From contig JANJXT010000063.1 of NCBI GenBank assembly GCA_024708885.1, forward strand, positions 1 to 64,000: a stretch of DNA of 64,000 nucleotides, read 5' to 3'. The DNA is from Thiobacillus sp. Its GTDB lineage: Bacteria; Pseudomonadota; Gammaproteobacteria; Burkholderiales; Thiobacillaceae. The translations under genes and the position numbers were made by a program. The notes under the pieces were generated by a model. That model ran no database searches. It saw only the letters and a program-made list of their open reading frames with translations, and had not been told where the DNA came from. How positions within the stretch are numbered: position 1 is the stretch's first letter; the number at the start of each line of letters is the position of its first letter. Positions 1 through 64,000 of the stretch are shown here, piece by piece.

Positions 1-855
<855 letters not shown>

Positions 856-882
856 CTATTTTCCGGATAGACTTTCATCTAT
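856..882. promoter_or_regulatory. Candidate CbbR-binding dyads between cbbL and cbbR
   Basis: Two short inverted repeats share the sequence ATAG: CTATTTTCCGGATAG (856-870) and ATAGACTTTCATCTAT (867-882). They lie in the AT-rich part of the 158-base gap between divergent cbbL and cbbR. LysR-type regulators usually bind such dyads next to their own promoter. Assignment to CbbR is inferred from position. Confidence 0.45.
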
Positions 883-908
883 GTTGAATCCGGAGCCGCG
901 GCCCTGCC

Positions 909-1883
909 ATGCGCCACCACACCACCTTCCGCCAGCTGGAAATCTTCGAAGCCATCGCCCGCCTGGGCAGCTTCACCCGCGCCTCCGAAGAGCTTTATCT
1001 CACCCAGCCCACCGTCTCCATGCAGATGAAAAAACTGGCCGACATGGTGGGCGCGCCGCTGATCGAGCAGGTCGGCAAGAAAATCCGGCTCACCCCAGAC
1101 GGCCTGGAACTGGCGCAGGCCACCCGCGAAATCTTCAGCATCCTCGACCACTACACCATGTCGGTGGACGAGCGGCGGGGACTCAAGCAGGGCAAGCTCA
1201 GCCTGATGGCGATCACCACCGCCTCGTATTTCGCGCCGCGCCTGCTGGGTGAATTCGCCAAGCTCTATCCCGGCATCGACGTGTCCCTGCGCGTCACCAA
1301 CAAGGAACAGGTGCTCGCCAGCATTGCGGAGAACCTCGACGACCTCTACTTCCTCGGCCAGCCGCCGGAAGACATCGACGTCGTCGCCACCCCCATCATG
1401 GACAACCCCATCATCGTGCTCGCCGCGCCCGACCACCCGCTGGCGGGCAAGAAGAAAATCCCGCTTGAACGCATCGCGCTGGAATCCTGGCTGATGCGCG
1501 AAAAAGGCTCCGGCACCCGCAACGCCATCGAGCGCACCTTCAGCGGACACGGCCTCCACATCCACCCGCGCCTGGAACTGGGCAGCAACGAAGCCATCAA
1601 GCAGGCCATCCTCGCCGGCCTCGGCATCTCCGCGCTGTCCCGCCACACCCTCACCCTCAACCAGCCCGGCCAGTTCGCCGTGCTCGACGTCGAAGGCTTT
1701 CCCATCCTGCGCCACTGGTACGCCGTCCACCCGGCCGGGCGGCAGCTGTCGGTGGTGGCGCGGGCGTTCCTGGATTACCTGCTCGGGCGGCAGGAGACGG
1801 CATCCCCGGCGGCAGGCAAAGGGAAGCCGCGCGCAAGAACGGGAAGCTCGGCGGGAGGCCAAAAAAGCCCAAGGAATCGCTAG
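909..1883 (+). CDS. cbbR: LysR-type RuBisCO operon regulator CbbR
   Basis: A 324-residue LysR-type transcriptional regulator. The N-terminal winged helix-turn-helix (about residues 1-65) includes the helix region SFTRASEELYLTQPTVSMQM. The effector-binding domain follows, with the CbbR-like stretches KGSGTRNAIER and ELGSNEAIKQA. It is transcribed away from cbbL, so its likely job is control of the form I RuBisCO operon in response to Calvin-cycle metabolites. The last 30 or so residues (ETASPAAGKGKPRARTG onward) are low-complexity and unlike the usual CbbR end. A partial duplicate of the 3' coding region, with a different tail, lies downstream at 2014-2133. Confidence 0.92.
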   Translation: MRHHTTFRQLEIFEAIARLGSFTRASEELYLTQPTVSMQMKKLADMVGAPLIEQVGKKIRLTPDGLELAQATREIFSILDHYTMSVDERRGLKQGKLSLMAITTASYFAPRLLGEFAKLYPGIDVSLRVTNKEQVLASIAENLDDLYFLGQPPEDIDVVATPIMDNPIIVLAAPDHPLAGKKKIPLERIALESWLMREKGSGTRNAIERTFSGHGLHIHPRLELGSNEAIKQAILAGLGISALSRHTLTLNQPGQFAVLDVEGFPILRHWYAVHPAGRQLSVVARAFLDYLLGRQETASPAAGKGKPRARTGSSAGGQKSPRNR

Positions 1884-1895
1884 CAGCCTGAGCAC

Positions 1896-2008
1896 GCGTA
1901 GCCCGGATGCAGCGCAGCGAAATCCGGGGCAGGTTTGCCCGGGCCGGCTTCCCCGGGGGCGCGCAGGCCGGTTTCCCCGGATTCCATTTCATTCCATCCG
2001 GGCTACGC
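1896..2008. repeat. Dispersed palindromic repeat with 14-bp inverted ends
   Basis: A perfect 14-bp inverted repeat, GCGTAGCCCGGATG at 1896-1909 and its complement at 1995-2008, encloses a GC-rich core with internal CCCCGG motifs. Elements starting GTAGCCCGGATG are common intergenic repeats in proteobacteria. It lies between cbbR and a duplicated piece of the cbbR 3' end. Confidence 0.75.
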
Positions 2009-2013
2009 TTGCT

Positions 2014-2133
2014 GCGCCACGGGTAGCGGTCTACCCGAAAGGCCGGCAGCTGTCGGTGGTGGCGCGCGCGTTTCTGGATTACCAGCTCGGCAAGCGCCAG
2101 CCGGGGATTGACAGCAACTCCCGATCTTCCTGA
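2014..2133 (+). pseudogene. Duplicated 3' end of cbbR (frameshifted remnant)
   Basis: Bases 2041-2100 closely match 1738-1797 inside the intact cbbR. In frame from 2029 the remnant reads VYPKGRQLSVVARAFLDYQL and then ends GKRQPGIDSNSRSS at a TGA (2131-2133). This can be compared with GRQLSVVARAFLDYLLGRQ in the gene itself. Similarity continues leftward to about 2014, but with one base missing. The simplest reading is that this is the older cbbR terminus, displaced when the palindromic repeat and a duplicated 3' segment were introduced. Confidence 0.7.
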
Positions 2134-2269
2134 TACTCAAGCCATTGCCGCCTCACCCGCAAGCGTCCCGCTTTCAACCCAGGTAAGCCATCGAAACATC
2201 CGCATGGGATACATCAACGGGATGCATGCCGGGTTAACACCCGACCTACAGACTCTTGGAAAACCCGGG

Positions 2270-2674
2270 ATGAACATCACCAATTTTGCCGATCTGTTGC
2301 AGTCTGCACGGCAGCAGCCCGATCCTCAGCGCCTGCTCTTCGTTTTCACCCAGCCGGAATTGCCGCCCGGGCACAGCGCCGAGGAGGCACGCCAGTTTCA
2401 AGCCGGCAAGGGGGGTGTGCTGACGCCCCGCATGTGCGTCGACAAGGCTGCAAACGAGCTGCACGATTTTTCCGGGCTGGTCGAGGAATCAAACCGCACC
2501 GGCCAGGACTGGACGATCGTCTTCGTCGCGGGCCTCGGTGGCCGCGGCGGCGTCATGCCAAGCAGCGATGACGCCCAGGAGCCGCTGAAGCGCATGATCG
2601 CCTCGATCCAGAACGGCATGGTCGAGCCCTATCTGGCTTTCGACCGCAGCGGGAATCTGGTGCGTCTTTCCTGA
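2270..2674 (+). CDS. Conserved hypothetical protein (family often labelled ribonucleotide reductase subunit alpha)
   Basis: A 134-residue soluble protein starting MNITNFADLLQSARQQPDPQ. It has the conserved stretches RLLFVFTQPELP, MCVDKAANELHDFSGLVEES and WTIVFVAGLGGRGG, and ends near AFDRSGNLVRLS. This matches a small proteobacterial family whose database name refers to ribonucleotide reductase, although it lacks the reductase fold. Its function is unknown. The frame is open upstream to a TTG at 2108, but that extension runs through the cbbR remnant. The start at 2270, where family similarity begins, is therefore preferred. It is convergent with the DUF2304 gene and not obviously part of an operon. 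Confidence 0.75.
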   Translation: MNITNFADLLQSARQQPDPQRLLFVFTQPELPPGHSAEEARQFQAGKGGVLTPRMCVDKAANELHDFSGLVEESNRTGQDWTIVFVAGLGGRGGVMPSSDDAQEPLKRMIASIQNGMVEPYLAFDRSGNLVRLS

Positions 2675-2717
2675 GCGGGCGCACGGCCTCAACCGCGCCC
2701 CCAACGACGGCGCCGAA

Positions 2718-3062
2718 TCAGCGCTTCAGATCGTCGTCGCACGATTCGGACAGGGCGATGCGCTGATTCAGCCGGCGCAGGTCGCGCCTGATCTGGGTGA
2801 GTGCGATATCGGTAAACAGCGCACGCAGGATCAGCACCACAATTGCAACGAGGAACAACAGTGCCGGCGAGTAGGCAATGCCCGCCGCCTGGCTCAGCCG
2901 GTCGATCAGGCCGGGCCAGATGCCGAACAGCAGCGAGGCCGCAGCGGCCACGATCCAGAACAATCCCTGGCGCAACTGGATGTGATCGCGGCGGATCAGC
3001 GTGAGAATCGTCAGCGCAAGCCCGATGCCAAGCACGGCGACAACAAGGTAATAATCTTTCAT
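2718..3062 (-). CDS. DUF2304 family membrane protein
   Basis: A 114-residue protein with three hydrophobic segments (about residues 4-20, 31-48 and 62-82) and a basic, then acidic C-terminal tail (IRRDLRRLNQRIALSES). This fits DUF2304, small membrane proteins usually encoded beside polyprenol-phosphate-type GT2 glycosyltransferases. The gene lies just downstream of the GT4-GT2 fusion gene in the same direction, which supports a helper role for that enzyme at the inner membrane. That role is inferred from neighbourhood. The start at MKDYYLVVAV is chosen because the upstream extension in frame is non-hydrophobic and enters the repeat at 3081. Confidence 0.8.
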   Translation of the reverse strand: MKDYYLVVAVLGIGLALTILTLIRRDHIQLRQGLFWIVAAAASLLFGIWPGLIDRLSQAAGIAYSPALLFLVAIVVLILRALFTDIALTQIRRDLRRLNQRIALSESCDDDLKR

Positions 3063-3080
3063 CCTGGAAAAAGCAATCGA

Positions 3081-3215
3081 ACCACAGGGACACGGGACAC
3101 AGCGAGCAAGAACGTGTGCTTGCATTTTTTCCGCGGCTCTCCCGATGGGCGAGTGAAAAAAAGCGCAGGGAATCCCTGTTTTTCGGGTTTCTCCGTGCCT
3201 CCGTGCCTCTGTGGT
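3081..3215. repeat. Palindromic repeat family A, copy 1
   Basis: An imperfect 135-bp palindrome beginning ACCACAGGGACAC and ending GTGCCTCTGTGGT. Its core is shared with copy 4 (51984-52113), including a CCCGATG..GA.TG block and a TTCGGGTTT block. It separates the DUF2304 gene from the upstream glycosyltransferase gene. Confidence 0.85.
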
Positions 3216-3228
3216 GCGGACTGTGGGT

Positions 3229-5076
3229 TCATGGCTTGTGCGGTTTGGTATTCCAGCGCGCGAGGCACAACAGGGTGGTCTCCGCCATGTAGCGGCCGAC
3301 GCTCCACCACGAGTAGAACACCCGCGACGCGCCGAACTGCCGCGGACTCATCTCCACCGGCACTTCGTGTACGCGCAGGCCGGCGCGGTGCAGCAGAAGG
3401 AGCACGCCGATGTCCTGATAATCGAGCAGCGTCGCTTCGCCGCGCGCCAGCAACTGGCAGGCCCTCAGATTGTAATAGCGGAAGCCGGAGGTGAGGTCCT
3501 CGAAGGCGAATCCGGTGAGAAAGCGGAAATAGCGCCAGGCCAGGTGCCGCATGAAACTGCCACGCGCGGGGTAGGCGCCGATGACGACGTCGGCCCCCGT
3601 CGCGGCGGCATCCAGCAGGCGCGCAAGCTCGGCCGGTTCGTGCTGGCCGTCCGCGTCCATCGTCACCACCGCCGTGTAGCCCTGGCGCACCGCGTAACGA
3701 ATGCCGGTCTGCATGGCGCCCCAGGCGCCCTGCCGCAACGGCGGCTGCAGCACCGCTGCCCCCGCCTCGACCGCCAGCCGGGCCGTGTCGTCGCGACTGC
3801 CGTCGTCGATCACGAGCACATCGGCGTCGCCCCGCGCGCGCACGCGGGTGATCACATCCGCAATGCTGGCGGCCTCGTCGAGGGCGGGAATGATCACCAG
3901 AAACCGCTCGCGCCGCAGCGCTTCGGCAGCCGGGCGGTCGTGCTCCGGATCGATGCGCGCGTACAGCCGGCGCAGCGCACGCGCAGACGCAGCGATGTCG
4001 AATTCAGCGGCGAAGCGCGCGCGGCCGGCGGCGCCCAGACGCGCGCGTGCCGGACCATCCTCGCGCAGGTCCACGAGTGCTACGGCCAGCGCGGCAGCGT
4101 CGTCGGAGGGCACCAGCACGGCATTGCCGCGCTCGCGCGCAACCCACGGCACACCGCTGCCTGCGAGGCGGGTGGCGACGATGGGTTTGCCGTAGCGCAT
4201 GGCTTCCATGAGCACGATGCCAAAGGCCTCGGTGCGCTCGCGCGAGGGCAGGCAGAACACGTCGCACGAGGCGAGCAGGCGCTGGCACGCGGCATCGTCG
4301 GCTTCGCCCAGCAGCCGGATATGCGCCGGCCGGCCAAGGCGATCGAGCACGCGCTCCAGGCGCGGCCGCTCCTCGCCCTCGCCGACAATCGCCAGTTCGA
4401 CACCCGGCAGTTCCGCGGCCGCCTCGATCAGCGTGTCGAAACCCTTGTAGTAGGTCAGCCGGCCGATCGCCAGCACGCGCATGCCCTCGCGCGGCCACAG
4501 TCCAACGGTTTCAGCGTCCGGCACGTCGGGCAGGCGGGCCGCGTCGACGCCGAGCGGAATCACCCGGGCCTTGTGGCGCACCTGCCGCAGGGGACGGCTG
4601 CTTTCCAGATAGGCTTCGGAGGTGGCGACGACGGCTTCGGCGCGTTCCAGCACCGCGCGTTCGAAGATCCGGTAGAAAGGATAGGCGAGCCGCAGCGACC
4701 AGGGAAAGCGCCCGGTCTCGACGTCGGCATGCCAGTGCACGATCCACGGCAGGCGCCGCGCCGACGGCAGCGCCAGCGCCGCGAACGCGCTGGGATTGGG
4801 CAGATGCAGATGCAGCACCTCGGGCTTGTGGCGGCGGATCGCGCGCGCCAGCCACCGCGGAAAAGCCGGACTGATGGGCGCGAACAGCAGGCGGAACCAC
4901 ACCGGGCAGCGCATCAACCCGGGCGGATCGCGGCGCTCGCCGGCCGGCCCATGCGCATGGCACAACACCGCCGGGCTGTCGCCGGCCGCCTGCTGCGCCG
5001 CGACGAGGTCGCCCAGATAGCGCTCCATGCCGCCCGTGGCCGGCGGGTAGAACTTGCCGAGATGGAGGATGCGCAT
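3229..5076 (-). CDS. Bifunctional glycosyltransferase, GT4-GT2 fusion
   Basis: A 615-residue protein with two glycosyltransferase domains. Residues 1 to about 385 are a GT-B fold GT4 enzyme: an N-terminal LGKFYPPATGGMERYLGDL, the nucleotide-sugar region AIGRLTYYKGFDTLIEA, and the ERTEAFGIVLMEAM motif. Residues from about 388 on are a GT-A fold GT2 domain (RFLVIIPALDEAASIADVI, VLVIDDGSRDDTA, TMDADGQHEP), similar to polyprenol-phosphate glycosyltransferases. GT2 domains of this type commonly pair with DUF2304 proteins, and one is encoded just downstream. The ATG at 5076 is chosen because the longer frame encodes Arg/Ser-rich sequence overlapping the upstream gene. Substrates are unknown; a glycan-assembly or protein-glycosylation role is inferred. 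Confidence 0.88.
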   Translation of the reverse strand: MRILHLGKFYPPATGGMERYLGDLVAAQQAAGDSPAVLCHAHGPAGERRDPPGLMRCPVWFRLLFAPISPAFPRWLARAIRRHKPEVLHLHLPNPSAFAALALPSARRLPWIVHWHADVETGRFPWSLRLAYPFYRIFERAVLERAEAVVATSEAYLESSRPLRQVRHKARVIPLGVDAARLPDVPDAETVGLWPREGMRVLAIGRLTYYKGFDTLIEAAAELPGVELAIVGEGEERPRLERVLDRLGRPAHIRLLGEADDAACQRLLASCDVFCLPSRERTEAFGIVLMEAMRYGKPIVATRLAGSGVPWVARERGNAVLVPSDDAAALAVALVDLREDGPARARLGAAGRARFAAEFDIAASARALRRLYARIDPEHDRPAAEALRRERFLVIIPALDEAASIADVITRVRARGDADVLVIDDGSRDDTARLAVEAGAAVLQPPLRQGAWGAMQTGIRYAVRQGYTAVVTMDADGQHEPAELARLLDAAATGADVVIGAYPARGSFMRHLAWRYFRFLTGFAFEDLTSGFRYYNLRACQLLARGEATLLDYQDIGVLLLLHRAGLRVHEVPVEMSPRQFGASRVFYSWWSVGRYMAETTLLCLARWNTKPHKP

Positions 5077-5095
5077 ACTTCGTTCCCGGCCCGCG

Positions 5096-7054
5096 CTACG
5101 GCATGGCGCGGATGCGGTCCCGCCACTGCTGCAACTGCGGATTGTCCGGCGTGAGGCGGATGGCGTGCTCGATGTCGGCCATCGCCTCGGCCTTGTTGCC
5201 CAGACCGTGGTTGGCGAGCGCGCGGCCGTAGTAGGCCTGCTCGTCCGCCGCCTCCGCGATGCGCTGGCTGAACAGGGGTTTGGCACGCGCATAGTCGCGC
5301 TTGAGCACCCGTGCCATGCCAAGGTCGATGCGCGCCCTCGCGCCCTGCGGGTCGAGCGCGAGCGCGGCCTCGAGATCGGCGATCGCCTCGTCGATGCGCC
5401 CCGTCTCCAGCAGCACCCGGCCTTTCAGCGCGAGCACCATTTCGCGTCGCGGCACCACCGAAGCCGCCTGCAGCGCCTGCTCGAATTCGTGCAGCGCTTC
5501 CGCCAAGCGGCCGTTCGCGTGCAGCGCGGCGCCGTACTGGAAGTTGAAGCCCGGAAAATCGTAGCCCAGCCGCTGCGCCTGTTCGTAGGCCTGCAGCGCG
5601 TCGGCGAAACGGCCTGCCTCGAACAGCAGCGAACCCATGTTGAACATGCCCATACCCTTGTCGCCGAGGGTGGAGGACATGCGGAAGTCCTCGAACGCCG
5701 CGTCCGTCCGATGCTGGTCGAGATAGAAGTCGCCGCGATTGAGGTAGGCGAACCAGCGCCCCACCGAGCGCGGGTCGTCCGGCAGCTTGGCGATCGCATC
5801 GCTCCACACGCGTTCGCGGCTGGCGAACGAATCGACGCGGTCGAGCGCCTGCCACGCGAACAGCACCGCCAGCCCCACGCCCATGACCCACAGCAGACGG
5901 CCGGACACGCCGTGAAACAGAAAGAATACCAGCCCGGGAATGCCGATCGCCCACAGGTAGCCGCGATACAGCACGAACGGATCCTGCACCCACACCGTCG
6001 CGAATTCGGTGACGAACAGGAGCGCCGGCAGCAGCAGCGAAATCCCCAGGAGCGCACGCCAGTCGCGATAGCGGATCAGCAGAAAGAAGCCGCCGGCGAG
6101 CACCGCCAGGTAGCCGACCGCGCCGAGCACCTGCGGGAACGTGGCAAAGCTCACCGGGAAGGGCGGGCGCAGGTCGATCGACATCCAGCCGGCGTAGGGC
6201 AGCATCCAGAAAAAGCCGTATTTGAAAAAGAGCCAGGTCTGGTTGAGGATGCTGAGCGGCCAGGCGTGCCGTTCCACGTCCGGCCCCAGCGTCGCCAGTT
6301 GCGCGAGGAAGACCCTGGAGAACGGGTCGAAGGGATTGCCGAGGATCTCGCCGTATCGCAGCGCCAGCACCGCGGCGGCGACGGCCACCAGCACCGCCCC
6401 CGTGCCGCCGATCAACGCCAGCTTCTTCAGCGACGGCCGCGCCACCAGGATGTACACCGGCAGCGCCGCCAGCGGCGCCATCAGGGCGTGTTCCTTCGAC
6501 ATCACCGCGAGCACGTAGCAGGCCAGCGCCGCCGCGAACGCGCCCTTGCTGCCGGTGCGCACGCCGCGGGCGAACTGCCACAGCCCCAGCACCACGAACA
6601 GCGTCGCCATCAGGATGGAGCGCTGGATGAGATACGCCACCGCATACACCGCGACCGGATTGAGCGCAAAAAAACCGACCGCAAGCCCCAATGCGGGAGA
6701 CTGATGATACGACCCACCCGAAGTGTCGTCCACCGCCGGCACGATCGCCCGCAGAATTTCCCGGTAGAACGCCCACAAGGCCAGCACCACGCCAACGTGG
6801 ACGAGCAGATTGAACACGCGCTGAACGGCCCAGTTTTCGCCGAACAGCGCCTGAATCCACACGAAGCTGCCGTAGGACAGCACGCGCGGCTGCCACTGCG
6901 CCAGCGAGCCATACACGCCGAAGATGCGCCCGTCGGTGAGCGCCTCGTCGTCGAAAATCAGCGGATGGTTCAGTGCGGGCAGGTAGATCCCCGCCAGCAC
7001 GGCCAGCACCACCGCCAGCCAGGCGTACCTGCCGATTTGTTCATTGATGTTCAT
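5096..7054 (-). CDS. Polytopic membrane protein with C-terminal TPR repeats
   Basis: A 652-residue protein. The first 400 or so residues hold about ten hydrophobic segments, starting WLAVVLAVLAGIYLPALNHP. The early loop contains FDDEAL, an acidic motif in the position typical of GT-C membrane glycosyltransferases. The C-terminal 230 residues are tetratricopeptide repeats, for example GSLLFEAGRFADALQAYEQA and GRIDEAIADLEAALALDP. Such proteins are known in pilin or surface O-glycosylation, and the downstream GT4-GT2 gene starts 19 bases later. A GGGGAG ribosome site precedes the ATG. The glycosylation role is inferred. Confidence 0.8.
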   Translation of the reverse strand: MNINEQIGRYAWLAVVLAVLAGIYLPALNHPLIFDDEALTDGRIFGVYGSLAQWQPRVLSYGSFVWIQALFGENWAVQRVFNLLVHVGVVLALWAFYREILRAIVPAVDDTSGGSYHQSPALGLAVGFFALNPVAVYAVAYLIQRSILMATLFVVLGLWQFARGVRTGSKGAFAAALACYVLAVMSKEHALMAPLAALPVYILVARPSLKKLALIGGTGAVLVAVAAAVLALRYGEILGNPFDPFSRVFLAQLATLGPDVERHAWPLSILNQTWLFFKYGFFWMLPYAGWMSIDLRPPFPVSFATFPQVLGAVGYLAVLAGGFFLLIRYRDWRALLGISLLLPALLFVTEFATVWVQDPFVLYRGYLWAIGIPGLVFFLFHGVSGRLLWVMGVGLAVLFAWQALDRVDSFASRERVWSDAIAKLPDDPRSVGRWFAYLNRGDFYLDQHRTDAAFEDFRMSSTLGDKGMGMFNMGSLLFEAGRFADALQAYEQAQRLGYDFPGFNFQYGAALHANGRLAEALHEFEQALQAASVVPRREMVLALKGRVLLETGRIDEAIADLEAALALDPQGARARIDLGMARVLKRDYARAKPLFSQRIAEAADEQAYYGRALANHGLGNKAEAMADIEHAIRLTPDNPQLQQWRDRIRAMP

Positions 7055-7159
7055 GGACTCCCCAGGCCCGAAATCTTGTCACCCCCACGGCCAGGACTTT
7101 GCCGCAAACCGGTGATTTTCGCATGGATGGCCGGGATGCGAAATTTTTCCCCCTGCGCG

Positions 7160-7303
7160 GTGCAGGAATCGGCCACCCGCTGGCTATGGTCGTGCAATCA
7201 CGAACGCCCGAACATGGCGCTCGGCGGCATCACCCCCATGCAGAAATTGATGCTCGCCAACTGACTCCATTTCTGGCTGCTGCTAAAAAGGGGGGGATTA
7301 CCG
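7160..7303 (+). mobile_element. Remnant of an IS3-family element (transposase 3' end)
   Basis: Bases 7160-7264 encode the C-terminus of an IS3-type transposase, including RWLWSCNHERPNMALGGITP, followed by TGA at 7262. Downstream, CTGCTAAAAAGGGGGGGATTACC resembles the right end of such elements. Upstream transposase sequence is missing, so this is a dead fragment. It is the only feature seen in the 370-base gap between the TPR gene and hicB. Confidence 0.75.
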
Positions 7304-7424
7304 CACCAATTACTTTCAGGATTGTACGAAGCCCCGGGACTACGCTCTCCAGAGAGCGCCACAAAGGCTTTCGAGGGAACCGGCCTCGTGCGGCTTTATG
7401 CGCGAAATCCGGTTGGCCGAGAGC

Positions 7425-7763
7425 TTAGCTGCCTGGTTGAACCGCGTGCTGTAGAACCTCCGTAGCCCACTGGTTAAGGCTCTTGCCTGCGGCCTGCGCC
7501 GCCACCAGAGCCCGACCGTGAACCTCGGGAGGCACGCGGAGCAACAGTTTGCCGGATGCGGGCTTCTCAGGGTGAACTCCCTCCTTCTTGCACTCAGCGA
7601 GATAGTCTTTAACTGCATGCTCGAACTTGGTCCGCAATTCCGTAACCGTCTCGCCATGAAAGCTAATGATGCCGCGGATGCCGAGAATGCGGCCGACGAA
7701 AATATTGTCTCGCTCGTCGTACTCGACGCGAGCGGTATAATTCTTATATGACATCGTGTTCAT
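7425..7763 (-). CDS. hicB: HicB-family antitoxin
   Basis: A 112-residue antitoxin of the HicAB type. The N-terminal half is the HicB partial RNase-H-like fold (YTARVEYDERDNIFVGRILG, followed by FHGETVTELRTKFEHAVKDYL). The C-terminal half carries a ribbon-helix-helix DNA-binding region (KLLLRVPPEVHGRALVAAQA, SLNQWATEVLQ). In working pairs HicB neutralises HicA and represses the operon. Its ATG overlaps the hicA stop as ATGA (7760-7763), so translation was coupled to hicA. Because hicA is frameshifted, this antitoxin may now be an orphan. Confidence 0.9.
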   Translation of the reverse strand: MNTMSYKNYTARVEYDERDNIFVGRILGIRGIISFHGETVTELRTKFEHAVKDYLAECKKEGVHPEKPASGKLLLRVPPEVHGRALVAAQAAGKSLNQWATEVLQHAVQPGS

Positions 7764-8018
7764 GGCATGACTCCTACGCGCTCCAGAAGCTCTCGAACCT
7801 CTTCGATTTGATAACGCTTGGCTTCCTTTCCCGGATGTGGCCTATGGCACCGCCACTGCTCACCCTTGAGCTCGATCTTGACGCGCGAACCCTCGCGCTC
7901 CGAGATGGAACCTCCAAGAGCCTGCATCAACGCTTCAATGTCAGCGAACGGAATGGACGCTGATGTCGGGCGCGCAAAGAAAGATGGCGATGAGCGTTTT
8001 GCGGTGCTTGGCGTTCAC
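7760..8018 (-). pseudogene. hicA: HicA-family mRNA interferase toxin, frameshifted
   Basis: Translation from the GTG at 8018 gives the HicA N-terminus NAKHRKTLIAIF and then leaves frame. The rest is intact in the next frame: ARPTSASIPFADIEALMQAL, then GGSISEREGSRVKIELKGEQ and a final GVMP before the TGA at 7760. The break is a tandem AAAG AAAG (plus strand 7976-7983). Removing one AAAG restores a continuous HicA of 84 residues. The insertion looks like replication slippage. The toxin should be inactive unless frameshifting or slippage restores it, or the base call is wrong. Confidence 0.82.
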
Positions 8019-8179
8019 GAAAACACGATATCAAAAAATGATAGCGCCCGCAATCGCGTAAGTGTGCGGCGGTCAACATAGCGCCAAGGAAGCGCTGATT
8101 TATTCCGTCATCGCGAGGCCCGGAGGACCGTGGCGATCCTGAATTCGTTGATTTTTCGACTATTCTGTGCCCTGCGCGC

Positions 8180-8944
8180 TCAGCGCCGACTCCGTTGCAG
8201 GTAGCCGGCGATCGACCTGAACCACACCGCATACGGTTGCGCCAGCCACCACTTCAAGGGCACGCGCCCATGGTATTTGCGCACGACCTGCATGGCCTCC
8301 TGATAATGCCGGCGCCGCTGGGTGCGGGTCTTGGTGTCCAGATGCTCGCGATTGACCGCCACGAACTCATCGACGAAATGCAGCGGGCCCAGGGATTTAT
8401 ACAGGTGCCACCACAAATCGTAATCCATCGCCATGTGCAGCGTCGTGTCCAGCCCACCCACGGCCTCCCACGCGGCGCGCCGGATCAGCGTGCCCGGCTG
8501 CGAGATGATGCAGCGAAAGGCCAGGCGGCCCTCATCGAACGGCTCGACCCACACGGCGCTGCGCTTGCCTGATTTCTCGACCACATCCCAGCAGCGGCCA
8601 TACACGGCCGGCGCTTCAGGATGCTTTTCCAGTTCCGCAAGCAGCTTCGCCAGACCGCCCGGCAGCAACCAGTCGTCACTGTTCAACCAGCACACGTAAG
8701 GCGCCCGCCCCCGCGCGACGCCCTCGTTGATGGCCGCGGCCTGCCCGGCGTCGGCATGGCTGCGCCATCCCGCAAGCCGAGGCGCCCACTTGCGGATGAC
8801 CTCGAGCGAATTGTCCGACGATCCGCCGTCCAGCACGAACACCTCAACCGGCATGTCCTGCTGAAAGATCGATGTCAGCGCGTCGTCAAGGAAGCGCCCC
8901 TGGTTGAACGAGGGAACGGCGATCGTCACTGCGGGTTCTGTCAT
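8180..8944 (-). CDS. Family 2 glycosyltransferase
   Basis: A 254-residue GT-A fold glycosyltransferase: VTIAVPSFNQGRFLDDALTS at the N-terminus, VEVFVLDGGSSDNSLEVI, ADAGQAAAINEG, and WLNSDDWLLPGG with the metal-binding DD. AMDYDLWWHL is the usual acceptor-side motif. Soluble, probably cytoplasmic or membrane-associated, it adds one sugar to the surface polysaccharide made by this cluster. It is the last gene of the island. Its ATG overlaps a short orphan coding end (8941-9012) by ATGA. Confidence 0.9.
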   Translation of the reverse strand: MTEPAVTIAVPSFNQGRFLDDALTSIFQQDMPVEVFVLDGGSSDNSLEVIRKWAPRLAGWRSHADAGQAAAINEGVARGRAPYVCWLNSDDWLLPGGLAKLLAELEKHPEAPAVYGRCWDVVEKSGKRSAVWVEPFDEGRLAFRCIISQPGTLIRRAAWEAVGGLDTTLHMAMDYDLWWHLYKSLGPLHFVDEFVAVNREHLDTKTRTQRRRHYQEAMQVVRKYHGRVPLKWWLAQPYAVWFRSIAGYLQRSRR

Positions 8945-9012
8945 GCCGAGCTTTTACTCATGGTAGCGATGGCCTTGTAGTCGTGCTCTTTCACCAGTTT
9001 GTCGAAACCGAT
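8941..9012 (-). pseudogene. Orphan 3' end of a lost gene
   Basis: A reading frame of about 23 codons ends FDKLVKEHDYKAIATMSKSSA, with its stop overlapping the next start as ATGA. This is the same coupling used between intact genes of the island. It has no start of its own and abuts the stop of the gene at 9015. It probably marks a gene whose body was deleted. The family is not recognised, and chance remains possible. Confidence 0.35.
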
Positions 9013-9014
9013 AA

Positions 9015-10781
9015 TTATTTCGCGTAAGCTGCTATACAGCGCCCATTTCGTTCGACTGAATAGGCCAATTGCTGCCACCCACTCTTGAGGAGCGCATCGC
9101 GCAATTCAGCGCAACCCTGCAGCCCCTGATTTTTCAGCATCAAGAATGGGTCAATGACTAATGCGTCGACCCCTGCAGTCGCCAGGGCATTAACTAAATT
9201 TTCCGGCGAAGACAGTTGGTCTGCTGAAAACGAACCGAGTGCAATCAGATTGCTTCGTCCCCCTTGTGGGCCAAAACGATACGGCGAACACATGTAGTTG
9301 TTTATTTCGCTGGCGTATTCCCCTATGCCGAGCGCCCCCGGCGACTGGCATAGGCGGGATGCTTGTGGGCGTAGTTCATTGTAAATAAGTGCTAGCGAGC
9401 CCGCTTTGCTTGGCAGCGATAGCGATCGGTAGGTAGGCATCAACAGAATCAATGCGATAGCCAATATAGCCGCCCACAATATATCCAATTTTTTGAACCG
9501 TGCCATAAAAGTGGAAAGCATGATCGACACCACCCACATATACAACACCCCCACCCCCAAGAGATAGGACGGGCGAGGGCGTTGGGTAAGTATCACAGCG
9601 GCCGCCATAATCACCCCCGCCAACAGCAGGGGACTCATGATGGCCAGTTTTTTTCGAATTTCCGAATATTGCGCGGGGGATTTACGGAATATCACGATCG
9701 CACCGCCCACATTTATCATGAAGGTAATGACAAGCAGCACGGTCGGGAGCACAGGACTAACCAGAACTGGAGGGTAGTCCGGGTTATCGTGCGCACTTGT
9801 GGCATTAAATAGCAACACCTCCATACCAGCGCGCGTGAGCGAGAGGTTCCAAAGGAAATGCTCCGCCACTTCTCCAGGATTGGAGACGATCATTTCGCGC
9901 AGTGTTGGATGGGGGGCGCCAAATTTCACCCGCATCAGACTGGAGCACTCCGTCCACGGGCTGCCCACCCAATCGACGTGTCGCTGCTGATACCCGAATG
10001 CGTAGACCTGGCACATGTTCAGGGTGTGTTTCGGGGCCGACGCCTCGCGAATCGCTGGGCCTTTGACATAGGAAACCGAATAAAAATAGGCGACCAGCAA
10101 GCCCACTGCCAACAGCACAACTCCGTAGCGCAACCCCGCCGATCGCATCTCGGGAAAAGATACGGAGCGCCTTTTGTACGCATCCACAACAGCCAAAGCG
10201 GCAAGCACCCCAACCGCCAGAACATATTCGTTCCGGATGAGAATGGTACTAACCAAAGCAATACCCAGCAATAATGGCCATTTCCACTTCTCGCTTGCCA
10301 GGAAGGAAACTACGGTCATCACAAGGAGGGGTAGCGCACCGAACAAATGCACTTCATACAACGTGTCGTAGTGGATCGGCAGAACTATCCACCAGGCCAC
10401 CAGCAGCAACGCAAGAACGCGTGGCAGGGTGAGCCATCCCAGCCAAGCAACCAATCCGGTGGAAACCAGGATCAAGCCAACCCTGTGTAGCAAGGTGGCG
10501 ACATCAGCGTTTTCCGTGACACTCAACCAAGACCCGAAATAGGCGGTATACAACGGCGACCACACAATATTAACCTCGCCGTTTTGGTGCCATTGAACAG
10601 CATGCTGAAAATAGGATGAGGTATCGCCGAACGTAAGATCGCGTTCCCAGTACCCCCATAGCAATTTAATAACAATCAATAACACCAGCAATGCAAACAA
10701 CATCGCAGGGACCGTTGGAGCATTACCGGATGGCGCGCCCCGTTCGCCGATAGTCGCCTTGAAGAACACTTGCATCTTCAT
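9015..10781 (-). CDS. Polytopic membrane protein, putative GT-C type glycosyltransferase
   Basis: A 588-residue protein with about eleven hydrophobic segments, starting FALLVLLIVIKLLWGYW. The first large loop contains LTFGDTSSYFQHAVQW, an acidic loop of the sort found in GT-C enzymes. The C-terminal 150 residues are soluble (LRPQASRLCQSPGALGIGEY onward). The ATG at 10781 is supported by its ATGA overlap with the upstream gene stop (10778-10780). Base composition is visibly more AT-rich than in neighbouring housekeeping genes, consistent with acquired polysaccharide genes. A role in lipid-linked glycan assembly is inferred; the specific reaction is unknown. Confidence 0.7.
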   Translation of the reverse strand: MKMQVFFKATIGERGAPSGNAPTVPAMLFALLVLLIVIKLLWGYWERDLTFGDTSSYFQHAVQWHQNGEVNIVWSPLYTAYFGSWLSVTENADVATLLHRVGLILVSTGLVAWLGWLTLPRVLALLLVAWWIVLPIHYDTLYEVHLFGALPLLVMTVVSFLASEKWKWPLLLGIALVSTILIRNEYVLAVGVLAALAVVDAYKRRSVSFPEMRSAGLRYGVVLLAVGLLVAYFYSVSYVKGPAIREASAPKHTLNMCQVYAFGYQQRHVDWVGSPWTECSSLMRVKFGAPHPTLREMIVSNPGEVAEHFLWNLSLTRAGMEVLLFNATSAHDNPDYPPVLVSPVLPTVLLVITFMINVGGAIVIFRKSPAQYSEIRKKLAIMSPLLLAGVIMAAAVILTQRPRPSYLLGVGVLYMWVVSIMLSTFMARFKKLDILWAAILAIALILLMPTYRSLSLPSKAGSLALIYNELRPQASRLCQSPGALGIGEYASEINNYMCSPYRFGPQGGRSNLIALGSFSADQLSSPENLVNALATAGVDALVIDPFLMLKNQGLQGCAELRDALLKSGWQQLAYSVERNGRCIAAYAK

Positions 10782-12274
10782 TTTCGCAGCCCTGGCGCAC
10801 TCTCGACCGCCTGCTGTAACAACCAATCAATACTTGGGCGAGGCCGGATCACATAAAGCGATTGATAGGCAAATAAGCCCGGCATTAGCCGCGCCAATAC
10901 GCCATTGACTCCTACCATGAATCTTGAAAAAGCGTTGAGCCCTATGGCAAGCGGAAAAGGGGCGGGGATATATCGTCGATCCTCCACGCGGTATGCTGCA
11001 TATCGCAACAGGCGTTCGAGTGAACTCACCGTGAACAAACGGGTGTGCGTTATATCCAGAATACCGCGCCGGCCATAATTGAACTGGCCCAGAAACATCA
11101 TAAAACGCGTAATAAAGAAACATACATTGCCGGAGCTAACGATGATTTTTACCTTGTCGTTACCGGAGAGTTTAGCGCGCAGGTGTTCCAAAAACATTTC
11201 TGGATTATTTAAATGTTCAATGACATCCAATAAGATTACCATATCCAGACGATCCCACGGCACATTCGGTAACGAGGTATTCAGGTCGCAGGATTGGTAG
11301 CTACAGCCCGCAACGGTCTGCTCTTGCGGCACATCCACAGAGAAGACCACGCAATCTTTCTCTCGATGCAGGCGCTCCGAAAGATAACCATCCGCGCAAC
11401 CAAGATCCAATACCATGCTACGTTCTGGCACCTGCACGAAAGCAACAGAATGGGTACTCTGGAATTCAAACTTGCTTACATAATTCGTGGCCTTGTTCTG
11501 AAGTGCAAATTTCGGATCGAAGAAAATACCCATTCTGATCAAGCGTGCCTTAACGGATGCCTTGGTCACATCCCAGGCATACCTAAGCCCATTGACATGG
11601 CACACTTCCTCTCCGTAAAACGTCGGGATTGGCAATTCGACCACCCGCGCGCCAGAGAAAAATAATTGCACGATGATCTCGGTATCAAAATGAAAGTCGT
11701 CGGTATTCAGGTCAAAGGGTATTTTTTGAAGCGCTGTGACTGAATACGCTCGGTAACCCGTATGAAACTCCGATAGCTGTGAACCCAGCAGCCGGTTCTG
11801 CATGGCAGTTAATATCTGATTTCCGGCAAACTTATAAAATGGCATTCCGCCCTTCAAGGCATCGCGCCGATTAAGCATCCGTGAGCCAAATACCGCGTCC
11901 GGCTTACCCTGTTCGGCAAATGGCTCAATCAGTGTCGGAAGATATTCCGGCGCATACTGCCCGTCACCATGCAGCAGAACTACCACATCGAAACCATTTT
12001 CAATAGCATAGTGATACCCCACCTTCTGGTTGCCACCATAGCCCTGGTTCTCAGGGTTGCGCAGCACCATAAAAGGACACCAGAAGCCTTTCTCAAGGCA
12101 ATTCTGAGCAACTGCCTGGGTGTTATCCTTGCTGGAATCGTCGATTATCAGTAGCGACAGATCGTAATTCTGGGAAAGCTGCCGGGGGATGCGTTCGATC
12201 ACACTAGCAATACTCTTCTCGGCATTGTAAGCAACGATGAAGACAAGCACCTTTAGTTTGGTCGACGAGCTCAT
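10778..12274 (-). CDS. GT2 glycosyltransferase fused to SAM-dependent methyltransferase
   Basis: A 498-residue two-domain protein. The N-terminal 250 or so residues are a DPM1-like GT2 domain (VLVFIVAYNAEKSIASVIER, LLIIDDSSKDNTQ, VVLLHGDGQYAPE). The C-terminal part, from about residue 280, is a class I methyltransferase with motif I VLDLGCADGYLSERL and IVILLDVIEHL-type later motifs (MVILLDVIEHLNNPEMFL). The fusion suggests sequential sugar transfer and methylation, or methylation of a related lipid or sugar. The start at 12274 overlaps the upstream stop by ATGA. It is translationally coupled on both sides. Confidence 0.85.
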   Translation of the reverse strand: MSSSTKLKVLVFIVAYNAEKSIASVIERIPRQLSQNYDLSLLIIDDSSKDNTQAVAQNCLEKGFWCPFMVLRNPENQGYGGNQKVGYHYAIENGFDVVVLLHGDGQYAPEYLPTLIEPFAEQGKPDAVFGSRMLNRRDALKGGMPFYKFAGNQILTAMQNRLLGSQLSEFHTGYRAYSVTALQKIPFDLNTDDFHFDTEIIVQLFFSGARVVELPIPTFYGEEVCHVNGLRYAWDVTKASVKARLIRMGIFFDPKFALQNKATNYVSKFEFQSTHSVAFVQVPERSMVLDLGCADGYLSERLHREKDCVVFSVDVPQEQTVAGCSYQSCDLNTSLPNVPWDRLDMVILLDVIEHLNNPEMFLEHLRAKLSGNDKVKIIVSSGNVCFFITRFMMFLGQFNYGRRGILDITHTRLFTVSSLERLLRYAAYRVEDRRYIPAPFPLAIGLNAFSRFMVGVNGVLARLMPGLFAYQSLYVIRPRPSIDWLLQQAVESAPGLRK

Positions 12275-12621
12275 GCGGTTTTCCCTATCATGGCGACGCC
12301 CACCATCACCAGGAAAATACCGATGATTTGAGGCTGTTGGATACGATCTCCGAAGAACACTAGAGACAATAGTGGAACAATGACATAAGTAATCGCCAGC
12401 ATTGGATATGCGGTACTCAGCGAGACTTTGGATAACACATGCAGCCACATAAGCAATGCTGCCGCATAAAGGCTTAGCGCAAAGAGCAGGCGTGGCTCGG
12501 TGAATAAACTAATCAAACCGCGGAAACTAAAATCAATCTGTCCATGTTTGACCATGGCGTATTTTAGTAATACCTGACCGCAAGCCGATATAACTGCCGC
12601 GATTAAAGGGAGGTGCCACAT
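12271..12621 (-). CDS. Small EamA/SMR-type membrane transporter, ArnE-like
   Basis: A 116-residue protein with four predicted transmembrane helices (LIAAVISACGQVLLKYAM; FALSLYAAALLMWLHVL; TAYPMLAITYVIVPLLSLVF; IIGIFLVMVGVAMI). Length and sequence fit the half-size drug/metabolite transporter family that includes ArnE/ArnF lipid-linked sugar flippase subunits. Its place beside a DPM1-like GT2 fits flipping of a polyprenyl-phosphate sugar; that is inference. AGGAGC lies five bases upstream of the ATG. Whatever preceded this gene in the operon is now separated from it by an IS1380-type element. Confidence 0.82.
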   Translation of the reverse strand: MWHLPLIAAVISACGQVLLKYAMVKHGQIDFSFRGLISLFTEPRLLFALSLYAAALLMWLHVLSKVSLSTAYPMLAITYVIVPLLSLVFFGDRIQQPQIIGIFLVMVGVAMIGKTA

Positions 12622-12951
12622 TGGAGCTCCTAAAATAATTATGGGATGTTCGAGTGAAACAAAAAACTTATAGTGTGGCCCACGCCAATGGATTAGCAGC
12701 GTGCTACAAGGACAATCTGAATCCGTGCCCTCCTCCGCCGACACCTTCCCTCCGGGCCTGAACACATGGATTTCGAGTGTTCACCCCTTGGCTTTGCCTC
12801 CGCAATCGCCAGTCCGGGGTACCCTCAACCTCGATTTCTGGGCAAATCTGCCTTGTTCGTACCTGCCGTCAGCGCATTTTCTGCTCCATACGCGAGCTTG
12901 CCCCTTCCGGGGGACCGGAATCCACATTGCGTGGGTCGTGGCCGCTTGCCG
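12622..12951. other. 330-base gap with no recognised gene
   Basis: Between the small transporter and the transposase stop. Open frames here are short and show no recognisable family. It probably includes the left end of the IS element, but no convincing terminal inverted repeat was found by eye. Confidence 0.5.
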
Positions 12952-14316
12952 TCATCCCGAGGCTACCGCGGCCATCAGCCGGTTCTGCAGCATCACGAAC
13001 ACCGCCGCGTTTGCCGCCACGCCACGACCGAAGTCGAGAATCAGCCGGCGGGCATGGGCGGCGAACTTCGCCGCCCGGTACATGATTTCCTGCAGCACCG
13101 TGCGGATGCGGCGGCGCCTCGCCGGATGACGGATCGGCGCAATCTCGCCCGTCAGGCCGACCTGTCCCAGCAAGCGCAGGCAGTTGTAGGCGAAAGCCGC
13201 CAGATGCAGGATCACGTCGTTGGTGTCGAACCTGCCCGAGGGCAGGCGTTCCAGATCAAGGTCGGTCTTGAACTCGGAATGGAACTGCTCATGCATGCCG
13301 TGGTGCTTGTAGAGCCCGATCACGTCCTCGGTCGGGATCGCCAGCGTCGTCCACCAGCCTTCCAGCTCGATTTGCGGGGTCAGCAGATGCTGCCCTTTCT
13401 TGTCGATGGTGCGCTCGGTGACCTTGCCGATCAGCCGGAAGCTGCGCTTCTCCCTGTGCCAGGCGCGTTCGACGAAGAGCGACAGATGAGCGATCCGCTT
13501 GCCGGGGCGCATCTTTACGAAGGCACCCGCTTCCTCGGCGCGCACCACCCACCCGTCCTTGTCCTGCTTGCGGGGGTTCCACTTGCCGATGAAGTCGAAG
13601 CTGCGGCCCAGGGCGGCCAGACGCGCCTTCTCCTGCGCCTTGGCAAAGAGCAGGCGGGCGCTGTCGAAACCGCTGTCCTCGCGCAACAGGACGGGCGCAT
13701 CGGCCTTGACCAGACGCTCGATCCGGGGAAACAACCGCTCGTAGAAATACTCCGTCTCCAGTGCCGAGTGCTGCGCCCCCGGCCGCAGTTCCAGCCCGAT
13801 GTTCCAGCCCTCGTTGCCAAGGTACCCGGCAATGGGCGTGTACCCGTCAAAGCCCTGGTAGGTGCGCGAGACGTTTTCCTTCCTGGTGCCGCTGTTGTCC
13901 ATGGCGAAGGTGTCGATGTCGACACAGACATAGCCCCTGTGTGCGGTGATGGGCGCTTCTGTCCTCTCCAGCAGGCGCACGGAGAGCTCGTCGGACAGCT
14001 CGCGCAGGGCCGCGGCTTTGGTATCGAGCCGCTGGCGCAACCAGACGCTGCCGGGCACCTTCGACAGCCCGAGCGCTTCTTTGAAGAAGCGGTCTTCCCG
14101 AAACGGCTCGATGGCCTCGAAGTCGCTCTTGCCCAAGCTCAACAGCCCGACCACGCTCTTGACGATGTCCGAGGTGCGCATGCCCTGGGAGACCGGGAGC
14201 CGCGGGTCGATCACCGCTTCGACCTGGGCTGCCTGGCAGCATTGACCGATCAGCGCCAATCCGGAATACGAGGTCAGTTGCAGCTTGCTGGATTGCTTGA
14301 CTTCAAAGTGCGACAT
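12952..14316 (-). CDS. IS1380-family transposase
   Basis: A 454-residue DDE transposase that looks full length. Landmarks are YVCVDIDTFAMDNSGT (first Asp), GFDGYTPIAGYLGNEGWNI, VLLREDSGFDSARLLFA (second Asp) and the C-terminal QFHSEFKTDLDLERLPSGRF block with the catalytic Glu, all typical of the IS1380 group. It is as GC-rich as the core genome and sits between genes of the less GC-rich polysaccharide island. No frameshift is seen, so the enzyme may be active. Confidence 0.92.
   Translation of the reverse strand: MSHFEVKQSSKLQLTSYSGLALIGQCCQAAQVEAVIDPRLPVSQGMRTSDIVKSVVGLLSLGKSDFEAIEPFREDRFFKEALGLSKVPGSVWLRQRLDTKAAALRELSDELSVRLLERTEAPITAHRGYVCVDIDTFAMDNSGTRKENVSRTYQGFDGYTPIAGYLGNEGWNIGLELRPGAQHSALETEYFYERLFPRIERLVKADAPVLLREDSGFDSARLLFAKAQEKARLAALGRSFDFIGKWNPRKQDKDGWVVRAEEAGAFVKMRPGKRIAHLSLFVERAWHREKRSFRLIGKVTERTIDKKGQHLLTPQIELEGWWTTLAIPTEDVIGLYKHHGMHEQFHSEFKTDLDLERLPSGRFDTNDVILHLAAFAYNCLRLLGQVGLTGEIAPIRHPARRRRIRTVLQEIMYRAAKFAAHARRLILDFGRGVAANAAVFVMLQNRLMAAVASG
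12952..14316 (-). mobile_element. IS1380-family insertion sequence (ends not resolved)
   Basis: The interval given is the transposase only. Flanks on both sides were read for terminal inverted repeats and a target duplication, and none was convincing. The element breaks the otherwise overlapping gene chain of the island. Confidence 0.75.
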
Positions 14317-14375
14317 GGCTGGATGGGTGAAGCGGGAAATTTTCTAATTATGCAAGCTAATCAACGTATTATGAA

Positions 14376-15107
14376 TTATTTTTGGGCCGGGAGCACGGAC
14401 TCTGGATTGATGTGCCTCTCGTTATCCGCACCTTTATGAATAGTCCGTGCCAGTTTAAGGTAGGCGTCTTGAATTGTCGCGATGTTTGATAGAACACTAT
14501 TGGCCCCATGGATTCTCCTAAGCAATACCGTCGACTCAAGCATCGTCATTGCGACACCACCCCGTCTCGCTCGAACCATCCATTCTATGAATTCTCCCCC
14601 GGCAAGTGATTCATCGAAATTTCCAACCGACAAAAACGCCCCGCGTTCGATGAGCAAACACCCTGCGACGTAACCGGGAGCCGGGTCAGAACCGACCTTG
14701 TAGCGCCCCCGCAGCTCGGCCCCCAACTCGGGGCTGACAAATTGACGCACGCGGCCGAAAACACCCTTTAATTGAGGATGTTCGGTAAACACCGCCACCT
14801 GCTCCTCGAGTTTGGTGGGGAGCCAAAGATCATCGGCATCGAGAAAGGCAAGGTAGCGTCCCGTCGCGGCTGCCACGCCTCTGTTTCTCGCCGCACCCGC
14901 GCCTTGGTGCGACATGCTTAGTACCCTGATCCCTGAAAACCCAGCCGCAATCGATGCAGTGTCATCGGACGAGCCATCATCAACCACGATGATTTCAGCG
15001 GCTTGGTGTGTCTGTGCCAACACGCTGCCGATCGCACTGTGCAGATAGCGTGACGCATTGTATGCGGGAATGATGACGCTGATGCCCATGGACGCTGGCT
15101 CGATCAT
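14376..15107 (-). CDS. Family 2 glycosyltransferase
   Basis: A 243-residue GT-A fold enzyme: [58 protein letters not shown] and [15 protein letters not shown] with the DxD-type metal site. The ATG at 15107 overlaps the upstream PqqD-like gene stop by ATGA. Compared with typical family members the C-terminus is short, and the gene ends just beside the IS element, so some 3' truncation is possible. It probably transfers a sugar in the same pathway as its neighbours; the donor and acceptor are unknown. Confidence 0.88.
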
Positions 15108-15520
15108 GTTTCGTGCAGGTCCTGCATGGGCCAGCCCTGGGCCGGATCGACTTCATGAATCGGGTCGAGTTCGATCAGGCCGTGCAGATCGGAGTGGGTC
15201 TTGAGTTCGGGTTTTCCTTCTTTCACGGAGCGAAACGCCGACGTGTCGAATTCGATCTCGGAACGAGGCTCCGTCGCCAGCACCAGCAGTTCCGCGCTTA
15301 CCAATTGCTGTATGAAATCCAGTGCTTCCTTGGCCTGTAGCACACCTGTCTCCGCACAAGCGGTAGCAATCCTGTCGGGTGAAACGCCACGAACGAGCGC
15401 TTCCCACATGATTGACGCGATTCCATCAAGTGTGTAGTAAAAGCCGGTACTCGTATCAATGACGATCGTCTCGTTATCCAGAGTTTCATGTGCAACACGC
15501 GGTGAATTGGCTTGGTACAT
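15104..15520 (-). CDS. PqqD-like protein (RiPP-recognition-element fold)
   Basis: A 138-residue protein whose first 85 residues match Pqq[37 protein letters not shown], then a helical half ending in [13 protein letters not shown]. PqqD folds bind leader peptides in RiPP pathways. Related proteins are also known beside HprK-like kinases in systems with no known peptide. An acidic tail ends [20 protein letters not shown]. The start MYQANSP is preferred, since residues upstream overlap the nucleotidyltransferase frame. The upstream neighbours encode a nucleotidyltransferase and a kinase fusion, so the three probably act together. No precursor peptide gene is visible nearby. Confidence 0.85.
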
Positions 15521-15542
15521 GGTTTTATTACGCTCCGCCAGG

Positions 15543-17222
15543 TTATTCGATGACCTCGAGATCAATCGAGGGAAAAAGTGCGCCTTGACTGGAAAACCAT
15601 AACACGGTCTCCCGCAGGACATCGAGCTGGAGTCGGTACGATCCAGGCTCTCGTGGTGCATGAATCTTCATCGTACAGACCAGTTTCTGGCCGGGAGCGA
15701 CGTATGAAAGATGATTGCTGCGTGCATTCATGAAATAGGTTCTAGGCTGGTCCCACGCCAGCATTTTTCCATCGGTGGTCTGGAGGTGATAGGAGACCCC
15801 ATAAAGCGCCGGGCTGCTCTCGCGAACAAACCAACAGTGGGCGGAATCGTTTACTACGGCCAGTTCGACCTCGCCGGCTTCTCCGGCAGGAACAACCAAA
15901 CTCTTTGATTCTACCGGCACTTCGATTCGTGCGCGGTATTCCGGCAGCGTATCGTGCTCGAGGGTGGCCATCTCGCCAGTCCTGAGGGAAAGCCAGCCCT
16001 CCCTCCAGAACAGACGTTGCAGCGGTCTCACTGGATTTTTGAGCCCGCCAAGTCTGAACAACTGGGACAACCAAGGAAGTGTATGCCGATGAAGATGCAG
16101 CGACTTGATTCTGCCCATGCCATCCGTGTCGCAGCGTATGTATTTCGCTACGGATGGGTCGTGCACGAGGCGCCGGTAAGCCGATTTTCCACGCAACACG
16201 GCCATCCATGACCTCGGGTCACCGGCGGAAGGCGCCAGCAGGCTTCTGATTCTGGCTCGATCCGAGTGTTCGAGAAGGGCCGTCCTGTTTTCGCGCACGA
16301 GCGTGCGCACCTTCTCGCCGGCGAGCGTGTCGTCGGATTCGAACAAGGCATGCAGTTTGGCCGTGCTCAGCAGTCGCGGCGAGAACTCGTGCAGCAGCAG
16401 CATGGCATCGAAGGTGGCAGCGCGAAGACCACGCCGGCCGGCCTCTTGCCAGAGCAGGTCCCAGTCGAAACCCGGGCGTTCCCCGATGATCGCGACCGCG
16501 TCGAAAATCCATTCACAATGCATGGCATCCGGCTCACGCATTGCATTGAGCATCGCGATCAGAACAAGGTCTTCACGACCCAGCACACGCGTACGCAAGC
16601 CTTCCCATTCGACGATTTCAGATCTTTCCCAGAGGCCATCGTCGATTCCAGGCAGCGGCGATTCAGACAGCGCATACCAATGCAGATCCAGTCCGCTCTT
16701 ATGCGCATTGATGTAGTCATGCGAGTGAACGTCCCGCAGTTTCTTCGCGGGTGCGTACCGATAGGTCCACCCCAGACCTCCGAGGATCTCTTCCGCCATC
16801 TCCATATCCTCTCTGCGAATGAGGATGTCGACGTCACCCATCGGGCGTACGGCCAGATTTTTATGGTATTTGAGGGCGATCGCCAGCCCCTTGAAAACCA
16901 GGACATCGACGCCGGAGGCCATCAAAGCCCGTATCGCCTTGTGCGCATCTGCGGCAATCAAGCTGGTTCGGTAATGAAAGTAACGATAGATACCCTTCAT
17001 CCGGCCGTGATAGGGCTCACACAGCACATCGCCCCCAAAGCGCTTGAACAGTGCCGGAACGAGCCGCAATGACGCATAATCCAGCCGCTCGAAATCGACC
17101 TGCTCCACCCAGCGAAGCAGCGCACTACGGTCTTGCGGGGACTCGGCGAGCAGCGCGTGCAGAAGGTGTCGCTGCGTCGGACTGGTCGGCGGGACGTCTT
17201 CGAAGTGGGGCAGCAACGTCAT
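15543..17222 (-). CDS. Nucleotidyltransferase (PF14907-like) with C-terminal beta-sandwich domain
   Basis: A 559-residue protein. The N-terminal 350 or so residues fit the uncharacterised nucleotidyltransferase family: VDVLVFKGLAIALKYHKNLA, then RPMGDVDILIRREDM with the metal-binding Asp pair at residues 130 and 132, and LDLHWYALSES. The last 140 residues (from about RARIEVPVESKSLVVPAGEA) look like an Ig-type beta-sandwich, ending YRLQLDVLRETVLWFSSQG. Families of this type are known near HprK-like kinases in lasso-peptide and polysaccharide loci. Its start overlaps the upstream kinase-fusion stop by ATGA. Substrate unknown; nucleotidylation of a glycan, lipid or protein is inference. Confidence 0.82.
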   Translation of the reverse strand: MTLLPHFEDVPPTSPTQRHLLHALLAESPQDRSALLRWVEQVDFERLDYASLRLVPALFKRFGGDVLCEPYHGRMKGIYRYFHYRTSLIAADAHKAIRALMASGVDVLVFKGLAIALKYHKNLAVRPMGDVDILIRREDMEMAEEILGGLGWTYRYAPAKKLRDVHSHDYINAHKSGLDLHWYALSESPLPGIDDGLWERSEIVEWEGLRTRVLGREDLVLIAMLNAMREPDAMHCEWIFDAVAIIGERPGFDWDLLWQEAGRRGLRAATFDAMLLLHEFSPRLLSTAKLHALFESDDTLAGEKVRTLVRENRTALLEHSDRARIRSLLAPSAGDPRSWMAVLRGKSAYRRLVHDPSVAKYIRCDTDGMGRIKSLHLHRHTLPWLSQLFRLGGLKNPVRPLQRLFWREGWLSLRTGEMATLEHDTLPEYRARIEVPVESKSLVVPAGEAGEVELAVVNDSAHCWFVRESSPALYGVSYHLQTTDGKMLAWDQPRTYFMNARSNHLSYVAPGQKLVCTMKIHAPREPGSYRLQLDVLRETVLWFSSQGALFPSIDLEVIE

Positions 17223-19810
17223 GTTTCGGAATGCCGTTGCAAGAATTGCTGGAGAGACTGCGCGATTTCCGGCGGTTCCGTGCTCAGGTGCATTTCAAAG
17301 GCCGGAATCCTTGTGCATAGCCGCGACAAATCACGAAGCATATAGTTGCCGGTGCCGGGCATCTGCATGATGGTGCTGGCGGCGAATTCCGAAACGGCCT
17401 GCAAGGGAGAGATCGGCGCAAACGTGCTGGCAGCGGCATGACTCACTCGGGGCCGCACAAGCGCAACGGCCCGGAACGACGGGACGAGAGCGCCAAGCGT
17501 CTCATCCAGAATCACGACGCTCTTTTGACGCGGCGCGTTGCGCATGATGACGTATTGTTCGAAGGCAGGCAGGCGCAGCAGCGCATCGTCCATGACCTTG
17601 CATCCCCGATAGAGGTGATGCACCTGAAGGCTATCCGGATCTACGGCCACATAGTCGTCGCCGAGATAATCGAGGCCATTGAGGAGGCATTGCAGCGCAG
17701 TGGTGGATTTACCGGCGCCGCTTTGGCCGATCAAAAGAGCCCCTGTTCCACCCCTGCCTGCGGCGGCCGCATGCACCATGAGAATGCCATGCATCGCACA
17801 GATCCAATTGAAGAGCATGCGCATCGGCGTACAAATTTCATAGTCGGGGAGCTGGCGCTCGTCGGCAGCATAGTAATAAGCCTCACCCAGATCGGTATCG
17901 ATATAGCTGAAAATCTGCCCATCGGGGTTGTATTGCAGATGCCGCGCCCCATCGTTGATGACGGTGATCTTGTCTGGATAACGCGCCAATTCCCCCATGA
18001 TTTCAGGACACGGCACCATGCCGCCCCGGCCCACCCAGGCATGGATGGAGACCCCGGGGTTCGATTCCTGGCTGCCGGATTCGTCAACCAGGCCACGCAA
18101 GGATGGAAGAAACGCTTCTCGAAGTCCCCCGGCGGCCCAGGTTATGCGTGCCGGATGGCCCGCGATGGCCAAATTCGTTTGTTCCACACCGTGGCGGCTT
18201 GCATCACGAAAAGCGTCGCGTAGCTGCGACATCAATAGGGAAATATCTATCGCCATCAACCTGCCTCGCCCTTCATAAAGAACACGCCCACCGGATTCCG
18301 TGACTGGCAACCCAAGCAGTCTTGGATCACCGGGTGCGGGGAACGGGAGCAGACTGAAATCCAGGCGGCACCATCGCGCGCTGTCGACAGTCACTTCAAC
18401 AACGAGCCTGTGCGCTTCCAGCTTCACCCCAGTGCAAGGGATGCCCTCGAAATCGACCCGCAATCCCTCGTCAGGCCTGAGTGCTCGCGTCTCATGCCAT
18501 TCCATGACAAGCGTACAACGGCCCTGCGGCAATGGCAGCCACACCGACGCCGCAACGTGCGACCAGCGAATTCGTACTTCATCCTGGGTTTTCTCGCTCT
18601 CATAGAATCCAAGGAGTTCCACCCCTTGGCCCACCGACGCCGCCGCATCGGGAAACCACACGCCCGTTGGAGAGAAATCGACATTCCTGGAAAACGTTGC
18701 CCTCAGGGCTGGATTGTCTCGAAGGAAGCGCTGGCGCGACAACGCAACCAAGCTACCGAACCAGGCGACGAATGCATTTTTCGCGCCATGCGAATCCTCA
18801 TCGTCGATTGCCTTCGACAAGCGGCGCTCAGCACAGCGGGCCTGCTTTTTGGCGAATCTCTCTGCCATCCCCGGCAGCCAACCCTGTACGGCTGCACTCA
18901 CGCAATCATGCCAAAGGGAACGCAGGCGCAGGTGGCGGTCTCCTTGCTGCTCTCGCCAAGGCAGGCGGCGCGCCAACGCTTCCCGCAGAACACGCGCTTT
19001 GAGGCGAAACATGCGTCGGTCGTCATTTCGGGTGCGCTGGAGAAATTCGTCGAGCTCGGGAATGTTGGAAAAATAGACGGAAGTGGGCTCATTCCTGCAT
19101 TCCGCCAAGTATTTGATCTGTCCGTAGGCGAAATCGAGCGTGAATGCCTCAAGCTCCGGTACGTCTCCGACATAATGGTGTCGAAGCACTCTCGTCGGAT
19201 GCATCCCGACCACCAAGCCACGTCGATGCATCTCCGCCGCGAGCAACCATTCGGCGAAGTGGCCAAACTCGGGGCGAAATCCGCCTGCGGCGAAATAGGC
19301 TTCACGCCGGACGACGAAACATTGATCCATGACCTTCAGCCACCCCGCCGATTCGAGTTCCCGCTGGATATGCGACGCGTATATCTCGGCCTCCACCTGG
19401 GAGAGAAGGTTATGGACAACTGACGTGGTCGGGCAGCTGAAGCCCGCCCACTCCTGGTTTTCTGCGGCAATCCCGAGCAGCGTGGACAGCGCATTGGCGG
19501 CCGGCAGACAATGAGATTCCGTGAAGATCAGCAGATCACAGGTCGATTGCCGTGCCGCGGCTGCCACCAAAGGCATGTCGTGCCGGCTCGAATCCTGCTG
19601 AAAGCGATCCCACGGGCGCAGCGCTTGGCGGATCTCGCGTTCCGTCTCCCGATCCAGGGTATCCGGGGCGCATACGATCAGTTGGTAGCTTTCGGGGGGG
19701 CAGTCCTGTTCATGCGCCCAAGCCTTTATGCAGGCCACCGCTTGCCCACGATGGAACTCGACCGGAATCAGGATCGAGGCTTCCAATTCATGTCCTGCTT
19801 CGGTAAGCAT
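17219..19810 (-). CDS. GT2 glycosyltransferase fused to HprK-like serine kinase
   Basis: A protein of 863 residues from the ATG at 19810, with three parts. Residues about 8-240 are GT2-like (ASILIPVEFHRGQAVACIKA, MDQCFVVRREAYFAAGGFRP). Residues about 390-510 look like a beta-rich domain. The C-terminal 300 residues are related to HPr kinase/phosphorylase, with the P-loop LLIGQSGAGKSTT at about 692-704, preceded by HGILMVHAAAAG and followed by YLGDDYVAVDP. HprK-like kinases outside sugar regulation are known in lasso-peptide and PqqD-associated loci. Fusion to a glycosyltransferase suggests phosphorylation of a glycan intermediate or partner; this is inference. GGAG precedes the chosen ATG; starts at 19828 or 19852 (GTG) are also open. 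Confidence 0.8.
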   Translation of the reverse strand: MLTEAGHELEASILIPVEFHRGQAVACIKAWAHEQDCPPESYQLIVCAPDTLDRETEREIRQALRPWDRFQQDSSRHDMPLVAAAARQSTCDLLIFTESHCLPAANALSTLLGIAAENQEWAGFSCPTTSVVHNLLSQVEAEIYASHIQRELESAGWLKVMDQCFVVRREAYFAAGGFRPEFGHFAEWLLAAEMHRRGLVVGMHPTRVLRHHYVGDVPELEAFTLDFAYGQIKYLAECRNEPTSVYFSNIPELDEFLQRTRNDDRRMFRLKARVLREALARRLPWREQQGDRHLRLRSLWHDCVSAAVQGWLPGMAERFAKKQARCAERRLSKAIDDEDSHGAKNAFVAWFGSLVALSRQRFLRDNPALRATFSRNVDFSPTGVWFPDAAASVGQGVELLGFYESEKTQDEVRIRWSHVAASVWLPLPQGRCTLVMEWHETRALRPDEGLRVDFEGIPCTGVKLEAHRLVVEVTVDSARWCRLDFSLLPFPAPGDPRLLGLPVTESGGRVLYEGRGRLMAIDISLLMSQLRDAFRDASRHGVEQTNLAIAGHPARITWAAGGLREAFLPSLRGLVDESGSQESNPGVSIHAWVGRGGMVPCPEIMGELARYPDKITVINDGARHLQYNPDGQIFSYIDTDLGEAYYYAADERQLPDYEICTPMRMLFNWICAMHGILMVHAAAAGRGGTGALLIGQSGAGKSTTALQCLLNGLDYLGDDYVAVDPDSLQVHHLYRGCKVMDDALLRLPAFEQYVIMRNAPRQKSVVILDETLGALVPSFRAVALVRPRVSHAAASTFAPISPLQAVSEFAASTIMQMPGTGNYMLRDLSRLCTRIPAFEMHLSTEPPEIAQSLQQFLQRHSET

Positions 19811-19900
19811 CCGATCGTTCTCCATCATCGCGCCCGACCATGCAGGCACCACCGCGACGACGATTCGCCACGCATTTTCGTGCCTCCATACGAAATACCC

Positions 19901-21859
19901 TCAAGCGACGCCAAAACGCTTCCTCACCCGCATCCATACATCGCATCCGGCATGGCGCAAAAGATATGGCACCAATGCACGCCGAATCTCGGCCTGGGTC
20001 ACGTCCCGGCCAAGTTCGCGGACCCTCAATCGCCGCATCTCTTCCATTCCCACATCGTGAATCGCGGCCGAGGTTTTCTGTTCATCGTGAATACGGAAGG
20101 CACCAAGGAAACACGGCAAGCGCACGATGCGCGCGCCACAGCTACGAAACCGTAGCAACAGATCCCAATCCATGGCGAAGCGGAAGCTTTCGTCAATTTG
20201 GCCACCCGCTTTCTCCCAGATCGAACGCCGCCAGAACAAGGTTTCCTGAGGGATGAAATCGGCCCATGCGAGTGCATCGCCGTCGTGTCGAGGCAATATC
20301 CAGCGTCCGATCTCTTTGTCTTGCTCGTCGATCAGGATGCGGTGGCCATAGACCACATCCACCTCCGGGTGCCGTGCAAAATAATCGGCCACATAGGCCA
20401 GTGCGCCGGGTAGAAACAGATCATCCGAATTCAGCCAGGCCATGATCTCGCCGTGCGTCCTGGCGAAACCGAGGTTGATCGCCTGGCTCTGGCCATCATC
20501 CGGTGCGGACTCCCAACCCGACAAGCGATCCGAATACCGCTTCAGTACATCGATCGTGCCATCGTCCGAACCACCGTCCTGAACGAAGTATTCCAGATTG
20601 GGATAGCCCTGGTTCAGGACACTATCCATGGTCCGCCCGATAAACCCGGCCTGGCCGTAGGAGGGCGTCACGATGGAGACGCTTGGCCAGCCATCAGCCC
20701 TATGGTAGTCCTGCACTGCAGGCAAACCCCAAGACTGCAATGGAATGGGAGCATGGTGGCTAAGCTGCCCGAGTTTTGGGTAGCGATGGCGACTGAACAG
20801 ACTGCCAAGACGATACGCAAGGGAAAAACGGCGCAATGAATTCAAGCTTGCCTGCTGCTCCCTGATCACGTTCAACCTTGCATCGCAAATCTCCTGCAAC
20901 AAAGCCAAGGATGCACCAGGACAAGGGGCCTCGACAGCCGCCTCAATACCAGAACACCGCTTCATCCCCGACTGCAAATTCTTCAAGACATCCAAGATGG
21001 CTGCATTTCCGCCTTCTATCCGGGCCAAACATGCAGCAATGTTCTTGTTCAAGACGTCCCCCTTTTCTCCTTCCACTATGTTTTCTGGTTGCAAGCCCGC
21101 TTGAGTGCAGCCCGCGAGCCTTTGTAAACGCGCCTCCCGCTCATCACACACGGCAGCCAATTCCTGGATCGCCCGCTCCTTTTCTTCAAGCTGAACCACG
21201 GCATTGTCAAACTGTGCACGCAGATTGTCGTAATCCCGTATCTTGCTCATGACCGCAAGCCAATCCGTGCCTGCCTGCCGGGCATATTCGCGTAACGCGA
21301 CACCTGCGGAAGGCGGGAAAAAGAGGATCGTGTCATTCAACACCATGAGCTGATGCAACGGACTCGCCGTTCGCAATGCGCCCAGCACCGCAGTCAGATC
21401 CGGCCAATCGGAGATTTCATGTGGCGCCAGCGGTGGTGCCAGAAACAGACGTGCATCGTCGATGACGATCACACTTTGATCATTGAGCCGTTCGATGGCG
21501 CGCGTCTCGCCCAGCAGCGGGCACTGCGATGCCTCGCCTGCTGTGTTGTCTGCCACGCACCAGTGTGCGTCCAGAAAGTACAGCACCGATGCATCATGCA
21601 AGTTTGGCATCCACTTGGCCAAGGCCTCGGCAGAATCGCCACAGGCCAGATCGATATGGTCCTGACCGGCAAACCGCAGGCAAGCCGCCTCGTAATGCTC
21701 AGGGGACAGCTCTACGGAATGGATCGCCTTGAACCGATCCCGGACCCGTTCAACCGTATCCCCCCGGAAGGTTCCGGTTTCGACAAAGACGTCGAGGGGC
21801 AGCACCTGCTTCAGCGCCGCGACCAAGCCAAGATCGATCGAAAAGCTGACGGCGCCCAT
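19901..21859 (-). CDS. Methyltransferase, coiled coil and GT2 glycosyltransferase fusion
   Basis: A 652-residue protein. Residues 1 to about 165 are SAM methyltransferase-like (VFVETGTFRGDTVERVRDRF, SVELSPEHYEAA, VLYFLDAHW, VIVIDDARL). Residues about 205-350 form a helical, coiled-coil-rich linker. From about 390 a GT2 domain follows (PSVSIVTPSYGQAGFIGRTM, VQDGGSDDGTIDVL, MAWLNSDDLFLPGA, FAMDWDLLLRF). The architecture resembles multidomain polysaccharide chain-capping or chain-extending enzymes, in which a coiled coil acts as a molecular ruler; that parallel is inference. The start overlaps the sulfotransferase stop (TGATG). Confidence 0.85.
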   Translation of the reverse strand: MGAVSFSIDLGLVAALKQVLPLDVFVETGTFRGDTVERVRDRFKAIHSVELSPEHYEAACLRFAGQDHIDLACGDSAEALAKWMPNLHDASVLYFLDAHWCVADNTAGEASQCPLLGETRAIERLNDQSVIVIDDARLFLAPPLAPHEISDWPDLTAVLGALRTASPLHQLMVLNDTILFFPPSAGVALREYARQAGTDWLAVMSKIRDYDNLRAQFDNAVVQLEEKERAIQELAAVCDEREARLQRLAGCTQAGLQPENIVEGEKGDVLNKNIAACLARIEGGNAAILDVLKNLQSGMKRCSGIEAAVEAPCPGASLALLQEICDARLNVIREQQASLNSLRRFSLAYRLGSLFSRHRYPKLGQLSHHAPIPLQSWGLPAVQDYHRADGWPSVSIVTPSYGQAGFIGRTMDSVLNQGYPNLEYFVQDGGSDDGTIDVLKRYSDRLSGWESAPDDGQSQAINLGFARTHGEIMAWLNSDDLFLPGALAYVADYFARHPEVDVVYGHRILIDEQDKEIGRWILPRHDGDALAWADFIPQETLFWRRSIWEKAGGQIDESFRFAMDWDLLLRFRSCGARIVRLPCFLGAFRIHDEQKTSAAIHDVGMEEMRRLRVRELGRDVTQAEIRRALVPYLLRHAGCDVWMRVRKRFGVA

Positions 21860-22728
21860 CAGTTGGCCGTCTTGCTCAATTTTTCTATCAGGGCGAGCCG
21901 CTCATCGCAGGCCAACTTGAGTCCCTCGATTACGGCCTGCCGCGCGTCACAGACATCTTGCAGCGCCTTCTTTCCGGCCAGGAAGCGCCGCGAAGCCGCA
22001 ACCAGTTCGAGCCATTCATCGGGGACATCTCGTGTTGCAGCGGCGACCGTCTCGGGACTTGCATAGCCGAGCTCGACCATCGCTGCACCGTGGATGTGAA
22101 AAAACACGGCATCGATCACGGATGTCCAGCTTGGATCCCCTTTCCAGGCAACGTCCCCTTTCCTGAAAAACCTCGGCTCTTCCTGCTGCAATTCAGCGAA
22201 TGGGTTTTCCCAGGCGGAAGGCTCGCCAGAGTAACGAACCATCGTTGCCAATTCTTGCAAAAGATCACGCGGCGCATTCACCAAGTCCTCATAGCGGACC
22301 AACAAGGTATTTTCTCTCTCTGCCCAGGCCCGATAGTGCTCCGACCAGCCACCATAGAAATCATCACCAAGCACGAGATCAAGCAGCGAAGGCTGTGGCC
22401 GTGGCGTGAAATCGCGATGGAACTGCGCGTACGACACATACGCGCTGCGCCCGTCTCGCACCACATAGATGGCCGGTTGTTCATCGCGTGGCGGCTGATG
22501 GGTCTTGATCAGGAACACATCGGCAGATTCTGTTGCAAATCGGTAATATTCTTCCCAATCATGTATCACCGGTTCGGCATGGCCTATTTGATTACGTATG
22601 CTCGCACCCAGGCCAGGGCCTTCAAACATCATTTCGTCGGAAGCGGATTGCATGCCCAAGGTCCTGAACAACAAAGTGCGAAGCAGTGTGTTTCCGGAGC
22701 GAGGAAACGAAGCCAACCAGATGATCAC
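21859..22728 (-). CDS. PAPS-dependent sulfotransferase
   Basis: A 289-residue sulfotransferase. The 5'-phosphosulfate-binding loop is near the N-terminus (LASFPRSGNTLLRTLLF), and the 3'-phosphate-binding region is AIYVVRDGRSAYVSYAQFHR. FLIKTHQPP supplies the conserved K-T-H segment. The C-terminal 60 residues are helical and charged. Such enzymes move sulfate from PAPS onto a hydroxyl of a sugar or other small acceptor. Its position between the ABC exporter and the glycosyltransferases suggests the exported polysaccharide is sulfated, which is plausible for a sulfur-oxidising host. Acceptor specificity is not visible. Confidence 0.9.
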   Translation of the reverse strand: MIIWLASFPRSGNTLLRTLLFRTLGMQSASDEMMFEGPGLGASIRNQIGHAEPVIHDWEEYYRFATESADVFLIKTHQPPRDEQPAIYVVRDGRSAYVSYAQFHRDFTPRPQPSLLDLVLGDDFYGGWSEHYRAWAERENTLLVRYEDLVNAPRDLLQELATMVRYSGEPSAWENPFAELQQEEPRFFRKGDVAWKGDPSWTSVIDAVFFHIHGAAMVELGYASPETVAAATRDVPDEWLELVAASRRFLAGKKALQDVCDARQAVIEGLKLACDERLALIEKLSKTAN

Positions 22729-22942
22729 GTCAAGTACACCTCAATCCAGACAATTCAAAAAGCGGGTTTCCAATAGAACCTGCCAGTCGACCTGGACGCC
22801 AGAAACTGCGCCTCAGATAAAAGCACACCCAAGCCAGGCGTGACACCAAATTGCGGAGCCACATATTTTTGTGACTTTTTCAACAGGCTCGCGCAAGGCT
22901 GCCACGTGCACATGATTCGATTGGAATGCGCCCTCATGAAAT

Positions 22943-24313
22943 TCATCCTTCCGCGATCACTTCAATCGATCGCGCTGAAACAGGGAGGCCAAAAGGGCCG
23001 AGAAAGGGAACCTTTTCCAGCTCGTAGTGCGCCTCGACGGTGACGGGCCCGAGAGGCCCCGTCTGGCCCAGAATGGTTCCCAAGCCATTGGGGGGGGCCG
23101 GACATGCCATCATGACAGAGATTGAATAACCACCGCCACCCAGGCTCATCTCCACATCGAACTCCACCAATGCGATCGGGTCAGTTTGAGGCTCAACGGT
23201 GGCAGAGAGATCCAGAGAATAGGTACTGGTAGTAAAGATGATTTCATCGAAGCGGTTTTTCAGTTGCAAGTAAATATGTGCCTGTGCGCTTGGGTCGGGT
23301 ACAAAGTACACGTGCACATAAATCCTCTCCTTCATGCGCACGGTGGTGGCCATGTCACCATTGGCATTCAGGATGGCAACCGCCAACAGGCCCCCGTTTG
23401 CGGGGGGAGAATTTCCGCTCTTGCGGCGCCACTGTGCGGCATCGGGCAGCCGTGCCAGCAAGCTTTCAGACGTGCCCGCCACCTGATGGGCAACGTCTCG
23501 TGCACCGATGGTCTTCTCATCGCGGCTTTGCCCAAAATAGGCGCGGATGGCTCGGTGGGGGTCGCCATCATAACGGAGCTTCCCATTCTGCAAATACACT
23601 GCGCGGGTACACAAACTGGCGACGGTGTTCATGTCATGGGTGACAAAAAGGAGCGTCATCCCCTGTTCACGCAATTGACGAATACGGCCGAAGCATTTTT
23701 GCTGGAAGAAATAATCGCCCACGCTCAAGGCTTCATCAACGATGAGAATGTCCGGATCCAAGGCCACTTGTACGGCAAAAGCCAGCCGAATCAGCATGCC
23801 GCTCGAGAAGGTCTTGACAGGGCGGTCCAACACATCGCCGATGTCCGCGAAAGCGGCGATCTCGTCAAAGCGGTTTTCCACTTCCTCACGGGCAAGGCCC
23901 AGCAGCAAGCCGTTCAGGAAGACGTTTTCCCGGCCGGTGAACTCGGGGTTGAATCCACTACCCAACTCCAGCAGTGCCGCCACACGACCGGAAACCTGGC
24001 TCTCGCCGGAGGTTGGCGCCAAGGTCCCGGCCAGAATCTGTAGCAGGGTGCTCTTGCCGCTGCCGTTGCGCCCAATGATGCCCAAGGCCTCGCCTCGCCT
24101 GACCTGGAAGGAGACGTCGTCGAGCGCCCATAATTCGCGAAAATAAGTTCGCGGCAGACCGAAGTCCGCCAATCCCGCTGCCGTGCGCACGCGTGCCGCA
24201 GCTTGATGCACACGCGGCAGGATCAGTTGCTTCAGTCTGTCGCGCGCTGTCTCGTAGATTTCGTATCGCTTGCTCAGGTTGCGGACGTCGATGACGATTT
24301 CGTCAGAGGACAT
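22943..24313 (-). CDS. wzt: Polysaccharide ABC exporter ATP-binding protein
   Basis: A 456-residue ABC ATPase of the Wzt/TagH class. The N-terminal 250 residues have Walker A GIIGRNGSGKSTLLQ (about 78-92), the signature TFSSGMLIRLAFAVQVA and Walker B ILIVDEALSVGD. A long C-terminal extension (about 300-456) is beta-rich, as in Wzt proteins that read a modified chain end before export (AHIYLQLKNRFDEIIFTTST, GGGGYSISVMMACPAPP). It overlaps the permease gene by 11 bases. A carbohydrate-binding tail would fit capping of the chain by methyl, phosphate or sulfate groups from the genes downstream; that link is inferred. Confidence 0.92.
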   Translation of the reverse strand: MSSDEIVIDVRNLSKRYEIYETARDRLKQLILPRVHQAAARVRTAAGLADFGLPRTYFRELWALDDVSFQVRRGEALGIIGRNGSGKSTLLQILAGTLAPTSGESQVSGRVAALLELGSGFNPEFTGRENVFLNGLLLGLAREEVENRFDEIAAFADIGDVLDRPVKTFSSGMLIRLAFAVQVALDPDILIVDEALSVGDYFFQQKCFGRIRQLREQGMTLLFVTHDMNTVASLCTRAVYLQNGKLRYDGDPHRAIRAYFGQSRDEKTIGARDVAHQVAGTSESLLARLPDAAQWRRKSGNSPPANGGLLAVAILNANGDMATTVRMKERIYVHVYFVPDPSAQAHIYLQLKNRFDEIIFTTSTYSLDLSATVEPQTDPIALVEFDVEMSLGGGGYSISVMMACPAPPNGLGTILGQTGPLGPVTVEAHYELEKVPFLGPFGLPVSARSIEVIAEG

Positions 24314-25124
24314 CGGCGAACCCCCGGCGCGATTTCTGGAACCACCAGAAGCCCACTTGGCACACCACCACACCCACGGCGAGGCTGACGCCCCACTCCA
24401 CCCAGTCCAGCGGCTTGCCCCACAGCATCACGTCGCGCAGGTGGGTGATCGGCAGGGTGATCGGGTTCCACGCCAGGAGCGCCTGATAGGTGGGCGGCAG
24501 GGCTTCGATCGGATAGAAGACCGGCGCCAGGAACAGCGCGACGGTGGTGACGATGCCCATGACCTGCGCAAGGTCGCGCAGGTAGACGCCGAGCGAGGCG
24601 AATATCCACGACAGTCCCAGGATCGTCAGAATCAGCGGCAGCAGCACCAGCGGGACGAGCAGCACGCCCGCGTGCACCGGCACGCCGGCCAGCAGGCAGA
24701 ACGCCAGCAGCACGGCGAAGCTGACGAGAAAATGCAGCAGAGCCGAGAACAGCGCCATCCACGGCAGGATTTCAAGCGGGAACACCACTTTCTTGACGTA
24801 ATTGGCGTGGCTGGTGATGAGGACTGGCGCCCGGTTGAGGCATTCGGCGAAGAAGCTGTGCACGATCATCCCGGAGAACAGCACGATGGCGAATGCGACC
24901 CGGCTCTCTTCGCCGGTCCCCCATTTGGCCTTGAACGCGACGCTGAAGACGACCGTATAGACCGCGAGCATGAGCAGCGGATTGAACAGCGACCAGACGA
25001 CGCCCAGAACGGAGCCCTTGTAGCGCCCGATGAAGTCGCGCCGGACCAGATCGCGCAGCAAGCCGCGGTTGCGCATCAGGCTGGCGAGCATGGCGGAAGG
25101 GGCGGCGGGATACGGGGTGCTCAT
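24303..25124 (-). CDS. wzm: Polysaccharide ABC exporter permease
   Basis: A 273-residue ABC-2 type permease with six transmembrane segments. It begins with the cytoplasmic helix LRDLVRRDFIGRYKGSVLG and then LGVVWSLFNPLLMLAVYTVV. The family stretches ILPWMALFSALLHFLVSFAV and LAPVFYPIEALP are present. With Wzt it exports a lipid-linked polysaccharide such as O-antigen or capsule across the inner membrane. The start MSTPYPAAPS is chosen because the preceding in-frame sequence is Arg/Cys-rich and not family-like. It is the first gene of the island operon, so the promoter should lie in 25125-25257. Confidence 0.93.
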   Translation of the reverse strand: MSTPYPAAPSAMLASLMRNRGLLRDLVRRDFIGRYKGSVLGVVWSLFNPLLMLAVYTVVFSVAFKAKWGTGEESRVAFAIVLFSGMIVHSFFAECLNRAPVLITSHANYVKKVVFPLEILPWMALFSALLHFLVSFAVLLAFCLLAGVPVHAGVLLVPLVLLPLILTILGLSWIFASLGVYLRDLAQVMGIVTTVALFLAPVFYPIEALPPTYQALLAWNPITLPITHLRDVMLWGKPLDWVEWGVSLAVGVVVCQVGFWWFQKSRRGFADVL

Positions 25125-25257
25125 GCGTGCGGTGCGGGCGTGGCAAACGGGGAATTTTATCGTACGGCGGCACATTTCGCAGAAGCGTGCAGGATGCGGA
25201 CGCCTCGGCCGAACGGGTGTTTCGCTGCCGGACGTGGCGAGTCCAATCAACCCACGC

Positions 25258-27681
25258 CTACTTCGTCAGCGCCATGAACAGCGCCGGCAGTTTCTCGGGC
25301 AAACGCTGGATGTTGTCGACGACCGTGTACTGGCGGCCGAAGATGTCGGTTACGTACTCGTCGGCCTTGGGGTCGAGGTTGATGCAGAAGGTGAAGATGC
25401 CCTTCTGGTCGAGTTCGCGCACGGCGCGGCGGGCGTCCTCGATGAGCAGGCGTTCGTCGGCGACGTCGACGTCGGCGGGCTGCCCGTCGGTAAGGACGAG
25501 GAGCAGCTTCTTGTCGGCCTTCTGGCCTTCCAGGTAGTGGGCGGCGTGGCGCAGGGCGGCGCCCATGCGGGTGGACCAGCCGGCCTGCATGGCGGCGAGC
25601 CGCGCCTTGACTTCGTCGCCCCAGTGCTCGCGGTAGCCCTTGATGTGCGCGTAGCGCACGTCATGGCGGGTGTTGGAACGGAAGCCGCCGATGGCGAAGG
25701 GGTCGCCGAGGTGCTCGATGGCCCAGGCGAGCAGCGATACCGCCTCCTGCGACAGCTCCAGCACGGTCTGTCCCGCGCCGGCGACGTTTTCGTTGAGCGA
25801 CTCGGAGAGGTCGAGCAGCAGGCTCACCGCGACATTGCGGCCGCTGGTGCGGTGGCTCATGTTGATGCGCGGGTCGGGGGTGGCGCCGCTCTTGAAGTCG
25901 ATGAGTGAGCGGATGGCCACGTCGAGGTCGAGCTCGCTGCCTTCCTCCTGATAGCGGACGCGCAGCTTGTCCTGCGGCTTCAGGAGGTCGAGCATGCGCT
26001 TCAGCCGCTTGGCGAGTCCGGCGTGCTTGTCGAGCAGGCGGTCGATGTCGGCGGGGTTGCCGCGCGGGTGCAGGTGCTCGTAGAGGCTCACCCAGTCGGG
26101 GCGGTAGGTCTGGCTTGCGTAGTCCCACTCCGGGTAGTGGCGCGGCGGCAGGCCCTGGATTTCCTCGCCCGGCTCGATCTTGCGCTTGGCGTCGAAGGCT
26201 TCTTCCTCGTCGCCCTCTTCGATGAATTTCCACAGCTGGCGGTTGTCGTCGCGGTAGTCGACCACGGTGTCGTCGAAGTGGACGCGAGCGAACTGGTCGC
26301 TCGGGCGGCGGGTCTTCGCGACGTAGGAGAGCGCAAGATCCGCGATGTCGCCGGTCGAGGCGTCGCCGTGGGCCATCAGCGCATGGAAGCGCGCGGCGAA
26401 GTCGTTGAGGACGGCGTCGGCATAGGCGTGATCCGGGTCGAGCAGCGCGCGCGACAGCATGGCGAGGCGGTGGCGCAGGCAGGATGTGGTTTCGGGATCG
26501 CATGCGTCTTCGACAGGCTTGGGATGCAGCGCGAGGAAGATGCGGCGCAGGCCGGGGTATTCGCGGATCAGCAGCGTCTCGACGCGGCAGTCCTCGAAAA
26601 ACTCGACCGCCATGCGTTGGAACGGGCTCCAGTTGTCCGCGATCTGCGCCTCCGACCAGCGGCGGTGGCCGACCATGTGGGCGAGTGTGGCGCGATAGCG
26701 GTCGAGACCGGAGATGACGGTTTTGCCGTCGTCCGCGTGCGGCAGAGAGGGGGGTGAAGCACCGGGAGCGGGCGGCGTGCGCCCCGCGCCCTCGGTCTCG
26801 CCCCCGCTTGCGGAGGCGGTGAATCCGCGCCCCGCTCCCTCGGGGAGAGGGTTGGGGTGAGGGAACGCGGGGGCAGGGAGAACCAGGTCGTCGTAGACGT
26901 CGGGCAGCCGCATGCCGAGCCTGTCGTAATACGGGACGGGCTTGCGGATGACGTCGAACGCCGTCGAATACGGCACCAGGTGGTGATGGTCCTGCCACAG
27001 ACCGCGCAGATAAAGGTCGAGCTTGCGCTCGACGTCGACCAGGAGCGTGCCGTGTCGCTCGCGCTGCAGCACGGCGCGGCTGTCGGCCGACTGCAGGGCG
27101 AAGTAGTCCTGCTGCCGCTCCGGGTGGTTGCGGTAGTTGCGGATGCCGTATTCGACCCAGCGCTTCAGGCCGGCGAGCGTAAGCTGGCCGAGCAGCACCG
27201 GCGCCTGCGCGAAGAATGCCGGCAGCCCCGGGCTCGGAAACGTGGTGTGATGCCCGTGGATCGAGCCGGTGGTGCGCGCCATGAAGTCGAGCGCGATATC
27301 GAGGTAGTGCTGCAGCTGTTCCTGCGACTGCAGCCGGCGCGCAACGGCTGCCAGCGTCTGCAGGAAGGGGGCGATGGCACGGCCGTTGGGTGATTTGTGC
27401 ATGGCGTGGACGGCAGCCATCACCGGCGGCAGGGCGTCTTCCCCCAGCGCCTTGGCGACCGAGGGCCATTCCTCCAGGAACACCAGGATCGGCTCCACCC
27501 CGCGCCCCATGCGGCCCAGGAAACTCGCCGCGTCGAGATAGGCGGACAGCCCCTCGCGCGTCAGCACCGCCAGCGCCTCGGCCATGGTGTCCTCGAACAC
27601 CGCCTCCACCTGCGGGAAGCCGCAGTTGAGCTGGCGCCAGTAGGCGGCCATCAGCGGGTGCTGGTAGACGGTTTCGGTCAT
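25258..27681 (-). CDS. cbbO: RuBisCO activase subunit CbbO (von Willebrand factor A domain)
   Basis: An 807-residue CbbO. The C-terminal VWA domain carries the MIDAS motif LLLDLSESLNEN and VLTDGQPADVDV. The N-terminal part is the helical CbbO region. With the AAA+ ATPase CbbQ it forms a motor that removes inhibitory sugar phosphates from RuBisCO; CbbO is the adaptor that contacts the enzyme. About 45 residues (roughly 267-312: PHPNPLPEGAGRG, then SASGGETEGAGRTPPAPGAS) come from a dispersed repeat inserted in frame. The ATG at 27681 is preferred over one inside the repeat at 27706. The gene follows cbbQ at 153 bases, with a palindromic repeat between. Confidence 0.93.
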   Translation of the reverse strand: MTETVYQHPLMAAYWRQLNCGFPQVEAVFEDTMAEALAVLTREGLSAYLDAASFLGRMGRGVEPILVFLEEWPSVAKALGEDALPPVMAAVHAMHKSPNGRAIAPFLQTLAAVARRLQSQEQLQHYLDIALDFMARTTGSIHGHHTTFPSPGLPAFFAQAPVLLGQLTLAGLKRWVEYGIRNYRNHPERQQDYFALQSADSRAVLQRERHGTLLVDVERKLDLYLRGLWQDHHHLVPYSTAFDVIRKPVPYYDRLGMRLPDVYDDLVLPAPAFPHPNPLPEGAGRGFTASASGGETEGAGRTPPAPGASPPSLPHADDGKTVISGLDRYRATLAHMVGHRRWSEAQIADNWSPFQRMAVEFFEDCRVETLLIREYPGLRRIFLALHPKPVEDACDPETTSCLRHRLAMLSRALLDPDHAYADAVLNDFAARFHALMAHGDASTGDIADLALSYVAKTRRPSDQFARVHFDDTVVDYRDDNRQLWKFIEEGDEEEAFDAKRKIEPGEEIQGLPPRHYPEWDYASQTYRPDWVSLYEHLHPRGNPADIDRLLDKHAGLAKRLKRMLDLLKPQDKLRVRYQEEGSELDLDVAIRSLIDFKSGATPDPRINMSHRTSGRNVAVSLLLDLSESLNENVAGAGQTVLELSQEAVSLLAWAIEHLGDPFAIGGFRSNTRHDVRYAHIKGYREHWGDEVKARLAAMQAGWSTRMGAALRHAAHYLEGQKADKKLLLVLTDGQPADVDVADERLLIEDARRAVRELDQKGIFTFCINLDPKADEYVTDIFGRQYTVVDNIQRLPEKLPALFMALTK
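26750..26875. repeat. Dispersed repeat inserted in frame within cbbO
   Basis: GC-rich sequence containing CCCTCGGGGAGAGGGTTGGGG. It encodes a Pro/Gly-rich stretch (PHPNPLPEGAGRG) typical of short repeats that invade coding regions without breaking the frame. Boundaries are approximate. Confidence 0.6.
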
Positions 27682-27705
27682 GGGTGGGGTCGGGAAAACC
27701 TGTTC

Positions 27706-27825
27706 ACCACAGAGACACAGAGGCACGGAGCAAACCATTCAACGCTCGGCATCCGATCGAGCGCCAGGTTTATTTCCAGCACACCCGATTCTTCTTTTTT
27801 CTCCGTGCCTCTGTGTCTCTGTGGT
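27706..27825. repeat. Palindromic repeat family A, copy 2
   Basis: A 120-bp palindrome. The left arm ACCACAGAGACACAGAGGCA pairs with the right arm TGCCTCTGTGTCTCTGTGGT at 27806-27825. It fills the space between cbbQ and cbbO; its core differs from copies 1, 3 and 4. Confidence 0.9.
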
Positions 27826-27834
27826 GAACGCATT

Positions 27835-28644
27835 TCAGGCAAACGTCGCGTCGACCGCGTGATCCAGCGTCTCGCGGATGTCGGCGTCGTCGGTGATCGG
27901 GCGCACCAGGGCCATGTAGCAGGCATCGCGCGGCTCGACGCCGTCCTTGATGAGGGTCGCGGCGTACACCAGCAGGCGGGTCGAGATGCCCTCGTCGAGC
28001 CCGTGGCCCTTGAGGTTGCGCGCGGCCTGGCCGATCTTCACCAATTTGGCGGCGACCGCGGCGTCGAGCCCGGTCTCCTGTGCCAGGATGGCGGTTTCCA
28101 GTGCCACGGCCGGGTAGTCGAAATCAAAGGCGGTGAAGCGCTGCTTGGTGGACTGCTTGAGGTCCTTCATCAGCGACTGATAGCCGGGATTGTAGGAAAT
28201 CACCAGCTGGAAATCGGGGTGCGCCTGGATCAGCTCGCCCCTCTTGTCGAGCGGCAGGGTGCGGCGGTGGTCGGTGAGCGGGTGGATGACGACGGTGGTG
28301 TCCTGGCGCGCTTCCACGATTTCATCGAGATAGCAGATCGCGCCGATGCGCGCCGCGGTGGTGAGCGGGCCGTCGAGCCAGCGGGTGCCGTTGGCTTCGA
28401 GCAGATAACGTCCCACCAGGTCGGACGCCGTCATGTCCTCGTTGCAGGCGACGGTGATCAAGGGCTTGCCAAGCCTCCACGCCATGTATTCGACGAAGCG
28501 CGACTTGCCGCACCCGGTCGGGCCTTTCACCATCACCGGCAGGCGGTTGCGGTAGGCGGCCTCGTACAGGGCGACTTCATTGCCCTGGGGCTGGTAGTAA
28601 GGTTCCTCGTGGACTTTGTACTGGTCCTTGTCGACGCTGCTCAT
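27835..28644 (-). CDS. cbbQ: RuBisCO activase ATPase CbbQ (AAA+, MoxR family)
   Basis: A 269-residue MoxR-type AAA+ ATPase. Walker A is [17 protein letters not shown] and Walker B is [15 protein letters not shown]. Sensor-type [18 protein letters not shown] and arginine-rich STKQRFTAF follow, and all are characteristic of CbbQ and NorQ. Next to cbbO, CbbQ is clear: it is the hexameric motor that remodels inhibited RuBisCO. The pair is normally placed directly after cbbLS or cbbM. Here cbbM ends 6.8 kb upstream on the same strand, with metE/metR and gene remnants between. A dyad resembling the cbbM-cbbR one lies 40-58 bases before the start. Confidence 0.95.
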
Positions 28645-28683
28645 GCCCTTCTCCTGCGGGTCGGTGTTCGATAGGACCGCATT

Positions 28684-28702
28684 TTATGCGGGTCATGCAT
28701 AA
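28684..28702. promoter_or_regulatory. Candidate CbbR site upstream of cbbQ
   Basis: TTATGC and GCATAA form a perfect 6-bp dyad across seven bases and include a T-N11-A core. The spacing and arms resemble TTATG-N8-CATAA in the cbbM-cbbR gap (36941-36958). It may keep cbbQO under CbbR control despite separation from cbbM; this is unproven. Confidence 0.4.
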
Positions 28703-29044
28703 ACGAAAATAATGATTTATTATTTGAAGAATAAGCTCGCGCTGATGGGTGTGCCGGATGTTCCAGATGCTGTCCGCAAAAGGCGCCAAGCAAGAATGAC
28801 AAGGACGCGTCAGGAATGCCCCCGCCCTGGAATACGCAACCGAGGGACGCGCTGATTCATTCGTCATGCCCGTCCCCGACCAAGACATTCAAGGGCAGGC
28901 TCCGGCGGGCATCCAGTGCCTTGATTCGACTGGGCTCGCGCCTGCGCGGGAACGACGAAACCCAAAGAAATCGGTATTCCATTGACGTGAAACACAGCCT
29001 AAGCCCCCCTCTCCCGCAAGCGGGAGAGGGCCGGGGGCGAGGGA
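28703..29044. other. Gap with repeats, no gene recognised
   Basis: Upstream of cbbQ. It holds an AT-rich stretch (28703-28735), a degenerate copy of the common GCGGGCATCCAG / CTGCGCGGGAACGACG type repeat (about 28858-28960) and CCCTCTCCCGCAAGCGGGAG (29006-29025). No plausible open frame was found. Confidence 0.6.
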
Positions 29045-29101
29045 AACGGATATGGCGACTCGAAGTTTCATTCCCTGAGGCGGCGAACCGCCATGTCCGT
29101 T
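29045..29101. repeat. Repeat family B, divergent copy
   Basis: AACGGATATGGCG (29045-29057) faces CGCCATGTCCGTT (29089-29101), one mismatch in 13. Arms and the adjoining CCCTCTCCC tract resemble the copies at 47037 and 55499. Confidence 0.65.
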
Positions 29102-29357
29102 AGCCTGAACACGCCCTCGGGTCCAGCACTGTGTCGGCCGACGCAGAAACCTTTTCCATGCGCAGCAAGGTGTCGGCATCAGATTGTGTGAGAGCGTCAT
29201 CGGCCATGAGCGGAACCTCTAAACCCATCCAGCCGAGAGCGCCTCGGTCTGCTGCCGGTGGCGTGCGATGGTCGCAATCAATGCGCTGCACGCCTGCTTC
29301 AGCGAGCGACAACTCTTGCCATTCAGACGCCATAACCCGCTGCCCGCAGCTTTTCAC
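29100..29357 (-). pseudogene. Chimeric remnant: HsdS N-terminus joined to DUF6978-like N-terminus
   Basis: An open frame of 85 codons made of two unrelated starts. SEWQELSLAEAGVQRIDCDH followed by RTPPAAD resembles the beginning of a type I restriction specificity subunit (HsdS). MADDALTQSDADTLLRMEKV resembles the start of a DUF6978 protein and has its own GAGGT ribosome site. Both break off. The hsdM and rhuM genes upstream on the same strand suggest a decayed type I restriction locus with an internal deletion here. Family names rest on recognition of short N-termini. Confidence 0.55.
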
Positions 29358-29360
29358 CGT

Positions 29361-30444
29361 TCATTTCTGTTCCCCCTTCGGCTTGCGCTTCACCGTCACT
29401 CTCCTTGCCGGCGCCTTGTGCTTCCGCGTTCCTGTTTCCAGCCGCTTCACGTCCTCCACCACTCGATCGAAATCGCTGGCGGCCTGGGCCTCCAGCCGGC
29501 GACGCTCAGCGTCGTGCTTCTCGAATTCGGCATGGGCGTGCCGTTCGGCGAGTTCGTGCGAAATACGTCCCGCGTGGGTAAGCACGTTGCGTTCGTTGAA
29601 TTGCAGGAAGGCGTCGAGCCGCGTCACCCAGTCCGCCATGTGCATGGTCTGCCGTCGCCGCGCCTGATCTTCGGCGAAGTCCAGGTACATGGTGACGACG
29701 CGGTTGAGTTCGCGCAGTTCTTCTTCGCCGAGGTAGTTCTTGGCGACCGTGACGTCGGCCTTGCGGATAGGGCCGGCGGGGGCGTTCTTCCAGGTGCTCA
29801 GGCCCATGTTGGGTTGCGAGGCGTCGGCGCGCAGCCTGACCAGTTCGGCGGCGGTATGGCCGTGTACGGCCCAGTGCAGTTTGTTCTGCACGGTGGCGAA
29901 GAAGGTTTGGCTCAGTTCGTGGTTGGGGTCGTAGTCGATGCTGGTGGCGTAGATGTCGGTGATCTTCTGGTAGAACAGCCGCTCCGAGGCGCGGATATCG
30001 CGGATGCGCTCCAGCAGTTCGTCGAAGTAGTCCGCGCCCAGCGTGCGACCGGCTTTGAGGCGTTCGTCGTCGAGGGTGAAGCCCTTGACCAGCAGTTCGG
30101 ACAGGCGCGCCGTGGCCCACTGGCGAAAGGCGGTGCCACGGTGCGAGCGCACCCGGTAGCCGACGGCGAGGATGGCGTCCAGGCTGTAGTGCTCCACCAT
30201 GCGGGAAACGTCCCGGCTGCCTTCACGCTGAACTATCCGGAAACTCCGGATAGTTGCCTCCGGGTCCAGTTCGCCCTCGGCGTAGATGTTGACCAGGTGT
30301 TCGTTGATGGTCTTGACCGACACCTGGTACAGCTCGGCCAGCAGGCGCTGGGACAGCCAGACGGTCTGGCCTTCCAGCCGGACTTGCAAGCGCGCCGCAC
30401 CGTCCTCGTAGATGAGGATCTGGCCGGGTTGTTGGTTCTGGCTG

Positions 30445-30455
<11 letters not shown>
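29361..30455 (-). CDS. RhuM-family protein
   Basis: A 364-residue protein of the RhuM family (virulence protein RhuM of Salmonella pathogenicity island 3). It is commonly found next to type I restriction genes, with no firmly known function. Landmarks are [20 protein letters not shown], then [34 protein letters not shown] (the core motif) and [18 protein letters not shown] basic tail ends the protein. It appears complete. It overlaps the 3' end of hsdM by 11 bases, so it was expressed with the restriction-modification genes. It may be a surviving accessory gene of a dead locus. Confidence 0.88.
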
Positions 30456-31437
<982 letters not shown>

Positions 31438-31448
31438 CGTGTCCTGTC

Positions 31449-31701
31449 CTATGTGCGTGCCGGATCGTTCAGCACGACCAGAAATTCCGTCGCCACGCCA
31501 CTGGCTCCACGCCGTGCCCATCGCGCTTGAGCTTGACCAAACCGTAGCCTTCCATCATCCGCAATGAGCGCGACAGATTGGGCACGCACCGCCCGGTGAG
31601 CGCGGCCAGCGCCGTCAGCGACTTGGGCCGCCGGTCGCGGATCAGGCGCAGCAGCGCAGCGCCCCGTTGCCCTCAGACAGCACCGCCGCCATCGTCGCCA
31701 T
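31449..31701 (-). pseudogene. Frameshifted HTH antitoxin-like fragment
   Basis: From 31701 the frame reads VLSEGNGALLRLIRDRRPKS, then LTALAALTGRCVPNLSRSLR and [20 protein letters not shown]. This is a winged-helix region like those of TumA/MarR-type antitoxins. After that point the expected ATEFLVVL ending is found in another frame, one base out. Both toxin and full N-terminus are missing. The family is suggested from the helix pattern only. Confidence 0.55.
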
Positions 31702-31769
31702 CGACGGGAACTAGACGGACGGCTACCCACGCTCGGCGGCAGGACGGCCGATCCTCGGGACGGTGGATA

Positions 31770-31985
31770 TCAACGATTCAATGCTTCATCCTTGGATGGC
31801 CTTGCGGAAGGATGGTAGCGGATGTTCTCATTCTTGCGCAGTTCGCATTTCTTCAGCGAATGGATGTTGGGGTTATAGAAGAAGATCGTGCAGCCGATGC
31901 CGGAGGCGAGCATGGCCTCCATCACCTCGTCCGCGCAGGGCGCGCGGCAGCAGCAGCGGGGCGTGCTTGAAAACACTCCGTTCAT
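31770..31985 (-). pseudogene. queH: Truncated QueH-like (epoxyqueuosine reductase) N-terminus
   Basis: Seventy-one codons, of which [20 protein letters not shown] and [20 protein letters not shown] match the N-terminal region of QueH, the iron-sulfur enzyme that makes queuosine in tRNA. A cysteine-rich segment [10 protein letters not shown] precedes it, as in the family. The homology stops after about residue 56, and the remaining catalytic cysteines are absent, so this is a remnant. Its ATG follows the metR stop directly (TGAATG). Confidence 0.7.
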
Positions 31986-32900
31986 TCATCGCGCCCTATC
32001 CGCCCGATGGCCGCGCGCCGATTCGACGAAGGCGCGCAGGTAGTCGATCTCCGCGTCGGCGTCGCGGAAGCCCAGGAAGATCCGTTTGGCCACGCCCCGG
32101 CGGCCGAGTTTCACCGCCGCCACGTCGAACTTGCCGGACTGCTCTTCCACCAGCCAGCGCGGCAGCGCGGCCACGCCGCGGCCGCTGGCGACCATCTGCA
32201 ACATGATGTCGGTGGTCTCGATGGTCTTGTGGCGTTTCGGGCCGACGCCGGCCGGGGTGAGGAAGCGGGTGTAGATGTCGAGCCGGTCGGTTTCGACCGG
32301 GTAGGTGATCAGCGTCTCGTCGGCGAGCTGCCCGGGCTGGACGTAGGCGGCGGCGCGCAGCGGGTGGCCCGGGCCGACCACCAGCACCTGTTCGTAGTCG
32401 AACACCGGCTCGAAGGCGAGGCCCGGCTTGCGCAGCGGGTCGGGCGTCACCAGCAGGTCGATTTCGTGATCGAGCAGCGCGCCGATGCCGCCGAACTGGA
32501 ATTTCTGCTTCACGTCCACGTCCACCGCCGGCCAGGCGGCCAGGTAGGGCGAAACGATCTTCAGCAGCCATGCGTAGCAGGGATGGCATTCCATGCCGAT
32601 GCGCAGCGCGCCGCGCTCGCCTCTGGCGAACTGGCCCAGGCGTTCTTCGGCGAGTTCCAGTTGCGGCAGCAGGCGGCCGGCCACTCCGAGCAGGTATTCG
32701 CCGGCCTGGGTGGGGCGCAGGCGGCGGCCCTCGCGGTGCCAGACGGCGATGCCGAGCTGGCCTTCCAGCTTGCGCACGGCGTGGCTCAACGCGGACTGGG
32801 TGAGATGCAGCGTGTCCGCCGCCGCGGTCAGGGAACCGTGCCGGGCGACGGCGCGGAGGATTTCGAGGTGGATGCGTTCCAGGGCGGACATGCCATTCAT
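31986..32900 (-). CDS. metR: LysR-type regulator of methionine synthesis, MetR
   Basis: A 304-residue LysR-type regulator. The helix-turn-helix is HGSLTAAADTLHLTQSALSH, near residues 20-40. The effector domain contains GMECHPCYAWLLKIVSPYLA, which is characteristic of MetR, and DLLVTPDPLRKPGLAFEPVF. MetR activates metE with homocysteine as co-effector. The gene is divergent from metE across 95 bases, the classical arrangement. The start could be the first Met or MSALERIHLE nine bases on. A TGAA-N5-TTCA site overlaps the first ATG, which would suit autorepression if the second is used. Confidence 0.92.
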   Translation of the reverse strand: MNGMSALERIHLEILRAVARHGSLTAAADTLHLTQSALSHAVRKLEGQLGIAVWHREGRRLRPTQAGEYLLGVAGRLLPQLELAEERLGQFARGERGALRIGMECHPCYAWLLKIVSPYLAAWPAVDVDVKQKFQFGGIGALLDHEIDLLVTPDPLRKPGLAFEPVFDYEQVLVVGPGHPLRAAAYVQPGQLADETLITYPVETDRLDIYTRFLTPAGVGPKRHKTIETTDIMLQMVASGRGVAALPRWLVEEQSGKFDVAAVKLGRRGVAKRIFLGFRDADAEIDYLRAFVESARGHRADRAR

Positions 32901-32912
32901 GAATTTTTTTCA
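32900..32912. promoter_or_regulatory. MetR-type operator
   Basis: TGAATTTTTTTCA fits the established MetR consensus TGAA-N5-TTCA. It lies in the metR-metE divergent gap, 84 bases before the metE start, and touches the first possible metR start codon. Confidence 0.7.
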
Positions 32913-32995
32913 TCGACCAATGAAACAATACCATTTTTATTCATGTAACAAGCCGCCTAGGATGCCGTCATGTTTCACTGACCACGGCATTCATC

Positions 32996-35323
32996 ATGGC
33001 TTTCACGCACAACCTCGGCTTTCCACGCATCGGCGCCCGGCGCGAACTGAAGTTCGCCCTGGAATCCTACTGGCAGGACCAATCCTCCCGCGACCAGCTC
33101 AAGGCCCTGGGCGCGGAACTGCGCCAGCGCCACTGGCGCGACCAGTCGGCCCTGGACTGGGTGCCGGTGGGCGATTTCGCCTTCTACGACCAGGTGCTGG
33201 ACATGAGCTTCACCCTGGGCAACCTGCCCGAACGGGTGCGCGGCTTCCATGGCGACGCGCTGGACAACTATTTCCGCGTCGCCCGCGGCCGCTCGGCGGC
33301 CTCTTCGGAATCTCACCGCTCGGCCCCGGCCGCCGAAACCTCGTGCTGCGGCGGCGCGTGCGGCGGCATCGCGGCCGGCGAAATGACCAAGTGGTTCGAC
33401 ACCAACTACCACTACATCGTCCCGGAATTCACCGCCGCCACCACGTTCGAGCTGGACGCCTCGCGCCTGCTGGAACAACTGGCCGAAGCCAAGGCCCTGG
33501 GCGTCAAGGCCAAGCCGGTCATCGTCGGCCCGGTGACCTATCTCGCCATCGGCAAGGCCAAGGACGGCTCCGACAAGCTGGCCCTGCTGGAACGCCTGCT
33601 GCCCGTCTATGCCCGGCTGCTCGACGCGCTGGCCGGCGCGGGCGCCGAGTGGGTGCAGATCGACGAGCCGATTCTGGTCACCGAACTGGACCGGGACTGG
33701 CAGCACGCCTTCAACGTCGCCTATCACACCCTCAAGGCGAGCCGGGCCAGGATCCTGCTGGCGACCTATTTCGGCCCGTTGCGGGACAACCTCCGCCTGG
33801 CCGCCGAACTGCCGGTGGCCGGCCTGCACCTGGACGCGGTCAACGCCCGCGAGGAGGTGATCCCGTTGCAGGACCACCTGACCGGCCTCAAGGTGCTGTC
33901 CCTGGGCGTGATCAACGGCCGCAACATCTGGAAGACCGATCTCAATACCGTGTTGGATTGGCTGGAACCGATCGCCGAGCGCCTGGGCGACCGCCTGTGG
34001 CTGGCCCCGTCCTGCTCGCTGCTGCACGTGCCGGTGGACCTGGACGGAGAACAGAAGCTGGACCCCGAAATCAAGTCCTGGCTGGCCTTCGCCAGGCAGA
34101 AGCTGGACGAACTGCGCGTCCTTGCCGTCGCCCTCAACCAGGGCCGCGCCGCGGTCGCCGCCGAGTTGGCGGCCAATCGCGCCGCCATCGACGCGCGCCG
34201 CAATTCGCCGCGCGTGCACAACCCGGCGGTCAAGGCCGCCCTGGCCGGCGTCACGCCGCAACTCGGCCAGCGCCGGAGCGCCTATCCCATTCGCGCCGCC
34301 AGGCAGGCCGCGCGGCTCAAACTGCCCGCCTTCCCCACCACCACCATCGGCTCCTTCCCGCAGACCGCCGAAATCCGCCAGGCGCGCAGCCAGTTCAAGG
34401 CCGGCGAGATCGGCGCGGCCGCCTACCAGGCCGCGATGCGGGCCGAAATCGCCCGCTGCGTGCGCGAACAGGAAGCGCTCGGGCTGGACGTGCTGGTGCA
34501 CGGCGAGGCCGAACGCAACGACATGGTGGAATACTTCGGCGAACGGCTCGACGGCTACGCCTTCAGCCAGTTCGGCTGGGTGCAGTCCTACGGCTCGCGC
34601 TGCGTCAAGCCGCCCATCCTGTTCGGCGACATCAGCCGGCCCAAGGCCATGACCGTGGCCTGGATCAGCTACGCCCAATCCCTCACCGACAAGCCGATGA
34701 AGGGCATGCTGACCGGCCCGGTCACGATCCTCAACTGGTCCTTCGTGCGCGACGACCAGCCGCGCTCGGAATCCTGCAAGCAGCTCGCCCTGGCCATCCG
34801 CCAGGAAGTGCTGGACCTGGAGAAGGCCGGCGTGCGCGTGATCCAGATCGACGAAGCCGCGCTGCGCGAGGGCCTGCCCCTGCGCAAGTCGCAGTGGAAG
34901 GAATATCTCGACTGGGCCGTGGAATCCTTCCGCATCAGCGCCAACGGCGTGGCCGACGAAACCCAGATCCACACCCACATGTGCTATTCGGAGTTCAACG
35001 ACATCCTGCCGGCCATCGCCGCCATGGACGCCGACGTCATCACCATCGAGACCTCGCGTTCCGACATGGAGCTGCTGGACGCCTTCAGGAACTTCGACTA
35101 CCCGAACGAGATCGGCCCCGGCGTCTACGACATCCATTCGCCCAACATCCCCACCGAGCACGCCATGGTGGACCTGATGCGGAAGGCCGCCGAGCGCATC
35201 CCCGCCGGACGGCTGTGGGTCAACCCGGACTGCGGCCTGAAGACCCGGCAGTGGAACGAGGTCATCCCGGCCCTGGCCCACATGGTGGCGGCAGCCAGGA
35301 GCCTGCGCGCCGGCGTCGCCTGA
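32996..35323 (+). CDS. metE: Cobalamin-independent methionine synthase MetE
   Basis: A 775-residue enzyme that transfers the methyl group of methyltetrahydropteroyl-glutamate to homocysteine, the last step of methionine synthesis. The N-terminus is [20 protein letters not shown]. The C-terminal barrel holds [32 protein letters not shown], the zinc ligands in [11 protein letters not shown] and the final-ligand region [13 protein letters not shown]. It is slightly longer than the E. coli protein because of a Ser/Cys-rich insertion (about 102-125, including SCCGGACGG) just before [17 protein letters not shown]. It is divergent from metR and presumably activated by it. A strong hairpin terminator follows. 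Confidence 0.97.
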
Positions 35324-35412
35324 CTTCCCCGGTTCAACCTGTCGTGGGAGCGGGCTTTCGTGCCCGACCGGGTATGCCCGCGATGGCGTGGATTGCACGA
35401 ATCGTGAACAAG

Positions 35413-35438
35413 AAAAAGCCCCGCGAGCGGGGCTTTTT
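35413..35438. terminator. Bidirectional rho-independent terminator
   Basis: AAAAAGCCCCGC and GCGGGGCTTTTT form a near-perfect hairpin with A and T tracts on both sides. It serves both metE (plus) and cbbM (minus), so the cbbM transcript probably ends here, before any cbbQO genes. Confidence 0.9.
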
Positions 35439-35458
35439 CCTTGCGGCGGGCGCGCGGA

Positions 35459-36838
35459 TTACTTGTGCACGCCCAGCTTTTCACGCCAGCCGGGGAAGAT
35501 CGTGTCGGCGTCTTTCGGGAAGGATTCGAAGGCACGAGCGAATTCCTTGTGCTCCTTGGCGTATTCGATCGGATCGGCGCCCGACTTCCAGCATTCGTAC
35601 GACTGGCGCAGCGAGATCGCGCCGGCGGCCGGGCTGTCGATGTGGCCGTAGGAGCCGCCGCCGGCGGTGTTGATGACGTTGCCGTGGCCGAGGTTCTCGA
35701 AGAAGCCGGGCAGACGCAGGGCGTTCATGCCGCCCGAGATGATCGGGGTGGTGGGCTTCATGCCGTACCACTTCTGGAAGTAGACCGGGCCCTGGCACTC
35801 GTCGCGCTCGATCATGTAGGCGATGATCTTGTCGTCGCCTTCGCCTTCCATCTTGCCGTAGCCCATGGTGCCGACGTGGATGCCGGACGCGCCCTGCAGG
35901 CGGCTCATCTTGGCCAGCACGAAGGCGGTGTAGCCGCGCTTGGCGCTGGGGGAGGTCACGGCGCCGTGGCCGGCGCGGTGGTAGTGCAGGTACTGGCCGG
36001 GGTACTGGCGACGCGCGGTGGTCACCATGCCGGGGCCGCCGACGTAGCCGTCGACGAGGAAGGCCAGCTTGTCGGCGTCGGGGCCGAACACTTCCAGCGC
36101 GTAATCGGCGCGGGCAAGCATTTCGTAGTGGTCGTCGGCGGTGATGTTCATGGAGAACAGCTTGGCCTGGCCGGTTTCGTCCTGGGCGCGCTTCATGGCG
36201 TCGTACACCAGCGGCAGCACTTTCTTCAGCGGGCAGAACACCTGGTTGCCCTGCGGCTCGTCGTTCTTGATGAAGTCGCCGCCGAGCCAGAACTGGTAGG
36301 CGGCCTTGGCGAACGGCTCGGGGCGCAGGCCCAGCTTGGGCTTGATGATGGTGCCGGCGATGTAGCCGCCGTTCTCGATCGGGCGGCCGAGGATGCGCCA
36401 CAGGTTGGTGATGTCGGTGGCGGGACCGTCGAACATCTGGATCGCGCGCTCGGGCACGTAGAAGTCGATCATCTTGGCGTGCTCGATGTCGCCCATGCCC
36501 TGGTTGTTGCCGATCGCCAGGGTCAGGAAGGACACCAGCATGAAGCGGCCGTCGGTGACGTTGCGGTCGAACAGTTCCAGCGGGTAGGCGATCCGCATGT
36601 CCTCGGTGGCTTCGTCGATGTAGTAGACGAGCGCGTCGACGCCCTTGGTGAAGTCGTCGGTGGTGGAGACTTCGACGTTGGTGCCGGTCGAGGATTCGGC
36701 CGCGAAGTGGGCCGCGCCCTCGAGATAGCCGGTGCCGGCCTTGGGCTTCATCTTGTAGGCGACGAGGATGTGCTTGCCGCCCTTGATCAGGTCCTCTTCC
36801 TTGAGGCTGAGGTCGGCGTAACGTGCGGATTGATCCAT
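35459..36838 (-). CDS. cbbM: RuBisCO form II large subunit
   Basis: A 459-residue form II ribulose-1,5-bisphosphate carboxylase. It is active as large subunits alone and is suited to high CO2 and low O2. The start [20 protein letters not shown], the active-site lysine loop [15 protein letters not shown], the carbamylated lysine in [14 protein letters not shown], and [13 protein letters not shown] and [14 protein letters not shown] are all present. AAGGAGT lies upstream of the ATG. The gene is divergent from a second cbbR and ends in a terminator shared with metE. Full length with no defect. Confidence 0.98.
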
Positions 36839-36940
36839 TGCATGACTCCTTGAGTGTGAAGGAAGGCGCCAGGAGCGCCACGCCCCTGATCCGGTCAGGA
36901 ATGACTATAGGGCGGCATGGGTATAATTAAAAGTTAAATG

Positions 36941-36958
36941 TTATGATCGTTTGCATAA
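36941..36958. promoter_or_regulatory. Candidate CbbR site between cbbM and cbbR
   Basis: TTATG and CATAA face each other across eight bases in the AT-rich 132-base gap between divergent cbbM and cbbR, 13 bases before the cbbR start. A similar dyad lies before cbbQ. Confidence 0.45.
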
Positions 36959-36970
36959 GGTTGAACTTAT

Positions 36971-37885
36971 ATGCGCCGCCTCACCTTCCGCCAGCTCAGG
37001 ACCTTCGAGAGCGTCGCCCGCAACCTGTCGTTCTCGCGCGCCGCGGCGGAGCTGCACATGTCGCAGCCGGCGGTGTCGATGCAGGTGCGTGTGCTGGAGG
37101 CCATTGCCGGGCAGCCGCTGACCGAGCAGATCGGCAAGAAGATCTACCTCACCGAGGCCGGGCGCGAGATGCACCTCGCCAGCCAGGGCATCGCCGCGCG
37201 CCTCGACGACCTCAGCACGAATCTCGCGCAACTGCGCGGGGCGGAGCGCGGCCGCCTCGACATCGGCGTCACCGCCACGGTGAATCCGGTCGCCACCGAC
37301 ATCCTGGTGCGCTTTCGCGGGGAGAACCCGCACATCGCCATCCATCTCGACGTCTCCAACCGCGCCGCGGTGCTGGACCTGCTCGCCGCCAACCGGGTCG
37401 ATCTCGCCATCATGGGGCAGGTGCCGGACGGGCTGGGACTGGCGGCGACGCGCTTCATGGACAACCCGCTGGTGGTGATCGCGCCGCCGGGCCACCCGCT
37501 CGCACGCAAGAAACGCGTCTCGCTCGCCGACCTCGCTTCGGAGCCCTTCGTCGTGCGGGAGGCCGGCTCCGGCACGCGCGGCGCCATGGAACGCTTCTTT
37601 GCCGCGCGCGGGCTCGGGCTGCACGCCACCATGGAGCTCAGCAGCAACGAAGCCATCAAGCTGGCGGTGCAGGCCGGACTCGGGCTGGGCATCCTGTCGC
37701 TGCAGGCCCTGGAACTGGAACTGGCATTGAAGCGGCTGGTGGTGCTCCAGGTCGAACACTTTCCCATCATGCGCCACTGGTACGTGGTGCATCGCGCCGA
37801 CAAGCGCCTGTCGCCCGTGGCGCTGGCGTTCAAGGATTTCGTGCTCGGGACGAACCCACACCCCGCGCCGCCCGAGCCGGTTTGA
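36971..37885 (+). CDS. cbbR: LysR-type RuBisCO regulator CbbR (form II locus)
   Basis: A 304-residue CbbR. The DNA-binding helix region is LSFSRAAAELHMSQPAVSMQ, followed by EQIGKKIYLTEAGREM, and the effector domain has REAGSGTRGAMERFFAARGL and ELSSNEAIKLAVQAGLGLGI. It is clearly paralogous to the cbbR at 909 in the same window, and each sits divergent to a different RuBisCO form. This copy should control cbbM, and perhaps cbbQO through the similar site upstream of cbbQ. It appears full length with a normal C-terminus. Confidence 0.92.
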   Translation: MRRLTFRQLRTFESVARNLSFSRAAAELHMSQPAVSMQVRVLEAIAGQPLTEQIGKKIYLTEAGREMHLASQGIAARLDDLSTNLAQLRGAERGRLDIGVTATVNPVATDILVRFRGENPHIAIHLDVSNRAAVLDLLAANRVDLAIMGQVPDGLGLAATRFMDNPLVVIAPPGHPLARKKRVSLADLASEPFVVREAGSGTRGAMERFFAARGLGLHATMELSSNEAIKLAVQAGLGLGILSLQALELELALKRLVVLQVEHFPIMRHWYVVHRADKRLSPVALAFKDFVLGTNPHPAPPEPV

Positions 37886-37917
37886 CAGGCGCGGCCGGAT
37901 TCAGCATGCTCGACGCC

Positions 37918-38295
37918 ATGAGCGAGCCGACCCCCCAACCCCTGAAGCGCTGCGCGTGCGGCGAGCCGACCGACAAATGCCCCGACCTGCCGCGCAGCAT
38001 CGCGCCCGCCAAGGTCAACCCGGACAGGGCGCTGGTGCTGGACGTGCGCCGCGAGGCGGATTTTGCGGCGTCGCACGAGATCATCCCCGGCGCATTCTGG
38101 AAGAACCCGGACAAGATCGACGCCTGGATCGGGGCGGTGCCCAAGACCCACGACGTGGTGATCTATTGCGTGCGCGGCGGCGCGGTGTCGAACGACGTGG
38201 TCGACCGCCTGCAGGCGGCCGGGGTGCGCGCACGCTTCATCGAGGGCGGGCTGGACGCCTACAAGGCCGCGGGCGGCAAGGTCGATCGCAAGTAG
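37918..38295 (+). CDS. Single-domain rhodanese-like protein
   Basis: A 125-residue cytoplasmic protein. A Cys-containing N-terminal stretch (KRCACGEPTDKCPDLPR) precedes a rhodanese fold with ALVLDVRREADFAASHEIIP and the active-site loop VVIYCVRGGAVSNDVVDRL, whose cysteine would carry the persulfide. Such proteins pass sulfane sulfur to other carriers. A DsrC/TusE-like gene follows 150 bases later, which hints at shared sulfur transfer. The start could also be the ATG at 37906. It follows cbbR by 32 bases on the same strand. Confidence 0.88.
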   Translation: MSEPTPQPLKRCACGEPTDKCPDLPRSIAPAKVNPDRALVLDVRREADFAASHEIIPGAFWKNPDKIDAWIGAVPKTHDVVIYCVRGGAVSNDVVDRLQAAGVRARFIEGGLDAYKAAGGKVDRK

Positions 38296-38447
38296 CCGTC
38301 ATCCAATAGACCCTGCATCCCGCTGGTTTGCCAGGTCCGGCTGTACCGTAGATCGGTCAGAATAACCACACGGCAATAGTGGTTGACTAAATTACTCAAG
38401 TATTCTATCGTGCGTCCCATCGCCATTTTTTGATTGGGAGAGCAGTC

Positions 38448-38780
38448 ATGGAGCGCAACATCAACGGCAAGATCGTCGAAACCGACCCGGAAGGGTATCT
38501 CGTCAACCTGGAAGACTGGTCCGAGGAACTCGCGGTCGAGCTCGCCAAGGAAGACAAGCTGGACCTGGCCGATGACCACTGGAAGATCATCCATTACATG
38601 CGGAGCTTCTACGAGCAGAACGGCACCGCGCCCAACCTGCGTTTCCTGCAGAAAGGGCTGAAGGAAGAGTACGGCGGCGAATGGGGCGAGAAGAAATTCC
38701 TGTTCGACCTGTTCCCCTTTGGGCCCGCCAAACAGGCTGGCCGCTACGCCGGCACACCGAAGCCCACTGGCTGCGTCTGA
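38448..38780 (+). CDS. DsrC/TusE-family sulfur carrier, single C-terminal cysteine
   Basis: A 110-residue protein: INGKIVETDPEGYLVNLEDW at the start, HWKIIHYMRSFYEQNGTAPN, and a flexible arm ending AGRYAGTPKPTGCV. The penultimate cysteine, present in all DsrC/TusE proteins, is kept. The second DsrC cysteine, ten residues before it, is replaced (AGRYAG where DsrC has AC+xAG). This favours a TusE-like or DsrC-like sulfur-relay role, not true DsrC function in sulfite reductase cycling. GGGAG precedes the ATG at 38448. A hairpin terminator follows. Confidence 0.88.
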   Translation: MERNINGKIVETDPEGYLVNLEDWSEELAVELAKEDKLDLADDHWKIIHYMRSFYEQNGTAPNLRFLQKGLKEEYGGEWGEKKFLFDLFPFGPAKQAGRYAGTPKPTGCV

Positions 38781-38821
38781 AATTAGACTTGGACCAGGTC
38801 TTATCTAATATTTAATCCGGA

Positions 38822-38868
38822 AGCCGCGGTTGAACGTGCCCTCGGGTGCGTCCAACCGCGGCTTTTTC
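38822..38868 (+). terminator. Hairpin terminator after the DsrC/TusE-like gene
   Basis: AGCCGCGGTTG (38822-38832) pairs with CAACCGCGGCT (38853-38863), followed by TTTTTCC. The loop is 20 bases and can fold further. Confidence 0.75.
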
Positions 38869-38912
38869 CATGGATTTTTCGGGTGCGCTGGAAACCTTGA
38901 AAAAGCATTTTC

Positions 38913-39012
38913 ACCACAGAGACACCGCATAGCAACATACGCTTGCATCGTTTTTGTGGCGTACCCGATGGCTGAGTGCGCCACGCGCGGCGGATCTCTG
39001 TGTCTCTATGGT
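38913..39012. repeat. Palindromic repeat family A, copy 3
   Basis: A 100-bp copy with left end ACCACAGAGACAC and right end TCTCTGTGTCTCTATGGT. It keeps the core motif ACCCGATGGCTGAGTG but is shorter than copies 1 and 4. Confidence 0.85.
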
Positions 39013-39031
39013 GAGGAATGCAGGACACATG

Positions 39032-39379
39032 TCACAGGGTCTTGCGAAACGTGAAATACACGGCGCCGAGCAGACACAACGAGGCCCACAGGAAATCCCA
39101 CTTCAGTTCGACCTTCATGTAGAGCACGGCGAACGGCAGGAACACGGTCAGCGCGATGACTTCCTGCATGATCTTCAGCTGCGGCAGGCTCATCACCGTA
39201 AAGCCGATGCGGTTGGCCGGCACCTGCAGCAGGTATTCGAACAGGGCGATGCCCCAACTGGCGAGCGCAGCGACTATCCACGGCTGGTTGTTCATGTCCT
39301 TCAGGTGGGCATACCAGGCGAAGGTCATGAACACGTTGGACAGCGTGAGCAGGAGCAGGGTCTGCAGGGACGCGGGCAT
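39032..39379 (-). CDS. DUF486 / DMT-family membrane protein
   Basis: A 115-residue protein with four hydrophobic segments: LQTLLLLTLSNVFMTFAWYA, PWIVAALASWGIALFEYLL, IMQEVIALTVFLPFAVLYM and FLWASLCLLGAVYFTF. The conserved segment QVPANRIG and the overall length match DUF486, a small branch of the drug/metabolite transporter fold with unknown substrate. It is divergent from purE with an 85-base gap and has no operon partner. Confidence 0.88.
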   Translation of the reverse strand: MPASLQTLLLLTLSNVFMTFAWYAHLKDMNNQPWIVAALASWGIALFEYLLQVPANRIGFTVMSLPQLKIMQEVIALTVFLPFAVLYMKVELKWDFLWASLCLLGAVYFTFRKTL

Positions 39380-39464
39380 GATGCGGTTCTCCGGACGGCG
39401 CGCGCAGCATTGTAGGCGCTCGCCGCGGTAAAATGCGCGCTTTCGGCAAGCAAGGGGCACGGCG

Positions 39465-39959
39465 ATGAACACACCGCTGGTCGGCGTGGTGATGGGATCT
39501 TCCAGCGACTGGGAGGTGATGAAGCACGCCGCGCTGCTGTTGAAACAGCTCGGCATCCATTTCGAGACGCGCGTGGTGTCGGCGCACCGCACCCCGGACC
39601 TGCTGTACGAGTACGCCGCCAGCGCGGAAACGCGCGGGCTGAAGGCCATCATCGCGGGCGCGGGCGGGGCCGCCCACCTCCCCGGCATGCTGGCCGCCAA
39701 GACCATCGTGCCGGTGCTCGGCGTGCCGGTGCCGTCGAAGTATCTCAAGGGCATGGATTCGCTGCTGTCCATCGTGCAGATGCCGAAAGGCATTCCGGTG
39801 GCGACTTTCGCCATTGGCGAGGCCGGTGCAGCCAATGCGGCGCTGTTCGCGGCCTCGCTCATCGCGTGCCACGACGCCGGACTGGCCGCCCAGCTCGCCG
39901 ATTTCCGCCGCGGCCAGGCGGATTCGGTGCTGTCTATGGAACTGCCCGATGTCGAGTAA
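39465..39959 (+). CDS. purE: N5-carboxyaminoimidazole ribonucleotide mutase PurE
   Basis: A 164-residue class I Pur[21 protein letters not shown] with the serine-rich phosphate loop, [16 protein letters not shown] with the catalytic histidine, and [19 protein letters not shown]. It converts N5-CAIR to CAIR in purine synthesis, using the product of PurK. The downstream purK start overlaps its end by 11 bases, so the two are translated together. Confidence 0.97.
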
Positions 39960-41085
39960 GACGCTGCCGATCCTGCCGGGTGCGACGCTGGGCATCCTCG
40001 GCGGCGGGCAGCTCGGCCGCATGTTCACCATCGCCGCGCGCACCATGGGCTACCGGGTGATGGTGCTCGACCCCGACCCGGCGAGCCCGGCGGGACAGAT
40101 GGCCGACGTGCACGTGCGGGCGGCCTACACCGACGAAGCGGCCCTGCGTCGACTGGGTGAGGCGTGCGCCGCTGTCACCACGGAATTCGAGAACGTGCCC
40201 GCGGCAAGCCTCGTCGCGCTGGCGAAAACCTGCCGCGTGTCACCGGGCGCCGATGCGGTGGCGGTGGTGCAGGACCGCAGCCACGAAAAAGCCTGGCTTG
40301 CCCGCCACGGTTTTGCCACGGCGCCGTTTGCGCTGGTCTACAGCGAAGGCGACCTCGACCAGGCGCTCGCCGAGACGGGAACGCCCGCCCTGCTGAAAGT
40401 GGCGCGTTTCGGCTACGACGGCAAGGGTCAGGCACGGGTCGCCACGCGCGAGGCGGCGCGCGCCGCCTTCCGCGAATTCGGCGGCCAGCCCTGCGTGCTG
40501 GAAGGTTTCGTGACGCTCGACTGCGAGCTCTCGGTGGTGCTCGCGCGCAGCGATACGGGGGCCTGCGCGCTGTTTCCGCTTGCCGAAAACCGCCACGTCG
40601 ACGGCATCCTCGACGTGTCCATCGTGCCCGCGCGCGTGCCGGACGAACTCGCCGGGCGCGCCGCCACGATGGCGCAGGCCGTGGCCGACGCGCTCGGCTA
40701 CGTCGGCGTGATGGCGGTCGAATTCTTCGTCGCCGGCGGCGAACTGCTCGTCAACGAGATCGCACCGCGTCCGCACAATTCCGGGCATTACACGCTCGAC
40801 GCCTGCGTCACCGACCAGTTCGAGCAGCAGGTGCGCGTGCTCGCCGGCCTGCCGCTGGGCGACACGCGCCTGCTCTCGCCCGTGGTAATGGTCAACATTC
40901 TCGGCGAGCGCTGGCAGGACGGCGGCCCGCACTGGGACGCACTGCTCGCCCAGTCCGCGATCAAGCTGCACCTGTACGGCAAGGGCGCCGCGCGTGCCGG
41001 ACGCAAGATGGGGCACTTCAACGTGCTCGACGCCGACCCCGTCGCCGCGCTCGACCTGGCGGAGCGCATGCGCGGTGCGCTGTAG
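39949..41085 (+). CDS. purK: N5-carboxyaminoimidazole ribonucleotide synthase PurK
   Basis: A 378-residue ATP-grasp enzyme that carboxylates AIR with bicarbonate and ATP. It has the N-terminal [20 protein letters not shown], the ATP-grasp segments [18 protein letters not shown] and [19 protein letters not shown], and metal ligands in [20 protein letters not shown]. The start lies inside the end of purE, and the DUF192 gene starts inside its own end. All three therefore form a tightly coupled operon. Confidence 0.97.
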
Positions 41086-41491
41086 CGCGCTGCTCGCGCT
41101 GGCCGCGCTGCTGGCGGCCGGCGGCGCCGTCGCCGAAACGCTGCCGCTGCGCGTCGGCCTCCACGCCTTCCAGACTGAAGTCGCGGCCACGCCGGCGGCC
41201 CGCGCACGCGGGCTGATGGGCCGCACGCATCTTGCCGCCGACGCCGGCATGCTGTTCGTGTTCGAGGCGCCCGGCCGTCACTGCTTCTGGATGCGCGACA
41301 CGCCGCTGCCGCTGACCATCGCCTTCATCGACGCTGCCGGACGCATCGCCGCCATCGCCGACATGACGCCGCGCAGCGAGGCCATGCACTGCCCGCCCAG
41401 CGCGATTCGCTACGCGCTGGAAGTGCGCCAGGGCGAATTGCAGCGCCGCGGCATCCGCCCCGGTACGGCGGTCGGCGGTCTGCCACGCTAA
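41075..41491 (+). CDS. DUF192 family exported protein
   Basis: A 138-residue protein from a GTG at 41075 that overlaps purK by 11 bases. An N-terminal signal peptide ([20 protein letters not shown]) is followed by the DUF192 fold: TPAARARGLMGRTHL, GMLFVFEAPGRHCFWMRDTP and LPLTIAFIDAAGRI. DUF192 proteins are small periplasmic or exported proteins of unknown function. No ATG fits this frame near the family start. The link to purine synthesis is probably only positional. Confidence 0.88.
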   Translation: MRCSALLALAALLAAGGAVAETLPLRVGLHAFQTEVAATPAARARGLMGRTHLAADAGMLFVFEAPGRHCFWMRDTPLPLTIAFIDAAGRIAAIADMTPRSEAMHCPPSAIRYALEVRQGELQRRGIRPGTAVGGLPR

Positions 41492-41508
41492 CGCGAGTTT
41501 CGCGTCAA

Positions 41509-42576
41509 TCAGGGCGTGATCGCCAGCACCCGCAGTTCGGCGACATTGCCGTCGTCGTCGCCGCGCAGCACCCGCACCGGCAGATAGTGGCGGTCGATCG
41601 CGAGCCACACTTCGAAACGCCCGTCCAGCTCGCCCACCCGCGCGAAATGGAGGGTGCGCAGCGGCCCGAGGGCGGTGTCCAGCATGACCTCGCCGCGCGA
41701 TTCGAAGGCGTAGGGGCGCAGCTTCTTGCCGTTGAACACCGTATAGCGCACCGGCCCGTCGGGCGGCGCGGTGAGGGCGAACTGGAACAGCACACTCAGC
41801 AGGTCCTGCGCGTCCCCGGCACCGTCGAGATGCCGCGGCGCACCGCGCGCCGGCGTGACGGTGACCTGCGCGGCCGCGTGATCGAAACGCGCGCTGCTGC
41901 GCCGATCGCCACGCTGGTCCCAGAATTCCTCCGGTTGCAGGCCGGTGGGCGTGACGCGGCCCTGGCTGGTCTGCACCAGCCGGCCGCGGTAGAAAATCCC
42001 GGCGAGCCCCGTGGCCGACGCGACGCTGACGAGCGTGTAACGCTCGCCGTCGCTCACCCACAGCAGGGTCTGTTCACCGCTGGCGAAGCCGTAGTGCACG
42101 CCAAAGCGCATGTCGATGCGCGGCGGCAGGGGATTGAGCGGGGGCGGCCCATCCGCGGCGGGGGGCGGCTGATCCGCCATCTCGTCGAGGGGCGTTGGCG
42201 CAGACGGCGTCTCCTCCGCCGCTGTATCGGCTGTATCGGCTGCGTCACTTTCCGACGCCGGCTCCTCGGCGGCTTCGGCTTCCTGAAGTGCGATGTGCTC
42301 CGAGGGTGCCTCGGTTTGCGGGACGGATTCCAACGGCACGGGCGGCGGTGCCGCGTTCGGCCGGCGCCGCGGCGCGGGCGCGGGTGCAGGGGGGGCGACG
42401 ACAGGCGCAGGCGGCGCGACGGCAGGCGCACGCTCGACCAGACGCGCTTCGATGGGAGGCACCTCGGCGGCACGTTCCCAAGTGGGCAGGTGCACCGCCA
42501 ACCCGCGGAACAGCGCCGCGTGCAGCAGCACGGACGCGGCCAGCGCCAGCCACCCCACGCGCGCGCCGCGCTTCAT
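41509..42576 (-). CDS. DUF3108 protein with TonB-like N-terminus
   Basis: A 355-residue protein. One N-terminal transmembrane segment (VGWLALAASVLLHAALFRGL) precedes a long Pro/Ala/Glu-rich linker (about 45-160), like TonB. The C-terminal half is DUF3108: MRFGVHYGFASGEQTLLWVS, TGLQPEEFWDQRGDRRSSAR and FNGKKLRPYAFESRGEVMLD. The function of the family is unknown; the layout suggests a membrane-anchored periplasmic protein. Its upstream neighbour is a second, simpler DUF3108 protein five bases away, and purN and purM lie further upstream on the same strand. Confidence 0.82.
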   Translation of the reverse strand: MKRGARVGWLALAASVLLHAALFRGLAVHLPTWERAAEVPPIEARLVERAPAVAPPAPVVAPPAPAPAPRRRPNAAPPPVPLESVPQTEAPSEHIALQEAEAAEEPASESDAADTADTAAEETPSAPTPLDEMADQPPPAADGPPPLNPLPPRIDMRFGVHYGFASGEQTLLWVSDGERYTLVSVASATGLAGIFYRGRLVQTSQGRVTPTGLQPEEFWDQRGDRRSSARFDHAAAQVTVTPARGAPRHLDGAGDAQDLLSVLFQFALTAPPDGPVRYTVFNGKKLRPYAFESRGEVMLDTALGPLRTLHFARVGELDGRFEVWLAIDRHYLPVRVLRGDDDGNVAELRVLAITP

Positions 42577-42581
42577 GCGCT

Positions 42582-43280
42582 TCAGCCGCCGACGCTGGCG
42601 CGCACCAGGTGCTGCTCGACGGTGACGCCGTCCTCGACCACGCGCACGCGCACCGGCAGATTGCCGCGCGCCGGCGCGACCCACACGGTGACCGCCTTCT
42701 GCCCGGCCGCATCGACGACACGTTCATAGCGGCGCGTCGCCAGCGCGCCCAAGGGCGTATCGAGGGTGTCGCCGTCGGCGCTGGCGTAGCGGTAGTCGTT
42801 GAGGTCGCGCCCGCTCACCACCTGCACTCGATAGTCGGCGGGCAGTGTAGGCAGGAACATGAACTGGTAGAGCTGCGACAGCTGATCCTGCGCACCACGC
42901 GCGAGGCCGTTCGCCTCACGGGTTTCACCCTTGTAGGTCCAGGCGATGCGCTGCTGGCCCCAGTCGAGCCGGGCGGTGGCGAGCTTGTCCGGCGCATCGC
43001 TGCGCGCGTGGCTGAATGCGTCCGGCCGCAGGCCCTGCGCGGTGACGCTGCCGCGGCTTTCGAGGCGGATCGTGCCGGGCCACAAACGCGCCAGCGCGCC
43101 GCGTGCGCGCGAGGTGCTCACCAGCGTGTAGTGGGCATCGTTGCGGACCAGGCTGTCGCTCACCTCGCCAAGCTTCAGCCCGTTGCGGTAGAGGTCGTAG
43201 ACGAGTTCCATCCGCTGCGGTGGCGCCGCGTGGGCCGCCGCCGCGAACAGGACCAGTGCCAGCAGAAGGCGCTTGCGCAT
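42582..43280 (-). CDS. DUF3108 family exported protein
   Basis: A 232-residue protein with a signal peptide (RKRLLLALVLFAAAAHAAPP) and one DUF3108 domain: MELVYDLYRNGLKLGEVSDS, RLESRGSVTAQGLRPDAFSH and LPADYRVQVVSGRDLNDYRY. It is probably periplasmic; function unknown. The ATG at 43280 lies two bases past the purN stop, so it is in the purMN operon. It resembles the domain of the following gene and may be its soluble partner. Confidence 0.85.
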   Translation of the reverse strand: MRKRLLLALVLFAAAAHAAPPQRMELVYDLYRNGLKLGEVSDSLVRNDAHYTLVSTSRARGALARLWPGTIRLESRGSVTAQGLRPDAFSHARSDAPDKLATARLDWGQQRIAWTYKGETREANGLARGAQDQLSQLYQFMFLPTLPADYRVQVVSGRDLNDYRYASADGDTLDTPLGALATRRYERVVDAAGQKAVTVWVAPARGNLPVRVRVVEDGVTVEQHLVRASVGG

Positions 43281-43282
43281 GA

Positions 43283-43915
43283 TCAAAGTCCGGTAGTCAA
43301 TACGGACTGTGACGTCGGATCGTCCTTCAAGTTTATCCGGCCATGATTGTTTACCAGCCGGCCCTCGGCAAACCAGCGGACAGCGAGGGGATAGATGCGG
43401 TGCTCCTGCGCCAGCACGCGCGCCGCGAGCGTGTCGGGGGTGTCGTCGCCGCGCACCGGCACTGCGGCCTGGATGACGATGGGGCCGTGATCGAGCTTGT
43501 CGGTGACGAAATGCACGGTGCAGCCGTGCACCTTGACGCCCGCTTCGAGCGCACGCTCGTGGGTGTCGAGGCCGGGGAACATCGGCAGCAGCGAAGGATG
43601 GATGTTGAGCAGGCGGCCTTCGAAGCGGGCGATGAAGGCCGGACTCAGGATGCGCATGTAGCCGGCGAGCACGACGAGATCCGCCCGCTGGCGCTCGATT
43701 TCCGCGGCGAGCTGCGCGTCGAACGCGGCGCGGTCGGGGCTTGTCGTGTGGTCGAGCGCGATCGCCGTGATGCCGCGCTCACGCGCGTAGTCGAGCCCCG
43801 CGGCCTGCGGGCGGTTGCTCACCACCGCGGCGATCTCGACCGGCAGTCCCGCTTCGACGATGGCGCGCAGGTTGCTGCCGCGCCCGGAAATCAGGACGAC
43901 GACGCGGCAGGTCAT
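43283..43915 (-). CDS. purN: Phosphoribosylglycinamide formyltransferase PurN
   Basis: A 210-residue enzyme that formylates GAR with 10-formyl-THF. Landmarks are [38 protein letters not shown], and the catalytic block [20 protein letters not shown] with its Asn-His pair. [19 protein letters not shown] completes the active site. The start at 43915 overlaps the purM stop by ATGA. Confidence 0.97.
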
Positions 43916-44940
43916 GCGTAGATCACTTGCTCCGCGCCGGCGGGACGGACGACGATTTCGCCGATCCGCCATACCGTCTCGCCGGCGGCTTCGAGTTGCG
44001 CCTGTGCCGCGGCGGCGGCGGCCGCCGATACCACCACGCACAGGCCGATGCCGCAATTGAAGGTGCGCAGCATTTCGCCGGCTTCGACGTTGCCCGCCTG
44101 CTGCAGCCAGTCGAACAGCGGCGGCCGCGTCCAGCGCCCTGGGTCGACGCGTGCGGCGAGACCTTGCGGCAGGCAGCGTGGCAGGTTGCCGGTGATGCCG
44201 CCGCCGGTGATGTGCGCCATGCCCTTGACCGGGCACGTTTCCATGAGGGCGAGCATCGGCTTCACATAAATGCGGGTCGGCGCCATGACGGCGTCGGCGA
44301 AGGGACGCCCGTGAAAATCCGCGTGCAAATCGATGCCGGAGACCTCGATCAACTTGCGGATCAGGGAATATCCGTTGGAGTGCGCACCGGACGACGCCAG
44401 GCCGAGCACGACGTCGCCGGGAACGATGTCCTGGCCGCCGATCACCTTGCTTTTTTCCACCACGCCGACGGCGAAGCCGGCAAGATCGTATTCGCCGTCG
44501 GCGTACATGCCCGGCATTTCCGCGGTCTCGCCGCCGATCAGCGCACAGCCGGCCTGCTCGCAACCCGTCGCGATGCCGGCGATGACGGCTTCGGCGGTAT
44601 CCAGCGCAAGCTTGCCGGTGGCGAAGTAGTCGAGAAAGAAGATCGGCTCGGCGCCGGAAACCAGGATATCGTTCACGCTCATGGCGACGAGGTCGATGCC
44701 GATGGTGTCGTGGCGGTCGAGCATGAAGGCCAGCTTGAGCTTGGTGCCGACGCCGTCGGTACCGGAAACCAGCACGGGCTCCCTGTATTTCCTGGAAATC
44801 TCGATCAGCGCGCCGAAGCCGCCGATGCCGGCGAGCACTTCGGGGCGCATGGTGCGCCGGGCATGCGGCTTGATGCGTTCGACCAGCGCATCACCGGCGT
44901 CGATGTCGACACCGGCATCTTTGTAGGAAATGGAAGACAC
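43912..44940 (-). CDS. purM: Phosphoribosylformylglycinamidine cyclo-ligase PurM
   Basis: A 342-residue AIR synthetase: [58 protein letters not shown] and [20 protein letters not shown], then [16 protein letters not shown]. It closes the imidazole ring, turning FGAM into AIR, the substrate of PurK. The GTG at 44940 is preferred to the TTG at 44958 because GGAG lies six bases before it and the family N-terminus begins there. It is divergent from the PerM-type gene. Confidence 0.95.
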
Positions 44941-44979
44941 GCCCCGCTCCGGATGCAAAAGTGCGCTATTTTAGCGCCT

Positions 44980-46068
44980 ATGTCCGCGACCCGCCCACTC
45001 AACATCCCCTGGTTCGCGCTGGCCCTGCTGCTGCTCACGGGCTGGCTGGTCTATCTGCTGGGGCCCATCCTCACGCCCTTCCTCGCCGGCGCGCTGCTCG
45101 CCTACATCTTCGATCCGCTGGTCGACCGCCTGCAGGCGCGCGGCGTGTCGCGCACCGCCGGCACCGTGCTGGTCATCGTGTTTGCGGGACTCGCGGTATT
45201 TGCCCTGCTCCTGGTGGCGCTGCCGCTGTTCCAGGGACAGATCGCCGAGCTGTCGCAGCGGGTGCCGGCCGCGCTCGACCTTGTGCAATCGCGTTTCCTG
45301 CCGTGGCTGGCCGCGACCTTCGGCGTCAACGTCGATTTCAATCTGGCTGCCGTCAAGACCTGGCTCACCGAGAAGGCCGCGCAAAGCGGCGCGGACTGGC
45401 TGCCGACGCTGCAGACCGGCGCGCTCGCCATCGTCGGCGTGCTTGCCAACCTGCTGCTGATTCCGGTGGTGATGTTCTATCTGCTGAAGGACTGGGACCT
45501 GATGGTCGCGCGCCTCGCGCGGCTGACGCCGCGCGGCTGGATGGATGCGGTGACGCACATCGCGCGGGCGATGGACGCGGTGGTCGGCGAATTCCTGCGC
45601 GGCCAGTTGGCGGTGATGGCGGCGCTGTCGCTGTATTACATCGTCGCGTTGTGGGCAGCGGGGCTGGATTACGCCCTGCCCATCGGTCTCCTCACCGGGG
45701 TGCTGTCCTTCGTGCCCTTTCTCGGCTTCGGCCTGGGCATGATCCTCGCCCTGCTGGTGGCGCTGCTGCAATTCGGCGACTGGATCGGCGTCGCCTGGGT
45801 CGCCGCCATCTATCTTGCCGGCCAGCTGCTGGAAAGCTACGTGATCACCCCGCGTCTGGTCGGCGAGCGGGTCGGCCTGCATCCGGTGGCAGTGATTTTC
45901 GCACTCGCCGCCTTCGGCCAGCTGTTCGGCTTCGTCGGCGTGCTGCTGGCAGTGCCGCTGGCGGCGGTATTGCTGGTCGCGCTGCGCGAGCTGCACGCGG
46001 TCTACGAGGCGAGCGCCTTCTACCGCGGCGGCTATAATGGCGGGTCCGCCGAACCCGCCGCCTCCGCC
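44980..46068 (+). CDS. PerM / AI-2E transporter family protein, in frame with purC
   Basis: About 363 residues of a polytopic membrane protein of the PerM/AI-2E exporter family. It has [20 protein letters not shown], then [40 protein letters not shown] and the signature [40 protein letters not shown]. Family similarity ends near [10 protein letters not shown] (about 46030). No stop codon occurs between this gene and purC, so the frame continues for 656 codons to 46950. The end given here is the base before the purC start and not a stop. A TATAAT at 46033 suggests purC may also have its own promoter. Confidence 0.85.
46033..46038 (+). promoter_or_regulatory. Candidate -10 element for purC
   Basis: TATAAT within GGCTATAATGGCGGG, 30 bases before the purC ATG, in the linker between the PerM and PurC coding parts. 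No clear -35 is seen. Confidence 0.45.
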
Positions 46069-46950
46069 ATGACCGCCCCGCTTCTCGAATCGCGCATCCA
46101 GTCCCTGCCGCGGGTCCATCGCGGCAAGGTGCGCGACATCTATGCCGTCGGCGATGACAAGCTGCTGATCGTCACCACCGACCGCCTGTCCGCCTTCGAC
46201 GTGGTCATGCCGACCCCCATCCCCGGCAAGGGCGAGGTGCTGACGAAGGTCTCGGCCTTCTGGTTCGACAGGCTGAAGGCCATCGTACCGAGCCAGGCGC
46301 TCGACATCGCCCCCGAATCGGTCGTCGCAGAGAACGAGCGCGATCAGGTCGCCGGACGCGCGATCGTGGTGAAGAAACTGAAGGCCCTGCCCGTCGAGGC
46401 GATCGTGCGCGGCTACCTGGTCGGCTCGGGCTGGAAGGAATACCAGGCAAGCCAGTCGGTGTGCGGCATTCCCCTGCCGCCGGGCCTCGCGCAGGCCGAC
46501 CGGCTGCCGCAACCGATCTTCACCCCCTCGACCAAGGCGGCGGTCGGCGCGCACGACGAAAACATCAGCTTCGACGAGACAGCGCGCCTGATCGGCACCG
46601 AGCTCGCAGCGCAGATGCGTGACGTAAGCCTTGCACTCTATAAGGCAGCCGCAGAGTATGCGCTCACTCGTGGGATCATCATCGCCGATACCAAGTTCGA
46701 ATTCGGGCTGGATGAAGCGGGCCGGCTGGTGTGGATCGACGAGGCGCTGACGCCGGATTCCTCACGCTTCTGGCCGGCCGACCAGTACCGCCCCGGCAGC
46801 AACCCGCCCAGTTTCGACAAGCAGTTCGTGCGCGACTGGCTGGAGGCCAGCGGCTGGAACAAGCAGCCGCCCGGTCCCGCGCTGCCGCCGGACATCGTCG
46901 CCAGGACCAGCGAAAAATACCGCGAAGCGATGGCCCGGCTGCTGGGGTAA
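46069..46950 (+). CDS. purC: SAICAR synthase PurC
   Basis: A 293-residue phosphoribosylaminoimidazole-succinocarboxamide synthase of the longer type. Landmarks are [60 protein letters not shown] and [20 protein letters not shown], then [17 protein letters not shown]. It joins aspartate to CAIR in purine synthesis. The ATG used follows the linker [11 protein letters not shown] and is where family similarity begins. The frame is open upstream into the PerM-type gene. Confidence 0.96.
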
Positions 46951-47036
46951 TGCTTCAAGACGGGAAAAGGCGCGCTAAACTTGTACCTTACCGGGCCGAT
47001 ATGGCAAGGAAACCCCGCCGTTTCCCAACCCAACCC

Positions 47037-47093
47037 AACGTTCATGGCGATTCGTCGACCCGCAAGATGAAACGAGAACACCCCATGAACGTT
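47037..47093. repeat. Repeat family B copy
   Basis: A perfect 11-bp inverted repeat, AACGTTCATGG (47037-47047) and CCATGAACGTT (47083-47093), with core GCGATTCG..ATGAAACGA shared with 55499-55554. A CCCTCTCCCGCAGGCGGA tract follows at once. It lies in the 224-base gap between purC and rpfG. Confidence 0.85.
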
Positions 47094-47174
47094 TCCCTCT
47101 CCCCGCCCTCTCCCGCAGGCGGACGAGGGGGACAAGGCCTCGCTGCGCGGGTTTTACGTTAAAGGTGAACCGCC

Positions 47175-48293
47175 GTGCCTGCCGAGCCGCTGCGCATCGT
47201 TGAATCCGTTTCGCCGCCCGCACCGAACCACAGCCCACGCACGCGTGGCGGTGCGCGCGTGGTCATCCTCGACGACCGCGCCACGGCGCGCAGCCTGCTC
47301 GAGGGCCTGGCGCGCTCGCTCGAGCCCGGCGTCGTGGTGGAAAGCTTCGGCGACCCCTACGCGGCGCTGGCGCACATGCAGCGCGCCACGCCGGACCTCA
47401 TCATCACCGACTACCGCATGCCGGGCATGGACGGCATCGAGTTCACCCGCCGCGTACGGGCCGAACGCGCACTGGCCGACGTGCCCCTCATCATCGTCAC
47501 CGTGGTGGAGGATCGCCAGATCCGCTACCAGGCGCTGGAAAACGGTGCCACCGATTTTCTCACCCGCCCGATCGACCCGCAGGAATGCCGCGCCCGCTGC
47601 ATCAACCTGCTGGCGTTGCGGCGCAACCAGAAGCTGGTCGCCGACCGCGCGCAATGGCTGGAAGACCAGGTGATGCTGGCGACGCGCGAAGTGCGCATGC
47701 GCGAGCGTGAAACCCTGCTCAAACTGGCCAAGGCGGGCGAATATCGCGACGAGGAAACCGGCAACCACATCCTGCGCATGGCGAAATACGCGCGCCTGAT
47801 CGCCGAGGCCTTGAAGCTCACCGCGATGGAATGCGACGAGATCGAGGCCGCCGCGCCGATGCACGACATCGGCAAGATCGGCATTCCCGACCACATCCTG
47901 CTCAAGTCCGGCCACCACACGCCGGAGGAGCAGAAGATCATGCGCCGGCATCCGCTCATCGGCCACGAGCTCCTCGCCGACAGCCCCTCGCGCTACCTGC
48001 AGATGGGCGCGGTGATCGCGCTTGGCCACCACGAGCGCTTCGACGGCAGCGGCTACCCGCTCGGCCTCGTTGGCGAGCTCATCCCGCTTCCGGCACGCAT
48101 CGTCGCGGTGGCCGACGTGTTCGACGCCCTCATGTCGAAGCGTCCCTACAAGGAGGCGTGGACCTTCCAGGATGCGCTGGCCTATATCCAGTCCGAACGC
48201 GGCGGACATTTCGACCCGGCCTGCGTGCGCGCCTTCGAATTGCGCATCGACGGCGTCGCCGCGATCATGCGCGAACTGGGCGACCCGGCCTGA
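47175..48293 (+). CDS. rpfG: Response regulator with HD-GYP phosphodiesterase domain, RpfG-like
   Basis: A 372-residue protein. Residues about 28-145 form a receiver domain (RVVILDDRATARSLLEGLAR; phosphoacceptor Asp in LIITDYRMPGMDGIEF). Residues about 180-365 form an HD-GYP domain with the metal-binding HD in AAPMHDIGKIGIPDHILLKS and the motif LGHHERFDGSGYPLGLVGEL. RpfG degrades cyclic di-GMP when phosphorylated by the DSF sensor RpfC. The rpfC gene follows 11 bases downstream. The GTG at 47175 has AAAGGTG upstream and is the only suitable start. Confidence 0.92.
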   Translation: MPAEPLRIVESVSPPAPNHSPRTRGGARVVILDDRATARSLLEGLARSLEPGVVVESFGDPYAALAHMQRATPDLIITDYRMPGMDGIEFTRRVRAERALADVPLIIVTVVEDRQIRYQALENGATDFLTRPIDPQECRARCINLLALRRNQKLVADRAQWLEDQVMLATREVRMRERETLLKLAKAGEYRDEETGNHILRMAKYARLIAEALKLTAMECDEIEAAAPMHDIGKIGIPDHILLKSGHHTPEEQKIMRRHPLIGHELLADSPSRYLQMGAVIALGHHERFDGSGYPLGLVGELIPLPARIVAVADVFDALMSKRPYKEAWTFQDALAYIQSERGGHFDPACVRAFELRIDGVAAIMRELGDPA

Positions 48294-48304
48294 GCGCTTT
48301 GCCG

Positions 48305-50806
<2,502 letters not shown>

Positions 50807-50827
<21 letters not shown>

Positions 50828-51712
50828 CGCGGTACCGGCGGGTGCCGCGCCGGCACGGCTGGTCTGGCGGCTCACCAGCCGCTCCATCATGCGCAGGTCC
50901 TTGGCCTCCAGCCGCAGCGCGGCGTCGACCCAGATTTCCGTGATGCGCGCCAGTTCCGCATAGGCAACGGGCTGGCTGACCTCGCGCGCGGCACGCAGCG
51001 CCAGGATGCCGTTGCGCGACCGCTCCTCGCGCCGGATGGCGTCGTGCACCGCGGCCTCGCCCTCGCCCGGCTCGGCGAGCACGTCCACCACGCCGAGATC
51101 ATGGAGTTCTTCGGCGAGGTAGAGCTTGCCGCTGCGGATGATGCGCTCCGCCATGTGATGCCCGACGCGGCGACCGAGGAAGCTCATCGCGCCCATGCCG
51201 GGGAAGAGGTTGAAAAGAATTTCCGGCAGGCCCATTTTCGCGCCGCGTTCGGCGACGAGCACATTGGCCGCCAGCGCGCTCTCGAAGCCGCCGCCGAGCG
51301 CCTGCCCCTGCACCAGCGCGATGCTCGTCACGCCGGCGAGGCCGAGCGCAGTGTGCACCGCATACGAGCAGTCGATGCAGGCCATGGCGTAGCGCAACAG
51401 CGCGGCGCGGTCGCGTGCCGCGATATGGCGCATGAAGAGGTCGAGATCGCCCCCCAGGCTGAACGTGTCCGGCACGCTCGACGCCAGCACGAAATGCTTC
51501 ACCGCCGTACGCGCCGGATCGGCGTGGCTCGCCGTCATGTCCTGCCCCCAGGCCAGCAGTTCCTCGAGCAGCGCCGGCGTGAAGCACGGTCGCGGGGAGG
51601 CGTGCATGTACCCCCAGGCGATCTGCTGCTGCGGATCGAAATGCGTGGTGAGCTGGGTGAACGCGGGACGCTGCGGCTGCAGCGGAGATTCAACGACCTG
51701 AAGATGCGCCAT
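50807..51712 (-). CDS. rpfF: DSF synthase, crotonase-fold RpfF
   Basis: A 301-residue crotonase-fold enzyme that makes cis-2-unsaturated fatty acid signals (DSF) from acyl-ACP. Both catalytic glutamates known from RpfF are visible: GQALGGGFESALAANVLVAE and MGLPEILFNLFPGMGAMSFL. SSVPDTFSLGGDLDLFMRHI supplies the oxyanion region. GGAGG lies six bases before the ATG at 51712; upstream ATGs are less likely. It converges on rpfC, as in Xanthomonas. Together with rpfG and rpfC the signalling circuit looks complete. Confidence 0.93.
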
Positions 51713-51983
51713 GATTGCCTCCATGTGGACGGGGCGTCCGGCGGCTACCGGATGCCGTTTGCACAACACGCTGCGCGCGTGGTTGAACCCGGAAACTTCA
51801 GCCGGTCGCGCCCGCGCGGCGGGCAGGACCGAAGGCAAGAATCGTGTGCTGCAGGGCAGCTGGCCAGGATACGCCCCCGGCCGGAATTTCAGGCCAGCGT
51901 ACCGCGTCCCGCGAGAAATTCAAGTGCGGAACAAGGCTGCTTCACGACCGCTTTTCCGACAGACTCCTGGAAAAAGGCTTTGA

Positions 51984-52113
51984 ACCACAGAGACACAGAG
52001 ACGCAGAGAACAAAAAAAGCGCGTGCATTCTTTCCGTTGTTCACCCGATGCGTGAATGGGGAAAAGCGCGGAGCATCCCCTGTTGTTCGGGTTTTTCTCT
52101 GTGTCTCTGTGGT
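51984..52113. repeat. Palindromic repeat family A, copy 4
   Basis: A 130-bp copy running from ACCACAGAGACACAGAGACG to TCTCTGTGTCTCTGTGGT. Its core shares long blocks with copy 1, including the CCCGATG and GTTCGGGTTTTTC segments. Nothing else was recognised in the 437-base rpfF to tonB gap. Confidence 0.9.
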
Positions 52114-52149
52114 GCGGAATGCATTGAGCGCGGGGCAATACCGCGCCGC

Positions 52150-53040
52150 TCACTCGGTGCCGACGAGCTGATCCGAGCGGGTGAAGGTCCAGGTGCGGGT
52201 GATGGAAAGAATGTCCGCCTTCTTGCGCATGTCTTCCGGGAAGGCGGCGAACGGCGCCGCGAGTTCGACGATGCGGGTGGCGGCGGCGTCGAGGATCTTC
52301 GAACCGGAGGGGCGGTCGACCTCGATCGTTTCGATGCGCCCGTCGGCATAGATCGACACCGTGAGCTTGAGACTGCCATAGATGCCCTGGCGGCGCGCGG
52401 CTTCCGGATAGTTGAGATTGCCGACGCGCTCGACCTTGGCGACCCAGTCCTCGACGTAGCGTGCGAACGCATACTCGCGCACGTTGGCGCCGACGAAGGC
52501 GCGCTTCGGACGTTTCTGGTATTCGTCCCACTGCTGCGAAATGCGCGCCTGCAACTGCGCCATCTCGCGCGCCTGCGCAGTGATCTGGATGGTGTCCATG
52601 CTGGCCTGCTCGGCCTGCTGCGGCGTCGGCTGCGGCCGGCTCTTCAGCGCGGCGTCCGGTTGCAGCTGGCTCAGCAAGGCGCGCGCCTGCTGTTCGAGCT
52701 CGGCGACGCGCGCCTGCAGCGCGGTGTCGCCCACGCCGCTTTCGCTGCGCGGGCTGGCCGGCAGCGGACTTTTTGCCCGCCGGTCTTCATCGGTATTGCC
52801 GCCCCCGGCCAGACTGACCTGCGCCAGGGCATCGGGATTGAGCGGCGCCTCGGCGCTGCGCGCATTGACCAGCACCACCTCCATCGGCAGGCTGGTGTCC
52901 TCGAACAGGCGCGGGTTGATCTTCACGAACTGCGTCGACAAGACCATGCCGTGCACCGCCGCCGACACCAGCAGCGCGAGCGCGATGCGCGTCCCCTGCG
53001 GGGACGGTTCGGCAAGCGGGGCGGTGGCGGCAGTGACCAT
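52150..53040 (-). CDS. TonB-family energy transducer
   Basis: A 296-residue protein with an N-terminal membrane anchor (GTRIALALLVSAAVHGMVLS), a charged helical middle (about 105-190, rich in Gln and Glu) and a C-terminal TonB domain. The TonB domain has VERVGNLNYPEAARRQGIYG, LKLTVSIYADGRIETIEVDR and PSGSKILDAAATRIVELAAP. TonB proteins carry proton-motive energy to outer-membrane receptors. No exbB, exbD or receptor gene is seen nearby. It is 29 bases past the end of the frame following the RNase gene start region and on the same strand, so co-transcription downstream of other genes is possible. Confidence 0.85.
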   Translation of the reverse strand: MVTAATAPLAEPSPQGTRIALALLVSAAVHGMVLSTQFVKINPRLFEDTSLPMEVVLVNARSAEAPLNPDALAQVSLAGGGNTDEDRRAKSPLPASPRSESGVGDTALQARVAELEQQARALLSQLQPDAALKSRPQPTPQQAEQASMDTIQITAQAREMAQLQARISQQWDEYQKRPKRAFVGANVREYAFARYVEDWVAKVERVGNLNYPEAARRQGIYGSLKLTVSIYADGRIETIEVDRPSGSKILDAAATRIVELAAPFAAFPEDMRKKADILSITRTWTFTRSDQLVGTE

Positions 53041-53069
53041 GGCGGTGACGGTAGGACGGCGCTCCGATT

Positions 53070-54938
53070 CTACGGAACCACGGCGGCGCTGTCAGGCGGC
53101 GGCGCCACGGTCTCGACGAATTCGGCGTGGAAATGGATGTCGAGCAGGTCGATGCCGGAAATCGCCAGCCGCACCCGAGCGCCCGGCGCGACGCCCATCA
53201 CCGAAGGCGCGCGCGTCACCATCGGCAGGGTGTCGAAGCGCACCAGGTCCTCGCGAATGACGCTCGCGGTCACTTCGTGCACGTCTTCCTGGATCAGCCA
53301 GCGCAGCATCCAGTAGCGTTCCAGCCGGCGCTGGAATTCATGGTAGGCATCATACGCCAGCTCGAAATCGCGCAGCGCGGCAAACAGCTGTTCGCTGCGC
53401 GGCGGATAGACCGGGGGCTCACCCTGCACGAGGCTGATCAGCTGGCGCTGGTTCACCAGATCGACGTAGCGGCGCAGCGGCGAAGTCGACCACGCGTACT
53501 GGGCGACGCCAAGGCCCTGATGCGGGTCGGGCGCGGTGGTCATGCGCGTCTTGCCGTTGGCCTGCGCGCGGTAGATCGCGGGCACGCGCTTGCCGGCAAG
53601 CCAGCCGCCCCAGTGCGTGTTGGCGAAGATCATCAGCTCGGACACCACCTTGTCGATCGGGCTGCCGCGCTTGCGCGGCTCGATGCGGATGCGCTCGCCG
53701 TCGAGCTTGAACGCGTAGTCGACGCGGTCGACCGTGTCGGCCTTGCCGCGCCCCGCTTCAAGCACGGCCGCGAAATCGTGCAGCCATTCCAGTTCGCGGC
53801 GCCACGGGTAATCGGGGACATCCGGATTCCGCAGCGTCGCGGCGTTGAACTCGGTTTCCAGCGTTGCGTGACGCAGGTTCTCGGCGATGTGCACCATTTC
53901 CACCGTGGTCTCGGTGCCAAGCACGCGCAGGTCGGCGGCGACGTCCACGTACAGCGACAGCACCGGGCAGTCGTGGGCCTCGCCCAGCGTGTAATGGTCG
54001 ATCAGCGCGTCCGGCAGCATGGTGAGCTTATCGCCGGGGTAGTACACGGTGGAGAGGCGTTCGCGCGCCACGCGGTCGAGCTCGGAACCGGGCGCAATGC
54101 CCAGCGCGGGCGCGGCGATGTGGATGCCGACCCGCACGCTGCCGTCGTCGCGCCAGGCTACCGACAGCGCATCGTCGATCTCGGTGGTGTCCTCGTCATC
54201 CACGGAAAACGCGCGCACTGCGCTTTTCGGCAGCTCGGGCGGATCGATCGGCTCGCCGACCGGCGCGAAGCCGGTGCCGCGCGGAAACCATTCGAGCAGA
54301 AAGCTCGCGAGGTGGAACTCCAGCGTCGACGGAATCGCGCCGCAGCGTTCGATCAGCCGCACCTGCGACAGGCCGGTCGCTGCCGCCGCCTCTTCCAGCG
54401 CCTTGTATTCCAGTGTGTTCTTGTCCGGCACGATGAGAATGCGCGGAATCAGCGACGCGTATTCCGGCGGCAGGCGGAAGGCCGCGAGCTCGGCGGCGAG
54501 GTGGGCCTGTTTTTCCGCGGCCAGCCGTTTCTTTTCCAGCCCCGCCTTCGCCGCGGCGAGGGTCTCGGGCGGTGCCGGACGGTAACGCCCCTTGCCCTTC
54601 TTGTGGAAATGGATCGGCGCGGCGTGCAGCTTCATGAGCAGGGCGACCGCTTCGGCCGGGCGCGGCGCATGGCCGTAATACTCCTGCGCCAGCTGCTCGA
54701 AGCCGAACTCCTCGCTGCCGGCCGCCTCCCACAGGAAATCGGCGTCGAGCTCCGCGGCGAGCGTCTCCGCCTCGCTCATGACCGCAGCCGGCGCGGGCGC
54801 GGCAAAGCGCAGCAGAATGTTCGCCGCCTTGACCTTGCTGCGCTTGCCGGAGGCCGCTTCGATCTGGGCCGTGGCCTCCGTTTCGGACAGGATGGAACCG
54901 GCCTTGAAGTGGCCGTCCTCTTCGAAAATGACGTGCAT
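53070..54938 (-). CDS. RNB-domain (RNase II/R-type) ribonuclease
   Basis: A 622-residue exoribonuclease. The catalytic RNB domain includes SVDDEDTTEIDDALSVAWRD, with the cluster of metal-binding aspartates, then VGIHIAAPALGIAPGSELDR, STVYYPGDKLTMLPDALIDH and ELMIFANTHWGGWL. The C-terminal block YAWSTSPLRRYVDLVNQRQL carries the conserved arginine. The N-terminus lacks the usual pair of cold-shock domains and has a helical region. It therefore resembles the shorter betaproteobacterial RNase II-type proteins more than RNase R. It starts within the stop of the upstream hydrolase (TGATG). Confidence 0.9.
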   Translation of the reverse strand: MHVIFEEDGHFKAGSILSETEATAQIEAASGKRSKVKAANILLRFAAPAPAAVMSEAETLAAELDADFLWEAAGSEEFGFEQLAQEYYGHAPRPAEAVALLMKLHAAPIHFHKKGKGRYRPAPPETLAAAKAGLEKKRLAAEKQAHLAAELAAFRLPPEYASLIPRILIVPDKNTLEYKALEEAAAATGLSQVRLIERCGAIPSTLEFHLASFLLEWFPRGTGFAPVGEPIDPPELPKSAVRAFSVDDEDTTEIDDALSVAWRDDGSVRVGIHIAAPALGIAPGSELDRVARERLSTVYYPGDKLTMLPDALIDHYTLGEAHDCPVLSLYVDVAADLRVLGTETTVEMVHIAENLRHATLETEFNAATLRNPDVPDYPWRRELEWLHDFAAVLEAGRGKADTVDRVDYAFKLDGERIRIEPRKRGSPIDKVVSELMIFANTHWGGWLAGKRVPAIYRAQANGKTRMTTAPDPHQGLGVAQYAWSTSPLRRYVDLVNQRQLISLVQGEPPVYPPRSEQLFAALRDFELAYDAYHEFQRRLERYWMLRWLIQEDVHEVTASVIREDLVRFDTLPMVTRAPSVMGVAPGARVRLAISGIDLLDIHFHAEFVETVAPPPDSAAVVP

Positions 54939-55495
54939 CAGAAATCCAGGATGGTTTGGAAGTGGCGTTCGAATCCGGAAAAGCCGTGGTCGCCGCCTGC
55001 CTCGATGATGTGGCGCGCGCCGGCGTAATAGGCGGCGGCGTCGCGGTAGTCGAGCACCTCGTCGCCGGTCTGTGCCAGCAGCAGGTAGCGTTGCGGACGC
55101 GTGATCACCGGCACGTCGAGCGCGGCAAGCTCGGCCAGATGCGCCTCGGTGAACGTCCATGTCTCGCCGGTGTGCCAGTTGCGCTGCGGGCCGAGGGCCT
55201 CGCGCAGCAGGCGGTGGGCGTGCACCGCGGGGTTCACCAGCACCGCTTTCCAGCCGTGCTTTTCCGCGAGGTGGGTGGCGTAAAAACCCCCCAGCGAGCT
55301 GCCGACCAGGGTGACCGCAGCGGCCGCCCGTGGAAGCAGGGCGGCCTCGATCGCGGCGATGGCGTCGCGCGGGCTGTTGGGCAGTACCGGACAGAGATAG
55401 TCCGCGCCCCGACCCTGCGCCGCGAGGTGGCCGCCAAGCTGGCGCGCCTTGCCGGAGGCCGGCGAGGAATTGAAACCGTGCAGGTAGACAATCAT
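54938..55495 (-). CDS. YqiA-like alpha/beta hydrolase
   Basis: A 185-residue esterase-type protein. It starts MIVYLHGFNSSPASGKARQL, the YqiA signature. The nucleophile elbow is LVGSSLGGFYATHLAEKHG, with later acid LLLAQTGDEVLDYRDA and histidine IEAGGDHGFSGFERHF. These make a full Ser-Asp-His triad. Family members are small cytosolic esterases with poorly known substrates. It is translationally coupled to the RNB nuclease gene. The start lies four bases from a family B repeat, so its promoter must be in or beyond that repeat. Confidence 0.9.
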   Translation of the reverse strand: MIVYLHGFNSSPASGKARQLGGHLAAQGRGADYLCPVLPNSPRDAIAAIEAALLPRAAAAVTLVGSSLGGFYATHLAEKHGWKAVLVNPAVHAHRLLREALGPQRNWHTGETWTFTEAHLAELAALDVPVITRPQRYLLLAQTGDEVLDYRDAAAYYAGARHIIEAGGDHGFSGFERHFQTILDF

Positions 55496-55498
55496 CCT

Positions 55499-55554
55499 AA
55501 CGTTCATGGCGATTCGCCACCCCAGAATATGAAACGACGCTCGCCATGAACGTT
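55499..55554. repeat. Repeat family B copy
   Basis: A perfect 14-bp inverted repeat, AACGTTCATGGCGA (55499-55512) and TCGCCATGAACGTT (55541-55554), with ATGAAACGA in the core. It directly abuts the start of the YqiA-like gene. A CCCTCTCCCC tract follows. Confidence 0.9.
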
Positions 55555-55567
55555 TCCCTCTCCCCAT

Positions 55568-55613
55568 CCCTCTGATGAAGCCACCAAGCGATCGACCAAG
55601 CCCGCAAGCGGGC
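55568..55613. repeat. Short repeat also found inside addA
   Basis: CCCTCTGATGA followed by TCGACCAAGCCCGCAAGCGGG. Much of this recurs, inverted, at 58399-58443 within addA. The remaining stretch to 55936 has a further CCCGCTTGCGGG-type hairpin but no recognised gene. Confidence 0.65.
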
Positions 55614-55936
55614 AAGTCGCCGCTTATCCCGCTTGCGGGAGAAGGGGGCACACAGTCTCGCTTCGCGAGTTTCGCGCCAAGGACCTCAGTTGACCGCTCC
55701 ATACGCCTGCCAGCGCCGCATGAATACGGGCTTTTGCGCCCTTGGTCACCTTCACCGCCTGGGTGCAACGGCCACGCACCCGCCGGTGCGTCCAACTTCG
55801 GCATCCGGGCGCATCGGCAAATTTTACCGGCGAGTGCGGGATTCCCGAAATCACGTTACACGGCAGGCATTGTCGGAAAGCGGCACATCCTCTACGATAT
55901 ACGTGTCTGTTTATCCATTTTTACCGCAACCCGACC

Positions 55937-56818
55937 ATGCACAACTGGAACACGAAGTACCCCCGCCGCTTCGACCTCGACGCGAACGACGACTACCTGA
56001 AGTGGCGCGACGAAAAGCTTGCCGCCTATCCGCGCAATGTCGGCGAGCTGGTCGTCGAGCTCGGCAACATGACCGCGATCACGCCGACCGAAAAGGCCGC
56101 GATCATGGATCGGGTGGAGCGCGCCAACATGTGCGTGGTCACCGCCGGCACAGCGCCGCTGGAGATGGATTCCCTGCTCGCGCTGGGGCGGCAGCTCGGC
56201 GTGTCGCACACCGACAAGTCGACGCGCCACGCGCAGTCCGACGAGCTCACCGATTCGGGCATCCTCAACCGTGCCATCCCGTTCTCCACGCGCCACGTCA
56301 ACTGGCACACCGATGCCACGTACTACGGCTCGCACCGCACCATCGAGGCGCTGTTCCTGCTGTGCAGGCGACCGGCGCTCGAGGGCGGCAGCAACAAGGT
56401 GCTCGACAACGAGATCCTCTACATCCACCTGCGCGACCGGAATCCGGACGCGCTGCGCGTGCTGACGAGCAAAGCCTGCTTCAACTACCGCGACCCGGCG
56501 ACCGGCGAAATTCATCCCGAATGCGGCGGCAAGGTGTTCTGGACCAATCCCGACGGCCACCTGTGCCACCGCTTTTCCTTCCGCAAGACCGACATGGCCT
56601 GGGCGGACGATGCCGACATCGCCGCCGCGCGCGGCGTGCTGGAAGCGATGATCGCCGCGGAAGGCCCGCACATCATCGAAGGGCGGCTGGAATCCGGCAT
56701 GGGCCTGGTGTCGAACAACGTATTGCACACCCGTGAAAAACTCGTGGACAGCGACGATCCGGCGCACAAGCGGCTGCTGTACCGCGCCCGCTTCTACGAC
56801 CGCGTGACGCCGGCCTGA
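55937..56818 (+). CDS. TauD/TfdA-family Fe(II)/2-oxoglutarate dioxygenase
   Basis: A 293-residue oxygenase. The iron-binding H-x-D is in VNWHTDATYYGSHRTIEALF, and the distal histidine is in GMGLVSNNVLHTREKLVD, followed by an arginine-rich end LLYRARFYDRV for 2-oxoglutarate. The TauD/TfdA family hydroxylates small substrates such as sulfonates. The exact substrate is not visible, although taurine or another sulfonate would be of interest in a sulfur oxidiser. The gene stands alone on the plus strand and converges on addA with an 11-base gap. Confidence 0.85.
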   Translation: MHNWNTKYPRRFDLDANDDYLKWRDEKLAAYPRNVGELVVELGNMTAITPTEKAAIMDRVERANMCVVTAGTAPLEMDSLLALGRQLGVSHTDKSTRHAQSDELTDSGILNRAIPFSTRHVNWHTDATYYGSHRTIEALFLLCRRPALEGGSNKVLDNEILYIHLRDRNPDALRVLTSKACFNYRDPATGEIHPECGGKVFWTNPDGHLCHRFSFRKTDMAWADDADIAAARGVLEAMIAAEGPHIIEGRLESGMGLVSNNVLHTREKLVDSDDPAHKRLLYRARFYDRVTPA

Positions 56819-56829
56819 AGCGCGCAGGT

Positions 56830-59800
56830 TTACACCATGATCAGGCGCCCGTCGCCACGCAATACCGCCGCGTGAATCGCCTTGGCCGGGTGCAGCGCCG
56901 CGAGCAGGCGTCTGTAGCCCTCGAGCTGTGCGCGATGGCGCGCCGCCAGATCGGCGTCGGCCAGCGCACGGCCGTCGTCGCCGGTCTTGTAGTCGATCAC
57001 CCACACTGCGTCCGTGAATTCGACCACCCGGTCGGGCCGCTGCAACTGTCCGTCGGCATCGAGCAGCGCCCGCTCGCTGTGCGCGCGCAGGTAGCACGCC
57101 GGATCGAAAAAACGCGCCAATTCCTCGCGTTTCAGCAATGCGCGCGCTGCGGCTTCGAGTTCCGCACGTTCGTCGTCCAGTTGCAGGCGCAGGGCGAGCG
57201 CCACGAGGTCGCGGCGTGTGCCCGGCGGTGCGAAACTTTCCAGACAGGCATGAAGGAATTCGCCACGCGCCGCAGCGAGGCTGCGCGCCGTCGCTGCGGC
57301 GCGCTGACCCACGCGCGGCGCGATGATGACGGCCGGCGCCGCGGCCTCCACCGCGGCCACGGACGCCGCCGCCGGTAGCGCGACAGGCCCGGGGTTCGCC
57401 TGCCAGGCGGTTTCGACTTGCTTCAGCCACGCATTGCGCGCGGCGTCGCCGCTGACGATCAGCCCCTGTTCGGCGCGGGTCATCGCCACGTACAGCAGGT
57501 TGTCGGTTTCGCGCCGCGCCAGGACGTCTTCCTCGGCGAACCAGGCGGCGCGGCCCTCGCCGCATGCTCCGCGGCTGCCGTAGAGGGAAAAATGCCGCGG
57601 CCGCGGCGCCTCCGGCGGCCAGGGTGCGAGCACGTCGTAGCTGTTGCCGCGCGGGTGGTCGCTGCCGCCGAGCAGCCAGACGATCGGCGCCTCCAGCCCC
57701 TTGGCACCGTGGATCGTCAACAGCCGCACCGCGTTTTCGCCGTCGGTGGCCAGCCCCTCGCCGGGTGCGGCGTCGGCGTCGTCGACCAGCGAGGCGAGCT
57801 CGCGGATGAAGCCGGCCAGCGTCGGGTAGCGGCCGGCGTCCTGCGTCAAGGCCAGCTGCATGAAGGCGCGCAGGTTGGCCGCGACCTGCGGCCGCATCGC
57901 TTCCGGCACCGCAGCCGCGTAGCGCGCCTCAAAGTCGCCCTCGAAGTAAATGCGGTCGAGCAGGTCGTGCACCGGCAGCGTGCCAAGGGCCGCGCGCCAG
58001 CCGTGCAGCAGGCGGGCGGCGCGAGCGAGCGCGGGCGGACAATCGGCCTGCGCGGCGAGTGCGTTCAGGCGTTCCCAGCCACGCGGGCCGCCCTCCGGCA
58101 GGGGCGCGAACACCCGCAGCAACACGTCATCGCCACAGTCGAACAGCGGACTTTTCAGCGTGTGCGCGAGCTTCAGGTCGGCGTGCGGCAGCAGCAGGGT
58201 TTCCAGCAGCGCGACGACGTCCTGCGCTTCGAGCGCATGCAGCAGGCCGCCGCGACGCGAGGTGATGAAGGGGATGCCGGCGCGCTCCAGTTCTCGCTCG
58301 TAGCGATAGAGGTGGGTACGTGTCCTGACCAACGCCATCACATCGCCCGGACGGGCGGCGCGCACTGAATCGGTTTGGGCATTGCGTTCGCCCCCTCCCC
58401 CGCTTGCGGGCTTAGTCGAGCGGCCAATAGTCTCATCAGAGGGTCGGTTGTCCGCCACCCCCCAGCGGCCCAGCACCTCGTCGCGCAGCATGCGGGCAAA
58501 AACCCGTGCTTCCTCGTCGACCGCGCGGTCGTCTGCCTCGGCGCGCGGCGTGGTGAGCGGGTTGCGCAATCCGCCCGGCGGCGCCGCCTCGGCCTTGTCC
58601 ACCGCGATCGGCAGGCAGCGCACCGCGCCCGGCCGCGCGGCGTTGGCCGGTGCGTGGGTGTGCGGCGCGAAGCCCTCCACCGCCGCGAACACCGGGTTGA
58701 TCGCCTGCACCACCGCCGGAGCCAGGCGGCGCGTCATGTCGGTGGCGAACCGGGCGGCATCGAAATGCGTCTGCAGGAAGGCGGCGGCCGTCGCGAACAC
58801 GCGCGCCTCGCCGCGGCGGAAGCGGTAGATCGCCTGCTTGGGATCGCCCACCATGAACACCGTCATGGCGCTGTCGGCGCCGCGTGCCTCGGCGAGCCAG
58901 GTCGACAGCGCCTGCCACTGCAGCGGGTTGGTGTCCTGGAATTCGTCGAGCAACAGATGCTTGTAGCGCGCGTCCAGCTTCAGCGCCAGCGCCGGCGCGT
59001 GTTCCTCGCTCTGCAGCAGGCGGCAGGCGAGCCACTCGGCATCGGCAAAGTCGATCACGCCCTGCTGCGCCTTGGCTTCCTGGTAGGCCTTCAGCAGCGC
59101 GTGGCCGAGCAGCAGGCCGTGGCGGTTGAGGTTCCAGATGCGGAGGTCGGTCTGGATCGCGGCGAGGGTTTCGAGCGCGGATTCCAGCGTGTCGAGGTCG
59201 CGCAGGTAGACGTCCAGTTCGCTGCCGAGCGCCTTTTCCAGTTCTTTCGTCGCCTGCTTCTTGCGCCGCTGGCCCGCGGTCATCAAATGTCTCATCAGCG
59301 CAGCGTGCGCGGCATCGGGTTCGAGTTCGATGCTGCGCAGGATTTCCGGCGCGCGCTCCCGTTCGCTTTTGCCGCCCTGTTCCAGCGCATGCCCCACCCG
59401 CTTCACCCGCGCCACCATCGCGTCGTCGATCCAGAATGCCGCCACCGGGTCGCTGTCGAGATCGGCATGCAGCAGCGGGCGCAACTGCCCCAGTACGTAG
59501 GCCACCGGATCGGCGTGGCCGTCGGTATAGGCCCACCACTCCGCCCGCGCCGACACGAAATGCGCCAGCAGCGCGCGCAGATTGTGCGCGCCGATGTCGG
59601 CCAGCAGCGCCAGCAAGGCCGCACCTTCGGTGGTATCCGGTGCAGCGGCCCAGCGGCTGAACTGGCGGTCGCGCACCTCGTCCTGCAGCTGCCGCGTGCG
59701 CTCCAGCAGCGGCGCCCCCCACGGCAGGCCCGCTTCCAGCGGCGCGCGCTTCAGCAGATCGAGAAACCAGCCGTGGAAAGTCGTCACCGTCGGCCCCGGC

Positions 59801-60135
59801 TGCGCGGTCAGCACCGCCTCCAGCAGGCCGCGTGCGCGCGGCAGCAGCGCATCGATGTCTTCCTCGGCGACTTCGCGCTCGCGCAGGAACGCGCGCACCG
59901 TCGCGTCGTCTGCCAGCGCCAGCACCCGCAGCCATTCGTGCAGGCGGTCGGTCATCTCCTGCGCCGCCTTGCGCGTGAAGGTGATCGCCAAGAGTTCCGA
60001 AGGCGCCGCCCCCGCCAGCAGCAGGCGGATCATGCGCGACACCAAGAGCCAGGTCTTGCCGCTGCCGGCGCAGGCCTCGACCACGCACGAGGCCTGCGGA
60101 TCAAGTGCGGCGGCGGTGTCGAGGGGGCGGTGCAT
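56830..60135 (-). CDS. addA: AddA-type UvrD-family helicase/nuclease
   Basis: A 1101-residue superfamily 1 helicase with a C-terminal nuclease. Walker A is VVEACAGSGKTWLLVSRMIR, motif Ia AITFTRKAAQEMTDRL, Walker B LLLDEFQDTNPLQWQAL, and motif III MVGDPKQAIYRFRRGEARVF. The later helicase motifs VRLLTIHGAKGLEAPIVWLL and NLLYVAMTRAEQGLIV are present. The final 200 residues carry a PD-(D/E)XK nuclease (RPDRVVEFTDAVWVIDYKTG). With AddB it processes double-strand breaks for recombination. About 20 residues near 565-590 come from an in-frame repeat. Confidence 0.92.
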   Translation of the reverse strand: MHRPLDTAAALDPQASCVVEACAGSGKTWLLVSRMIRLLLAGAAPSELLAITFTRKAAQEMTDRLHEWLRVLALADDATVRAFLREREVAEEDIDALLPRARGLLEAVLTAQPGPTVTTFHGWFLDLLKRAPLEAGLPWGAPLLERTRQLQDEVRDRQFSRWAAAPDTTEGAALLALLADIGAHNLRALLAHFVSARAEWWAYTDGHADPVAYVLGQLRPLLHADLDSDPVAAFWIDDAMVARVKRVGHALEQGGKSERERAPEILRSIELEPDAAHAALMRHLMTAGQRRKKQATKELEKALGSELDVYLRDLDTLESALETLAAIQTDLRIWNLNRHGLLLGHALLKAYQEAKAQQGVIDFADAEWLACRLLQSEEHAPALALKLDARYKHLLLDEFQDTNPLQWQALSTWLAEARGADSAMTVFMVGDPKQAIYRFRRGEARVFATAAAFLQTHFDAARFATDMTRRLAPAVVQAINPVFAAVEGFAPHTHAPANAARPGAVRCLPIAVDKAEAAPPGGLRNPLTTPRAEADDRAVDEEARVFARMLRDEVLGRWGVADNRPSDETIGRSTKPASGGGGERNAQTDSVRAARPGDVMALVRTRTHLYRYERELERAGIPFITSRRGGLLHALEAQDVVALLETLLLPHADLKLAHTLKSPLFDCGDDVLLRVFAPLPEGGPRGWERLNALAAQADCPPALARAARLLHGWRAALGTLPVHDLLDRIYFEGDFEARYAAAVPEAMRPQVAANLRAFMQLALTQDAGRYPTLAGFIRELASLVDDADAAPGEGLATDGENAVRLLTIHGAKGLEAPIVWLLGGSDHPRGNSYDVLAPWPPEAPRPRHFSLYGSRGACGEGRAAWFAEEDVLARRETDNLLYVAMTRAEQGLIVSGDAARNAWLKQVETAWQANPGPVALPAAASVAAVEAAAPAVIIAPRVGQRAAATARSLAAARGEFLHACLESFAPPGTRRDLVALALRLQLDDERAELEAAARALLKREELARFFDPACYLRAHSERALLDADGQLQRPDRVVEFTDAVWVIDYKTGDDGRALADADLAARHRAQLEGYRRLLAALHPAKAIHAAVLRGDGRLIMV
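58399..58443. repeat. Dispersed repeat inserted in frame within addA
   Basis: CCCGCTTGCGGGCTTAGTCGA to TCATCAGAGGG is the inverse of the repeat at 55568-55613, with several changes. It encodes DETIGRSTKPASGGGG, between helicase blocks, with no frame break. Confidence 0.7.
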
Positions 60136-60147
60136 GGTTTCGATGGC

Positions 60148-61602
60148 TCAAACTTCCATGCGCAGCACATTCCGCGCAATGGTGTAGCAGTGCAGGCTGG
60201 TTGGAATGAACTCGATGCGGACGCCGTTTTCTTCACCCATGCCTGAAGCGGTCAGCGTGGTAACGACAGGGGGGCGAGCCAGCGCGTGTTCGGTTGCCAG
60301 CGCACGGATGCCACGCAGCAGGCTCCAGTCGCTGAAACACGCATCGCCCCATTTTATCTCCACCGCGAAGCGCGGCTTCTGCGTGCGCGGGTCGAGCGAC
60401 ACCAGATCGACTTCCAGATCGCTGCGTCCCTGCTTCCAGCGCGCGTAGTGCAGCGATTCGATGGTGCGGGTGCTGTGCAGCCACTGGCTGAACACCGCCG
60501 TTTCCGCCAGCGATCCGATCGCCTCGTCGTGCGCATCGACATACCCGAACAGCGCGGCGCGTATCGAAGGGTTGGTGAGATACACCTTGAAGGTGCGGGC
60601 GCGCTTCAGCCGCCGGGCATTCTCATCCAGCCGGTGCATCCGTTTGATGAGGAAAGACGCTTCCAGATATTCCAGATAATCCATCAGCCGGGCGCGGCCG
60701 ATGCCCGTATCCCGTGACAGGTTTTCCGGGCTGACCTCGTCGCCCGTGTTGTAGGCCAGCACGTTGAAAAAACGGTTCAGTTCCTGCGTATCGCTGATGC
60801 CATACAGACTGGGCAAGTCCTTCAACAGCACCTTCTCGACGATGTCCTCGCGCAGAAAACGCGACGGGTTCGCCCGCACCGCCGGGTTCATCACCGCCTC
60901 GGGAAAGCCGCCGAAGTTCAGATAATGGATGAATTCCCGGTTCAGTTCCTCGATCGACGTGGCGCGATACTGGGACAAGGTGCCATCGCCCGGCGGCTCG
61001 ATAATCAGCGCCTCCTCGCGCCCGGCGAATTGCAGGTATTCGGCAAACGTCAACGGCGGCAGCATGAAATCGGTAAACCTGCCCGCGCCCGATTCGCGGC
61101 TTTTCATCCGCAATGCCGCCGCCGCCGAGCCGCTCGCCACAAAACGAATCCGGCGAAACGTGTCCACCAGCGATTTCAGGTGGACTTCCCAGTCTTTCAC
61201 ATACTGGATTTCGTCGAAAAACACCCACAGACGGCGTGCCGGATCGTGCCGGTGCAGATCGATGAATGTCCGCACCAGCCCTTCCAGCGAGCGCCCGGAA
61301 TACAGCGGCGTATCCAGCGACAGCTGAAGAATGTCGATCCCCGCGATACCTTCATCCAGCAAGGCCTGCACCGCCTGCGCCAGCATCACCGTCTTGCCCA
61401 CCCGGCGCGGCCCGATCAGCACCACCGCGCGGTGAACCGCCACTTCTCGCACCAGCCGCATGAATGGCCCGAAATAGGCGCGTCGCGGCCACCCCCGCCG
61501 CTCGGCGTCGATGCCCGCCCCCGCCACCCACCACGGGTTTTCCAGCGCCATGCGCTTTTGCACCTCGCGCAGGGGGATTTCAAAGGGTTTTCGAATAGCC
61601 AT
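60148..61602 (-). CDS. AAA ATPase with DUF4143 domain
   Basis: A 484-residue ATPase. Walker A is VVLIGPRRVGKTVMLAQAVQ and Walker B is RLWVFFDEIQYVKDWEVHLK, with a sensor IRFVASGSAAAAL. The C-terminal DUF4143 part contains TFKVYLTNPSIRAALFG and an endonuclease-like block (DLEVDLVSLDPRTQKPRFAV, then EIKWGD). This is a common mobile-type family of unknown biological role. It is wedged between addB and addA, which are normally adjacent, so it is probably an insertion. An inverted repeat lies just upstream of its start. No frame defect is seen. Confidence 0.88.
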   Translation of the reverse strand: MAIRKPFEIPLREVQKRMALENPWWVAGAGIDAERRGWPRRAYFGPFMRLVREVAVHRAVVLIGPRRVGKTVMLAQAVQALLDEGIAGIDILQLSLDTPLYSGRSLEGLVRTFIDLHRHDPARRLWVFFDEIQYVKDWEVHLKSLVDTFRRIRFVASGSAAAALRMKSRESGAGRFTDFMLPPLTFAEYLQFAGREEALIIEPPGDGTLSQYRATSIEELNREFIHYLNFGGFPEAVMNPAVRANPSRFLREDIVEKVLLKDLPSLYGISDTQELNRFFNVLAYNTGDEVSPENLSRDTGIGRARLMDYLEYLEASFLIKRMHRLDENARRLKRARTFKVYLTNPSIRAALFGYVDAHDEAIGSLAETAVFSQWLHSTRTIESLHYARWKQGRSDLEVDLVSLDPRTQKPRFAVEIKWGDACFSDWSLLRGIRALATEHALARPPVVTTLTASGMGEENGVRIEFIPTSLHCYTIARNVLRMEV

Positions 61603-61620
61603 TTATTGCGGCGCCCAATC

Positions 61621-61658
61621 TGTCCAATTAGTGTTTGTGAAAACACACTAATCGGACA
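61621..61658. promoter_or_regulatory. Inverted repeat upstream of the AAA/DUF4143 gene
   Basis: TGTCCAATTAGTGT (61621-61634) and ACACTAATCGGACA (61645-61658) pair with one mismatch around a ten-base loop. It sits 19 bases before the ATG at 61602 in an AT-rich stretch. It could be an operator or a hairpin at an insertion edge; its role is not known. Confidence 0.6.
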
Positions 61659-61808
61659 TTAGCAGCTTATTCTTTATCGATCAATCGGTTATGGCGTCCG
61701 GATTGTGTGCGCAGGCAGCCGGACAGGGAAACCAGCAGCCCAACTCGATGCCTGGAATGGGCAAGGCAGCACTACGGCCGACAGCCAGATTCGATGGCGC
61801 GTAGCCTT

Positions 61809-64000
61809 TTATGAATCATTCCACATCCCCTTCCGGCACAATCCGCGCGCTTCGCAGAAATTGCAGACGGCGTCGATCCCCGATGCGGGCAGTGTCGCGC
61901 CCGCGGCAATCGCTTCGAGCAGTTCCGGCAGGCGGCGGACGATGGCCTCGACGTCGGTTTCACCATCGAGTTCGAGCGCGCTGACGGGGGTTTCGTTGAT
62001 CGGCAGGTAGGCGGCGGCGGCTTCGCACAGCCAGGCGTAGAAGGGCAATTGCACGGCTTCGTCGGGCGCCTTGAGTTTCTTTTTCAGGCCTTGCGCGGCG
62101 CCGGTCTTGTAGTCGATCACGTAGCGGGCGTCGCCTTTTGCATCGACGCGGTCGACGCGACCGTGCAGGGCGATGTCGCCGAGGCCCGCCACGGTCCGGG
62201 TCACCGAAAAACCGGTTTCGCCGGACTCAAAGCGCCAGCCGGCGGACGCATGCGCCAGCCAGGCGTCGACGTAGGCGGGCTGGATGCCGTCCCACTGGCT
62301 TGCCCAGGCGGCGGCGGTGTACGCGGGCAGGGCGGCGAATTCGGCGGCGGAGCAAGCGCGCAGCTGCGCCAGTGCGGCGTCGCGTTCGAGCGGCGGGGCG
62401 CCGTCGTGAAAGGCCTTGAGGATGCGGTGCAGGGCGTTGCCGTAGTCGCTCTTGTCGAGCGCGTCGTCGGCCTCGTCGAGTTCGCGGATGCCGAGCACGC
62501 TTTTCACGAAAAACCGGTACGGGCAGTCGAGCAGGGTCTGGTAGGCGGTCGGCGCATAGCGTCGCGGCAGGTGTGCGGCCGGGGCGGTCGGCGCGGGCTG
62601 CACGCAGGCGGCGGGCAGCGGGCTCGTCTGCGTGGGCGGCGTGCCGGGGGCCTGGGTCGGCAGCTCGCTGTTCCACGCGGCCCGGTGCAGCGCCTGCAGC
62701 CGCAGCACCAGCGGCGAGGCGGGATTGGGCTCGTCGTCGTGCCAGGCCTGCCAGCTCAGCAGCGCGGGCCCCTGGACCAGCAGCTGCATGAGATCGGCGG
62801 TGGCCGCCTCGGCCTCGGCGGCGGCGGTGGGCAGGCCCAGCTGCGCGCGGGTGGACTGGGAGAACAGCCCGGGCGCCGGACGCGGCGGCAGGCGGCGGGC
62901 GTCGGCGCCGATCACCGCGACGGCGTCGAACAGGCGTCCGCGCGCGGCGGGCAAGGACGTCAGGACGATCGGGCTGACGATGCGGGGGTCGGTGAAGCTG
63001 GCCGACTCGAGCGCCAGGTTGAGCCAGCGCCGCCATTCGCCGAAGCCGTATTTTTCCGTGTCTTCGGACAGGTCGCGGCGCAGGTCTTCGAGTGTTTCGA
63101 GCACGCCGGCGCCGGCGGCATCGGCCGCGAGCGGCGCGACGGCATCCAGTTTGGCGAGGCTGTCGCCCAGACGCGCGAGCCAGGTCGCGAGCGGCGCGCG
63201 CGTCTGGGCAAAGCCCTGACGCGCGTCGAAGAGCGCAGCCAGCCACGCCGGCAGGGCGCCGAACTCGGCATGCGCCAGCCGCTGCATGTCGGCCATGCCC
63301 TGCGCCACGCCCTGCCGCCGCAGCGCAAGTTCGAACCGCAGCACCTGGCGCTCGCGCGCCGCAGGATCCCCGAGCAGGAAGGGCGATTTCAGCAGGTCGA
63401 GCAGCTCGACGTGCGGGAAGTCGCCTGCCACGCATTCCAGCCAGCGGTCGACGACCGCGGCGGCGGCAGTGGTCGACAGCGTCCAGCCGGTTTCGTCGGC
63501 CACCAGCACGTCCATGCGTTCGAGCAGCGCACGCACCCGGCGCGCCGTTTCGCGGTCGAGTGCGATCAGCGCAAGCTCGCGCCGGCCGGCGTGCAGCTGC
63601 GCCGCCACCCAGGCGGCGACCGCGCGCGCTTCGGCCTCAAGATGCGGTGCCGGGCCAAGCGTGATGCATGCCTGCAGCGACGAGCCGGAAACCTCGCGCG
63701 CCAGCAGGGCGGCGCGGTCGCGCAGGGGCGGTTCGGTGCATTGCCAGGCCTGACGCAGGGCAAAGCGCACGGGGTCGCCGGGCGCGGCGGACGGCTCGAA
63801 CAGTTCGAGCGGGACGCGTTCGCCGCACCGCTCGAGAAACCGCTTTTCGACGGCGGTCAGGGTGCCCAGCGCGTAGCCGTAGATCGCCTTGGGCCCAGCG
63901 CTCGCTTCCCCCCCAATTTTGGGGGTGGGTCGGGGCGAGGGCGGTTGCGGCGCCGTCCCCATCCGATCGAGCAGCCGATCGAGCGCGCGTGCGTAGTGCG
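61809..64000 (-). CDS. addB: AddB-type nuclease subunit (partial, 5' end outside window)
   Basis: The C-terminal 730 residues of a large AddB-like protein; the frame is open through base 64000. The C-terminal nuclease domain has YQTLLDCPYRFFVKSVLGI, then KSDYGNALHRILKAFHDG, and HGRVDRVDAKGDARYVIDYK with the PD-(D/E)XK residues. CNFCEARGLCRKGMW together with the earlier CPYRFF gives the four cysteines of the AddB iron-sulfur cluster. Upstream is an inactivated helicase-like region. An in-frame repeat adds PSPRPTPKIGGEASAGPK. It partners AddA in break repair. Confidence 0.92.
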   Translation of the reverse strand, partial: HYARALDRLLDRMGTAPQPPSPRPTPKIGGEASAGPKAIYGYALGTLTAVEKRFLERCGERVPLELFEPSAAPGDPVRFALRQAWQCTEPPLRDRAALLAREVSGSSLQACITLGPAPHLEAEARAVAAWVAAQLHAGRRELALIALDRETARRVRALLERMDVLVADETGWTLSTTAAAAVVDRWLECVAGDFPHVELLDLLKSPFLLGDPAARERQVLRFELALRRQGVAQGMADMQRLAHAEFGALPAWLAALFDARQGFAQTRAPLATWLARLGDSLAKLDAVAPLAADAAGAGVLETLEDLRRDLSEDTEKYGFGEWRRWLNLALESASFTDPRIVSPIVLTSLPAARGRLFDAVAVIGADARRLPPRPAPGLFSQSTRAQLGLPTAAAEAEAATADLMQLLVQGPALLSWQAWHDDEPNPASPLVLRLQALHRAAWNSELPTQAPGTPPTQTSPLPAACVQPAPTAPAAHLPRRYAPTAYQTLLDCPYRFFVKSVLGIRELDEADDALDKSDYGNALHRILKAFHDGAPPLERDAALAQLRACSAAEFAALPAYTAAAWASQWDGIQPAYVDAWLAHASAGWRFESGETGFSVTRTVAGLGDIALHGRVDRVDAKGDARYVIDYKTGAAQGLKKKLKAPDEAVQLPFYAWLCEAAAAYLPINETPVSALELDGETDVEAIVRRLPELLEAIAAGATLPASGIDAVCNFCEARGLCRKGMWNDS
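63895..63955. repeat. Dispersed repeat inserted in frame within addB
   Basis: CCCCCCAATTTTGGGGGTGGG forms a hairpin and continues into GGGGCGAGGGCGG, resembling the repeat in cbbO. It encodes PSPRPTPKIGGE within addB. Boundaries are approximate. Confidence 0.6.

Follow-up and report, generated by a model that had tools for sequence, protein, structure and literature searches.

What a PqqD-like protein, a nucleotidyltransferase (NTase) and an HprK-like kinase act on, when their genes lie in one run with those of a polysaccharide exporter, is the question raised by a Thiobacillus sp. locus. The whole stretch of DNA analysed, i.e., the window, comprises 64,000 nt (GCA_024708885.1, contig JANJXT010000063.1, positions 1 to 64,000, forward strand). 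All three genes were confirmed on its minus strand and are tightly coupled, as the original prediction had it: the NTase and kinase genes share an ATGA overlap (17219–17222), a 22-bp gap separates the NTase gene from the PqqD-like gene, and the latter shares a further ATGA overlap (15104–15107) with a GT2 glycosyltransferase gene (14376..15107, minus strand; PF00535, E = 1.6e-33). The 559-aa NTase (15543..17222, minus strand) is of the NTP_transf_5 type (PF14907, E = 6.6e-34), with its domain at 16383–17033 and a C-terminal half that has no Pfam match. The earlier annotation of the kinase ORF is amended, as it encodes a single 877-aa protein (17219..19852, minus strand) in which a GT-like N-terminal part, matched weakly by TIGR04283 (E = 0.0019), is fused to an HprK-like kinase region (17222..18217, minus strand). 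This region matches PF07475 with E = 1.4e-4 (21.9 bits, under the cut-off of 33.3) and TIGR04352 with 31.1 bits (cut-off 200), and it contains the Walker A sequence GQSGAGKST (17702–17728) as well as H694, DD 732–733 and K777, which are conserved in relatives. Also on the minus strand are genes for a protein with a GT2 domain in its C-terminal half (19901..21859; PF00535, E = 3e-21) and, as local neighbours, for a sulfotransferase (21859..22728; PF00685, E = 1.1e-13), a Wzt-type ATPase with a Wzt_C domain (22943..24373; PF00005, PF14524) and a Wzm-type ABC-2 permease (24303..25250; PF01061, E = 1.2e-26).

The PqqD-like protein (15104..15520, minus strand) matches PF05402 (25.8 bits, cut-off 23.4) and has the PqqD fold of RiPP recognition elements (RREs). 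Its gene likely starts at the ATG at 15520; a longer ORF, to 15661, overlaps the NTase gene. A linker and a tail bring the protein to 138 aa, compared with 90–104 aa for the plain PqqD proteins examined. Judged from its sequence, it consists of an RRE, a short linker and, at the C-terminus, a conserved tail resembling the peptide that RREs bind. The RRE domain (residues 1–81; 15278..15520, minus strand), delimited by the Pfam match and an AlphaFold model, has a fold closest to that of the lasso B1 protein TbiB1. It is followed by an Ala/Pro-rich linker (residues 82–100; 15221..15277, minus strand), which ranges from 13 to 29 aa in the family, and by a lasso-leader-like segment of 18 residues (101–118; 15167..15220, minus strand) with a predicted strand at 107–109. 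The 13-residue motif DPIHEVDxxxGWP (residues 119–131; 15128..15166, minus strand), recognised by its conservation among relatives, comes after this segment. In most members the leader-like segment reads [FYW]xxPxLxx[YF]xD[ML]x[DE]L and the nearly invariant motif DP[IV]H[DE]V[DE]xxxGWP. The first leader position is Phe, Tyr or Trp in 65 of 94 representatives; the window tail has Glu there.

AlphaFold models of two members, the window protein and L101, were obtained as single chains from alignments all containing the tail. Both show a strand immediately after the leader-like P-x-L (strand-block pLDDT 93 and 97, respectively), and the motif blocks are of low confidence (pLDDT 59–69). The linker of the window model reaches pLDDT 91–92, as high as the strand, and a flexible linker is therefore unsupported in that model. 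The RRE is thus predicted to bind its leader-like segment as an added strand, with a putative pairing partner; leaders in RRE crystals are arranged in this way, according to the portions of PMC13381572 consulted.

The tail is not a peculiarity of the window; other tail-PqqD genes occur, for example, in Mesorhizobium loti (L081) and in an operon on a Crinalium plasmid (L005). A tail-motif scan yielded at least 119 loci from at least 15 named phyla, and among the matches listed the motif stood in frame behind a PqqD-like domain in 119/119 stretches. With seven other loci included, the domain precedes the tail in 126/126, as found with a profile built from the same sequences; when 93 members were scanned with the PqqD model of Pfam itself, 87 matched. 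A tail-only profile gave matches in 6/398 and 5/247 genomes, all with E ≤ 2.4e-11 and all in ORFs of 148–235 aa, and neither these searches nor the motif scan found a tail separate from a PqqD domain. Seven letters (D, P, H, V, G, W and P) were prescribed by the scan pattern, which also restricted others, and their constancy in the 119 scan loci is a result of selection. Outside the pattern-fixed letters, the 94 representatives show an aromatic residue or His at position −10 (all 94), Asp/Glu at −8 (92), a hydrophobic residue at −13 (92) and Pro at −15 (71). D, P, H, G and W were also kept in all rows obtained without the pattern, i.e., those from queries containing the tail (L003, L005, L007–L011) and those from the kinase alone (L194, L197, L202, L198–L201, L214, L215), the last P of the motif being replaced by Thr in L198–L201. 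The pN/pS was 0.17 for the tested part of the leader-like segment, 0.43 for the linker and 0.34 for the domain. Alignment A3 left out L083, L136, L138 and L152 from the 93 non-window PqqD representatives and combined the other 89 with the window and L198, L199 and L201; A4 was A3 without L005, A9 had 79 rows, and A5 held 60 of the 93 tails plus the window.

Starting from the kinase gave the same linkage. A tail-bearing PqqD was present in the cluster of 5/5 kinases with E < 1e-50 (299 Pseudomonadota) and of 10/10 with E ≤ 1e-30 (194 genomes from the phylum to which G451 belongs), i.e., in 15/15 close cases, and in 0/25 of the next-best kinase loci fetched, within about 1.5 kb. The tail-linked kinases are all separated from the others by a single branch, of moderate support, in a tree built without L118 and L047 and with L188–L190 omitted as duplicates of L162–L164 (alignment A2 held 38 of 41 kinase representatives, without L047, L094 and L118, plus the window). 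A plain trio elsewhere in the same genome (L187) lacks the tail, and the tree places its kinase opposite the tail-linked ones. Among the matches listed, 113/126 loci have an HprK-like kinase within reach, 100/126 a GT2 and 79/126 an NTP_transf_5 protein; of the 35 loci having 2.5 kb on both sides, only 18 have an NTase nearby. Relatives found through the tail motif alone, in many phyla, have kinase, GT2 and NTase beside them, an association beyond chance. The proposal that the three families form one system is borne out in this way, with glycosyltransferases as usual partners. The smallest operons contain tail-PqqD, kinase, GT2 and NTase and nothing else, and in two loci (L217, L218) tail-PqqD and kinase are joined in one natural fusion protein, which likewise speaks for a common system.

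The architecture, conservation and kinase linkage of the tail are observed and its added strand is predicted, whereas the acceptor role of the motif, the chemistry and the role of the system are inferred. The reading that we favour, with confidence evenly divided, is an RRE whose substrate or carrier peptide is encoded in cis and serves a kinase/NTase/GT system. The PqqD-like gene product would be an RRE bearing its own ligand: the leader-like segment would fill the RRE groove as an added strand, either of its own chain or of a neighbouring subunit, and leave the invariant motif hanging free. The HprK-like kinase, NTP_transf_5 and GT2 enzymes would act on the displayed motif or on something it carries. 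RRE, leader and acceptor would then be one protein, making a precursor gene and a leader peptidase unnecessary. The motif is fixed across phyla, and the product would thus likely be a single conserved structure, such as a phospho-glycan bound to the carrier or a cofactor-like group, rather than a diversified antibiotic. A phylum-crossing pathway of this single-protein kind is put forward more tentatively; in it, a tethered His/Asp/Glu/Trp motif would be the site at which the kinase, NTP_transf_5 and the glycosyltransferases assemble one and the same phospho-glycan or cofactor-like group. Should the motif prove to be the acceptor, the HprK-like kinases and NTP_transf_5 enzymes of many phyla would have an assigned substrate, and the protein would be a natural one-chain RRE–leader design.

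Several observations count against an acceptor role. The motif contains no conserved Ser/Thr/Tyr, and any such residue from DPIH to the end occurs in only 60/92 members, whereas Ser is the residue used by the HprK-like peptide kinases characterised so far. The cores of RiPPs, moreover, usually vary. The presence of the NTase is patchy, the window has Glu at its first leader position, and the tail is not terminal in two natural fusions, PqqD-tail-kinase (L218) and PqqD-tail-PqqD-PqqD-kinase (L217), in which other domains come after it. In LPP (linear polyphosphorylated peptides; Popov et al. 2026, PMC13381572, in the portions consulted), removal of the NTP transferase had no effect in the heterologous host.

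A docking tag is a possible though less probable explanation of the tail. The RRE would latch the leader-like segment, and DPIHEVDxxxGWP would recruit kinase, NTase and GT2 to a scaffold, the real substrate being a glycan, a lipid-linked sugar or a protein encoded elsewhere. The lack of a conserved hydroxyl acceptor fits this explanation, near-invariance is as expected of a docking motif, and the kinases of L198, L200 and L201 have a PqqD-like domain of their own. In L217, a leader-like stretch follows each of the three RREs (read by eye), and only the first of these units keeps the full motif. However, the smallest operons show no other candidate substrate protein, and no separate small precursor is enriched near the genes. 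Even as a docking tag, the motif would indicate how kinase, NTase and GT2 are brought together. Several PqqD/HprK/NTase cassettes have no known target, and the tail family names a testable peptide in each member.

It is improbable that the substrate of the trio is an intermediate, carbohydrate or lipid-linked, of a Wzm/Wzt-exported polysaccharide, with the PqqD-like protein as an accessory; the original prediction had pointed to a target of this type. The window run does include Wzm/Wzt, a sulfotransferase and glycosyltransferases, one other cluster (L214) has a Wzm/Wzt-like pair, and glycosyltransferase families are common in a Pfam scan (A10) of the nearest 130 of 178 same-strand unlabelled neighbours. 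However, no ABC-2 permease family is among the Pfam families matched by at least two of these 130, several relatives are self-contained operons, and a full-size ABC ORF is present instead of Wzm/Wzt in 17/126 loci among the matches listed. The Wzm/Wzt association is local, and a general exporter setting is not supported. This explanation also leaves the tail unexplained. A conserved small peptide gene beside the trio in relatives had been named as evidence against a glycan-modification system; a conserved peptide does exist, not beside the trio but as the C-terminal tail of the PqqD-like protein. It argues for a peptide- or protein-centred system over a purely glycan or lipid-linked target, the final target being a matter of interpretation.

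The favoured tethered-peptide reading invites comparison with known peptide systems, of which LPP is among the closest, as far as the portions of PMC13381572 consulted describe it. There, an HprK-like kinase phosphorylates a precursor peptide, and an RRE, an HprK-like kinase and an NTP transferase are encoded amid glycosyltransferase genes, as in the window and its relatives. The RRE-binding leader motif of LPP, [Y/W]xxPx[L/V/I/F/A], is resembled by the tail. In contrast, LPP has separate precursors with variable C-termini, where the tail system fuses a leader-like segment and a fixed motif to the RRE, and LPP is called Bacillota-restricted in that source. LPP also has an MsbA-like exporter, compared with full-size ABC ORFs in a minority of tail-PqqD loci. 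Its SpI-like leader peptidase, accompanied by a discrete RRE, has no counterpart in the ten window proteins scanned, and no signal peptidase family is among those matched by at least two of the 130 neighbours (single matches partly listed).

The paeninodin and pseudomycoidin cassettes (PadeK, PsmK, PsmN) likewise combine HprK-like kinase and nucleotidyltransferase genes, there with a precursor peptide; in the parts of PMC9266682 consulted, hexose addition to the phosphate of pseudomycoidin requires the nucleotidyltransferase homologue, whose own activity is unsettled. In contrast to these cassettes, no free precursor was found near the tail-PqqD genes, and the tails show no C-terminal Ser preference (7/92 members end in Ser). 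Lasso cyclase (Asn-synthetase-like) and B2 peptidase are absent from the ten window proteins scanned and from the families matched by at least two of the 130 neighbours, so that the absence of cyclase and protease first noted in the window extends to relatives. No peptidase recurs, and no released peptide is therefore implied. The tail system is best read as related to the LPP and paeninodin cassettes, minus their precursor and peptidase.

The least probable explanation is an LPP-like system whose ordinary, separate precursor is encoded at some distance, with the tail filling the RRE as competitor or regulator. It would be in keeping with the shared core enzyme types and the leader resemblance. 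In the neighbourhood of the 119 tail-PqqD genes, however, small ORFs with the short motif [YWF]xxPx[LVIFA] are not enriched, numbering 9/196 versus 14/225. Beside 34 plain-PqqD genes, the corresponding numbers were 7/79 (operon strand) versus 3/68, and five of these seven operon-strand ORFs are precursor-like by eye.

HPr-rel-A (TIGR04352, TIGR04353) also pairs PqqD-like and HprK-like proteins. However, the window kinase scores below the TIGR04352 cut-off, and the window PqqD protein has no match to TIGR04353 at E ≤ 0.01, at which 8/93 relatives match. PQQ and mycofactocin combine a precursor of fixed residues across taxa with a PqqD-type chaperone, using separate short precursors and radical SAM enzymes, whereas radical SAM was matched by just 2/130 neighbours of tail-PqqD loci. 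Searches of the open-licence PMC literature pointed to no study of this tail, nor of any RRE with its precursor joined to it. In an RRE structure survey (PMC12710340, portions consulted), 21% of PF05402-matching proteins exceed discrete-RRE size with no other Pfam annotation, and the tail-PqqD family would belong to this oversized set.

The original prediction had placed a PqqD-like, nucleotidyltransferase (NTase) and HprK-like kinase trio in one run with glycosyltransferases, a sulfotransferase and a Wzm/Wzt exporter, and this arrangement was borne out. All lie on the minus strand within 14376–25250, as Wzm (24303–25250), Wzt (22943–24373), the sulfotransferase (21859–22728), a GT2 protein (19901–21859), a GT-like/HprK-like fusion (17219–19852), NTP_transf_5 (15543–17222), the PqqD-like gene (likely start 15520, stop at 15104) and a GT2 gene (14376–15107). 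The PqqD domain, a RiPP recognition element (RRE), is followed by a linker and a tail, i.e., a leader-like segment plus the motif DPIHEVDxxxGWP. This C-terminal stretch is common to L003, a locus from the same order, and L005, on a cyanobacterial plasmid; within LDPIH.VD...GWP, 3/3 proteins agree in D, P, I, H, V, D, G, W and P, with whole-protein identities to the window protein of 35% (L003) and 29% (L005).

A scan of a one-genome-per-species collection with the tail motif alone gave at least 119 stretches. Among the matches listed, the motif is in frame in 119/119, and at least 15 phyla are named in the titles, six loci having no phylum there. With L003, L005 and L007–L011, the 119 listed scan loci make up 126 tail ORFs, all of which carry a PqqD-like domain N-terminal to the tail according to a profile built from the same sequences; Pfam's own PqqD model matches 87/93 members. 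Across these 126 listed ORFs the linker is Ala/Pro-rich and 13–29 residues long (median 20), and the protein ends 2–20 residues past the tail in 124.

Conservation outside the pattern-fixed letters was counted over 94 representatives (< 60% identity) of the listed loci, with negative positions preceding the motif. Position −10 is aromatic or His in 94/94, −8 is Asp or Glu in 92, −13 is hydrophobic in 92, −15 is Pro in 71, and −18 is Phe, Tyr or Trp in 65; the window tail has Pro −15, Leu −13, His −10 and Asp −8, yet Glu at −18. In a set of 16 closely related sequences, of which several are titled Mesorhizobium, synonymous divergence is similar throughout (0.52–0.56) and pN/pS was 0.43 for the linker, 0.34 for the domain, 0.17 for −12 to −1 and 0.02 for the motif, the last value being lowered by the choice of loci. 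A tail-only profile matched 6/398 Pseudomonadota genomes and 5/247 genomes of the phylum of genome G453, once per genome, in ORFs of 148–235 residues and all at E ≤ 2.4e-11, with no weaker match up to E 0.01 in either set. A domain-plus-tail profile matched 41/398 Pseudomonadota genomes, the six with E < 1e-18 being the tail-bearing ones; the motif was not seen in the remaining loci fetched after that search. Thus, the tail was never seen without a PqqD domain in the motif scan or either profile search.

The kinase leads back to the same protein, within the limit that its profile was derived from tail loci. In 299 Pseudomonadota genomes, five kinases including the window's had E < 1e-50, 5/5 beside a tail-bearing PqqD protein. 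Across 194 genomes from the phylum that includes genome G451, ten kinases from nine genomes had E ≤ 1e-30, all with such a protein in the cluster (eight close by, one of these being the L101 locus itself, and two ~4.5–5 kb off). The 25 next-best kinase loci fetched showed no tail in ~1.5 kb; nine contain a plain PqqD. In a 75-row kinase tree, all 49 tail-linked kinases fall to the same side of a single branch (support 84/97, which misses the program's star; present in 86% of 200 bootstrap trees); shuffled tail labels required 21.8 changes on average. The window kinase sits on a long branch, with at most 31% identity to any other.

Among the 126 listed tail loci, many of them cut on one side, 113 match the HprK-like profile, 100 contain GT2, 79 NTase and 17 a full-size ABC ORF; of the 35 that extend 2.5 kb or more in both directions, kinase, GT2 and NTase occur within that distance in 33, 29 and 18. 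Four ABC proteins were scanned, and three have ABC_membrane and ABC_tran, one ABC_tran only. Several operons, such as L072, L073, L116 and L124, consist of nothing but the tail-bearing PqqD gene, kinase, NTase and two or three GT2; L043 and L079 have these genes plus a full-size ABC ORF. Kinase and GT2 are fused in one ORF in L053, L059, L120 and L147, with the domain order the reverse of the window's in the three scanned with Pfam. Of 178 same-strand unlabelled neighbours, the 130 nearest were scanned with Pfam. Families found in at least two of these include glycosyltransferases, ferredoxin-type oxidoreductases and Rieske oxygenases, with radical SAM matched twice; Asn synthetase, transglutaminase-like and signal peptidase families are not among them, in agreement with the earlier remark that no lasso cyclase or protease is visible in the window.

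Separate precursors are not enriched near the tail-bearing genes. Small ORFs outside larger ones carry a leader pattern in 6/254 cases on the operon strand and 18/278 on the other, i.e., no excess, and within 1.6 kb of the 119 listed genes the counts are 9/196 versus 14/225, one of the nine being the L128 tail ORF itself. The same distance around 34 plain-PqqD control genes gave 7/79 versus 3/68, five of the seven looking precursor-like by eye.

In linear polyphosphorylated peptides (LPP), the kinase adds phosphates to core residue Ser3 of a peptide recognised by an RRE, and deletion of the NTP transferase had no effect in the host used (PMC13381572). For pseudomycoidin, a review states that a nucleotidyltransferase homologue is required for one or two hexoses on phosphorylated Ser, leaving open whether it transfers them itself (PMC9266682). 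Both of these enzyme types are present in the tail system, together with GT2s, and the RRE with its tail is the sole non-enzyme seen in the smallest operons. In the simplest reading, kinase, NTP_transf_5 and GT2s would recognise the tail, its leader part sitting in the RRE groove and the fixed motif being presented to the enzymes. The motif has no conserved hydroxyl residue, which argues against a plain copy of the LPP chemistry. Its fixed sequence favours one conserved product, or a role in docking, over a variable antibiotic. That the tail is a tethered substrate or carrier has about an even chance; a docking tag is possible but less likely, and the remaining readings, even taken together, are unlikely. 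The window PqqD and kinase proteins matched NCBIfam models far below the cut-offs, and a search of open-licence papers found no description of an RRE combined with a leader-like segment and a fixed motif; the parts are of known kinds, and their fusion is a new variant.

Fused forms also occur. L217 (5086–7488) encodes a single 800-aa chain, PqqD-tail-PqqD-PqqD-kinase (HprK-like), with one full tail; as read from the printed sequence, leader-like stretches lacking the full motif come after its later PqqD domains. L218 is PqqD-tail-kinase. Three kinases (L198:1114–2610, L200:1081–2610, L201:1108–2634), from 1.7–2.1 Mb genomes in the same phylum as G451, have their own C-terminal PqqD-like domain and adjoin a separate tail-bearing PqqD protein; in L198–L201, found via the kinase alone, the tail reads DPIHE[VI]KExxGWTPEK.

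The region 9000–25250 has a G+C content of 56.9%, the sequence preceding it 64.9% and that following it 67.1%, and the PqqD-like protein has no good counterpart in any of 35 same-genus genomes (one of them, G014, has a weak match, E 0.0015, with an internal stop); both fit acquisition by transfer, which is likely for this island. A transposase-like ORF (12952–14316, minus strand), presumably IS1380-like, lies within the polysaccharide run ~60 bp from the GT2 gene end, and two ORFs in 29361–31521 (minus strand) are, we assume, a RhuM-type protein and a type I restriction methyltransferase. The NTase protein continues for ~280 residues past its NTP_transf_5 domain (15543–16382, minus strand) with no Pfam family matched; long NTases of about 490 aa occur in several relatives as well. 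The same genome holds a second, tail-less PqqD-HprK-NTase trio (L187:5230–8077, G000:C39), which adjoins a protein of 188 aa whose N-terminus looks twin-arginine-like by eye; the kinase tree places the kinase of this trio on its tail-less side.
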